Source: Desulfobacterales bacterium (GTDB lineage: Bacteria; Desulfobacterota; Desulfobacteria; Desulfobacterales; C00003060). Taken from it: DNA of 40,867 bases. The notes under the pieces were generated by a model. That model was given only the letters and a program-made list of their open reading frames with translations, did no database searches and had not been told where the DNA came from. Position numbers and translations under genes: made by a program. The stretch lies in assembly GCA_023129535.1 (NCBI GenBank), contig JAGMBW010000063.1:1-40867 (forward strand). Reading direction: 5' to 3'. This document shows positions 1-40,867 of the stretch, in pieces. Numbering within the stretch: position 1 is the first letter of the stretch; the number at the start of each line of letters is the position of its first letter.

Positions 1-32
1 TACGTCGTTCTTCATGTCAAGCCTCTCAATTG

Positions 33-157
33 TTATTCGTCATTTGTCATTTGTCATTCGTCATTTGTTTTTAGTTCACTTTAGGCACTTTAGTGCACTT
101 TAGTTCACTTTAGCTCACTTTAGGCACTTTAGTTCACTTTAGTTCACTTTAGGCACT
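33..157. repeat. Two short tandem-repeat arrays downstream of rho
   Basis: Two arrays lie just past the 3' end of rho. From 33 to 67 there are five 7-bp units of the type TCATTTG or TCATTCG. From 71 to 157 there are nine units of 9-10 bp of the type TTAGTTCACT or TTAGGCACT. The second array mixes two unit lengths in an irregular order. Both resemble the short-period arrays between the ilv genes. No terminator hairpin with a T-run was seen after rho here. Confidence 0.85.
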
Positions 158-171
158 CTCTTTTTTAGAAA

Positions 172-1425
172 CTAACTGTTCATTGAGTCCAAAAACTCTT
201 TATTATTTTCGGTTCCTTTCATTTTTTCAAGCAAAAACTCCATACTGTCTACCGGATTCAATGATGCCAGCAGTTTTCTCAAAATCCAAACCCTGTTCAA
301 TACCTGTGGATCAAGCAGTAGCTCCTCTTTCCGCGTCCCTGACCGGTTGATGTCGATGGCGGGAAAGGTACGCTTGTCAGATAGCTTTCGATCCAACTGC
401 AACTCCAGGTTGCCGGTCCCCTTGAATTCTTCAAAGATGACTTCATCCATTCGACTTCCGGTATCAATCAGGGCAGTGGCAATGATCGTAAGGCTCCCAC
501 CTTCCTCAATGTTTCGGGCAGCGCCGAAGAAGCGTTTTGGACGATGGAGCGCATTGGAATCAACCCCGCCTGAAAGTATCTTGCCGCTGGGGGGTACCAC
601 CGTGTTGTATGCACGGGCAAGGCGGGTAATACTGTCTAAGAGGATAACCACATCTCGTTGATGTTCCACCAGGCGTTTGGCCTTCTCAAGCACCATCTCT
701 GCCACCTGCACATGCCTTTGAGCAGGCTCATCAAAGGTAGAACTGATCACCTCAGCATCTACCGAACGCTCCATATCGGTCACCTCTTCCGGTCGCTCGT
801 CAATGAGCAAAACCATCAGCACAACATCTTTGTGGTTGGCATTAATGCTGTTGGCGATGTCTTGGAGTAACATGGTCTTGCCTGTCCTCGGCGCTGACAC
901 GATCAGGCCTCTCTGCCCAAACCCAATGGGTGTCAACAGGTCCATAATCCGCATGCAATAGTTGTCTGGCCCCCGTTCAAGGGCGATTTTTCTTTCCGGA
1001 TAAAGGGGAGTCAGATTGTCGAAGAGGATCTTTTCCCGTGATTTCTCAGGGTCCTCGTAGTTTACCGCCTCAACCTTCAGCAGTGCAAAATACCGTTCGC
1101 TGTCCTTGGGCGGCCGAATTTGCCCCGACACTGTATCGCCTGTGCGAAGGTTAAAACGCCTGATCTGGGAAGGCGAAACGTAAATGTCGTCAGGGCCTGG
1201 CAGGTAGCTGTAGTCGGTGGCCCTTAGAAAGCCGAAGCCGTCAGGTAGTATTTCAAGTACGCCCTCACCATAAATGAGGCCATTCTTCTCTGTTTGTGCC
1301 TGCAGCAGGGCAAAAATCAACTCCTGCTTCCGCATACCCGAAGCGCCGTCGATGTTAAATCTGTTGGCTATCTTGGTCAGTTGCGTTACCTTCTTAGCCT
1401 TTAGCTCTAATAGGTTCATGTTCAT
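172..1425 (-). CDS. rho: Transcription termination factor Rho
   Basis: Rho is the hexameric RNA-dependent ATPase/helicase that ends transcription in the cytoplasm. The 417-residue length is normal for the family. The order is an N-terminal helical domain (about 5-47), a cold-shock-type RNA-binding domain (about 52-125) and a RecA-like ATPase. The P-loop APRTGKT lies at 178-184, Walker B ILLDS at 261-265, the Q-loop region PSGKILSGG near 279-287, and the R-loop GTGN near 337-340. The start ATG at 1425 is preceded by GAGG 11 nt upstream; the second Met is two codons later, so the start is uncertain by two residues. It lies downstream of ilvC on the same strand, but a 378-bp gap and a good promoter candidate suggest its own transcript. 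The sequence resembles Desulfobacterota Rho. Confidence 0.98.
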
Positions 1426-1491
1426 GGATTCATCTTCCTCTGAATTAGTTACAGAAGCATTAAAATGGCAGGTCTCGTGGCCTCACGGACA

Positions 1492-1554
1492 AGCCGTTTA
1501 GAACCACGACTGATCATGCTCATGTACGATTAGCACACTCTGTAGAAAACGGCT
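1492..1554 (-). other. Inverted repeat in the rho leader
   Basis: Within the 378-bp gap before rho, AGCCGTTT (1492-1499) and its exact complement AAACGGCT (1547-1554) can form an 8-bp stem around a 47-nt loop that has weak internal pairings of its own. It lies in the predicted 5' leader, about 70 nt before the rho start. Rho is autoregulated through its leader in enterobacteria, but nothing here proves that. A 7-bp array (TTTTGGA, three units, 1674-1694) lies further upstream; the rest of the gap shows no gene. Confidence 0.4.
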
Positions 1555-1728
1555 GGTTCCTCTTGTTGAAAATGATGGGGATAAACGGCAGTGTCTTTCA
1601 GCTTGCGCTTTATTCCATGCAGAAGTGACTGGGTGTTTCCTCTATGCTCTCCCAGGCAGACCATACTATCGAATTTTGGATTTTGGATTTTGGTTAAAAT
1701 TATGTATGTGAAAAGCTAGGTACTTGTA

Positions 1729-1757
1729 CACATATAACATATTCATGGACGTGTCAA
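1729..1757 (-). promoter_or_regulatory. Candidate sigma-70 promoter of rho
   Basis: On the minus strand a perfect -35 TTGACA (1752-1757) is followed at 17 bp by TATGTG (1729-1734), or at 15 bp by TATATG (1731-1736). Transcription from here would give a leader of roughly 300 nt before rho. The -35 is strong and the -10 mediocre. Confidence 0.5.
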
Positions 1758-1803
1758 GCGCCTTTCGTTATTTTCCTCCAGATTTTCCTGACAGCAACCT
1801 CCA

Positions 1804-2850
1804 TCACCTGTTTTCCGGTCTCAGGGCACGAACCGCGGCGCCTGCTTGCCACATCTCCGAATCTTTCATTTCGTCCAGTTCATTTCTGAGCCTCTCGCTA
1901 TAATCTGGCGCACTGTTGGCTTCCAGTACAATCCTGGTCTCCTCGCCAGAAACGACGCGCTGGTAAAGCTCTTCGAAAAGTGGTGTCACTGCATCACGGA
2001 ATCGGGGTTTCCAATCCAGAGCGCCCCTTTGGGCCGTGGTGCTGCAGTTGGCATACATCCAATCCATCCCCTTTTCAGCCACAAGTCGAATAAGGCTCTG
2101 GGTCAACTCTTCTACGGTCTCATTAAATGCCTCGCTGGGGCTGTGTCCATGTCTGCGCAATACATTGTACTGAGCCTCAAACACCCCCGCCAAACAGCCC
2201 ATCAGCACGCCTCGTTCTCCAGTGAGATCACTGTAAACCTCCTTTTCAAAGGTCGTGGGGAAAAGGTATCCAGAGCCGATGGCTATCCCAACGGCAAAAG
2301 TTCTGTCTTTTGCCCGGCCCGTGAAATCCTGGAAGACCGCATAGCTGGCATTGATGCCGCTTCCGTCTAAAAAATTTGATCTGACACTTCTTCCAGAACC
2401 CTTTGGGGCAACCAGAATCACATCAATATTTTCAGGCGGAATAACCCCGGTCTGATCTCTGTACACGATAGAAAATCCGTGGGAAAAATAAAGGGCATCT
2501 CCCTCTTTCAGGCAAGGCTTGATCCTGGGCCAGGCTGCCATCTGGCCAGCGTCCGATATCAAATATTGAATGATAGTCGCCTGCTCGGCTGCCTCTTCCA
2601 GCGAGAAGAGGGTATCACCTGGCACGAAACCATCCTGGATCGCCTTTTCCCAGCACTGGCCCCCCTTGCGCTGCCCCACAATCACGGCAATCCCATTGTC
2701 TTTCATGTTCAGGGCCTGTGCTGGACCCTGCACCCCATATCCGAGTATGGCCACGGTTTCATGCGTTAGAACCTCTCTGGCCTTCTCCAGAGGGAATTCT
2801 TCCGAAGTCACCACGTCCTCCCAAACGCCCCCAAAATTGATTTTTGCCAT
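1804..2850 (-). CDS. ilvC: Ketol-acid reductoisomerase
   Basis: IlvC catalyses the Mg- and NADPH-dependent isomerisation and reduction of acetolactate or acetohydroxybutyrate, the second common step of valine and isoleucine synthesis. The protein has 348 residues. The Rossmann motif GYGVQG is at 37-42, followed by a cofactor-specificity loop with GQRKGG. The metal-binding segments DLTGE (208-212) and EAFNE (240-244) are present, as is CSTTAQRG near 269-276. It belongs to the variant that is also common in Bacteroidota rather than the short class I form with the MKVYYD start. The ATG has a strong GGGGGAG ribosome site 7 nt upstream. It is the last gene of the ilv run; a repeat-filled 266-bp spacer separates it from ilvN. 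Confidence 0.97.
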   Translation of the reverse strand: MAKINFGGVWEDVVTSEEFPLEKAREVLTHETVAILGYGVQGPAQALNMKDNGIAVIVGQRKGGQCWEKAIQDGFVPGDTLFSLEEAAEQATIIQYLISDAGQMAAWPRIKPCLKEGDALYFSHGFSIVYRDQTGVIPPENIDVILVAPKGSGRSVRSNFLDGSGINASYAVFQDFTGRAKDRTFAVGIAIGSGYLFPTTFEKEVYSDLTGERGVLMGCLAGVFEAQYNVLRRHGHSPSEAFNETVEELTQSLIRLVAEKGMDWMYANCSTTAQRGALDWKPRFRDAVTPLFEELYQRVVSGEETRIVLEANSAPDYSERLRNELDEMKDSEMWQAGAAVRALRPENR

Positions 2851-2865
2851 AGCTATTCTCCCCCG

Positions 2866-3050
2866 GATTGATGATTTATGATTGATGATTGATGATCACT
2901 GGATTGACGATTTATGATTGATGATTGTTTGAAAGGTGTCAGGTGTCAGGTGTCAGGTGTCAGGTGTCAAAACCCTGAATACTGAACCCTGAACCCTGAA
3001 CACTGAAAAAGGTTTTCAATCAACAATCAACAATCGACAATCATCAATCC
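2866..3050. repeat. Period-7 repeat spacer, ilvN/ilvC
   Basis: The spacer is built of short repeats. GATTGATGATT-type units run from 2866 to 2929. Five exact copies of AGGTGTC follow (2934-2968), then ACCCTGA-type units. CAATCAACAATC-type units (3017-3050) are the reverse complement of the first block. The outer blocks can therefore pair into a long imperfect hairpin. Past it, 3085-3120 holds TCACTTTC-type units. No gene was seen. Confidence 0.85.
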
Positions 3051-3116
3051 AATTAAGACATTACCCCGCCCAAAGCTCCCCTGCTCACTTTCTCACTTTC
3101 TCCCTTTCTCCGTTTC

Positions 3117-3614
3117 TCACCTGCCTACTGCCGACTTCTTCTCCCGCCCCAGCGCAATAGCCCCTGTGCGGGCAATTTCTCGAATCCCCATAGGCTTCAG
3201 AAGACCTAAGATCGCCGATAGCTTGTCAGATGTTCCAGTTACCTCAATGGTGTAATGCGCGGGACTCACATCAACCACATTGCACCTGAATATGTCGACA
3301 ATTCTCAAGATCTCTGCCCTGTGGTCGGCCCTGGCGTTGACCTTGATCAGGGCCATTTCTCGCTCCACATGTTCGGTTTCGGTCAGGTCATACACCTTGA
3401 TGACGTTAATCAGTTTGTTAAGCTGCTTTTTGATCTGGTCCGCAATAGGATCGTCTCCATGGGTCACCAGAGTAATACGAGAAACACAGGGATCCAGGGT
3501 CTCTGCAACACAAAGGCTTTCTATGTTGAAACCACGGCCGCTGAACAGGCCTGCTACCCTCGCAAGGACTCCCGGCTCATTGTCCACCAGCAACGATATG
3601 ATATGTTTCTGCAT
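3117..3614 (-). CDS. ilvN: Acetolactate synthase, small regulatory subunit
   Basis: This is the regulatory subunit of acetohydroxyacid synthase; it activates IlvB and mediates feedback inhibition, usually by valine. With the start chosen here it has 165 residues, normal for the family. An ACT domain begins with [20 protein letters not shown] near residue 4 and the C-terminal small-subunit domain follows from about 80. The frame stays open upstream to 3665, but those 17 codons read through repeat DNA, whereas the ATG at 3614 has a GGAG site 8 nt upstream and matches the usual family N-terminus. It follows ilvB and precedes ilvC, the usual order for a catalytic and regulatory pair. The gene symbol ilvH would be equally acceptable. 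Confidence 0.95.
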
Positions 3615-3643
3615 GATTCGTCTCCGTTCTAAGCCAAAGTGAT

Positions 3644-3786
3644 CGGTTGAAGGTTCAGGGTTCACGGTTCACGGTTTTAACCTCTGAACCTTGAACCGCT
3701 GAACCTCTGAACTTTAGCATCATGCTCTTGATATCAGAGAGTTAGGGCTCTTCAACCGGGAACCGTGAACGTTGAACCGCTCAACC
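3644..3786. repeat. Inverted period-7 repeats, ilvB/ilvN
   Basis: GGTTCAC-type units (3644-3678) are followed by two blocks of the opposite orientation, GAACCTCTGAACCTTG-type (3679-3712) and GAACCGTGAACGTTG-type (3751-3786). Neighbouring arms are close enough to fold as a hairpin in the transcript. It occupies almost all of the space between the two subunit genes. Confidence 0.8.
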
Positions 3787-3791
3787 TAAAT

Positions 3792-5480
3792 CTAAGCCAA
3801 AAGCATTTCGGTTATGGATGCTCCCGCAGGCACCATGGGGTATACGCATTCTTCACGAGCTATCCAAAAATCCATGAAAGCCGGGCCTGGACTATCCAGC
3901 CCTTGCTTGAGCGTGGCCTCGACCTCTCCTGGCTTTGTGGCCTTCAGGCCCAGGGCGCCATATGACTCGGCAAGCTTTGCAAAATCAGGGGCCTGTTCTA
4001 TATCTGTGGCAGCGTAACGCTTTTCATAAAAGAGTTGCTGCCACTGCCTTACCATCCCCAGATACCTGTTGTTTAAGATAACCACCTTGACCGGCAAATT
4101 GTATTGCACTGCCGTGGCCAGTTCCTGGATGTTCATCTGAATACTGCCGTCTCCGGCCACGTCCACCACCAGTTTGTCCGGGCATGCCACCTGGGCTCCA
4201 ATGGCAGCAGGGAGACCAAAGCCCATACACCCGAGTCCGCCGGAGGTAATAAAACAGTTGGGACGATCAAAGTGGTAATACTGGGCAGCCCACATCTGGT
4301 TTTGTCCCACCTCAGTCGTAATGATGGCCTGGCCCTTTGTTAGTTCGTACAGCTTTTCAATCACATACTGCGGTTTGATAACATCCGTCTGTTCATATCT
4401 TAACGGCTGGGTGCTTTTCCATTTTTCTATCTGGTCGAGCCAGGACTTGCGGCTTTTCTTGTCTATCTTTACTTTCTCCTCGCGAAGGAACCGGTTAAGC
4501 CCCTGTAAGACGATCTTGCAATCGCCAACGATTGGGACCGTAACGGGAATATTCTTGCCGATAGAAGTAGGGTCGATGTCAATATGGATGATATTTGCAT
4601 TTGGTGCGAATGTCTCAACCTTGCCCGTTACCCTGTCATCAAAGCGCACACCAATCCCTATGAGGAGATCACATGCCCCGATGGCCATATTGGCCCGATA
4701 GGTTCCGTGCATCCCCAGCATTCCCAGCCAGAGAGGACTCGTCCCCGGGAAGCTGCCAAGACCCATGAGAGAGGCTGTCACCGGAGCATCCAACTTCTTG
4801 GCAAACTCGGTCAATTCCTTGGATGCCCCAGAAAGGATAACCCCACCTCCTGAAAAAATAACCGGTCTTTTTGCTCCCTTAATAAGCCCTACTGCCCGCC
4901 GCAATTGTTTAATATTGGGTTTATACGTGGGATTGTAGGAGGGCATCGTGGGTTCCGGTAAGGGCTCGTATCTTGCCTTACCTTGAGTCACATCTTTGGG
5001 AAGATCGACTAACACCGGGCCCGGACGGCCTGATCGTGCGATATGGAATGCCTTCTTTAGCACCCTGGCGAGCTCGTCTGTACGTTTCACAAGATAGTTG
5101 TGCTTGGTGCAGGGCCTGGTGATTCCCACGATATCGACTTCCTGGAAGGCATCATTTCCGATTAGCCTGGTAGGCACCTGGCCTGTCAGTACAACCACGG
5201 GAATAGAATCCATATAGGCAGAGGCAATCCCGCTAACGGTGTTGGTAGCACCGGGGCCGGAAGTGACCAGACAAACACCCACAGTCCCCTTTGCCCGGGC
5301 ATAGCCGTCTGCTGCATGGGCTGCCCCCTGTTCATGGCGCACCAGGATGTGCTTAATGTCCGTCTTGCCCAGTTCGTCAAAAATGTCAATGACAACGCCG
5401 CCCGGATAACCAAAGATAGTCTCAACACCCTCCTCCTTCAACACGGCCATAATGATTTGGGCTCCTGTCAGTGTTTTCAA
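3792..5480 (-). CDS. ilvB: Acetolactate synthase, large catalytic subunit
   Basis: IlvB is the thiamine-diphosphate-dependent enzyme that condenses two pyruvates to acetolactate, or pyruvate with 2-oxobutyrate to acetohydroxybutyrate. It has 562 residues, the usual size. The catalytic glutamate is E50 in [15 protein letters not shown]. The central FAD-binding domain spans about 190-340, and the thiamine-diphosphate motif starts at GDG (443-445) and ends with LNN near 469-471. The start is a TTG at 5480 with an excellent GGGAGGAG site about 6 nt upstream, and the N-terminus [19 protein letters not shown] is canonical. It forms the holoenzyme with the next gene, ilvN. Control is probably set mainly by the attenuator ahead of cimA, if the whole run is one transcript. 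Confidence 0.98.
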
Positions 5481-5500
5481 TTTATCTCCTCCCGTATAGT

Positions 5501-5721
5501 GATTTTGGATTTTGGATTGCGGATTGCGGATTTCATTTTTTCCAACTTTACATCAAGCAAGCCATTCCTACGCACTGTAGCAACAGCCACTAGACCCGAG
5601 CACTTATGGATGTTCATAATAAACAATTTCCAGATTTTCAGGCAAATTGGGTTGATAGAGCTTAATGGGTTTATTGGGCGGTTTTTGTTAAATCCGAAAT
5701 CCGAAATCTAAAATCCGAAAT
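5501..5721. repeat. Inverted period-7 repeats, ilvD/ilvB
   Basis: GGATTTTGGATTGCGG-type units (5501-5533) and AAATCCGAAATCC-type units (5690-5721) are in opposite orientation and flank about 155 bp of non-repetitive sequence in which I see no gene. The two blocks could pair over 20 bp or more with mismatches. Confidence 0.8.
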
Positions 5722-5731
5722 GCTATAGGAC

Positions 5732-7390
5732 TCACCTCACCACAGCCCCTTCGCTACCAGAAGATACCGAACGGGCGTACCGCGCGATGTATCCCCTGGA
5801 TATCTTGGGTTTTGGCGCCCGCCATTTTGAAAGCCTTGTCTCAATCTCCTTTTCCGGCACCTTCAAGGTGATGCGCCGTCCGGGAATATCGATGGCGATC
5901 ATGTCCCCAGCCTCAACAATGGCAATAGTCCCACCCTCCATGGCCTCGGGTGAGACGTGCCCTATGGCAGCCCCCCGTGTTCCGCCTGAAAACCGGCCGT
6001 CAGTGATCAGGGCCACATCAGCGTCAAGGCCCATACCGGCAATGGCAGATGTGGGCACGAGCATCTCCCGCATCCCGGGTCCGCCCCTGGGCCCCTCATA
6101 TCGGATGACCACCACGTCCCCCTTCTTTATGCTGCCTGCCATGATGGCAGAGGTGGCTTGCTCTTCACTGTCAAATACCCGAGCCGGGCCCTCATGGCGG
6201 AGCATCCCCCGCGCCACAGCCGACTGCTTCACCACGCACCCTGAAGGAGCCAGGTTACCGAACAGCATCGCAAGCCCCCCTCCCTTATGGTACGGTCTTT
6301 CCAGGGAACGAATGACGCTCTTGTCTCTGATCCGGGCATTTCCAATATTATCCCTGACGGACTGGCCTGTAACCGTGAGGCACTCATCATGGATGAGCCC
6401 CTTGCGGGAAAGCTCTTTCATCACAGCGTTCACACCGCCAGCGCGATCAAGATCCTCCAGGTGATGTTTTCCTGCCGGGCTCAGCTTGCAAAGGTTAGGA
6501 GTCCTTTCACTCATACCATTAAAGGCGTCAAGCTCAAGCCGGACCCCGGCCTCCCGCGCAATGGCTATGAGATGAAGGACCGTATTCGTAGAACACCCCA
6601 GGGCCATATCGACTGCCATGGCATTTGCAAAGGCATTCTCCGTCATGATTTTTCGGGGCGTTATCCTTTTTTTCAAAAGCATCATAATATTGCGGCCCGC
6701 AGCTTTGGCCAGGCGTGTGCGAGCGGCCATGACTGCCGGGATGGTGCCGTTTCCGGGAAGGCCCATGCCGATGGCCTCGGTCAGACAATTCATGGAATTG
6801 GCCGTGAACATTCCGGCGCAAGAGCCGCATGTAGGACAGGCGTTGTTTTCTATATCGGCCAACTCCTCTTCACTCAACTTACCTGAGCTAACTGCCCCTA
6901 CCGCTTCAAAGACACTCACAAGGTCTATCTTTTTCCCTTCATGGATGCCAGCCAGCATAGGGCCGCCGCTGATGACAATCGCAGGCAGGTTCAGCCGGGC
7001 TGCAGCCATGAGCATGCCGGGCACAATCTTGTCACAGTTGGTGACCATGACCATGGCATCAAAGGCATGGGCAATCGCCATCACCTCGATAGAGTCTGCA
7101 ATGAGCTCCCGGCTCGCCAGTGAGTATTTCATCCCTATATGGTTCATGGCAATCCCGTCACAAATCCCAATGGTGCCAAAGGCGATGGGTGTGCCGCCCT
7201 CCATGCGGACACCGGCCTTTACGGCGGAGACTATTCGCTCCAGTTCCACGTGCCCCGGTATGATGTCGTTAGCCGAATTAGCAATTCCCACCAGCGGCCG
7301 GCGCAATTCTTCATCTGTGTATCCCATGGCTTTAAACAAGGAGCGATGCGGAGCACGTTCCATGCCAGATTTTACGCTGTCGCTTTTCAT
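5732..7390 (-). CDS. ilvD: Dihydroxy-acid dehydratase
   Basis: IlvD dehydrates the dihydroxy acids made by IlvC to the 2-oxo acids that are then transaminated to valine and isoleucine. It is an iron-sulfur enzyme of 552 residues, full length. Likely cluster ligands are C119 (in [10 protein letters not shown]) and one or more cysteines of [19 protein letters not shown] (C185, C188, C191). The early segment is NDIIPGH, with histidine where the 2Fe-2S type has cysteine, so a 4Fe-4S type is more likely. The conserved GRFSGGTRG lies near the C-terminus. The ATG has a strong GGAGGGC site. It follows cimA after a long repeat spacer and precedes ilvB. Confidence 0.97.
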
Positions 7391-7414
7391 ACTTGCCCTC
7401 CGGCTTCGTTATCC

Positions 7415-7697
7415 GATTGTTGATTGTTGATTGCCTTTGGATTGATGATTGTTGATTGTTGATTGCCTTTGGATTGTTGATTGTCGATTGTTGATTGCCC
7501 TTTGATTGATGATTGTCGATTGTCGATTGAATATTGAATAGTGTTCAGGTTTGCGGCTTACGCCTTGAGAAGAGTACAGTGTTCAGGTTTGCGGCTTACG
7601 CCTTGAGAACAGTACAGATCTCGCTTTTTTGGCTCCTGACACCTGACACCTTTCAAACAATCATCAATCGTCAATCGTCAATCGTCAATCGTCAATT
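7415..7697. repeat. Long inverted period-7 repeat spacer, cimA/ilvD
   Basis: GATTGTTGATTG-type units run from 7415 to about 7529, themselves in a longer repeat ending in GCCTTTGG. The reverse-oriented CAATCGTCAATCGTC-type block lies at 7658-7697. The two can pair. Between them are a 38-bp tandem duplication and two CTGACAC units (7635-7650), the complement of the AGGTGTC array near ilvC. No gene was seen. Confidence 0.85.
7541..7616. repeat. 38-bp tandem duplication
   Basis: A 38-bp unit containing TTGCGGCTTACGCCTTGAGA occurs twice in direct tandem (7541-7578 and 7579-7616), with one G/C difference near its end. It is nested inside the inverted repeat spacer. Confidence 0.85.
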
Positions 7698-7702
7698 GAA
7701 AG

Positions 7703-9265
7703 TTACGTATGTGAAAGTTTGTGCTCAAAACTGTCTTGCAATGCCTGCCAACTTGCCTCTATGATATCTGTCGAGACCCCGATGGTGCTCCACACATGTT
7801 CCTGGTCGCGCGAGTCGATAAAGACTTTCACTCTGGCCGATGTTCCGTCGCGACCTTCGATTACTCTCACCTTAAAATCGACAAGGTGCATTTTTTCTAA
7901 GTCCACACGGAAGAACTTATTCAGGGCCTTTCTCAGGGCATTGTCCAGGGCGTTCACTGGGCCGCTTCCCTCTGCTGCCGTGATCTCGTTTTGATCCCCC
8001 ACGGAAATCTTGATCATGGCATGTGCCCTGCAGGGCAGATCTCTCTCTTTTTCAATGGCCACCCGAAACGATTCCAATTCAAAAAACGGCTTGAATTGCC
8101 CGGTGAGTCTTTTCAACAGGAGTTCAAAAGACCCTTCAGCCGCATCAAACTGATAACCCTCATGCTCCAATCGCTTTATCTCTTTGGCGATTTTTCTGCT
8201 GTCAAATCCATTCCCTCCGAGCTCAATCCCTAATTCCCTCGCCTTGTAATCCACGCTGCTTTTGCCACAAAGATCCGAGATAAGGACACGACGCTCATTT
8301 CCGACGGCCTCTGGTTCCAGGTGTTCATAAGCCTTTGGCGTCTTCATGACCGCACTTACATGAATCCCGCCTTTATGGGCAAAGGCGCTTGCCCCCACAA
8401 ATGGGCGCCCGTTGAATGGAGTCATGTTGGCCACCTCACTCACATAGCGCGACACCTCTGTGAGACGGCGTAAATTCTGCTCTGTCATACATGAGAGTCC
8501 CATCTTAAGCTGGACATTGGGAACTACCGAGGTCAGATCGGCATTGCCACATCGCTCTCCATACCCATTGATTGTTCCTTGAACCATGACAGCCCCGCAA
8601 CGCACAGCCTCCAGAGTGTTGGCAACAGCAAGGCCGCAGTCGTTGTGGGCATGGATCCCAACCTTTACAGGGATCTTCGGACGGACCTTTTCCATGATCT
8701 CCTGTATTTCAAAAGGGAGCGTCCCCCCATTTGTGTCACAAGGGACAATGAAATCAGCGCCACCCGAAACTGCAGCCTCTACGGTATCCAACGCATATTG
8801 CGGATTGTTCTTGTAACCATCAAAGAAATGCTCGGCATCATAGATGACTTCTCGGCCATGGGAGCGCAAGTAAGCCACGGTTTCGTAAATCATGGCCAGA
8901 TTTTCTTTCAAGGTGTTGCCCATGACCTCCTTTACATGAAGATCCCAGCTTTTCCCGAAAACGGCTACAGCAGGGGTTTCGGACCTTAGGAGTGCATTTA
9001 GGTTTTCGTCCTCATGGCAAGTGGTATTAGGCTTCCTCGTACTTCCAAAGGCCGTGAGGCGGGCATTGTTGAAAGAAAGCTTTTTGGCCAGCTCAAAAAA
9101 TTGTATATCCTTCGGATTGGAACCGGGCCACCCGCCCTCGATATAATGAATACCGACCGCGTCCAGTTTCTGGGCAATTCGCACTTTGTCCTGGGCAGAA
9201 AAATTGATCTTTTCTCCCTGTGAGCCGTCTCTGAGTGTTGTGTCGTAAACCACGATTGATTCCAT
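7703..9265 (-). CDS. cimA: (R)-citramalate synthase
   Basis: CimA condenses pyruvate and acetyl-CoA to citramalate, the first step of the threonine-independent route to 2-oxobutyrate and isoleucine. LeuCD and LeuB, not in this window, would complete that route. The 520-residue protein has a TIM-barrel synthase domain with DTTLRDGSQGE near residue 8 and the metal-site motif GIHAHNDCG. A C-terminal LeuA-type allosteric domain (about 385-510, with AAEGSGPVNALDNALRKAL) suggests feedback control by isoleucine. The length and sequence fit the longer CimA branch better than LeuA. An upstream TTG (9280) is possible, but the ATG at 9265 has GGAG 9 nt upstream and the cleaner family start. It is the first structural gene after the attenuator. 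Confidence 0.94.
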   Translation of the reverse strand: MESIVVYDTTLRDGSQGEKINFSAQDKVRIAQKLDAVGIHYIEGGWPGSNPKDIQFFELAKKLSFNNARLTAFGSTRKPNTTCHEDENLNALLRSETPAVAVFGKSWDLHVKEVMGNTLKENLAMIYETVAYLRSHGREVIYDAEHFFDGYKNNPQYALDTVEAAVSGGADFIVPCDTNGGTLPFEIQEIMEKVRPKIPVKVGIHAHNDCGLAVANTLEAVRCGAVMVQGTINGYGERCGNADLTSVVPNVQLKMGLSCMTEQNLRRLTEVSRYVSEVANMTPFNGRPFVGASAFAHKGGIHVSAVMKTPKAYEHLEPEAVGNERRVLISDLCGKSSVDYKARELGIELGGNGFDSRKIAKEIKRLEHEGYQFDAAEGSFELLLKRLTGQFKPFFELESFRVAIEKERDLPCRAHAMIKISVGDQNEITAAEGSGPVNALDNALRKALNKFFRVDLEKMHLVDFKVRVIEGRDGTSARVKVFIDSRDQEHVWSTIGVSTDIIEASWQALQDSFEHKLSHT

Positions 9266-9296
9266 AACGCAAATCTCCAAAAAGAAACAGACCTCG

Positions 9297-9494
9297 TTAA
9301 GTGGTTGAGTAGTTGATTAGTTAAGTGGTTATCATTATATGAATTTATATGGTTTGCATAAAAATTGGACACTTGATGTACCTGCCCGCCATCGCGAGCC
9401 TGCTCGCTCAGGCGAGGCGGGCGGGGTTGAAGCTCTAATATAGTGATTTATTTAACATGCTTATTTTGCGACTCAACGACTCAACTATTTGACG
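9297..9494. repeat. Inverted repeats and GC palindrome before cimA
   Basis: TTAAGTGGTTGAG-type units (9297-9332) and CGACTCAACGACTCAAC-type units (9469-9494) are in opposite orientation. Between them is a GC-rich imperfect palindrome (9381-9426) with arms CCTGCCCGCC and GGCGGGCGGGG. This lies in the mRNA leader between the attenuator and cimA. Confidence 0.7.
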
Positions 9495-9544
9495 ATCTCT
9501 AAAGAAACAATAACACTCATGTTTTCATCTTGCAAACTCTTATA

Positions 9545-9584
9545 AAAAAAATCCGTTATCAGGCGGCCTGGTAACGGATTTTTT
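9545..9584 (-). terminator. Rho-independent terminator of the ilv attenuator
   Basis: On the minus strand AATCCGTTA pairs with TAACGGATT (9 bp), followed after one C/A mismatch by CAGG/CCTG around a CCG loop, then a run of eight T. It is upstream of cimA and shortly after the Ile/Val/Leu leader ORF, so it is the attenuator rather than the end of another gene. Confidence 0.88.
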
Positions 9585-9623
9585 GGTGAGTTTATGTCCA
9601 ACAACCTAAGCCATTACCAAGCC
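9565..9623 (-). promoter_or_regulatory. Antiterminator pairing of the ilv leader
   Basis: GGCTTGGTAATGG (9611-9623, the last codons of the leader ORF) can pair over 13 bp, two of them G-U, with CCGTTACCAGGCC (9565-9577), the 5' arm of the terminator. A ribosome stalled on the upstream Ile/Val codons would leave this strand free and prevent termination. A ribosome reaching the stop codon would cover it and let the terminator form. The pairing is visible in the sequence; the mechanism is inferred from known ilv attenuators. Confidence 0.75.
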
Positions 9624-9707
9624 TTCAGCCGGTAGCAGGGATATGATAATCCCTACGACTACAACTATAATCCCTATGATGCTTGTAATAGCTTGAAGTC
9701 TTATCAT
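9606..9707 (-). CDS. Ile/Val/Leu-rich leader peptide of the cimA-ilv operon
   Basis: This 33-codon ORF starts at ATG 9707 and ends at TAG 9606. Its core is SIIGIIVVVVGIIISLL (residues 9-25). In all it has nine Ile, five Val and four Leu, with all three Ile codons used. The composition matches enterobacterial ilv leader peptides, whose translation senses charged tRNA for the branched-chain amino acids. It lies about 40 nt downstream of a consensus-like promoter, and its last codons form the antiterminator strand. The ribosome site is weak (TTGGGAA, about 6 nt upstream). The peptide itself has no expected cellular function. Confidence is high because peptide, pairing and terminator are all in the right order. 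Confidence 0.88.
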   Translation of the reverse strand: MIRLQAITSIIGIIVVVVGIIISLLPAEGLVMA

Positions 9708-9740
9708 AACAATTCCCAACACAGCGTACCCGTGTTTAAG

Positions 9741-9772
9741 ATTTAATTAACAAATGGCCGATACCTTGTCAA
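9741..9772 (-). promoter_or_regulatory. Promoter of the cimA-ilv operon
   Basis: A perfect -35 TTGACA (9767-9772) is followed by an AT-rich stretch with TAATTA at 17-bp spacing or TTAAAT at 20-bp spacing. The leader peptide starts about 35 nt after it. The exact -10 is uncertain. Confidence 0.6.
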
Positions 9773-9792
9773 CACTTTTTCTCAAGTTATAA

Positions 9793-9830
9793 AATCGCTT
9801 TGCGATTCCTGAACCTGTCAGGAACAGGTT
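9793..9830. repeat. Cluster of overlapping small palindromes
   Basis: AATCGC-TTT-GCGATT (9793-9807) is a perfect 6-bp hairpin. TTCCTG/CAGGAA (9806-9824) and AACCTG/CAGGTT (9812-9830) are two further, mutually overlapping inverted repeats. Their role is unknown; they may mark an old insertion boundary. Confidence 0.5.
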
Positions 9831-9904
9831 TTATGTAACGCGGCCCCGCCGCTTCGAAGGGGAAGGGAAAGACGTCCACATTGCAATCCCATCCTCTGCC
9901 ATTC

Positions 9905-10003
9905 ACGTTTTTTAAGGATACGTACCTCTATTTTGATAATGATTTTGCTGGATATGCGGTTAAGAATGCTAAGAGGCTAAAGGAGATCGTGGGTCTTTCT
10001 TGA
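9905..10003 (+). pseudogene. C-terminal fragment of a DUF72 (YecE-like) protein
   Basis: The plus strand reads TYLYFDNDFAGYAVKNAKRL and a few more residues before a TGA at 10001. This matches the conserved C-terminal tail of DUF72 proteins (typically YVYFNND..GYAV.NAL.L). About 30 residues are recognisable; the preceding roughly 200 residues expected for the family are missing, and upstream sequence does not look coding. It is therefore a remnant. The assignment comes from motif memory, not from a search. Confidence 0.5.
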
Positions 10004-10104
10004 AAATACCGCGGCAGGGAAAAGGGAAGCGAGTGCCGCTATTGTGGTCAAAAAATCGCCGGATGCTTTGAGCCGTGACCGGAAAAGGGAATATCGTTTG
10101 GGAA

Positions 10105-10248
10105 ATGGGACTTGCGGTTCATACCCAAATATGGAATAATACAATTAAAAGGGATGTTTTCGGTCAAATTATCGAAGCTATTGGCCCCATGGTTAAGCTA
10201 AGAAGGCGGAAAGAAATCATCAATAATCTCGAATCTGCCGCAACTTAA
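10105..10248 (+). CDS. Unrecognised small ORF, 47 residues
   Basis: An ATG at 10105 opens 47 codons to TAA at 10248. The product is mildly basic with a KLRRRKE segment near the C-terminus. The frame is open a little upstream, to a GTG after the TGA near 10066. No good ribosome site was seen and I do not recognise the family. It lies among gene remnants (DUF72 tail, broken toxin), so it may be another fragment rather than a working gene. Confidence 0.2.
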   Translation: MGLAVHTQIWNNTIKRDVFGQIIEAIGPMVKLRRRKEIINNLESAAT

Positions 10249-10302
10249 CTTTAAGCAAGAGGTTTTATTACTACAAGGCCAAGAACTGATTACGAACAGT
10301 TT

Positions 10303-10527
10303 TTGTTGAGGGAGATCAGGGGATTGCCGGAGTCTGAGTTGCCAAAGATTCTCAAACTGATTCATTTTCTCAAGGAAGAAATCCTTCAGATAGAGAGTGT
10401 AAAAGGGGAAGATCTTGAAATGTTTGGGGAGAGTTTCGGAAGTTGGCAGGACGAACGGTCACCCGAAGAGATTATCCATGAGACCTATGAGAGCCGCAAA
10501 TCAACCAGTCGTGATATTCAGCTATGA
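10303..10527 (+). CDS. VapB-like antitoxin of a broken toxin-antitoxin pair
   Basis: This protein of about 74 residues has an N-terminal amphipathic segment, IRGLPESELPKILKLIHFLKEE, then an acidic region with FGSWQDERSPEEII. The pattern is typical of small antitoxins of the DUF2281/VapB type encoded just before PIN toxins. The next frame starts inside its stop codon (ATGA, 10524-10527), as in real vapBC operons. The start is unclear: TTG codons at 10303 and 10306 lack a ribosome site. The frame also extends to an ATT at 10267 that has AGAGG just upstream, so the original ATG may have been lost. With its toxin truncated, it may no longer be under selection. Confidence 0.55.
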   Translation: MLREIRGLPESELPKILKLIHFLKEEILQIESVKGEDLEMFGESFGSWQDERSPEEIIHETYESRKSTSRDIQL

Positions 10528-10595
10528 TTGAATATGTCTCAGATACCGACACCTGTATTTACTGGCTCAAGGGAAATAACTCACAAATAGTGTAA
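10524..10595 (+). pseudogene. Truncated VapC-like PIN-domain toxin
   Basis: The ATG overlaps the antitoxin stop by 4 nt. The 23 residues begin MIEYVSDTDTCIYWLKGN, the standard N-terminus of VapC PIN nucleases, including the first catalytic Asp in the DTDTCIYWLKGN segment. A TAA follows at 10593. The remaining roughly 110 residues with the other acidic residues are absent. The break coincides with a small palindrome (10592-10617), suggesting insertion or deletion there. The toxin must be inactive. Confidence 0.7.
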
Positions 10596-10617
10596 TAGTG
10601 GCAACGTCCCCTATTAC
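10592..10617. repeat. Palindrome at the vapC break point
   Basis: GTAATAG (10592-10598) and CTATTAC (10611-10617) are a perfect 7-bp inverted repeat around TGGCAACGTCCC. The left arm supplies the stop codon that ends the vapC fragment. It resembles REP-like palindromes associated with single-strand transposases, but no transposase is nearby. Confidence 0.5.
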
Positions 10618-10650
10618 TTAGTTAGGAGAATCGATTCACAACTTCAATAG

Positions 10651-11346
10651 TTGAATTTAGTGGAGACGGCAAGGCCAAATAAGTCCGGTAGTCGAATGTA
10701 TGTGACAGAACCCAAAATATTCAGGAGGGAAAACATACCATCATGGCAATATGTGGAACAACTCCCTTCATGCGCAATCTTTTTGGCGTGTATTGTTTTA
10801 CTTCTGACCATAGTAACTTGTCTGCGAAATGCCTTGGCCGAAGAGGGCATAATGGGTGTCGTCCCAGATCGTTATGGTCTGGCCATGGTCCTGGGAAACA
10901 CTTATGACCCAACGAATGATATCCGCTTTTTTCTGGTATCCGGCTTTGCCTTGTACGATTATGATCGGGTCTGGCGCCACCCAGCCCCGGAGGCGTTGCG
11001 CTTCAAGGTGGAATGCAGTGCTGGCGCTACGACAACGAAGAACCGAAATCGCTTCATGGTTTCTGTTGACATGCTGGCCCTCTACTACCTGGATGATTTT
11101 GCCCTGAGTCGTCTGCGGCCATACGTAGAGGCTGGCATTGGGATCATCTATACCGACTTTCAGGTGGAAGGTCAGGGCTTGCGGATCAACTTCAATCCAC
11201 AAGCTGGTGTTGGCATAGAGTTCGTGGTCGGTTCGGGGGAGCCGTTTTTCGCGGCTATACGACTCCATCATGTCTCAAACGGCGGACTCGATGAAGATAA
11301 TCGGGGTATCAACTCTTTTGTTTTAATGTTGGGACGTTTTTTTTGA
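10651..11346 (+). CDS. PagL-like lipid A 3-O-deacylase, outer-membrane beta-barrel
   Basis: Counted from the first possible start, the protein has 231 residues. A hydrophobic signal segment (about 41-57) ends near RNALA-EEG. About 165 residues with beta-barrel-like alternation and an aromatic C-terminal Phe follow, typical of outer-membrane proteins. The C-terminal HHVSNGG contains the H-x-S pair (H207, S209) of the PagL/acyloxyacyl hydrolase family, which removes an acyl chain from lipid A. The position of the third catalytic residue (Glu in PagL) seems to fall near GINS, so activity is not certain. The start is unclear: TTG 10651 and ATG 10696 lack good ribosome sites, while an AGGAGG at 10723 points to a later start such as GTG 10753. 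It is the only apparently intact plus-strand gene here and may be coregulated with nothing nearby. Confidence 0.7.
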   Translation: MNLVETARPNKSGSRMYVTEPKIFRRENIPSWQYVEQLPSCAIFLACIVLLLTIVTCLRNALAEEGIMGVVPDRYGLAMVLGNTYDPTNDIRFFLVSGFALYDYDRVWRHPAPEALRFKVECSAGATTTKNRNRFMVSVDMLALYYLDDFALSRLRPYVEAGIGIIYTDFQVEGQGLRINFNPQAGVGIEFVVGSGEPFFAAIRLHHVSNGGLDEDNRGINSFVLMLGRFF

Positions 11347-11466
11347 AAGACATCGCCAGGTAAAGTACTTCTGAGACGCTCTTGATACTCGAAAGCCTAA
11401 TGCATCTTTATCAGCGGTTCTCTATCCGGTATTTTCAGGGGTTGACCTATTAAATGTAGTGAATAA

Positions 11467-12900
11467 CTACCACCGCCTGAGCTTACCGCTTGCCGTCTTA
11501 TCCAGCCGAGCCACGCAATGGTATTCTTTCGGCACCTTATACGTGGCTAAATGCCGGTAACAAAACCTGCGCATTTCATAAATGTCAAGATGCGCCTTTA
11601 TCTCATCTCGTAGAACGATCCTGGCACAGGGAAGCTCACCATACTGGGGGTGGGGTACTCCGTATACCATAGACTCCTTAATAGCGGGATGCTGATTAAG
11701 AATGGACTCTACCTCGTAGGGAAAAATTTTCATCCCGGCGAAATTAATGATGTTCTTCTCCCTGCCTACGAGAAAAAGAAAACCATCCTTGTCGAGTCTG
11801 CCTAAATCGCCGGTGTTAAACCATCCACCCGGCAATGCCCGCTGTCGGTCCTGCCACGGGGAAAAATAGGCGTCAAACATTCCCTTGCCTCGAAGATAGA
11901 CCTCACCGATGCCTTCGGCATCCGCATTTACGATTTTGACCTCATAGTCAGGCAGGATTCTTCCTACCGAACCACGTTTTGCGACGTCTTGGGAAGAATT
12001 AACAAACGGCAGTCCTACTTCAATGATCCCATATGCTTCGGTCAATTCAAAACCGAATTTTTCATAAAAATCGCGTGCTCCAGACACCGGCAAATTGATT
12101 GCCGTAGTGACTGCAAGCCGGACACCGGACAGCAAATCCCGGGAAAAAATATCCGAACGGCTCAACACATGATAGTGAAAAGGGGAGGCGTATAGAAAGG
12201 TGCCTCTATGACGAATAAGTCCCTCCTGCAGAGATTCTGGAAATGTACCGCCACAGAGGGCAATGGTTGCCGCCCGCCGCAGGAAAAGAAGGATGGTGAC
12301 CACAAAGTGGAAACTCATGGAAAGAACCCATATCACCACGTCATCGGCAGTCATGTTCAGAACTTTATCCGCAGCATCCGTTCTCTCAATAACAGACTCA
12401 TGGGAGAGCACCACGCCCTTGCTGGCAGCGGTCGTGCCGGATGAAAAGCGGATAAAGGCGGGATTCAATTCGTAATAGCTTGCCGGAAGCTGTTCTCGCG
12501 CTGCACGACGATAGAGGAAGAATTCTTTTTCACAGACGGTGCCGGAAAAAACCGGAAGTGCATCGTCTCGGAAGTATACCGCCTTATCAAAAACAAGAAA
12601 ATTTACATCGATCCGCTTCAGCACGGCATCGAGTTCATCGCCGGATAGCGACGGAGATATGGGCACAATTGCTGCGTGCACTGACAGAACGGCCAGACTG
12701 ACAATGATATAATCGATACTGTCTCCACACAATAATGCCACCCGTTTACCTGGCCGGACCCCGTGTGTTTTCAATTCATTGGCAATGTCGCCTACAGCGG
12801 TAAAGAGGTCTTGATAAAAAATCTGCCGGTCTCCTTCAATAATGGCGGTTTTGTCCCGGTAATCGACCGTTTCATTCCTGATTGTGTGTACAATATTCAT
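11467..12900 (-). CDS. AMP-forming acyl-CoA/ACP synthetase
   Basis: An ANL-superfamily adenylating enzyme that would activate a carboxylic acid as acyl-AMP and load it on CoA or a carrier protein. It has 477 residues. Motifs are the P-loop SSGTTAASK (153-161), EAYGI (288-292), TGD (364-366), R380 in GREKNIINFAGMK and the C-terminal catalytic K473 in TASGK. The ATG at 12900 has AGGAAAC upstream. It is the last gene of the operon, 47 bp after the FAD oxidoreductase. With that gene, the condensation protein and the small ACP it forms a possible starter or tailoring module. Its substrate cannot be read; an ACP-loading role is inferred from the neighbouring ACP. Confidence 0.87.
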   Translation of the reverse strand: MNIVHTIRNETVDYRDKTAIIEGDRQIFYQDLFTAVGDIANELKTHGVRPGKRVALLCGDSIDYIIVSLAVLSVHAAIVPISPSLSGDELDAVLKRIDVNFLVFDKAVYFRDDALPVFSGTVCEKEFFLYRRAAREQLPASYYELNPAFIRFSSGTTAASKGVVLSHESVIERTDAADKVLNMTADDVVIWVLSMSFHFVVTILLFLRRAATIALCGGTFPESLQEGLIRHRGTFLYASPFHYHVLSRSDIFSRDLLSGVRLAVTTAINLPVSGARDFYEKFGFELTEAYGIIEVGLPFVNSSQDVAKRGSVGRILPDYEVKIVNADAEGIGEVYLRGKGMFDAYFSPWQDRQRALPGGWFNTGDLGRLDKDGFLFLVGREKNIINFAGMKIFPYEVESILNQHPAIKESMVYGVPHPQYGELPCARIVLRDEIKAHLDIYEMRRFCYRHLATYKVPKEYHCVARLDKTASGKLRRW

Positions 12901-12947
12901 GAATGTTTCCTGTTACTGCTTTAAGATTTTCCGAAAGCGCCTATGGC

Positions 12948-14132
12948 CTAAGCTGCGCAATGCACAGCCTCACGACCGGCTTGTTCACCAAGGGACATAC
13001 ACGTTCCCATAACCCGGGTAGACCCTAACGCCTCGTGGGACACCGAAATACACCGGCCTGCACAATAAAGGTTGGAGATATCCTGTGCTTTTAGGCAACG
13101 CAACGGGATTTCGTAATAATCACCGGGATGGAGATATTGGTAGCATACCCCTTTTTCCTGGTCCCACAACTCAATGGGCCAGGCATTTCTTACAATCCCG
13201 TCAGGAAATTTTCGTGCCTTCACCACGTCTTCAGCACTTAACGTATACTCGCCGCACAAACGGGGTCCTTCCCGATCAACAACCTCAGGAGACATTTCCG
13301 CAATAGTAGAACCCCTGAATACGGGCAACACTTGAGAGAGGTAGCTGTGTACGAGCAGGGCATCCTTCCTTGCCTGTTTGTTCCTATCCCCTTCCACTAC
13401 AGGAGGGATGTTGAGTCTACAGTACCCCTCATCCTGTTCATCACCGGGGACAAAAGTCGTGAACCTCAGGTAAGAGGGCATCTTTTTTCCTGGAACCGCC
13501 TGAGCCAGACAATAGGGAACCCGCAATGCGACCATATCATCCACATCCCGCAAGCCTTTCACCCGAATGGTGAATCCCGCAAGCTGACGCTTATGAGGTG
13601 GAGAGACCTGGTACTGTGCACCGCTTAACTGGACGATGATGCCATCACCACTACAGTCAATGATCACGCGTGGGGCAATATCAAACTCCTCCTCTAAACT
13701 GCGTACCTTTACCACAACAATGGTATGCTCCTCTGTTTTTACCGAAACCGCCTGCGTATTGTACAAAATGTCAAGTTGCTCCTCCGCTGCACTCAGCGAC
13801 CGAAAAACAGATACAAGATCTTGCGTGGCATAAGGTAGAACGTACACGTTTCCCATGGGCAGGACTGCTTTGTCCGGTGCCAGGCCTTTGAGCCTGGCAC
13901 AGATTTCGGGCGCGATGCCTTCATTGAGCGTGTGATCCGGCATCCCCATCCCATGAGCATACAATCCGCAGATAAAACGATGCAAACCGATTACCGCTGC
14001 CCCCCCGACAAAAGTGTTTTTTTCCATCAGGACCGTATAAACACCTTCCCGTGCAACCGTTACGGCCGCGGATATCCCGGCAACCCCACCGCCCACAACA
14101 AGGACTTCACACTTTTTCGTTTCCTGTCCCAT
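12948..14132 (-). CDS. FAD-dependent oxidoreductase, PF12831 type
   Basis: A flavoprotein of 394 residues with the dinucleotide-binding motif GGGVAG at 14-19, a second segment VGGAAVIGLHRFICGLY, and a C-terminal FAD-closing region CAGRCISVSHEALGSTRVMGTCMSLGEQAG. This combination is typical of the FAD_oxidored (PF12831) family, whose members oxidise diverse substrates. The ATG at 14132 overlaps the stop of the condensation protein as TGATG and has GGGAG upstream. It could oxidise an ACP-bound intermediate delivered by the neighbouring ACP and ligase. That role is inferred from position alone. Confidence 0.8.
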   Translation of the reverse strand: MGQETKKCEVLVVGGGVAGISAAVTVAREGVYTVLMEKNTFVGGAAVIGLHRFICGLYAHGMGMPDHTLNEGIAPEICARLKGLAPDKAVLPMGNVYVLPYATQDLVSVFRSLSAAEEQLDILYNTQAVSVKTEEHTIVVVKVRSLEEEFDIAPRVIIDCSGDGIIVQLSGAQYQVSPPHKRQLAGFTIRVKGLRDVDDMVALRVPYCLAQAVPGKKMPSYLRFTTFVPGDEQDEGYCRLNIPPVVEGDRNKQARKDALLVHSYLSQVLPVFRGSTIAEMSPEVVDREGPRLCGEYTLSAEDVVKARKFPDGIVRNAWPIELWDQEKGVCYQYLHPGDYYEIPLRCLKAQDISNLYCAGRCISVSHEALGSTRVMGTCMSLGEQAGREAVHCAA

Positions 14133-15460
14133 CACACTCCCAGCAGGGATTCCATCCTGTGAACCATGGTATTTACCTCATCATCGCTCAGCATCCCCTC
14201 GGCATAAGAAAGAACGCCATTGAGTTTGCCGTGAGACTGGTGGAAGAATATACCCAGGCCCGGCGGCACCGGAACCCGTGGCATATGAAAGATATTGCAC
14301 ACCTTATTCCTCATGAACCGGAAATACGTATACGCGGTCTCTCCCACGTATGAGAAACAGAAAGAAGCAATTTGCCCCTTTAAATGCAGTCGCATCAAAT
14401 GACTCAAAATAGGCAAAGGAACAATCCGCATCAAGGTACTTGCCTCCTCGATATCGCTGGGCAATCCCGATTTTACCTGGTCATACATTTGGCGCTTAAT
14501 CGATGCCAGAAGGGCAGGAAAACGACCCGCTTCATGGCCTTGAATCAGGAACAGGAAAAAGGAGAGGTGGTTAAAAAATATCTCTTGGCCTACCTTTTCC
14601 GGTGGACGCGTATCAATAGAAACGGAAATCACGTAATCACCGGCACGTATGTCCCTGGCAGCAAAAATCCCGTGCAAGACCTTCACCGCAACCGCCAGTA
14701 CGTAAGGCATAAGTAGTAAATACCCCGCCTCGTTATACGCGGTATCCACAATCGCAGCGGTTTGCTGTTCGTCGAAGGGAATGATCTTAAACTTGATACG
14801 CTGCCTATTTGGCGCTGACGGTATGGGAAGAACACGTGGCGGTGCCTTTTCCCCCAGGCGCAGAAATGCTCGGTTCACGTGTTGGCCAGCCTTAAATTTT
14901 TCTCGCCAACGGCACAGGTGGGCCGGTTCCGTAAGAGAAATTTCCGCAGAGCACTCTCCCTTGCCTTCAAATTCCTCCTGGAACAGGCCCAAAAACGCTT
15001 CGGCTCCCCGGGCATCAAATAAACGGTGGTCAAACGTCATGGCCACAAAACTTCTTTTGCCGGCATAGAGGAGATGAAAGCCCAGGTGCTCCCGGCGACT
15101 CTTAAACGGCGCATTCACTGCCTGTGCAAGACGCGCAAAGACTTCGGCACCACCCGCCCCATCGCTTAAACGAGAGATACTAAATGACAATGGAGGTCTT
15201 TGTCCCTGGGGAGGTATTTTCCAGTATGGGGCAAGGTTGTAGTCCCTGGCCGGTTGGCCATTTACTACTGGGTATTTGTTGATAAATCGGGTCAAGCACT
15301 GCTGGAGTTCATCTTCTGGCGCGGCACCGTCAAGTTCCAGGACGATCTGGGACATGTTACCGGCGCCGGTTGCCCGCTTGGTCATGTGGTCAAAGGCATG
15401 AACGATCCAATCTATCCCCGTTAGATAACGTTTGTTTTTGGAAAAGGGGAGATGAACCAT
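14132..15460 (-). CDS. Condensation-domain-like acyltransferase
   Basis: A 442-residue protein of the chloramphenicol acetyltransferase/NRPS condensation fold. The HHxxxDG site appears as DHRLFDARG; the catalytic His and structural Asp are present (H152 and D156 counted from the upstream start, 145 and 149 here), while the first His is Asp. A later SIDTRPPE segment is typical of condensation and PapA/WES-like proteins. The start at 15460 overlaps the ACP stop (TAATG) and has GGATGGG upstream; an in-frame ATG at 15481 is also possible. It probably transfers an acyl chain from the adjacent ACP to an alcohol or amine. The acceptor is unknown. Confidence 0.75.
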   Translation of the reverse strand: MVHLPFSKNKRYLTGIDWIVHAFDHMTKRATGAGNMSQIVLELDGAAPEDELQQCLTRFINKYPVVNGQPARDYNLAPYWKIPPQGQRPPLSFSISRLSDGAGGAEVFARLAQAVNAPFKSRREHLGFHLLYAGKRSFVAMTFDHRLFDARGAEAFLGLFQEEFEGKGECSAEISLTEPAHLCRWREKFKAGQHVNRAFLRLGEKAPPRVLPIPSAPNRQRIKFKIIPFDEQQTAAIVDTAYNEAGYLLLMPYVLAVAVKVLHGIFAARDIRAGDYVISVSIDTRPPEKVGQEIFFNHLSFFLFLIQGHEAGRFPALLASIKRQMYDQVKSGLPSDIEEASTLMRIVPLPILSHLMRLHLKGQIASFCFSYVGETAYTYFRFMRNKVCNIFHMPRVPVPPGLGIFFHQSHGKLNGVLSYAEGMLSDDEVNTMVHRMESLLGV

Positions 15461-15702
15461 TATCCCATCCTGCTGATACACGATGCCAGAGAACGAATGC
15501 TCTGAAAATCTTCTTTGGTGAGTCCCGACTCCATCAAGTTTAGGTCAAACGTTTTTTCAATGACCACCAGGAGTTCCACGAAGCTCAGTGAATCAACCCC
15601 CAGCTCATGAAGGGGGACATCCGGTGCAATCGTGGACGGGTCTACCGACAAAATTGCAGCAACCTCACGGATTAATGTTTCCTCGACACGCTTCACCGTC
15701 AT
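15460..15702 (-). CDS. Acyl carrier protein (first of three)
   Basis: An 80-residue carrier protein with the phosphopantetheine site LGVDSLSFVELL; the modified residue is S38. It is acidic around helix 2, as expected. It is translationally linked to the condensation protein that follows (TAATG), so the two probably work together. It differs clearly from the other two ACPs at 18594-18881 and 35254-35544, suggesting a specialised partner, perhaps for the ligase at the operon end. Confidence 0.92.
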   Translation of the reverse strand: MTVKRVEETLIREVAAILSVDPSTIAPDVPLHELGVDSLSFVELLVVIEKTFDLNLMESGLTKEDFQSIRSLASCISRMG

Positions 15703-15735
15703 TTTCGAACTTTCTGTTGTCCAGCTATTTGGTGC

Positions 15736-16305
15736 TCATCTCACGTTCAGGATTCTATCATCTTTAAAAGTAACCATAACCTTGCGGAAACGGTCTAACC
15801 AGTAAGTAAAGAAGTCACTGGACAAAACTGGCGTCCTGTGGCTCGGTGGATATCCATACGCCATTAACACTGCATCTCGATGCATGCCGGCAGCAATGGT
15901 ACCGTTCTTGATATTTTCCTGTTCGTCCTTTGTGAAGGTATGAAAAACACCACCACTGGCCATAGGATTTTCTTGGGAAAAATACCGGTCAAAAAACGCC
16001 TGCAGATCGATTGTACTATGTTTTCGCACATGAATGAAGGTACATGTCGGTCCTTTATCAACCACGGTGAACTTGATTTTGTTCCTGCTGTAACGGTCAA
16101 TCTTCACTTTTGTTCCCACCGGTAGGATAGCTCCTTTATGATAATTCGTGGAAAGGATTTTTTGCGGATTCTCAAACCAGATATTGGCCCTCGTAAAATA
16201 CGTTTTGCCTTCTGGATTATCAGCGTACACCGCAGAAACCCCAAACAGGCAGGCGAGGGAAAGAGCCACCATACACACAAATGCTTTCCGAGTCTTTTTC
16301 ATCAT
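15736..16305 (-). CDS. Secreted protein with BamE/SmpA-like C-terminus
   Basis: A 189-residue protein with a clear signal peptide (KKTRK, hydrophobic core, cleavage near AVYA-DN at 28/29) and no lipobox. The C-terminal part has GMHRDAVLMAYGYP (140-153) followed by a strand region ending KVMVTFKDDRIL. The pattern GM..D.V....G.P...V.F.DG is that of SmpA/OmlA (BamE)-like domains. The N-terminal half is not recognised. A strong AAGGAGG ribosome site precedes the start. Periplasmic location inside a lipid-synthesis operon suggests a role in moving or inserting the product in the envelope; this is inference. Confidence 0.6.
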   Translation of the reverse strand: MMKKTRKAFVCMVALSLACLFGVSAVYADNPEGKTYFTRANIWFENPQKILSTNYHKGAILPVGTKVKIDRYSRNKIKFTVVDKGPTCTFIHVRKHSTIDLQAFFDRYFSQENPMASGGVFHTFTKDEQENIKNGTIAAGMHRDAVLMAYGYPPSHRTPVLSSDFFTYWLDRFRKVMVTFKDDRILNVR

Positions 16306-16335
16306 TGCACCTCCTTCTCTTAGGTAACAAACAAC

Positions 16336-17409
16336 TTATTCCAGTTTGAGTCTAATACTAGCTTTTTCATGAACGCAGTTTATTCTAACACACCAAATTT
16401 TTTTGATTTCAGCTGATTCAGTCACCGCGCACAAATTGACACCGCATGAATTGTCCTGAACAGGACAGGCATACCGGATCTGATGCTTCAACATGAGCGC
16501 ACCTGCCGCACAATGAAAGGCGCTGCCCGTCATCATACTGCCGAACACCGGGGAATACCCGGCAATCATCACACTTGTAGCCGCTGCATCCTTATACCCC
16601 CTTTCATCGCCGGCCATCCCGTCAGCATCAAAAATATACATGTCGGGAGCTTCTTCAATGCCGTCACCATATAAAAAAAGCCCCGATATCTCACAGTACG
16701 TCTTGGGCGTGTTTGTGCGTGTTGCCAAAAAAAACACGCTTCCCTCTCCGGGCACGGCCGACGGTGAAGCCGAAAAATGGAATGGTTTAATCTTGCCGTC
16801 ATCAGCTATGGCCAATTTCTGACTGCAAATATACTCCATGACAGTATGGCATTCATCAACACCTCCCACAAGCACATAGTCGCAACGGCCTTCATTAAGC
16901 CACGATTCAGCCAGGATAATGGCCTGATGAAAGGAGAAGGCAAATTGGCTCAGTGTCAATGTCGGCCCCCGGGTACCTAGCACGTATGCAATGTAGGACG
17001 CTGCAGCATTGTGGACGGAATGAGAAAATATCGTTGGAGACACGTTGGCATGGCCGTAATCCAGGATATCGTCAAGGAAACGAAACGTTGTTGCATGGGG
17101 TCCGAAGGCTGTTGCGACAATAATGCCGAGAGAAGATCCCTTTTCCTCAAGGACGATACCGCTGTCCTGCACGGCATCCCAAGCCGCCAACACAGCCATT
17201 TTACTGAATCTATCTGCCCGGCGGATTCTTCGTAAGACCGCCTTGTCTGTGATAGTTTCTTGTGCCACGTAGTACACGGGTAATGATATGTCCGGAGCAG
17301 AAGAAAGCTCAACGCGACATGGAGGGACCCACCCTTGCCGCAATGCTTCTTCATAGCTATCGATCCCGCGTCCGCGTGTAAAAACAACGCCTATTCCAGC
17401 AACGTTCAT
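16336..17409 (-). CDS. Ketosynthase-like chain-length-factor homolog, active site lost
   Basis: A 357-residue thiolase-fold protein that aligns with ketosynthases over its length but lacks the catalytic triad. Where ketosynthases have a nucleophilic Cys it has A157 (SQFAFSFHQA). The first His is replaced by D263 (FDADGMAGDE) and the second appears replaced by A297 (TGSAFHCAAG). It starts 9 bp after an intact ketosynthase. This arrangement is that of KS/chain-length-factor heterodimers of type II polyketide and aryl-polyene systems, in which the inactive partner helps set chain length. It is more degenerate than a usual CLF. A GGTAAGG ribosome site precedes the ATG. Confidence 0.8.
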   Translation of the reverse strand: MNVAGIGVVFTRGRGIDSYEEALRQGWVPPCRVELSSAPDISLPVYYVAQETITDKAVLRRIRRADRFSKMAVLAAWDAVQDSGIVLEEKGSSLGIIVATAFGPHATTFRFLDDILDYGHANVSPTIFSHSVHNAAASYIAYVLGTRGPTLTLSQFAFSFHQAIILAESWLNEGRCDYVLVGGVDECHTVMEYICSQKLAIADDGKIKPFHFSASPSAVPGEGSVFFLATRTNTPKTYCEISGLFLYGDGIEEAPDMYIFDADGMAGDERGYKDAAATSVMIAGYSPVFGSMMTGSAFHCAAGALMLKHQIRYACPVQDNSCGVNLCAVTESAEIKKIWCVRINCVHEKASIRLKLE

Positions 17410-17418
17410 ACCTTACCT

Positions 17419-18597
17419 TTAAGAACCGCCGTTTTCCGCGCAGGCTATAACAAGCGCGGCGTTGTTTCCACCGAAAGCCAGGGACGTAGAAACCGCAAAA
17501 CGTCCGTGTATGCGAGTCTTCTCCGTAACCGGACTGACAGATATTTCATCATCCTGGTGAACAAAACCGATACTGGCCGGTATCCATCCTTTTCGAAGTG
17601 CAGCCGCGGTAAAGACCGCCTCCAAAGCGCCTGCTGCACCAAGGGTGTGGCCGGTAAACCCTTTGGTAGAGAAAAACTTGATCCCTGGCCCAAAAACTCC
17701 CGCAAGGACCGTGCCTTCAACCTTGTCATTATCCCGGGTTGCCGTACCGTGGGCATTCACAAAACACACATCCCGGGGAGTAATATTCGCTTCAGCCAAG
17801 GCTTTGCGCAATGCTGCCTCCAATCCTGTACCGTCAGGACGGGGCGCGGTAAGATGATAGGCATCGGCTGCTGAACCATATCCTGAAAGATACAACACCC
17901 GCTCAATGCCTCTTTCACGGGAAACCGCTTCCGTCTCAAGGATAACAACACCGGCTCCTTCACCTAAGTTCAAACCCCTTCGGTCCCGGTCAAAGGGGCT
18001 ACACAACGAGTCGCTTACAATCCCCAGGGACCCGAAACCGCATAAAGGGACAAGATTCAATTCGTCTGCTCCACCGGCAAGAGCAATATCACATACACCA
18101 TTTCTTAGCCAGGACAAGGCCACGCCAATGGCATCGGCACCGGACGAACAGGCATTGACCACAGTAGCAGCCGGTCCACGTACTTTAATGGTACGGGCAA
18201 CAGCTTCGGCAAGGTTCCCCTTTAAGAACCTGTCAACGGCATCGATTGCTGCCGTCCCAGCACTTCGGTACGTGCGGTAAAATTCAAGGTCATTCAACTG
18301 GCTTGCCACGGTAGTCCCGAGGCAGATTCCTACCCTGAGGCCGGAAAGGTCATCTTGTAACCCAGCATCACCAAGCGCTTCTTCTACCGCACAGAGGGCA
18401 AGACTTAAGGTGCGCATCCCTTCCCTGTGCCATTTCCTCGCTATGTTTCTTACTTCAAAGACCGGGTACGTCAAAACAGTAGGAAAGAGAGAAACAGAAC
18501 CTCCATTTCGTCTTCCAGATTGAAAGGTGTCCAGAATTTCTACGAGATTTGCGCCTGCGGCAGATATCCCACCTATTCCTGTTATAACTACGTTCAT
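17419..18597 (-). CDS. Beta-ketoacyl-ACP synthase (KS of a KS/CLF pair)
   Basis: A FabF-like condensing enzyme of 392 residues with intact C150 (VVNACSSGADA), H283 (VNAHGTAT) and H317 (KGFTGHTLGAAG). It would extend an ACP-bound acyl chain by decarboxylative condensation with malonyl-ACP. The ATG overlaps the stop of the preceding ACP by 4 nt and the CLF-like gene follows after 9 bp, so ACP, KS and CLF are probably made in balance. It resembles the KS partners of aryl-polyene systems in organisation. The exact chain length is not predictable. Confidence 0.9.
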   Translation of the reverse strand: MNVVITGIGGISAAGANLVEILDTFQSGRRNGGSVSLFPTVLTYPVFEVRNIARKWHREGMRTLSLALCAVEEALGDAGLQDDLSGLRVGICLGTTVASQLNDLEFYRTYRSAGTAAIDAVDRFLKGNLAEAVARTIKVRGPAATVVNACSSGADAIGVALSWLRNGVCDIALAGGADELNLVPLCGFGSLGIVSDSLCSPFDRDRRGLNLGEGAGVVILETEAVSRERGIERVLYLSGYGSAADAYHLTAPRPDGTGLEAALRKALAEANITPRDVCFVNAHGTATRDNDKVEGTVLAGVFGPGIKFFSTKGFTGHTLGAAGALEAVFTAAALRKGWIPASIGFVHQDDEISVSPVTEKTRIHGRFAVSTSLAFGGNNAALVIACAENGGS

Positions 18598-18881
18598 GAC
18601 TTATTTTTTGTGTTCTCGTATACGTACCGCGCCAGAGTATCAATTGAATAAAATATTTCCCGGCCTTTCTCCATATCCTTAACTTCCAGACCGAAGTTCC
18701 GCTGCAGCAGCACGACAATCTCTACCGCATCCAAAGAGTCGAGGCCAAGTCCGTCTCCAAACAAGATTTCATCGTCTTTGATCTCATCCGGAGTCACATC
18801 CTCTAATGACAGGTTTTCTACCAACAGTCCTTTTAACTTTTCTCGTATATCCGCCAATCTCTTTTCTTTTTGATCTTCCAT
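18594..18881 (-). CDS. Acyl carrier protein (second)
   Basis: A 95-residue carrier protein with the modification site LGLDSLDAVEIVVLLQ; phosphopantetheine would attach to S49. A lysine-rich N-terminal extension of about 12 residues precedes helix 1. The ribosome site is GAGGAGAGA directly before the ATG. It overlaps the KS gene (ATGA), which marks it as the likely carrier of the KS/CLF pair. A 121-bp gap with a GC-rich hairpin separates it from the preceding acyltransferase. Confidence 0.93.
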   Translation of the reverse strand: MEDQKEKRLADIREKLKGLLVENLSLEDVTPDEIKDDEILFGDGLGLDSLDAVEIVVLLQRNFGLEVKDMEKGREIFYSIDTLARYVYENTKNKS

Positions 18882-18932
18882 TCATTCTCTCCTCGCTAAA
18901 CAACATGCTGTCATTCTTTCACCCCCACCTAA

Positions 18933-18953
18933 CCTCCCCCAGCAAGGGGGAGG
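18933..18953. repeat. Perfect GC-rich palindrome
   Basis: CCTCCCCC (18933-18940) and GGGGGAGG (18946-18953) form an 8-bp perfect stem with loop AGCAA. No T-run follows on either strand, so it is not an obvious terminator. Such CCTCCCCC hairpins are frequent dispersed elements in environmental bacterial genomes. It may act as an mRNA stabiliser inside the operon. Confidence 0.6.
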
Positions 18954-19002
18954 AACTTGTGGGTAAGGATTAGCCAGCCAGGGGGGGATATGGGTACTCA
19001 CT

Positions 19003-19932
19003 TCATCCAGTAGCGCTTTTGGACTCTTCTCTCCAGACATTGTGAAACAAGAAGCACTGGTAAGGATATTGGTTTATATATCTCTCAAGCATGGCGACAA
19101 ACTTCTGAACCCACTGTTGGAGCTGCTCTCGCTTATCTCGTCGGCCCTCGTAGCGGGGGTACAGCACATTGGATACATCAACGACATACCGATGGGCAGA
19201 AACCTTAACTGATAACAAAACCACTACCGGGCACCCTGCAGCCGCAGCGATGCTGAAAGCGCTGTGCGGGAACCAGGCTTTTTCCCCGAGGAATGAGACT
19301 TCAATTGCGTTAAAACCGTAGCTGCGGTCACCCATAATAGATACAACGTGGCCCTCCCTCAATACGTTCATAATTTCGACGACACCGCCGAGATGTTGTT
19401 CGGGAGAAATAATTTTGATATGTACCTGTTCACGGCTGATATGCAGTGAATCTTGCACGGCAGGGTTATCTTCCGGGCGCATAAGAAGATAGACGGTTTT
19501 TCCTATATCTTTTAGGGTCGTCATGGCAATCTGCCAGTTACCGACATGGGCTGTTAACAAGATAAGTCCTTGCCGGGAATCCTGTACAAGGGCCATAAAC
19601 TGCTCATACCCTTTTATCCGGATATCAAAGATGGCCAGTGCCGAAATAGCAGCATACCGGTCAATAAGTTGTTTCCCCTGGCTCACAAACAGGCGGTAGA
19701 CGTCAAGGCGCCTTCTCAAGAAACCTGAGCCCGGAAACCTCCTATCTACATACGACAGGGCCGCAGAAATAGCCGACCGGTCACAAAGCGCATAATAGAG
19801 ACAGACAATATACAGAAATCCGTATGTTCCACGCAAGCCGAATAAACGCACAGAGGTCCTGAAAAACCAGAAGCCAGGTCTATTTCCCCGTTTCCTGGCT
19901 TCAATTTTTCGTGACGCTTCAGCTTTTTGCAT
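19003..19932 (-). CDS. LpxL/HtrB-family acyltransferase with altered motif
   Basis: A membrane-associated acyltransferase of 309 residues (start ATG 19932, 14-nt overlap with the glycosyltransferase; an upstream in-frame start lies inside that gene). The hydrophobic N-terminal stretch FLYIVCLYYALC would anchor it. The active-site motif reads HVGNWQ (H129, Q134), where LpxL-type enzymes have His-x4-Asp/Glu; the acid is changed to Gln (codon CAG). A later GDRSYG segment and HNVWRE near the end fit the lipid A late acyltransferase family. Its coupling to a GT2 gene recalls the fused glycosyl/acyltransferases of aryl-polyene clusters. It may attach the polyene chain to a glycosylated carrier, if still active. 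Confidence 0.8.
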   Translation of the reverse strand: MQKAEASRKIEARKRGNRPGFWFFRTSVRLFGLRGTYGFLYIVCLYYALCDRSAISAALSYVDRRFPGSGFLRRRLDVYRLFVSQGKQLIDRYAAISALAIFDIRIKGYEQFMALVQDSRQGLILLTAHVGNWQIAMTTLKDIGKTVYLLMRPEDNPAVQDSLHISREQVHIKIISPEQHLGGVVEIMNVLREGHVVSIMGDRSYGFNAIEVSFLGEKAWFPHSAFSIAAAAGCPVVVLLSVKVSAHRYVVDVSNVLYPRYEGRRDKREQLQQWVQKFVAMLERYINQYPYQCFLFHNVWREESKSATG

Positions 19933-21112
19933 GACTGCTTGCTCTCTTCTGCAATGCCTGTGCGACGAGAAACACACTCACCCCCACCATAGCTGCAGCC
20001 ATCGGTGCAACAACAAGCGATCCCAGGAGCCACTCAAAGAGCCTATCCGTCAACTGGCCGAAAACAGTGTTCAGGGAAACCTCTGTCAACCAGCGGCCAT
20101 TGCGCATATAATACCCCAATTCGATGCAGGCCAACGGTACAAAAGGCGGCATGCACAAATGCTGTATGTTTACTGCCATCACTTTATTCAGATGCAAGCG
20201 CGTTGCCACGTAGATAATTACCAGTGTATGAATTGAGATAAGCGGCAACGCAGCAAGAAAGGTTCCCATAGCCGCTGATATTGCCAGGCCAGCGGGAGTT
20301 GCGTTTTCTATGAGCAATGCTTTTAGTAAGCTCACCGGATGACGCAGCACGCTTGAGACAACATGCTTTTGGGATGCAGGGACCAGTTTCCGATGAGGAA
20401 AGGGCAAAAGACGCCTTCCTACCAGCCGAGTATGCATGCACGAGATACGGAAATTGTCCACAAAGGGTCTAAAACTGGAGACACGCAATTGCGATTTCGG
20501 ATACCATACATCAATGTCAACCGTCTTTAACTGCAACCCGGCCCATACGGCCCTGGCCAGAACCTCGGCCTCAAAATCGTAATAGGAACCGGTCAGCTTC
20601 ATTCGGGAAAGGTACCATACCGGGTAGGCACGAAATCCGCTCTGGCAATCGTCAATAGAAACGCCTGTCTCCACACGAAGCCAGAAGTTAGCAAAGTTCC
20701 TTCCGAACCGACTTGAACCAGGAATATTCTTTCCGTCAAATCTTCTGCACCCCACGACAATGGCCGTGTCATCGTCCTGAAGCAAAGGGATAAATTTTTC
20801 TAAATCCCTGGGATAGTGCTGGCCGTCCGCATCAAGGGTAATCATATAACGGCCGCCCCGGCTTTCAATGAACCGCAAAGCCGTTAAGATCGCCTCTCCC
20901 TTGCCCCGGTTTTTTTCATGCCTCAGAACTATGACATCACTGCCAGAAAACAGTGCTGAAATATCTGTGTCAGTACTGCCGTCATCAAGCACAACCACTT
21001 GTTGCAATCGGGAACGGCAGTCCATCACAATATCTTTGACCGTATCTTTGTTGTTAAATACAGGGATCACACACCAGATATGTTCGGTTGAAAAAGAATT
21101 ATTTTGTTGCAT
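19919..21112 (-). CDS. GT2 glycosyltransferase fused to a DUF2062 membrane domain
   Basis: A two-domain protein of 397 residues. The GT2 domain (about 12-230) has CVIPVFNNKDTV, VVVLDDGSTD, the metal-binding DAD at 94-96 and QSGFRAY, as in dolichol-phosphate-type glycosyltransferases. Residues about 258-390 (from HPVSLLKALL) form a DUF2062 domain with several hydrophobic helices. The start chosen is ATG 21112, overlapping the radical SAM stop by 14 nt; a longer frame to 21256 runs inside that gene and lacks family similarity. It would transfer a sugar to a lipid or lipid-linked acceptor at the inner membrane, and the following acyltransferase probably acts on the same molecule. Confidence 0.85.
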   Translation of the reverse strand: MQQNNSFSTEHIWCVIPVFNNKDTVKDIVMDCRSRLQQVVVLDDGSTDTDISALFSGSDVIVLRHEKNRGKGEAILTALRFIESRGGRYMITLDADGQHYPRDLEKFIPLLQDDDTAIVVGCRRFDGKNIPGSSRFGRNFANFWLRVETGVSIDDCQSGFRAYPVWYLSRMKLTGSYYDFEAEVLARAVWAGLQLKTVDIDVWYPKSQLRVSSFRPFVDNFRISCMHTRLVGRRLLPFPHRKLVPASQKHVVSSVLRHPVSLLKALLIENATPAGLAISAAMGTFLAALPLISIHTLVIIYVATRLHLNKVMAVNIQHLCMPPFVPLACIELGYYMRNGRWLTEVSLNTVFGQLTDRLFEWLLGSLVVAPMAAAMVGVSVFLVAQALQKRASSHAKS

Positions 21113-22472
21113 ACCGTCTTTGTCTTTGCCGTTTTTCGCCCCCGGGAATGAGCATATCCCACAGGGAGCCAGAGTACCCGAGTTTATGAAGGAACTGTAA
21201 ACTGCTGTCCAGGGCATCAGGAGGAAAAACGCAATGCCTGATACCGGAAAACGCATCCGTCAGCGTCTTTTCCAGCCACTGCCTATCGATACCTGGAGCA
21301 ATATAATAGACCGAATCCAGCAATGCCTGGTCATGGGAAATGAAACCTTGCCTGCACGCTATCCTGGCAAGAACGGTGTCAGGAAGGATCCGAATGCCCA
21401 TAAAAATAAATGAAACTGTTTTCTTCAGGTTTTTGATATTCTCTATCCCTTCCAGGACCGTCTCCCGTGTTTCACCCGGGCAGCCGAACATGTAATAATG
21501 TGCCGTGGCAACACCGTGGCTGACAAACAGGTCATTGCAGTCAAGTATATCTTTAAACCGGAATGATTTTCCGAGTCCGCGCAGCGTCGTATCAGTAGGT
21601 CCATCAGACCCGATTTCCGCCGCCTTCAGTCCGGTCTGTTTCATCAGCGCCACGCTCTCATCATCCAGGCCTTGCGGCTTGAAAAAAGCGGTCCAGGAAA
21701 CATACACACCCCTTTTTTTCATCTCCCTGACCACAGCAAGATAATGCTGCTGGTCGTCATTGAAAACCGAATCGGTAAAGAAAATATACCGCACTTGGTG
21801 CCTATCCACCAGCATCTCGATATCGTCTACCACGGCCTGCGGATCTCTGGGACGAATGGTAGAACCCTCCAGTAGAGGATAGCAACAATAAACACAGTTG
21901 TGAATACACCCCCGTTTTGTCTGGATAGAAGCCATGTTGCCGCTTTTGAGGTAAAACTCCATAAGCCGATCATCGTAACAAGCCGAGGGGATTTTTTTCC
22001 CGCTCAGCTTGAACGATGCTCGAATACATCGTTCCTCGGGATATACGCCCCGACCCGCATTGGCAACAAAGTCAACCATCAGCGACTCGCCTTCTCCCAC
22101 AATCCCGTAATCAGCGCCCACCTCACGCAAGATCACCTCCGGCATAATGGAAAACCCTGAACCACCTAATACAACGGGGGCATCCGTTTGCCCTCGTATT
22201 TTTTGCACAACACTACTGTCAACATTAATATACCGCTGTTCATTTAAAAGGTTTACATTATCTATATTCCGTATTGATATGCCAATAATGTCTGGATCAA
22301 TCTGTCTAATCTCGTCGGCCAGGGTATCCAGTGACCCGTTATTTTGGAGCAAATCGAATTGATACACCTTGTGCCTGGCACTTTGTAATGCTGCAGCAAC
22401 CATGCTCAATCCAAGCGGATAAACGGGATACGGAGTATTGGAAACATTGGAAGAAATGAGCAAAACCTTCAT
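21099..22472 (-). CDS. Cobalamin-type radical SAM enzyme (second of a pair)
   Basis: A 457-residue protein with an N-terminal Rossmann-like B12-binding-type domain (about 1-140, LISSNVSNTPYPVYPLGLSM, GGSGFSIMPE, VGEGE) and a radical SAM core with C189, C193 and C196 in RGCIHNCVYCCYP. Such class B enzymes carry out methylations, ring contractions or carbon-carbon bond formation. The ATG at 22472 overlaps the previous radical SAM stop by 4 nt and has AAGGAAG upstream. Anammox ladderane loci also pair radical SAM enzymes with fatty acid genes, so a role in modifying the acyl chain is reasonable, but not shown. The long C-terminal half has no motif I recognise. Confidence 0.87.
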   Translation of the reverse strand: MKVLLISSNVSNTPYPVYPLGLSMVAAALQSARHKVYQFDLLQNNGSLDTLADEIRQIDPDIIGISIRNIDNVNLLNEQRYINVDSSVVQKIRGQTDAPVVLGGSGFSIMPEVILREVGADYGIVGEGESLMVDFVANAGRGVYPEERCIRASFKLSGKKIPSACYDDRLMEFYLKSGNMASIQTKRGCIHNCVYCCYPLLEGSTIRPRDPQAVVDDIEMLVDRHQVRYIFFTDSVFNDDQQHYLAVVREMKKRGVYVSWTAFFKPQGLDDESVALMKQTGLKAAEIGSDGPTDTTLRGLGKSFRFKDILDCNDLFVSHGVATAHYYMFGCPGETRETVLEGIENIKNLKKTVSFIFMGIRILPDTVLARIACRQGFISHDQALLDSVYYIAPGIDRQWLEKTLTDAFSGIRHCVFPPDALDSSLQFLHKLGYSGSLWDMLIPGGEKRQRQRRYATK

Positions 22473-23743
22473 GCGGTTTGCTTCCTTTTGCCGGTGTAAC
22501 CCCACGGACGCTTGGCACTCAGCTTTACTCTCTTATACGTTCCGTCTCTCCTTTCCTTTTCAATAACCTTGAGGTACAGTTTTGCCATTTGTATTTCCTT
22601 GGAGCAGTCCGCATAAAATGTTTCCCAGGCATATTCATACATCTCCTGTAGCGAGGCCACGCTCATTTTCTTTGGTTGAAAGACAACTTCTCCTGTCGTA
22701 TAACGGCTCCAGTCATTGTGGAGGATCCTGTTCTCCTTCTCCAGTTGCTGCCTGATCGGCGTGTGAAGGAAGGGTGTGAGGATGGTAAACTCGGCAAGAT
22801 CGAGATCTATTTCCAGGAGAAAATCGACGAGTCGTCTAATATAATCTTCATCATGATTATCCAACCCTAACAGAACCGTTCCTTCCACTCCGATGCCGCG
22901 TTCCTTAACCCGCAATATCCTCTTACGAATATGATCCGATGTGTCCACGATGGCCTGGTACATATACCAGCACCCGGCTTTGGCAGCCAGGTCAAGTATT
23001 TCGTCGTTATCCTTTATGGGATGAGATATCCATTTCTTTTTCAACGGCGCAATTGTCTTGAACAGCTCTTTTTCCCATTCATCATCTTGAGCGAGCGAAT
23101 TATCAACGAAAAACACACGGTTATTGTCAATACTCTCCAGCTCCTTGACTACGGCCTCCATAGGACGCGGCCTGAACTTGCGCCCCCCCAAATACGGTGT
23201 ACAGCAGGGGAAACAGTTGAACCGGCATCCCCGGGAGGCATGCACCAGGTCAACCATTTGCACCCCCCGGAAATTATACAATTCGCGTTTAAGAATGCTA
23301 CGCCGGGCACTCCCTATTAACTTCATGTCGGGGAAATCACGATGGTAGTTATAGACTCTTTTTAACTGCCCTTTCTTAAAATCATTGATAACGGTATCAA
23401 ACCGTCCTTCCGCCTCCCCTACGAAAACAGCATCGGCATGCTGCATCGTTTCTTCGGCATGGAGCATTGCAGCGATACCACCGAACACCACCTTTTTTCC
23501 GTGAGACCGATACCAATCGGCAATCTCCCAGGCACGAGGAATCTGGCACGTCAGCAAAACCGATATGGCGATCAAGTCCCCATTTTCATCGAAATCGAGT
23601 TCTTCAACATTTTCATCGCAGAAGGAAATCTCAACATCATCTGGTATTGTAGCAGCGAAACACACCACTCCGTGGGGCGGAAGATTAAACTCCGGCTGAT
23701 TCTTCAATTTTGGCCACTTTGGATATATCAGCTTTACTTTCAA
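22469..23743 (-). CDS. Cobalamin-type radical SAM enzyme (first of a pair)
   Basis: A 424-residue homolog of the next gene. It has an N-terminal B12-binding-type domain (about 1-125, PPHGVVCFAATIPDD, FGGIAAMLH, VGEAEG) and a radical SAM cluster site C173, C177, C180 in RGCRFNCFPCC. The start is a TTG at 23743 with GGGGA about 6 nt upstream. It overlaps the second enzyme by 4 nt, so the two are probably made together and act in succession or as a complex. No canonical DxHxxG cobalamin motif is visible, as in many class B members, so cobalamin binding is inferred from the domain only. Confidence 0.87.
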   Translation of the reverse strand: MKVKLIYPKWPKLKNQPEFNLPPHGVVCFAATIPDDVEISFCDENVEELDFDENGDLIAISVLLTCQIPRAWEIADWYRSHGKKVVFGGIAAMLHAEETMQHADAVFVGEAEGRFDTVINDFKKGQLKRVYNYHRDFPDMKLIGSARRSILKRELYNFRGVQMVDLVHASRGCRFNCFPCCTPYLGGRKFRPRPMEAVVKELESIDNNRVFFVDNSLAQDDEWEKELFKTIAPLKKKWISHPIKDNDEILDLAAKAGCWYMYQAIVDTSDHIRKRILRVKERGIGVEGTVLLGLDNHDEDYIRRLVDFLLEIDLDLAEFTILTPFLHTPIRQQLEKENRILHNDWSRYTTGEVVFQPKKMSVASLQEMYEYAWETFYADCSKEIQMAKLYLKVIEKERRDGTYKRVKLSAKRPWGYTGKRKQTA

Positions 23744-23801
23744 CGTTTCCCCTTTATCGAGATAAGCAAGCCGTAATAGTCGACTCCCCTCACCTTCTCT
23801 C

Positions 23802-23888
23802 TGTCATTTCGACCGTACGGAGAAATCTTATGATGTGGTGACTGCGTGCCATCGTGGATAAGATTTCTCACATTCGTTCGAAATGACA
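23802..23888. repeat. Small MITE-like inverted repeat
   Basis: An 87-bp element with imperfect inverted arms: TGTCATTTCGA..AGAAATCTTA on the left (23802-23830) and its complement TAAGATTTCTC..TCGAAATGACA on the right (23859-23888). A second perfect hairpin, GCAAGCC-TAAA-GGCTTGC, follows at 23908-23925. There is no transposase. The size and terminal symmetry suggest a non-autonomous element sitting in the 188-bp gap before the radical SAM pair. Confidence 0.65.
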
Positions 23889-23931
23889 ACAGGAATGAAC
23901 TATTACAGCAAGCCTAAAGGCTTGCACTACA

Positions 23932-24606
23932 TCAGGTACCGCAGGTCTTTAGCCCTGCATACCAACTTATCATGTCATCAAAGCGAGACATTTTCTCAGC
24001 AGCACCAATGACATTCTCAACGCTGAATGCTCTTTTTGTCGAAACATCTTCTTCCCGTCTGAGAACAAAACATACCGCTTCATTTTCATCGGCCTTCACG
24101 GCCAGCATCGCTGATGTCTCTCCACGAAAGATCATTTTTCCAGCACATCGCACTAATGATGGAATCTGTTCTTGCTGAAACGTCATATACAGCAGCGGTC
24201 CGTGGAGCCCAAATGAAATCGCTGCTTCAGCTAAGGGGCTTGATGGCAGGGTATAGATAAAAAGATTTCCTCGTGCCAAATTCCTGCCGGTTTCGACGTA
24301 ATCTTTGAAATAGCGCACATTCGATTCCAGACACCCGACAGTGTTGGTGCCGACAATCCCCATATCCTGCTTATGGTCCTCGGGATAGGTTATGCCGGCA
24401 TCACGCAAAGCCAGCGCACCGGCACAGCACACCATTTTCGAAACCGCATCAAACCTGCCGAAATTCTTTACCGGATACAAAAACACCGATTCATGTTCAA
24501 GCCGTGAATGCAGCGATTTTGTGTCAGTGTAATCCCGGCGCAGTTTCCGCATCACACTGCCGTACGCTTTCTCTCTAATCCATCCGATGCCTGTAATGAC
24601 AATCAT
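23932..24606 (-). CDS. Ketosynthase N-terminal-like half protein
   Basis: A 224-residue protein that starts like a ketosynthase (IVITGIGWI) and continues with SKMVCCAGALALRDAGI, MGIVGTNTVGCLESN and LPSSPLAEAAISFGLHGPLLYMT, the pattern of the ketoacyl-synt_2 (PF13723) family. At the position of the active-site Cys it has MTFQQEQ, so no nucleophile. The C-terminal domain with both catalytic His is absent, and the reading frame ends cleanly at TACCGCAGG/TGA without obvious continuation. It may be a small CLF-like partner for the ketosynthase at 25814-26944, with a low-GC island now between them. A structural or chain-length role is inferred. Confidence 0.65.
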   Translation of the reverse strand: MIVITGIGWIREKAYGSVMRKLRRDYTDTKSLHSRLEHESVFLYPVKNFGRFDAVSKMVCCAGALALRDAGITYPEDHKQDMGIVGTNTVGCLESNVRYFKDYVETGRNLARGNLFIYTLPSSPLAEAAISFGLHGPLLYMTFQQEQIPSLVRCAGKMIFRGETSAMLAVKADENEAVCFVLRREEDVSTKRAFSVENVIGAAEKMSRFDDMISWYAGLKTCGT

Positions 24607-24623
24607 GAGTTTTCACGCGATTA

Positions 24624-25040
24624 CTAAGGTTTCAAACCCTTAAATTTATCCTTTGCTGTATTCATATAATCTTCCAGAACCATCCTGAACACCTTTCTCC
24701 AATTAGCAGTATTAGCCATCTGGCAGTGATTGACTGCTGATGCTCGTATGACTATTGGTTCATCTTTATGCCGCGTACTTACATCAGAAGAGTCGAGGAT
24801 TCGTGTTCCGGGTTTTAGAGCAACACATAGAAGAGTTGATCCAAGCCAAAGAGGGATCCGCCAGTTGCAGGTGATATAGATTCCTGTCCCGAGGTTCCCG
24901 CCACTGCAATTCCGTCCCATCTCTTCGTCATAGAACCATACTCTGAAGCCCTCTCAGATAATCCACTCCGCCGCCTCCAAGGACGTACCGTGGTAAAAAA
25001 TGAGGCTATGGAAGTTGGTGAGAACGTCATCCATTTTCAT
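24624..25040 (-). pseudogene. Possible ADP-ribosyltransferase-like ORF with in-frame TGA
   Basis: From ATG 25040 the frame reads LIFYHGTSLEAAEWII, then TGA (24954-24956), then EGFRVWFYDEEMGRNC and continues open to TAG at 24624, 138 codons in all. FYHGTS..A..I..GF followed by LGTGIYIT resembles the start of ART/PARP-fold proteins (HGT and GxGIYxT), but this is a pattern resemblance only. The stop falls inside an otherwise continuous domain, so it is most likely a nonsense mutation or a sequencing error. No strong ribosome site precedes it. Together with the lipoprotein gene beside it, it forms an island unlike the operon. Confidence 0.4.
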
Positions 25041-25144
25041 CGTGGCAGAACGACAAAGTTAAGCAGCGTGGTTACGGAGAGCAAAGGAGTAACCGCGTCC
25101 GCTTCAACGCTGGTCAGCCTTTAATCTCCATTGATCATTTCTAA

Positions 25145-25786
25145 TCACTTCAAAGCATCAGAGATTTGTTTGCTGTTTAACAATATTTCAAGTTTTTCTT
25201 TGAATGCAATAGGGATCACCTTTTTAGCATGTGCAGGCGGATTCAAGAAACTGCCTTTTAAATCATCCTCACCCGAGATTCTTTTTTCAGCTATTGTTTT
25301 TCCATTTTTGTCTAATACTTCAAGGTTTGCATCGTACTTTAGTGCTGTGTTATTATAGGTATCACTTTTCCATTCATTTAGGGTAAGCAGTAATGAACGA
25401 TGAACATTTTTGTTTTTCAAGGCTGCTCTGACACTATCGTCAATATCTGAATGACTTACTATTACTGGTATTGCATCATATCCCTTAGCTTTTAATGACC
25501 GTGCAATTGTATTTGTAATATCTTCTGCCAAAGATTTTCCGCTAGCTGTAGTTATATCAAAGGGATTACCAAAGCCTCCTCTCTGTAAACCTACAAAATC
25601 AGGATTCTTTTTTCCAGTTACTACATAACTTCGCTGGTCATGAGTAGTTACTGCAATCTTGAATGTGCCTTCATTGTTAAAATCAATACTTGCATTATGG
25701 TATGTGTGTCTGTTACCTACGGCACATCCTGAAAAAGATAAAAATACAACTGCAATCATGAATTTGAAAAAGATGGTTTCTTTCAT
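25145..25786 (-). CDS. AT-rich lipoprotein of unknown function
   Basis: A 213-residue lipoprotein with a signal peptide ending in the lipobox FSGC, so C21 would be acylated. The mature part has QRSYVVTGKKNPDFVG, GFGNPFDITTASGKSLAEDI and SLLLTLNEWKSDTYNNT segments; I do not recognise the family with certainty, though the layout recalls small lipoproteins with a DUF4136-like fold. The ribosome site AAAGGAGGAG is very strong. Its base composition is markedly AT-richer than the flanking ketosynthase genes, pointing to separate acquisition. It lies 27 bp after a ketosynthase. Its link to the lipid pathway is unproven. Confidence 0.6.
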   Translation of the reverse strand: MKETIFFKFMIAVVFLSFSGCAVGNRHTYHNASIDFNNEGTFKIAVTTHDQRSYVVTGKKNPDFVGLQRGGFGNPFDITTASGKSLAEDITNTIARSLKAKGYDAIPVIVSHSDIDDSVRAALKNKNVHRSLLLTLNEWKSDTYNNTALKYDANLEVLDKNGKTIAEKRISGEDDLKGSFLNPPAHAKKVIPIAFKEKLEILLNSKQISDALK

Positions 25787-25813
25787 TTTTCTCCTCCTTT
25801 ATTAGATGGGAGC

Positions 25814-26944
25814 TCACTTTCCCAACACCAGGGCACTGTTCACTCCGCCGAACCCCGAGTTCGTAGAAATAGTTACCCCACCATCAACTGCGCAAGCTTC
25901 CGAAGAGACCCACCCCTTGGCCTCCTCATCAACATCCAGCAAGTTCACCGTAGGCGGAACAACTTTTTCTCTTAATGACTCAAAGGCCACAATTGTTTCT
26001 ACCAGACCGGCTGCTCCCATAGTATGTCCTATTGCGCCCTTGATCGAATACGTCGGTATGCACCGCGTTTCAAAAACCGTCTTAAACGCGTTCATTTCCA
26101 TGGAATCGTTGTATACGGTTCCCGTGCCATGGGCTGCCAAGGATTCCACAGCATCCTCAGAGATATCTGCTGATTGCAGTGCTTTTTGAATAGCCAGCGC
26201 CAATCCGCTCCCGTCCCGTGAAGGGCCGGTCATATGATTGGCATCACTCGTTAATCCCCAGCCGACCACTTCTCCGATCACCGGTCTCTTTTCCCTTGAT
26301 GCCCTCGATTCACTCATGAGCAACATGAATCCTGCTGCTTCACCAAGAGTCAAACCGCTTCTGTTTTTGTCAAAAGGTCGCGCCATATCATTATCCAGTG
26401 CCATCAAAGAAGAAAAACCGGAAAACACAAACTCGCTCACACTGTCACAGGCAACAACGAGCACACAATCACGCTCACCGGAGCAAATCATAGTCGCTGC
26501 CTGAGCAATGGCCGTGCTTGATGACGCACAGGCTGCAGAAACTACGATGCCGGGACCACTTACCCCGCTCAGACCTATCACTTTGTTAAGCAAATAATTG
26601 AGACGGCTGCCTGCAGGATCCGGCCCCCCGTCCAGGATATGCCGCTCCAGAATCTCGATCTCCCCTGTTGTAGTTGCCAGAATCAAGAGCGCGTCATCAG
26701 GAATAACCGCAGATCTTTTTGTCAGCAGCGGCGTCAACATCTGTATCACCAGCGATTCATCCTGCCCGCCAGCAAGGCCAGGGACAACTGCGGCCTTTCC
26801 GGTCAGAAAATATTTTGTTTCAAAGCGGTCCAGCCGCCCGATTGCCGTCTTCCCGGACAATAGTCCATTCCAGCAGGGATCAATCCCCCAGCCGTAAGGA
26901 GTTACCATGTCACATGCAACAACAACTGATTTTACCGCAGACAC
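25814..26944 (-). CDS. Beta-ketoacyl-ACP synthase (second)
   Basis: A 376-residue FabF-like ketosynthase with the complete triad: C139 (VVSAACASSSTA), H272 (AHGTGTVYND) and H307 (KGAIGHTMGAAG). The start is a GTG at 26944 with AGGAG about 7 nt upstream, overlapping the thioesterase by 13 nt. The N-terminal part is slightly short compared with FabF. It is grouped with the dehydratase, thioesterase and DUF3261 lipoprotein genes as in aryl-polyene clusters. It probably supplies one round or one class of elongation that differs from the KS/CLF pair. Confidence 0.88.
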   Translation of the reverse strand: MSAVKSVVVACDMVTPYGWGIDPCWNGLLSGKTAIGRLDRFETKYFLTGKAAVVPGLAGGQDESLVIQMLTPLLTKRSAVIPDDALLILATTTGEIEILERHILDGGPDPAGSRLNYLLNKVIGLSGVSGPGIVVSAACASSSTAIAQAATMICSGERDCVLVVACDSVSEFVFSGFSSLMALDNDMARPFDKNRSGLTLGEAAGFMLLMSESRASREKRPVIGEVVGWGLTSDANHMTGPSRDGSGLALAIQKALQSADISEDAVESLAAHGTGTVYNDSMEMNAFKTVFETRCIPTYSIKGAIGHTMGAAGLVETIVAFESLREKVVPPTVNLLDVDEEAKGWVSSEACAVDGGVTISTNSGFGGVNSALVLGK

Positions 26945-27420
26945 TTAAACTCTCCTGCTTTCCACCGGCCGCGGCACCGTTCCAAAAGCTCTGGAGAAGT
27001 AATGCAAACCTCTCCGGTAATACTATCAACAAACATCTGCACGGTATACCCGGTGGCAGCAATACTACCATCCTCTTTTATCAGCGCGTACTCGGTATTC
27101 AGCCTCGCGCCATCACTCCATATCAACGACGCCAAAATGGTAAACTCTTCATCCAGGGTAAGCTGCCGGTGATAATCAATATGAAACTGCACGATGGGTG
27201 CACGAAGGTTCGCCTCATAAAAATCTTTGTACGAAAGACCGCAGTTTCTGCCGAGCGCAGTGGCTCCTTCTTCAAAATAGGCAGCGTACCTGCCGTACCA
27301 GGCGATCCCCATAATATCGGCCTCGCTGAAATGTACCCGCCTTTTTACTCGCACAAGCAGAGATTCGGGCATCCCTTCAATGCGCTTAAAGTACCCGTTC
27401 TTCCTACGCCGCACCGTCAT
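26932..27420 (-). CDS. Hotdog-fold acyl thioesterase (4HBT type)
   Basis: A single-domain hotdog protein of 162 residues. The segment VHFSEADIMGIAWYGRYAAYFEEG corresponds to the 4-hydroxybenzoyl-CoA thioesterase signature (x-D-x-D-x-x-G-x-x-x-x-x-x-Y), with D35 as the likely catalytic acid. It overlaps the dehydratase upstream by 4 nt and the ketosynthase downstream by 13 nt. Aryl-polyene clusters carry a thioesterase of this type in a similar place, probably for proofreading or release of acyl-ACPs. The first 20 residues are basic and may not belong to the fold. Confidence 0.82.
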   Translation of the reverse strand: MTVRRRKNGYFKRIEGMPESLLVRVKRRVHFSEADIMGIAWYGRYAAYFEEGATALGRNCGLSYKDFYEANLRAPIVQFHIDYHRQLTLDEEFTILASLIWSDGARLNTEYALIKEDGSIAATGYTVQMFVDSITGEVCITSPELLERCRGRWKAGEFKCLR

Positions 27421-27812
27421 TGCGCCCTTTGTTTTTCTTCTTCAAGACTCACTCTTAACTGCAATTTGGCGATTTTCTTACCTTTACTGGTTATAAGTGC
27501 TTTCACTATGGCTTCTTTGCCGCTCTCCATTTGCTCCAGGCACTCAAAAAACAGTTCTTCACCGCAGGAGACGGGCGAAAAGAACTTGGCCAGGATGATT
27601 TCTTTTAGTCTGACTCTTTTTTTAAGCCATGTCTCCAGGATCACCACCACAGCCTGTATCTTACAAACTCCAGGGAGTACAGGCCTGCCGGGAAAATGTC
27701 CTTGAAAACCGATGAAATCCTCGGGAAATACAAACCGGGCCGTCACCTTCCCTTCGTCAGTTTCGGTCAAATGAGACATGCACTGTTTGATTTCCTGTAC
27801 AAGCACGTTCAT
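27417..27812 (-). CDS. FabZ-like 3-hydroxyacyl-ACP dehydratase
   Basis: A 131-residue hotdog protein with the FabA/FabZ signature GFQGHFPGRPVLPGVCKIQA. H39 is the catalytic His. The acidic residue normally found a few residues later (Glu in FabZ, in PGV..IE) is Gln53 here, so dehydratase activity may be altered. The ATGA overlap links it to the DUF3261 lipoprotein, and the thioesterase overlaps it in turn. A dehydratase without an enoyl reductase would leave double bonds in the growing chain. A second hotdog is fused to a radical SAM enzyme at 31671-33161 and could share the work. Confidence 0.8.
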   Translation of the reverse strand: MNVLVQEIKQCMSHLTETDEGKVTARFVFPEDFIGFQGHFPGRPVLPGVCKIQAVVVILETWLKKRVRLKEIILAKFFSPVSCGEELFFECLEQMESGKEAIVKALITSKGKKIAKLQLRVSLEEEKQRAQ

Positions 27813-28531
27813 GACCGGATCTCCTTTAATCGCACAACCAATTGATACTGGTGTTCATGATGGGTGAGTATGATACCAGCCGGATACAGCTTTTCCTTTT
27901 CCCGGCGGTATTCGTAATAAGAAACAGTCCATACCCGGCAGCTTCCCTTGTAATACCGCTTTTCAATGAGCGCGTTATCAATCCCCGCAAAGACATATTC
28001 CATTACACCGGCTGCTGTCGCCTGTCTGAAAATAATTTTGTATTTCTCCTTGTATACCTTGGCTTCAGGACCAGGAACACGGTCAAAATATATTCTCCTG
28101 ATATCGTCTGCCACTGCGCGAGCAAAATTACCCCGGCGGGTAAATTCTTCGATAGCGAACCTGCACTCAACGTCATTGGCGTCCCCTGATAATTCAAACA
28201 GCTTAACCCCGAGGGGATTAAGGCCTGCGACTGTAAAAACCTTCTGACGAGTATCCACAGCACTATACCCGATAACAGAAATGGCATACCTGCCATACTG
28301 GAAAACGATTGTATTGACAAGCTGGAATTGAGGAGGGAGTGACTGGGCAAACTCTCTCCTCACGGCCGCAGGCTCAATTGCATCAACGGGAATATAGGAA
28401 ACACGTTGAAAAGGAATACTACTGCAGCCGGTGCTGGACAACACCAGTAGACCTACAATTATCAACTGTGGCACGATAGCAAAGGCTCTTTTGGATTGTT
28501 GATTTTGGAATGTGCGTGAACGGTTATGCAT
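27809..28531 (-). CDS. DUF3261-like outer-membrane lipoprotein
   Basis: A lipoprotein of 240 residues. A long N-terminal region with a hydrophobic helix ends in the lipobox SSTGC, so C36 would be lipidated. The mature part, including VNTIVFQYGRYAISVIGYSAVD and GLNPLGVKLFELSGD, matches the DUF3261 pattern seen next to MMPL exporters in aryl-polyene clusters. It probably helps receive or insert the exported lipid at the outer membrane, together with the LolA-like carrier. It overlaps the transporter by 8 nt and the dehydratase by 4 nt. The ribosome site is weak, consistent with coupled translation. Confidence 0.75.
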   Translation of the reverse strand: MHNRSRTFQNQQSKRAFAIVPQLIIVGLLVLSSTGCSSIPFQRVSYIPVDAIEPAAVRREFAQSLPPQFQLVNTIVFQYGRYAISVIGYSAVDTRQKVFTVAGLNPLGVKLFELSGDANDVECRFAIEEFTRRGNFARAVADDIRRIYFDRVPGPEAKVYKEKYKIIFRQATAAGVMEYVFAGIDNALIEKRYYKGSCRVWTVSYYEYRREKEKLYPAGIILTHHEHQYQLVVRLKEIRS

Positions 28532-30968
28532 TCTTTAGCCACAACCTGTACAAAGCCGGAACAACTATCAGTGAAGCAACGTAACCCACCGATACGCCTG
28601 TCACCAGAGTTATCCCGATAGAAAACAGTACCGGATGTTTAGCAAATAAGAGTACGCCGGCTCCAATAAGGGTTGTGAGCGCTGACAGCGTTACTGCCAT
28701 ACGCGTCCCTGTCCGCAAGTCATACCGGCACGTATAGACCATGAATATACCGTAGTCGATGCACAGACCAACAACAACCATGGCAGCAATCACACTGGGC
28801 GCATTCACAGACAACGCCAGTACGGACATCATCCCCAGTACCACCATAATGCCGGTAACAACCGGAACCAGGGCCAGCGCGGCTAATCGTATATCCTTCA
28901 ACAACAAACACGTCATTGCCGGAATAAACAACGCGGCAATGCCAGACAGCAAGACAATTTCCGAGGAAACGGATTGCGAAAGGGCGCGGGAGAGCGTTTT
29001 CCGGGATACCAAAAATGTCCCCGGATAACCACTGCTTACTGCTGTCAAGGCCGTAACATATTGATCTTCATCTGGGAAAAACGATAACACCTGGTACCCG
29101 TTCTGTTTCTTCAGCACAAACCGTTCCTTCAACGTCTCGAAAAAGCTGAGTCCTTCTGGCTCACCTTGAACTACCGTACCGGCATACAAATGTTCAAAAA
29201 ACGGAGAAAAGGCATCTTCGGAAAAATGATACGCAGGGCCATGCTCACGAAGAAGCTTTTTCAGTTTGGCTTCCTTTCCTTGCTTCCAGAACGCTTTCCA
29301 GCGCATGGCATTTGAATTCCGTGTTTGTTTTGATGGCCATATCACCGCAAAACTTGAAAAATTGTCTTCTCCCACCTCAGCCGTTGCTTCCCGGTAAATT
29401 CGTTCATTCTGCAAAAGCGCTTCTTCCAGAGTTTTTCCGGGCACGACAAAAACCGCCGGTTTATCCTCTCCTCCCCACACAAGATGGAACTTTTGTTCCG
29501 CTTGAATAATTTCCGGCTCACTCCCGTCAAGCTGGCTGATATCACTGTTAAAGGTTACCCGACAAGACAAGATCACAGCGGTCACCATAACCATTCCCCA
29601 GCAGGCAACTCGTATTGTATCCGGCATTTGAGTTGAAAGCTGAAAGCTAAAACCTAAAAGATTCCTGCTTTCAGCTTTCAGCCTTGACCCTTGAGCCTTG
29701 AGCCTTGAGCCTTGAATCATACCGGGAAATCGGTCATAAGCTCCACAACCCAAAAAATGAGGTAAAATGAACAACGCCCCGGCAAGACACAAGACAATGC
29801 TGAGAATCGAAAAGAAAGCAAGCTGATGGTATCCTTGCACACTGGAAAAGAAAAATGCGGCAAAAACGCTTATGGTGGTCAGCGCTCCGATAACCACCGG
29901 TTTTGCTACGTCCTTAACGGCATCGGCCCGGCCGCCCCTGGCACGCACTGCCATATACACGTGAATTGCATAGTCCACCGCTATCCCAGCAATAACACCA
30001 CCCATGCCGATAATAAAATACGAGAGTTCCTTAAGCATCAGGGAAGAGAGGTTTATGGAGACAAGAACAGATAGCAGCGGCAACAGGAAGACCATCACTG
30101 CCTTGATATCGCGGAAAACAAAGACAAATAAGCACAAAAAAGCAACCGAAGCGATGGTCAACGTTAACCGGATATCCCTTTTCATAACGTCTTCATTGCT
30201 GATCGTGTGAAGATGTCCGGCAATGATATCCCCGGAAATAAAGGGAGGCAGTCCCTCCAATTTTTTACGTAAATACGATATCAGTCTCCGGGAGCCAAAC
30301 CCGTCTGTGAGAACCACCGGGGTCTCAAGAATGAGCATTGCATGTTTTCCATCCCGGCTAACAAAATGCCCCTCTTCAATCCTAACATCGTACCCCAGCG
30401 AAGAAGACAGTTTTTGTAGAGACCCAAGAACACCCGATTTTACCCCCAACGGATCAGACCGAATAAAGGGCATCATAAACGTACTGGCGGGGATTAGTAA
30501 CTGTCGGTAATTTCGGCGCAGGCTTTCTTTGACTCCTGCCGGGGTTATCTGTTGCTTGATGAGGGAGAGGGCTTGTTCGTCAAGCAACTGCGGAGTATAC
30601 TTCAGAAAAGAGAGCATTCCCTCCACCATGTTGTTTCCGGCAACACCGCTTACCACGTCCGTCACCATGGGTGGCTTCAGAGATTCCGCTAATCGATCAA
30701 CAGCAAGGATGAGGTCTCGTGTCGTATGTTCGGAAGATGCCAGTTCGAAAGAAAGTACAACCTTATCCGAAAAATGAGATTCCCTCAGAAAACGTATGCT
30801 GCGGTGAACCTCATCATTTCCGGGGAGCATTAATTCGATGTTGCTATCGAAGGAAACAAACCTGAGGCCGATCGCTGCAGTAGTAACTATAATGCCTACC
30901 AATCCCGCAACCAGCCATTTCCGTTGGTGAATGCTGTCACTGAAACGAGAAAAATAATCATTGAACAC
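28524..30968 (-). CDS. MMPL/RND-family lipid exporter
   Basis: An inner-membrane transporter of 814 residues from GTG 30968 (GGGAAG upstream; TTG 30998 also possible). It has the RND duplicated layout: a first helix (about 19-39), a periplasmic domain, helices from about 270 to 407, a second helix near 458-470, a second periplasmic domain and helices from about 670 to 805. GxxxDYAIH (VAGIAVDYAIHVY) and GLCIDYGIFMVY are the conserved charged membrane motifs of both halves. MMPL proteins move lipids outward. It sits between the LolA-like carrier and DUF3261 lipoprotein, as in aryl-polyene clusters. Oddly, residues about 417-449, in the loop before the second half, are encoded by repeat DNA. Confidence 0.88.
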   Translation of the reverse strand: MFNDYFSRFSDSIHQRKWLVAGLVGIIVTTAAIGLRFVSFDSNIELMLPGNDEVHRSIRFLRESHFSDKVVLSFELASSEHTTRDLILAVDRLAESLKPPMVTDVVSGVAGNNMVEGMLSFLKYTPQLLDEQALSLIKQQITPAGVKESLRRNYRQLLIPASTFMMPFIRSDPLGVKSGVLGSLQKLSSSLGYDVRIEEGHFVSRDGKHAMLILETPVVLTDGFGSRRLISYLRKKLEGLPPFISGDIIAGHLHTISNEDVMKRDIRLTLTIASVAFLCLFVFVFRDIKAVMVFLLPLLSVLVSINLSSLMLKELSYFIIGMGGVIAGIAVDYAIHVYMAVRARGGRADAVKDVAKPVVIGALTTISVFAAFFFSSVQGYHQLAFFSILSIVLCLAGALFILPHFLGCGAYDRFPGMIQGSRLKAQGSRLKAESRNLLGFSFQLSTQMPDTIRVACWGMVMVTAVILSCRVTFNSDISQLDGSEPEIIQAEQKFHLVWGGEDKPAVFVVPGKTLEEALLQNERIYREATAEVGEDNFSSFAVIWPSKQTRNSNAMRWKAFWKQGKEAKLKKLLREHGPAYHFSEDAFSPFFEHLYAGTVVQGEPEGLSFFETLKERFVLKKQNGYQVLSFFPDEDQYVTALTAVSSGYPGTFLVSRKTLSRALSQSVSSEIVLLSGIAALFIPAMTCLLLKDIRLAALALVPVVTGIMVVLGMMSVLALSVNAPSVIAAMVVVGLCIDYGIFMVYTCRYDLRTGTRMAVTLSALTTLIGAGVLLFAKHPVLFSIGITLVTGVSVGYVASLIVVPALYRLWLKNA
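29634..29717. repeat. Period-7 inverted repeat inside the exporter gene
   Basis: TGAAAGCTGAAAG (29634-29646) and its perfect complement CTTTCAGCTTTCA (29668-29680) form a 13-bp stem with a 21-nt loop. Four CCTTGAG-type units follow (29682-29714). The reading frame of the exporter remains open and yields GSRLKAQGSRLKAESR, a repeat-encoded peptide. The same repeat style fills the ilv spacers. Confidence 0.85.
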
Positions 30969-31638
30969 GCGGTTTAACTTCCCAGGCCTCGGCACCAATC
31001 GGAATATTCAACAGGGTATCGACGAATGTCAGGAGCGTGCTGTCTCCACTCTTTTCTTCTATACATATCTGGTAGATATAACGTTCATCTATCCTGAATA
31101 CAACAGTCACGCTGTCAATAACGTTGGAGGCAACCGTGGCCTTACGGGGAATAAATCTAAGGGAAACCGGTCTTTGCTTGAGCAGCATTACGTCGTATTC
31201 CGCCAGCAGTGACGTGTATGTCCCCGAAAACCACTCTCTCATCTGTCCAACAACCGCCTGGAACCCAGGATTTTTTGACAACGGTATCTGTTGAACCCGT
31301 CGGGTATCTTCATCCCACTGGCGAACCGTATCGTCCTTCATGACCAGAGAGTACCGCATTGGTTTCTTCACATGCCAGGCAAAATGCGCTGGTTTCTGCA
31401 GGAAGATGGTTCCTTCCAAGACAAGCGTTTGGTCAAAAACAGCCAGTTTTTTTTCCTGGACAAAACCTGTTTGCAAGGTCTGCATTGCGGACATCTTTTC
31501 TTCCAGCCTGCCGAGGACGCTATCTATGTTCGAGGCAACATCCAGGGACTCTTCAGTCGCAGACGGCTCAGCATGAGAGTGCACCCCAAACAGGCATAAA
31601 CACAACATGAGCCATAGGGCATTCTTTTTCAATCTCAT
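30958..31638 (-). CDS. LolA-like outer-membrane lipoprotein carrier protein
   Basis: A periplasmic carrier of 226 residues. The start at ATG 31638 gives a clean signal peptide (MRLKKNALWLMLCLCLFGVHSHA, cleavage near 23/24) and has a GAGGG ribosome site; a longer frame to 31674 reads only repeat DNA. The mature part MQTLQTGFVQEKKLAVFDQTL..GTIFLQKPAHFAWHV follows the LolA pattern (F.Q......SGTF...P..F.W). LolA-type proteins shuttle acylated cargo across the periplasm. It is followed by the MMPL exporter with an 11-nt overlap and preceded by the radical SAM fusion. Confidence 0.85.
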   Translation of the reverse strand: MRLKKNALWLMLCLCLFGVHSHAEPSATEESLDVASNIDSVLGRLEEKMSAMQTLQTGFVQEKKLAVFDQTLVLEGTIFLQKPAHFAWHVKKPMRYSLVMKDDTVRQWDEDTRRVQQIPLSKNPGFQAVVGQMREWFSGTYTSLLAEYDVMLLKQRPVSLRFIPRKATVASNVIDSVTVVFRIDERYIYQICIEEKSGDSTLLTFVDTLLNIPIGAEAWEVKPRVQ

Positions 31639-31640
31639 CC

Positions 31641-31678
31641 AATCCCTCAATTCCTGAATCCCTGAATCCCTCAATTCT
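31641..31678. repeat. 8-bp repeat at the start of the LolA-like gene
   Basis: TCCCTGAA/TCCCTCAA-type units run across the junction between the radical SAM fusion and the LolA-like gene. On the transcribed strand the unit supplies GAGGG, the probable ribosome site of the downstream gene. It also overlaps the last codons of the upstream gene. Confidence 0.6.
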
Positions 31679-33161
31679 CCCCTGTATTATGCCAGACTGT
31701 AATTTCTCCTCGGGCAAGCACATGGTTACCTCGTGAAACGGTCCCTTTCACGATACCGAAATCACCGTATCGTGCATATTTGTACACCGATATGTGCAAT
31801 GTATCACCAACCCGAGCCTTCCCCGATATCTCAAGCTTTTTCGCACCCAACAGAAACCCATCCGGCGCTGATTCAGACGCACCCATTTGCTTAAACCCGT
31901 TCAGGGCCGCTATGGATTGTGCCATCATTTCAAGATATATGGCATCATCAATGATGCCGTTTTCTCCGACAGACGGCATCCCTTCTAATATCTTTACTGA
32001 AATCTGTGCCGAGCGTTCCGCCACGGTGAGCAGGGTATCAACAACCCGCATCGGTGGTTTTTGTGGGATAATGTCATCAACGGCTACCGGCAGACGAACA
32101 ATTTCTTCCTGCCGATCCACGTTTTTCCAGCACAAAGGATCGGAGGCAAGATAATTGCCGGTCAACTGGTACGCTGCCCCGCGGCACCCGTAACAATGGT
32201 CTGCCTTCTCACAGGTGCGGCATGGCCCCATTATGGTATGTCGGTAGTCCCTGAGGTCCTGAATAACCTCGCTGTCCTTTATGATATCACGAAGCTTTTG
32301 CTTCCGGATATTTCCCACTGGTATGGTCACCCCGACACAGGGCATCACATCTCCCTGGGAGGTCACCAGGCAGGAAAATTGGTGCCGCAAACATTTATTC
32401 CCCACAAGAGGAGGCTGGGGTTCCCAGACCTGGCCATACCGCTTACGGTCAATCTCTGCAATCTCTGAGAAGATTTCGTACAGTTTCCGAGCATCAACTC
32501 TTAACCATTCGTTCTGTTTTGCATTCTCCTGGGGAGTAATGATCTCAAAATAGGGAACGATGTCCTGGTCCCTCAGCCACTGCCACATATCCACGATTTC
32601 ATGAATATTTTGCTGACAAATAATGGTGCTGACCGCCAGAAATGCTTCTTTGGAAGGATACCCCGCCTGTTTCACATTATGAAATGCTGCCTGGATAAGC
32701 TTATAAGACCCCTTTGTTCCGGAAAGGGTATCCTGCAACTTCTCATCAAAGGTATTCATTTTCAAGACAACTCTCACATTGTGGTCAAATAACTGTTTTG
32801 CAAAATCAGCCGTAACATAGGAACCGTTGGTAAACATCTCCACTTCAAGATCCTGGCCTCTGATAAATGCGATCATCTCCAGAACATATGGATATATCGT
32901 GGGCTCTCCGCCGAGAATAATAATCTTCTTGGCTCCCAGGTTCTTGGCCTGCAAGATAACGTCACAAATTTCTTCTCTGGACAGTTCATTTTCAAGAGCA
33001 GGGTTTTGCGGCACATAACAGTACGGACAGTGAAAATTACAGCGCCGGCTGAACTCGATTTCCATGGAAAGAAGCCTGCCGTTTCTTACTGCTTCTTCGA
33101 TCTCATCCTGGGCAAATTCAAAATTGGGAATTGGACTGGGGCAGCTCGCCATCTCATTCAT
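31671..33161 (-). CDS. Radical SAM/SPASM enzyme fused to a dehydratase-like hotdog
   Basis: A 496-residue fusion. The N-terminal radical SAM domain has C41, C45 and C48 in CNFHCPYC and the GGEPT motif near 84-88. A SPASM-type auxiliary cluster region follows with C257, C264, C275, C314, C317, C323, C326 and C344. From about 355 to 490 comes a hotdog domain (PQKPPMRVVDTLLTV, YLEMMAQSIAALNG, DGFLLGAKKLEI) like the ApeP-type 3-hydroxyacyl-ACP dehydratases. The same enzyme could therefore dehydrate and radically modify an ACP-bound chain. The ATG at 33161 overlaps the ligase stop by 4 nt; ATG 33152 has a better-spaced AGGAG. I know of no standard name for this fusion. Confidence 0.85.
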   Translation of the reverse strand: MNEMASCPSPIPNFEFAQDEIEEAVRNGRLLSMEIEFSRRCNFHCPYCYVPQNPALENELSREEICDVILQAKNLGAKKIIILGGEPTIYPYVLEMIAFIRGQDLEVEMFTNGSYVTADFAKQLFDHNVRVVLKMNTFDEKLQDTLSGTKGSYKLIQAAFHNVKQAGYPSKEAFLAVSTIICQQNIHEIVDMWQWLRDQDIVPYFEIITPQENAKQNEWLRVDARKLYEIFSEIAEIDRKRYGQVWEPQPPLVGNKCLRHQFSCLVTSQGDVMPCVGVTIPVGNIRKQKLRDIIKDSEVIQDLRDYRHTIMGPCRTCEKADHCYGCRGAAYQLTGNYLASDPLCWKNVDRQEEIVRLPVAVDDIIPQKPPMRVVDTLLTVAERSAQISVKILEGMPSVGENGIIDDAIYLEMMAQSIAALNGFKQMGASESAPDGFLLGAKKLEISGKARVGDTLHISVYKYARYGDFGIVKGTVSRGNHVLARGEITVWHNTGEN

Positions 33162-34453
33162 CTCCTGTCTATAAAATGAACAGGTTTCCTCGACTTTGGA
33201 GTGTATACCTGTTGTTTGACGGTTTCCTCATCCGTAATCACAACGGCCGATTTTACCCTCAATCGTGCCTGAAGTCTATCCTGTATGATATTAGCAGTAC
33301 AGGACGTGTCATTCACGGCCGCATAAATGGTCATGCTGTCGGACAGATCACTTTCGCTGGTTACCACTATATAGTATTCGCTTACAGCATTCAATTCTTC
33401 CAGGACCGAATATACGGCCTGCGGATACACAGTCGTACCTCGAATCTTCATCATCTGTTTGCTTCTTCCCAGGATCGGCCCCAGTCGGGGAGAAAACCGA
33501 CCGCAGGAACACGGCGTATCGATCAGGAAACTCATGTCGCCCGTCCTAAAGCGTACCAGAGGCATTCCTTCCACGGCCATTGGTGTCACAACAACCTCTC
33601 CTATGATTCCGGGGGGAAGGACTCTCCCGTTTGCATCAACAATCTCTACAACGGCTAAATCCGGATGGAGATGCCCTCCTTGTTGGGCAGTACATTCACA
33701 GAATGTCGTCACGATTTCCGAAGAGGCATAGGTGGAAAATGCTTTTGCCTGCCATATATTCTGCAAATCATTGCCTATTTTCAATAATCCGAGATCGTTG
33801 TCTCGTAGCGGTTCACCAATGCACACCAGCCTGGATACGGCTGTCTTGGCCGGATTCATTCCTTTTCCCTGCAGGTAAAGGCCCAATTTTTTCAAGAACG
33901 TCGGAACTCCCACAATAACGGTAGGGTCCATCCACTCGATGATGTCCCGATGACTTTCAAGGCTGTTTAGACCGTTCCGGATCGCAGCGGCACCGAGACT
34001 GCGTATCCCCAAAAAATACGCCAGGCCTGCAACGAAACACCGGTCCATCGTACACGTCAGTAGCACCATATCCGCTGGCGTTATCCCACATCCCTCAAAG
34101 GACTTCTCTTCGTTGTAGGCAAGGCGCTGGAGATCGTCATTAGTATACATCAACCTGCTCGGACGGCCGGTCGTCCCTGATGACAAAACAATGTCAACAA
34201 TCCTCGCAGAAGAAACCGCGCAGAAATCATCATTATGCTGTTCAATATCGGATTTCTCAGTGAACGGGAGCACGGACAACTGCTCGAGGGTGATGCTCTC
34301 ACAGTCCATGTCGGAATTGTTCAGGGTTCTCCGGTAGTAAGGCGAATGTTCACGACAGTAAACGAGGTGTTCGCGCAACCTGTTCTCCTGAACCTCCCTG
34401 ATGTCATCAGGAGCGGAAAAGGATATATATCGGTAACGGTCTAGGTCCGTCAT
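33158..34453 (-). CDS. PaaK/F390-synthetase-like AMP-forming ligase
   Basis: An adenylate-forming enzyme of the phenylacetate-CoA ligase/coenzyme F390 synthetase branch, 431 residues. It has the P-loop SSGTTGRPSR (91-100), the signature YASSE, RTGD, and the C-terminal GRSKQMMKIRGTTVYP hinge. It would activate an acid as acyl-AMP, perhaps to load the ACP two genes upstream. A PaaK-like ligase is one of the genes reported near the anammox ladderane cluster. It overlaps PlsC and the radical SAM fusion by 4 nt each. The substrate is unknown. Confidence 0.85.
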   Translation of the reverse strand: MTDLDRYRYISFSAPDDIREVQENRLREHLVYCREHSPYYRRTLNNSDMDCESITLEQLSVLPFTEKSDIEQHNDDFCAVSSARIVDIVLSSGTTGRPSRLMYTNDDLQRLAYNEEKSFEGCGITPADMVLLTCTMDRCFVAGLAYFLGIRSLGAAAIRNGLNSLESHRDIIEWMDPTVIVGVPTFLKKLGLYLQGKGMNPAKTAVSRLVCIGEPLRDNDLGLLKIGNDLQNIWQAKAFSTYASSEIVTTFCECTAQQGGHLHPDLAVVEIVDANGRVLPPGIIGEVVVTPMAVEGMPLVRFRTGDMSFLIDTPCSCGRFSPRLGPILGRSKQMMKIRGTTVYPQAVYSVLEELNAVSEYYIVVTSESDLSDSMTIYAAVNDTSCTANIIQDRLQARLRVKSAVVITDEETVKQQVYTPKSRKPVHFIDRR

Positions 34454-35202
34454 GCCTCCTTATCCATCACAGCCAGTTCTCGAGCAATAATATCGCGAAC
34501 CCTGTTCTTCAGTTTAAAGGGTTTCATATCCTTATACTCTTCCCACTGGAGTGCCGGCAGTTTGTGCACCTTAATCGTCCCCGCCCTTAACAAGAGAGAG
34601 CCCCGATTAATTATATTCTCATTACCGGCAATGCACAATGGTGCAATCGGGCACTTGGCCTTCAAAGCAACGCGGAAAATCGAACCGTGAAACTGCCCCA
34701 TCGTTTTATCCCCTGACCGGGTACCTTCAGGAAGCACAACAATAGAAACCCCCTGTCCGAGCAACTCAATGGCCTTCCGGGAGAATTCCTCAAAGGGCAT
34801 CTCTCTGACACTCAGGTAGCCGGCCCACCTGGCGAAGATGCCCAACACAGGTATTCGAAAAGGCCATATATTCACCACCTGGACAATCTCGTAGGGCAGG
34901 CAAGCCATAAGAAACGCATCCGAGGTCGCCCGGTGATTACAGACAAAAATGTACGGGTCGGTTTCGTCATCCTTTGCGTAGTCTTTATAGCGAATCCGCA
35001 CCAAAGGAAATGGAAGCAGCCGGATAACCACCGTCCCGTACCAACTGATGGCACGGCGAAACCGTTTCATGATACTCCGATGAGACATAAATAACGACAA
35101 GAATGCGACCAACAGAGTAAGCAGGGGAATACCGAGTGCGGAGAACAGGAAAAACGACAGATAAAACGTTGTATTCAAATATATCAGTTTTAAGGTTTCC
35201 AC
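34450..35202 (-). CDS. PlsC-like 1-acyl-glycerol-phosphate acyltransferase
   Basis: A 250-residue membrane acyltransferase with an N-terminal hydrophobic helix (about 12-38), the catalytic NHRATSD (H90, D95) and LPEGTRS (157-163). These are motifs I and III of lysophosphatidic acid acyltransferases. The start is a GTG at 35202 with AAGGACC upstream. Its place next to an ACP and a ketosynthase suggests it moves the finished acyl chain onto a glycerol-phosphate or lysolipid acceptor. It lies 51 bp after the ACP and overlaps the ligase by 4 nt. Confidence 0.88.
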   Translation of the reverse strand: METLKLIYLNTTFYLSFFLFSALGIPLLTLLVAFLSLFMSHRSIMKRFRRAISWYGTVVIRLLPFPLVRIRYKDYAKDDETDPYIFVCNHRATSDAFLMACLPYEIVQVVNIWPFRIPVLGIFARWAGYLSVREMPFEEFSRKAIELLGQGVSIVVLPEGTRSGDKTMGQFHGSIFRVALKAKCPIAPLCIAGNENIINRGSLLLRAGTIKVHKLPALQWEEYKDMKPFKLKNRVRDIIARELAVMDKEA

Positions 35203-35253
35203 TGTTTTGAGGTCCTTGCAAAACCTTCCATATTGTTTTTCAAGTGCAAGGTG

Positions 35254-35544
35254 TCATTCTTTCTGATCAGATACTATGGCGGACGCGCCTCCGGTTTTTA
35301 GATTAAGAATAAACTGGTAAATATCCCCCAGTGTCCGAATACTCCTGACCCGTTCATCGTCTCGGATCTTCACGCCAAACTTTTCCTGCAGGGCAACCAC
35401 CAGATCAACAACATCCAGGCTGTCGAGCCCCAGGTCCTCGAAGATGTTCATCTGCGGCTGGAGCTTCTCTTTTTCTATCTCAAAGGACTCTTCAAACACC
35501 TGATTTGTCAAAGTAATAATCTCTTGCTCGGTGGTGGTGGTCAT
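35254..35544 (-). CDS. Acyl carrier protein (third)
   Basis: A 96-residue carrier protein with FEDLGLDSLDVVDLVVALQEKFGV; phosphopantetheine would attach to S42. The start at ATG 35544 has AGGAAGG upstream. An open frame extends to 35643 inside the ketosynthase gene but lacks ACP similarity there. It follows the ketosynthase by 19 bp and precedes PlsC, so it probably serves that ketosynthase. A glycine-alanine-rich tail follows helix 4. Confidence 0.94.
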   Translation of the reverse strand: MTTTTEQEIITLTNQVFEESFEIEKEKLQPQMNIFEDLGLDSLDVVDLVVALQEKFGVKIRDDERVRSIRTLGDIYQFILNLKTGGASAIVSDQKE

Positions 35545-35563
35545 ACCGTATCCTTCCTGTCTC

Positions 35564-36799
35564 CTACTGATGATTAACCTTCTTACAGACCAGGGCCGCA
35601 TTGATACCGCCAAAGGCAAAACAATTCTTGACCATGACTCCAATATCCCACGCCAACGGATGCATCACATGACGTATCCCCTCGCAATCCGGGCTCACCG
35701 TCTCTAAATTCAGCGTCGGATACACAACTCCTTTCTCCATCATCGCCAGTGAAACTATCAATTCCAGTGATCCTGATGCTCCCAGTGTATGCCCTATATA
35801 TCCTTTCAGGCTGCTTACCGGTACCTCATCACCGAAAAGATCCTTGATTGCTTCGGCCTCTTCTTTGTCCCCCTGCACAGTTGCCGTTGCATGGGCATTG
35901 ACATAGTCCACATCACCAGGCGAGATATGGGCAGTGGCCATCGCTTCCCTGAGACAATAAATCATGGCATCCCGATTGGACTGGCTGACGTGAACCCCGC
36001 TTCCGCAGGTATGGTACCCCACGATTTCAGCGTATATTTTTGCCTTTCGCCGCAAGGCATGTTCATATTCCTCCAGAATAAGGATCCCGCTCCCTTCACC
36101 ACATACCAGACCATCCCGTTCCCTGTCAAAGGGGCGGGGGGTCCTTTGGGGGGCATTATTGTAGCTTACCGATGTTGCAAAAAGGACATCAAAAGCCCCG
36201 GTCACGGTAGGATGAAGCTCCTCTGCGCCACCACACAACATTACATCCTGTTTGCCCAACCTGATCAAATCATAGCCTGCGCCAAGCGCCTGTGATGCAG
36301 ACGCACAGGCTGCGGAAGTCGCCATCACATAACCGGTCAGCCCCAGGTATTGCGCCACATTCATTGCCGCTGTATGGGAAACGCACTGGAAAAACCTCAT
36401 CGCGGTTAACTGCGACAAGTCTTTTTCCGGCAGCATGGTTTCAAAGGCATCATTGAGGCTTTCGGCGCCCCCCATTGTTGAACCGATAATACATCCGACC
36501 CGACCTGAAGAAAGATTTTTCTGTTCTAAACCGGAATCGGAAAGGGCCTGCTGTGTCGCCTGAACGGCAAAAAAACTCATTCTTCCCATTGAGCGTCTGC
36601 TTTGACGCGGTATCGACTTTTCATTTTTCAGCTCCGCCGGTGCGCCCACAAGGCTGCGCAACCCGGTATACTGCTCCCATCCTTCCATATATTGCACAGC
36701 GCTTTTCCCCTGCTCAACACCTTTGATAAGCGATGGCACATCGCTGCCCAGAGGAGAAACAGCACCGACACCTGTGATAACGACCCTTTTCAACTGCAT
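35564..36799 (-). CDS. Beta-ketoacyl-ACP synthase (third, ladderane-cluster type)
   Basis: A FabF-like ketosynthase of 411 residues with C165 (TSAACASASQA), H303 (VNAHATATVQGD) and H337 (KGYIGHTLGASG). The threonine-rich HATAT replaces the usual HGTGT, a mild variant. The MRFFQCVSHTAAMNVAQYLG segment is distinctive. It overlaps the phytoene-desaturase-like gene by 10 nt and is followed by an ACP. This pair, desaturase then KS-ACP-PlsC-ligase-radical SAM, parallels the gene order described for anammox ladderane loci, as far as I can recall. It probably carries out the main elongation. Confidence 0.9.
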   Translation of the reverse strand: MQLKRVVITGVGAVSPLGSDVPSLIKGVEQGKSAVQYMEGWEQYTGLRSLVGAPAELKNEKSIPRQSRRSMGRMSFFAVQATQQALSDSGLEQKNLSSGRVGCIIGSTMGGAESLNDAFETMLPEKDLSQLTAMRFFQCVSHTAAMNVAQYLGLTGYVMATSAACASASQALGAGYDLIRLGKQDVMLCGGAEELHPTVTGAFDVLFATSVSYNNAPQRTPRPFDRERDGLVCGEGSGILILEEYEHALRRKAKIYAEIVGYHTCGSGVHVSQSNRDAMIYCLREAMATAHISPGDVDYVNAHATATVQGDKEEAEAIKDLFGDEVPVSSLKGYIGHTLGASGSLELIVSLAMMEKGVVYPTLNLETVSPDCEGIRHVMHPLAWDIGVMVKNCFAFGGINAALVCKKVNHQ

Positions 36800-38292
36800 A
36801 ATCTCTGTTCAATAAAACGACAATACTTTTCCTTACCCACAATACTTCGCCCCACAATAAAGGAGGACATCATGGCCCCCACCACTCCCGGCAACATGGA
36901 ACTCTGCCCGGCGGCATAGACGTTTCGCAGGGGGAGCTTGCCGAAAAGATTAAACTGCCCAATTTTCTGTTTCACGCCGTACGCTGAGCCGTCAGGAGAA
37001 TGCAAATAATCCCTGAAGGTCAGGACCGATGCTGCCTCAACCACCCTAAAAGAATCGCGATACTCCGGGTACGTCCTAACAATGCGCCTCCTGATACTGT
37101 CAACACGCTTTTGTTTATACTCCGCGTACCCGGGAGGGCGATTTCCTGTTCTTGAGTCCTTCCATGCTGCCACGTGTTCGGGAAAGGAGATCTCAGACGC
37201 ATTCATCACACGATAGGATCTTCCGCCTACCACCTCACGGTTTTTCATGATGACCAACGCCTGTGCACTGGTGGTGCCGGGATCGAGCATCGAGTTCACG
37301 TCCGTCGTTGGGAACAGGGAAAGGATTGACGGATCAAAATCATCTGCCGGGTCATCGGGCTCCACAACGCCGAATACCGAAAAGAATCCCGCCGACGGTT
37401 CAAAGGCATTCACCCTGTCAACAAAGGCATTGCTCAAATGTTCTTGCGGCAAAGTTTTCAATATCTCCTTAGGGTGTATCGTAAAAATGCAGTGGGTGCA
37501 GGAAATTTCTTCACCGGTATTCAACACAAACCGGCCTACATGCTTGTTCCGTATATCAACACACCCGGTAATATATCTGTCGCACATAATCGCAATATCA
37601 AGTTCAGCAAAGCACTCTCGGAACGCCTTGATAAATGCATCTCCCCCGTCTTTCACACGGGCTACCGATTGATACAAACCGAAGCATACCCTGCTGTGAT
37701 TGGCAAAGGAAACCTCCGCAGGCTTAACCCCGTAACACATGCTGTATGCGGCCAGGAATGCCCTTAACGTGCAATTGTCGGTCAAGCCCTTCAACACATC
37801 ATCAAGGCTGACAAAATCCTCATCAATGAGATTCGGAGAGAGGGAAATCTTCCGCAAATCCATGGCAACGGTCCGGGAACAAACGTCTTTCACCATCTCA
37901 AAATACCAGTCGATAGCCTGCTCCTCGCCAGGGAAGTATTCCTTAAGCTTTGCGATTGTCTCCTGATAACCGGTCGGCATATCATAGGTTGCCTGTTCCG
38001 CTTCAAAGATAATTCGATTATTCTTTTCCTTCGACAGATAGATCGGCTTGACATAATCATGAATGCCGAGAACCGTCAGCATGTCGTGGAGAATCCCGTT
38101 CTTGCCAAACCCGCCGGTAAAATGGAAACCAGTATCAAAGGGAATCCCTTCCCTGTAAAACCGGGCTAACGACCCACCGATACGTGGACTCTTTTCGAGC
38201 AGCAACACGGAACGCCCGTTCATGCCAAGCAAAAGCGCAAGGGTCATGCCGCTGATGCCGCTTCCCACAACTAGATCGTCATACTTTTTCAT
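36790..38292 (-). CDS. Phytoene-desaturase-like FAD oxidoreductase (first)
   Basis: A flavoprotein of 500 residues of the CrtI/retinol-saturase group. The FAD-binding motif GSGISG lies at 10-15 and the second glycine region is KSPRIGGSLARFYREG. The FAD-closing segment near the end is AAGQSSMLPGVVGAMMSSFIVGRSI. Members desaturate, saturate or isomerise polyenes. With ketosynthase and radical SAM genes it fits chain modification after or during polyene synthesis. Its stop overlaps the ketosynthase start by 10 nt. The ribosome site is weak. Confidence 0.88.
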   Translation of the reverse strand: MKKYDDLVVGSGISGMTLALLLGMNGRSVLLLEKSPRIGGSLARFYREGIPFDTGFHFTGGFGKNGILHDMLTVLGIHDYVKPIYLSKEKNNRIIFEAEQATYDMPTGYQETIAKLKEYFPGEEQAIDWYFEMVKDVCSRTVAMDLRKISLSPNLIDEDFVSLDDVLKGLTDNCTLRAFLAAYSMCYGVKPAEVSFANHSRVCFGLYQSVARVKDGGDAFIKAFRECFAELDIAIMCDRYITGCVDIRNKHVGRFVLNTGEEISCTHCIFTIHPKEILKTLPQEHLSNAFVDRVNAFEPSAGFFSVFGVVEPDDPADDFDPSILSLFPTTDVNSMLDPGTTSAQALVIMKNREVVGGRSYRVMNASEISFPEHVAAWKDSRTGNRPPGYAEYKQKRVDSIRRRIVRTYPEYRDSFRVVEAASVLTFRDYLHSPDGSAYGVKQKIGQFNLFGKLPLRNVYAAGQSSMLPGVVGAMMSSFIVGRSIVGKEKYCRFIEQRLCS

Positions 38293-38334
38293 CCAATTTG
38301 GGGAACAGTTATTGTACCGCGAAGATGTCGGATT

Positions 38335-39078
38335 TTAGATGGCCAGCCCACCGTTAATACCGATAACCTGACCGTGAATATACATATGTTCTTCACTGCA
38401 TAGGAAATTTACGACCGATGCAACATCATCAGGACTTCCAAACCGCTGTAATGGAATAAGTGGAAGGATTTGATCTTTTGGAAGCCCCTTGGTCATGTCT
38501 GTTTCAATCACCCCGGGAGCGACAACATTGACGAGAATATTTTTCTTGCCGACTTCCCGGGCCAATGCCTTTACAGCACCGATCAAGCCTGCTTTTGAGG
38601 CAGAATAGTTTACTTGACCTGCCTGGCCGATCTGACCGGAAGTCGAAGACACGACAACAATGCGTCCCTTTTTTGCGCGCAGCATCGGGAACAGTAACGT
38701 GTGCATTACATTATAAAATCCGTCAAGGTTGGTCGAAAGAACCGCATCCCATTCTTCCCTTGTCATCCATACCAAAAGGTTATCGCGGGTAATCCCGGCA
38801 TTATATACCACCACATCCGGAGCACGGGCCTCCGTCTTTTCCCCTAACGCTGTCTCGGTTTCCTCATAATCAGAGATATCAAAACAAAGGGTTTCACACA
38901 ACCTGCCTGTCTGTTCTATCTCTGCCTTGACCATCTCAGCAGCGGCATGATTGCCCCGGTAGGTTAACCATATATTAAATCCGGATTGGGCAAGACGCAG
39001 TGCGATGGCTCGCCCTATGCCACGGCTCCCTCCAATAATTAGTGCGATCTTTTCGCTATTTTCTTTGTTATTCTTCAT
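38335..39078 (-). CDS. FabG-like 3-oxoacyl-ACP reductase
   Basis: A short-chain dehydrogenase of 247 residues. The cofactor motif is GGSRGIG (16-22) and the catalytic set is N117, S145, Y158 and K162 (YSASK). The MTREEWDAVLSTNLDGFYN and PGVIETDMTK segments are typical of FabG. It reduces the ketoacyl-ACP made by the ketosynthases with NADPH, before dehydration. It is the only ketoreductase in the cluster. It is the first gene after the best promoter candidate in the operon; the 42-bp gap to the desaturase has no other feature. Confidence 0.93.
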   Translation of the reverse strand: MKNNKENSEKIALIIGGSRGIGRAIALRLAQSGFNIWLTYRGNHAAAEMVKAEIEQTGRLCETLCFDISDYEETETALGEKTEARAPDVVVYNAGITRDNLLVWMTREEWDAVLSTNLDGFYNVMHTLLFPMLRAKKGRIVVVSSTSGQIGQAGQVNYSASKAGLIGAVKALAREVGKKNILVNVVAPGVIETDMTKGLPKDQILPLIPLQRFGSPDDVASVVNFLCSEEHMYIHGQVIGINGGLAI

Positions 39079-39179
39079 GCCTGTCTGCCTGTCTATCTTT
39101 AAGTCCAGTACTTCTGTCTCAAACCAAAACCATTACTATTTTTGTGAACGAACAAAGGTTTCTTTATGAAGAGTATCGT

Positions 39180-39208
39180 AATTTACCGATTATTATCGTT
39201 AGCGTCAA
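39180..39208 (-). promoter_or_regulatory. Candidate promoter of the lipid operon
   Basis: On the minus strand TTGACG (39203-39208) and TAAATT (39180-39185) are separated by exactly 17 bp. The start of the FabG-like gene is about 100 nt downstream. It lies in the 160-bp gap after the next desaturase-like gene, so the operon proper may start here. Confidence 0.45.
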
Positions 39209-39237
39209 TACCGAATTTATTGGGTCAGACGTGCCTT

Positions 39238-40860
39238 TCACGAATGGACCTTTCCGTCTACTACGTCTCGCAGCTCCTTGAACGCGGTCTCGTCGATCTC
39301 CTTGAGAATCAGAAGACTGGTGTTCACCGCCGACTTGACCGCAATAGGCACGCCACCCCCATACTCGGCCCAGTGGCCTCCCAAGAGCAGGTTCTGCACA
39401 GGTGTCCTGTAGTGAGCAATCTTATTCTTGATATTCTTATTGGTCGGACGCTGTCCCATGATACTCCCACCGCGGTTGCCTGTGTAACGCCAATAGGTCA
39501 CTGGCGTGGCAATATCCAGGATCTCGATGTGCTCCTTGAGGCCTGGCGCCAAAGCCTTCTCCACACGGTCGACAAGGACCTGGGCATACTCCTCCTTGAA
39601 AACCTTGTAAGCCTTGCCACGCTTCAGCCCAACCTCGGTTTTCCAGTGGTCGGCATAGTCCAGCCGGGCGGGGCAATTGATGGTTAGTGTGCCCTTCCCC
39701 TCGGGCGCCAGAGAGGGATCCCGGAATGTCGGTGCAAGGATGTTCAGGGAGCTTTTGTGTGGATCGCCGCAAGTGTGGTCTCGTCGCGATACGTCGTCTC
39801 GCGTCAGGAAAATAAGCTCCTCGTTGAAGCCCAGGGAGGCCACGTCGCAGTCTAAACCGATGAAGAGTGTCACCGCTGAGTCGTAGATGTCGGCCTCGCG
39901 AAGCCGTTGGCACAAGTCCGCAGGAATCTGCCCCTGAGGGAGCATTTTCTCGTAGAGGCTCTCCACATCACAGGCTGCCAGGACGCAACGGGAACGAATG
40001 ACGTCCCCCTTGCTCAGGGAAACTCCCACCGCTCTGTCAGCATCCAGGAGCACCTTTTCCACACGACGCTTCAGCAACACTTGCGATCCTGACGATTGGA
40101 CGAGTTTGTACAACCACATGGGAAAAGCCCGGCTCCCGCCGATGGGAGGTGCTTGGAAGTCCCCCATGTAGGCCCAGCAAATGGGCATCATGATCGACAC
40201 CAAGTACTCATCCGAGCAGAAAATCTTCTTGATATCCGGGTCTTTGAAATACCGATTAAGGCCCTTCTCGGCCGAAATCCTCAGGTGCTTCAATACTGGG
40301 AGGACCCAGTGGGCCATCCTCAGACCGTAATAGCTCCTTTCCCATAAAGACATAGTTTCCCGGGCTCGCATCAGGTCGTTGTAAGCGCGCATGCGGCCTC
40401 CGAGCACCTTGATGTCCGCGAAAAATTTGTGGATGCCCTTGGCCTCGCTAGGAAAATCATTGATGAGCTGATCTCGCAACCCCCAAGGATTGTTGGTCAG
40501 CAGGTAGTCGAAGGAGTCCCCTTTATAGCGACGGATGCGAGCCAAAGGCTTGCACTTTGGAAAATCAGCATCCAGGTAGCCAAAAATCTTGTTGACGAAC
40601 CCGCCAGGGCCGCACTGGTTCAGCCATAGGATGGCGGAATCGAAGATGAAACCTTTACGCTCAAAGCCTGCGAGGTAGCCGCCGGGGCGGTACTCCGCTT
40701 CTACGACCACCACATGAAGGCCCGCCTTGGACAGCAAGGCCGCCGCCGTCAGGCCCGCTATCCCAGCTCCGATGACGACGATATCACATTTGGGGGGTAT
40801 TTGAGTGACCATACCAATCCCAGTTTCCTGTGTTATCGAAGAATCAATATCGTTCGGCAT
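39238..40860 (-). CDS. Phytoene-desaturase-like FAD oxidoreductase (second)
   Basis: A CrtI-like flavoprotein of 540 residues; its FAD-binding motif GAGIAG lies at 31-36, with EAEYRPGGYLAGFERKG after it and LLLGGHWAEYGGGVPIAVKSAVNTS near the end. The start is uncertain: ATG 40860 is only 7 nt from the window edge with no stop between, and M17 (MVTQIPPKCDIVVIGAG) also suits. It is GC-richer than the other cluster genes, so its origin may differ. A 160-bp gap with a promoter separates it from FabG, so its membership of the operon is likely but not certain. Confidence 0.85.
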   Translation of the reverse strand: MPNDIDSSITQETGIGMVTQIPPKCDIVVIGAGIAGLTAAALLSKAGLHVVVVEAEYRPGGYLAGFERKGFIFDSAILWLNQCGPGGFVNKIFGYLDADFPKCKPLARIRRYKGDSFDYLLTNNPWGLRDQLINDFPSEAKGIHKFFADIKVLGGRMRAYNDLMRARETMSLWERSYYGLRMAHWVLPVLKHLRISAEKGLNRYFKDPDIKKIFCSDEYLVSIMMPICWAYMGDFQAPPIGGSRAFPMWLYKLVQSSGSQVLLKRRVEKVLLDADRAVGVSLSKGDVIRSRCVLAACDVESLYEKMLPQGQIPADLCQRLREADIYDSAVTLFIGLDCDVASLGFNEELIFLTRDDVSRRDHTCGDPHKSSLNILAPTFRDPSLAPEGKGTLTINCPARLDYADHWKTEVGLKRGKAYKVFKEEYAQVLVDRVEKALAPGLKEHIEILDIATPVTYWRYTGNRGGSIMGQRPTNKNIKNKIAHYRTPVQNLLLGGHWAEYGGGVPIAVKSAVNTSLLILKEIDETAFKELRDVVDGKVHS

Positions 40861-40867
40861 AATAATT

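Follow-up and report, generated by a model that had tools for sequence, protein, structure and literature searches.

A radical SAM/SPASM enzyme fused to a probable ApeP-type half-dehydratase in a ladderane-type lipid cluster of a Desulfobacterales bacterium

Analysing a 40,867-nucleotide stretch of Desulfobacterales DNA (hereafter the window), we found a genuine and conserved gene fusion, set in a cluster for an anaerobic polyene or a ladderane-type lipid, in which a dispensable radical SAM module stands in front of an ApeP-type half-dehydratase. We consider it probable that the protein contributes the acid to a 3-hydroxyacyl-ACP dehydratase made of two different subunits, and that the SPASM radical SAM enzyme joined to this half is a separate module that belongs with a phenylacetate-CoA-ligase-like (FlxY-like) adenylating enzyme (PCL) encoded next door. 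A literature search found no paper on a radical SAM/SPASM-hotdog fusion.

The frame (31671-33161, as the earlier note had placed it, and on the minus strand) overlaps the PCL gene at its start and a LolA-like gene at its end by a few bases each, an arrangement as in a translationally coupled operon (Table 1). Its three domains had been called correctly from the letters, as Pfam confirmed for the first two and profile and fold for the hotdog. Radical_SAM (PF04055) matched residues 35-195 with 84 bits (cut-off 29.5) and SPASM (PF13186) matched residues 257-318 at E 6.5e-10 with 39.6 bits (cut-off 21.5). Our motif table likewise bore out the CxxxCxxC core and the eight further cysteines of the SPASM region (257, 264, 275, 314, 317, 323, 326 and 344, out of 14 cysteines in the whole protein), and every one of the 14 intact fusions in the alignment preserves C41/C45/C48 and GGEP. 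The core and SPASM fold resemble PqqE, AhbD and NirJ (6c8v, E 4.0e-10; best NCBIfam models AhbD and NirJ2); unlike these enzymes, the fusion lies in a lipid cluster and scores far below every equivalog cut-off (AhbD 125.6 of 500 bits, NirJ2 121.2 of 500, PqqE 113 of 381).

Evidence for the hotdog came from relatives and from structure. Taken alone, the window's domain matched the ApeP-like family PF22817 at E 0.0099 with 15.9 bits, under the gathering cut-off of 27, and relatives matched it in eight of eight cases (best 1e-7). With a profile of eight relatives, the ApeP chain in the solved ApeI:P structure (6qsr_B) was found at E 9.4e-19, a much better match than the FabZ structures, those of anammox bacteria included (a literature search found no paper on the anammox FabZ structures), so that the C-terminal part does match ApeP even though the single sequence falls below the Pfam cut-off. 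The predicted fold of the domain (mean pLDDT 68.8 when modelled by itself) aligned to 6qsr_B with Z 18.2 and 2.7 Å over 130 residues. The full-length AlphaFold model, a single chain like the others, was weak (pLDDT 58), too weak for interdomain claims, and its two parts still matched PqqE and ApeP.

Table 1. Positions of the fusion, its motifs and the neighbouring cluster genes, in window coordinates unless a locus is given
Feature	Position	Strand	Remarks
Radical SAM/SPASM - ApeP-like hotdog fusion	31671..33161	-	496 aa; ATG at 33161, stop at 31671
Radical SAM core, residues 30-240	32442..33074	-	PF04055 E 1.7e-23, motifs
C41/C45/C48 (CxxxCxxC) codons	33018-33041	-	GGEP = residues 84-87
SPASM region, residues 256-345	32127..32396	-	PF13186; eight conserved cysteines
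ApeP-like hotdog, residues 356-492	31686..32096	-	Glu411 codon 31929-31931; no GHFPG His
PCL, phenylacetate-CoA-ligase-like (FlxY-like) adenylating enzyme	33158..34453	-	stop overlaps fusion start
Acyltransferase (LPLAT)	34450..35202	-	PF01553
Acyl carrier protein	35254..35643	-	PF00550
Ketosynthase	35564..36799	-	PF00109/PF02801
CrtI-like flavoenzyme	36790..38292	-
FabG/FlxB-like ketoreductase	38335..39078	-
LolA-like carrier	30958..31674	-	closest model flexirubin LolA2
MMPL/RND lipid exporter	28524..30998	-
DUF3261 (ApeN-like) protein	27809..28531	-
ApeI-like hotdog partner	27417..27812	-	131 aa; 4 kb downstream of fusion
His39 (in GHFPG) codon of partner	27696-27698	-
Gln53 codon of partner	27654-27656	-
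4HBT thioesterase (ApeK-like)	26932..27420	-
Ketosynthase	25814..26944	-
B12-binding radical SAM protein	22469..23743	-
TIGR04072 lipid-biosynthesis B12-binding/radical SAM protein (rSAM_ladder_B12)	21099..22505	-
Rest of cluster: GT2-DUF2062, LpxL-type acyltransferase, ACP, two ketosynthases	16336..21256	-
Single-chain ApeP-ApeI fusion, G022	L096:9532-10434
Single-chain ApeP-ApeI fusion, G197	L094:9814-10755
Single-chain ApeP-ApeI fusion, G089	L095:9408-10337

FabZ-type dehydratases take their catalytic His (in GHFPG) and Glu/Asp from the two subunits of a dimer. Glu411 of the fused hotdog (in LEMMAQ) aligns with the acid of FabZ and ApeP and the GHFPG His has no counterpart, and the chain lacks the joint His and Glu of a complete FabZ-type dehydratase; the description of this part as a complete hotdog held for the fold and failed for the catalytic dyad. 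Both Glu411 and Gln415 were invariant across 37 of 37 aligned hotdogs, fused and standalone. The ApeI-like partner encoded in the same cluster has the opposite endowment, with Gln53 at the position of Glu in FabZ and of Asp in the solved ApeI; among such partners, the GHF His was present in 25/25 and an Asp or Glu at the acid position in 0/25. Complementary catalytic residues thus stand on two chains of one cluster, which is the sequence pattern of an ApeI:P-type enzyme, and because each hotdog has what the other lacks, the dehydratase is most likely an obligate ApeI:P-like heterodimer. That the two halves pair is further argued by genomes G022, G197 and G089, in which ApeP-like and ApeI-like hotdogs form one polypeptide (~301-314 aa). 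Aryl polyene clusters provide a published precedent, their ApeI and ApeP forming heterodimers that have one active site (PMC8041823).

We regard a dehydratase role for the fused hotdog as well supported by these sequence comparisons. The absence of the catalytic His would also suit a non-catalytic domain that docks the radical SAM enzyme or recruits ACP to it while another enzyme dehydrates, a reading that we find very unlikely given that Glu411 and Gln415 are invariant even where there is no functional radical core to dock, that the partner lacks an acid in every case, and that single-chain ApeP-ApeI fusions exist.

Compared with ApeI:ApeP of aryl polyene clusters (6qsr), the window's pair shares the hotdog fold and the placing of the acid on the ApeP-like and the GHFP His on the ApeI-like chain, and its cluster has LolA, MMPL, DUF3261, thioesterase, KS and KR genes in common with theirs; its genes for export and dehydration correspond to those listed for aryl polyenes (PMC8253772). 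The pair differs in that the ApeP-like half sits behind a radical SAM/SPASM enzyme and in that the ApeI-like half no longer carries an acidic residue of its own, which leaves a single possible active site. A comparable joining of one ApeI:P dehydratase half to another pathway enzyme is the ApeH-ApeI fusion of Acinetobacter aryl polyene clusters (PMC8041823), although there it is the ApeI half and a ligase and here the ApeP half and a radical SAM enzyme.

The surrounding cluster is ladderane-type by TIGR04072, a designation that carries no claim that the host makes ladderanes. The corresponding protein scored 625.6 bits against a cut-off of 360, and the model was exceeded in 39 of 44 relatives versus 0 of 14 controls. 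A search for hydrazine synthase (HZS_alpha), as a sign of an anammox host, matched neither this genome nor any control genome. The flexirubin NCBIfam cut-offs were not reached (FlxY, tested as NF053551 with the PCL, 457.7 of 520 bits; LolA2 91 of 125; FlxB 295.9 of 340). In 2009 Rattray described such clusters from Kuenenia and Desulfotalea, containing a PCL and genes for radical SAM, phytoene-desaturase-like and membrane proteins (PMC2649909), and the genes of ladderane-type clusters were later listed one by one in a heterologous-expression study (PMC4790861). The window's cluster shares with them TIGR04072, a second adjacent B12 radical SAM gene, two CrtI-like flavoenzymes, a PCL, several KS and a membrane exporter; in contrast, radical SAM and FabZ are listed separately there and no hotdog fusion is described (PMC2649909, PMC4790861). 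Non-anammox ladderane-type clusters have no known product (PMC9902471).

Three further observations concern genes in and around this cluster. A 224-aa protein (23932-24606), conserved next to the two B12 radical SAM genes in each of the groups that carry the colinear cluster (see below), has no Pfam match and looks like a shortened ketosynthase or a chain-length-factor relative. A 449-aa protein (14132-15481), conserved in G024, has no Pfam or NCBIfam match, and its FDHRLFD motif hints at a condensation/acyltransferase fold. Downstream of the lipid cluster and on the same strand lie branched-chain amino acid genes (1804-11346: KARI, acetolactate synthase subunits, IlvD and a LeuA/citramalate-synthase-like gene), with a PagL-like gene at 10651-11346 on the plus strand.

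Full-length fusions at 54-61% identity occur in Nitrospirota and in unassigned MAGs. Within the window's own order, where the hotdog-profile search covered 389 genomes, family f24 and G069 carry intact fusions of 489-502 aa, family f4 and G094 carry forms of 355-380 aa, and family f36 carries forms of ~350-526 aa, alongside many standalone hotdogs of ~150 aa, which occupy the same gene slot in G040, G074, G085 and G157. Among Nitrospirota, 11 of 296 sampled genomes had a fusion-length frame, and the core was intact in all eight further loci read. The fusion recurs colinear with its cluster in both groups, in the order FabG, CrtI, KS, ACP, LPLAT, [PCL], fusion, LolA, MMPL, DUF3261, ApeI-like, thioesterase, KS, two B12 radical SAM, GT2. 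Such intact fusions (~490-510 aa) in many other genomes of the order and of Nitrospirota rule out the local frame artefact that the earlier note had entertained, which is also contradicted by dN/dS of 0.00-0.25 in all parts of the intact fused frame in close-relative pairs.

The two halves also occur apart. Elsewhere in the phylum, other lipid clusters encode radical SAM orthologues of ~348 aa that lack the hotdog, and a radical SAM tree places the unfused proteins partly among the fused, which implies either secondary loss of the hotdog or fusion on more than one occasion. A separate ApeP-like gene lies ~10-18 kb from the radical SAM gene on one contig in G035, G626, G583, G737, G665, G755, G480 and G720. 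A separate radical SAM gene followed directly by a separate ApeP gene, a possible ancestral arrangement, was not found in the ~10 kb contexts.

On the other side stand 14 genomes in which the fusion has a decayed radical core. None of the 14 has an intact GGEP, CxxxCxxC is gone or partial in 11, and 12 lack most of residues 116-245. The shortened cores of G256, G363 and G367 keep CxxxCxxC and have lost GGEP and ~120 residues of the barrel, whose second half is for the most part gone; it is possible that these three proteins (loci L082, L083 and L085, respectively) bind Fe-S without SAM chemistry. The decayed label amounts to three changes on the SPASM-hotdog tree, and the core likely decayed at least twice; the starred branches by themselves require no more than one event. 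In the f4 group, dN/dS shows relaxation in what is left of the N-terminus (0.29-1.08), against values of 0.07-0.17 in the hotdog and 0.09-0.20 in the SPASM region, where one close pair stands at 0.46; where the core has decayed, hotdog values lie between 0.07 and 0.22. All eight SPASM cysteines are kept after core loss in seven of eight f4/f7 genomes and in four f36 genomes, and several are lost in the long decayed forms of G056 and G373. In the decayed lineages, SPASM and hotdog are under purifying selection.

The state of the core goes with the gene next to it. A PCL gene lies immediately upstream of the fusion in 17 of 20 intact-core loci versus 0 of 14 decayed loci, where an acyltransferase gene takes its place, an association with a Fisher p of 1e-6 counted per locus that is not significant counted per lineage (p 0.14). 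Searched genome-wide at E 1e-60, the f4/f7 genomes have no PCL homologue, and the only one in two f36 genomes, at 43%, lies away from the fusion. Exceptions in the other direction are L009-L011, one closely related group with an intact core and no orthologous PCL (at most a homologue of 35% in another place). In seven clusters, unfused radical SAM genes of 44-49% identity adjoin a PCL (L131-135, L137, L138), and the closest unfused ones (56-64%; G035, G737 and others) sit in clusters with no adjacent PCL. From this co-occurrence a partnership of PCL and radical SAM enzyme is likely. The second CrtI-like gene (39238-40860), considered as an alternative correlate of core integrity, does not track it. 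An 803-aa frame at the radical SAM gene of G628 that could pass for a PCL-radical SAM fusion proved to be GC-rich read-through, the PCL ending at L135:10504 in another frame.

These patterns bear on the claim, drawn in the earlier note from the fusion as such, that both activities handle one ACP-bound hydroxyacyl chain, which would be dehydrated and then perhaps be given a radical at a site that the new double bond determines. A bifunctional enzyme with such obligate coupling would fit the conservation of the fusion in two phyla and the similar purifying selection on both halves of intact members. We nevertheless judge it unlikely, and the claim found no support: the hotdog is the acid half only and catalytically incomplete by itself, each half is found without the other (the ~348 aa unfused relatives on one side, the 14 genomes with a hotdog behind a decayed core on the other), the core decays repeatedly with the hotdog kept, and the presence of the core tracks the adjoining ligase gene and not the dehydratase. 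No finding here points to a radical placed relative to a new double bond.

Under our preferred reading, that of a half-dehydratase needed to extend a polyene and carrying a separate, dispensable radical SAM/ligase module, the fusion's hotdog and the ApeI-like protein would pair as in ApeI:P to form one composite site. Once the ketosynthase and the FabG-like reductase of the cluster have done their part, this site would dehydrate the (3R)-hydroxyacyl-ACP, and a polyene or unsaturated chain would be built up for export by the LolA/MMPL system. The radical SAM core, most likely partnered with the upstream PCL-like enzyme, may act on the PCL-activated acid, as an unusual starter or end group, and its tethering to the dehydratase would deliver it to the ACP-bound chain. 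Going by the fold alone, our default guess for the radical reaction is an oxidative tailoring of the PqqE/AhbD type. Where the module was lost, the SPASM-hotdog remnant would persist since the dehydratase half, and apparently the adjacent SPASM fold, would still be needed.

Why the SPASM region should outlast the core can be read in another way, namely that in the decayed-core proteins the SPASM Fe-S cluster and the residual N-terminus took on a redox or regulatory role over the dehydratase. The retention of the eight cysteines in most f4/f7 genomes and the four f36 genomes, and the low SPASM dN/dS in most pairs, would agree with such a role; the loss of several of these cysteines in G056 and G373 suggests that the cluster is not always needed, and a purely structural role gives the same pattern, so that we hold this takeover to be improbable. 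A broader formulation, which we put forward tentatively, is that in ladderane-type lipid clusters the acid half of a split dehydratase serves as the docking site for an exchangeable module made up of a radical SAM enzyme and an adenylating ligase. After loss of this module, the SPASM domain, surviving without the radical SAM core, may be an integral and possibly Fe-S-dependent part of the dehydratase.

The role of radical SAM enzymes in ladderane-type clusters has been an open question since 2009, and the fusion fixes the attachment point of one of them as the acid half of a split dehydratase. Relatives that repeatedly dropped the radical part and kept the rest show which piece is indispensable to the pathway, and this natural loss series, with intact and decayed cores in otherwise matching clusters, offers a handle on what the radical SAM enzyme contributes. 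That a SPASM domain can outlive the radical SAM core it was joined to, as probably happened two times or more, bears on the function of SPASM domains.
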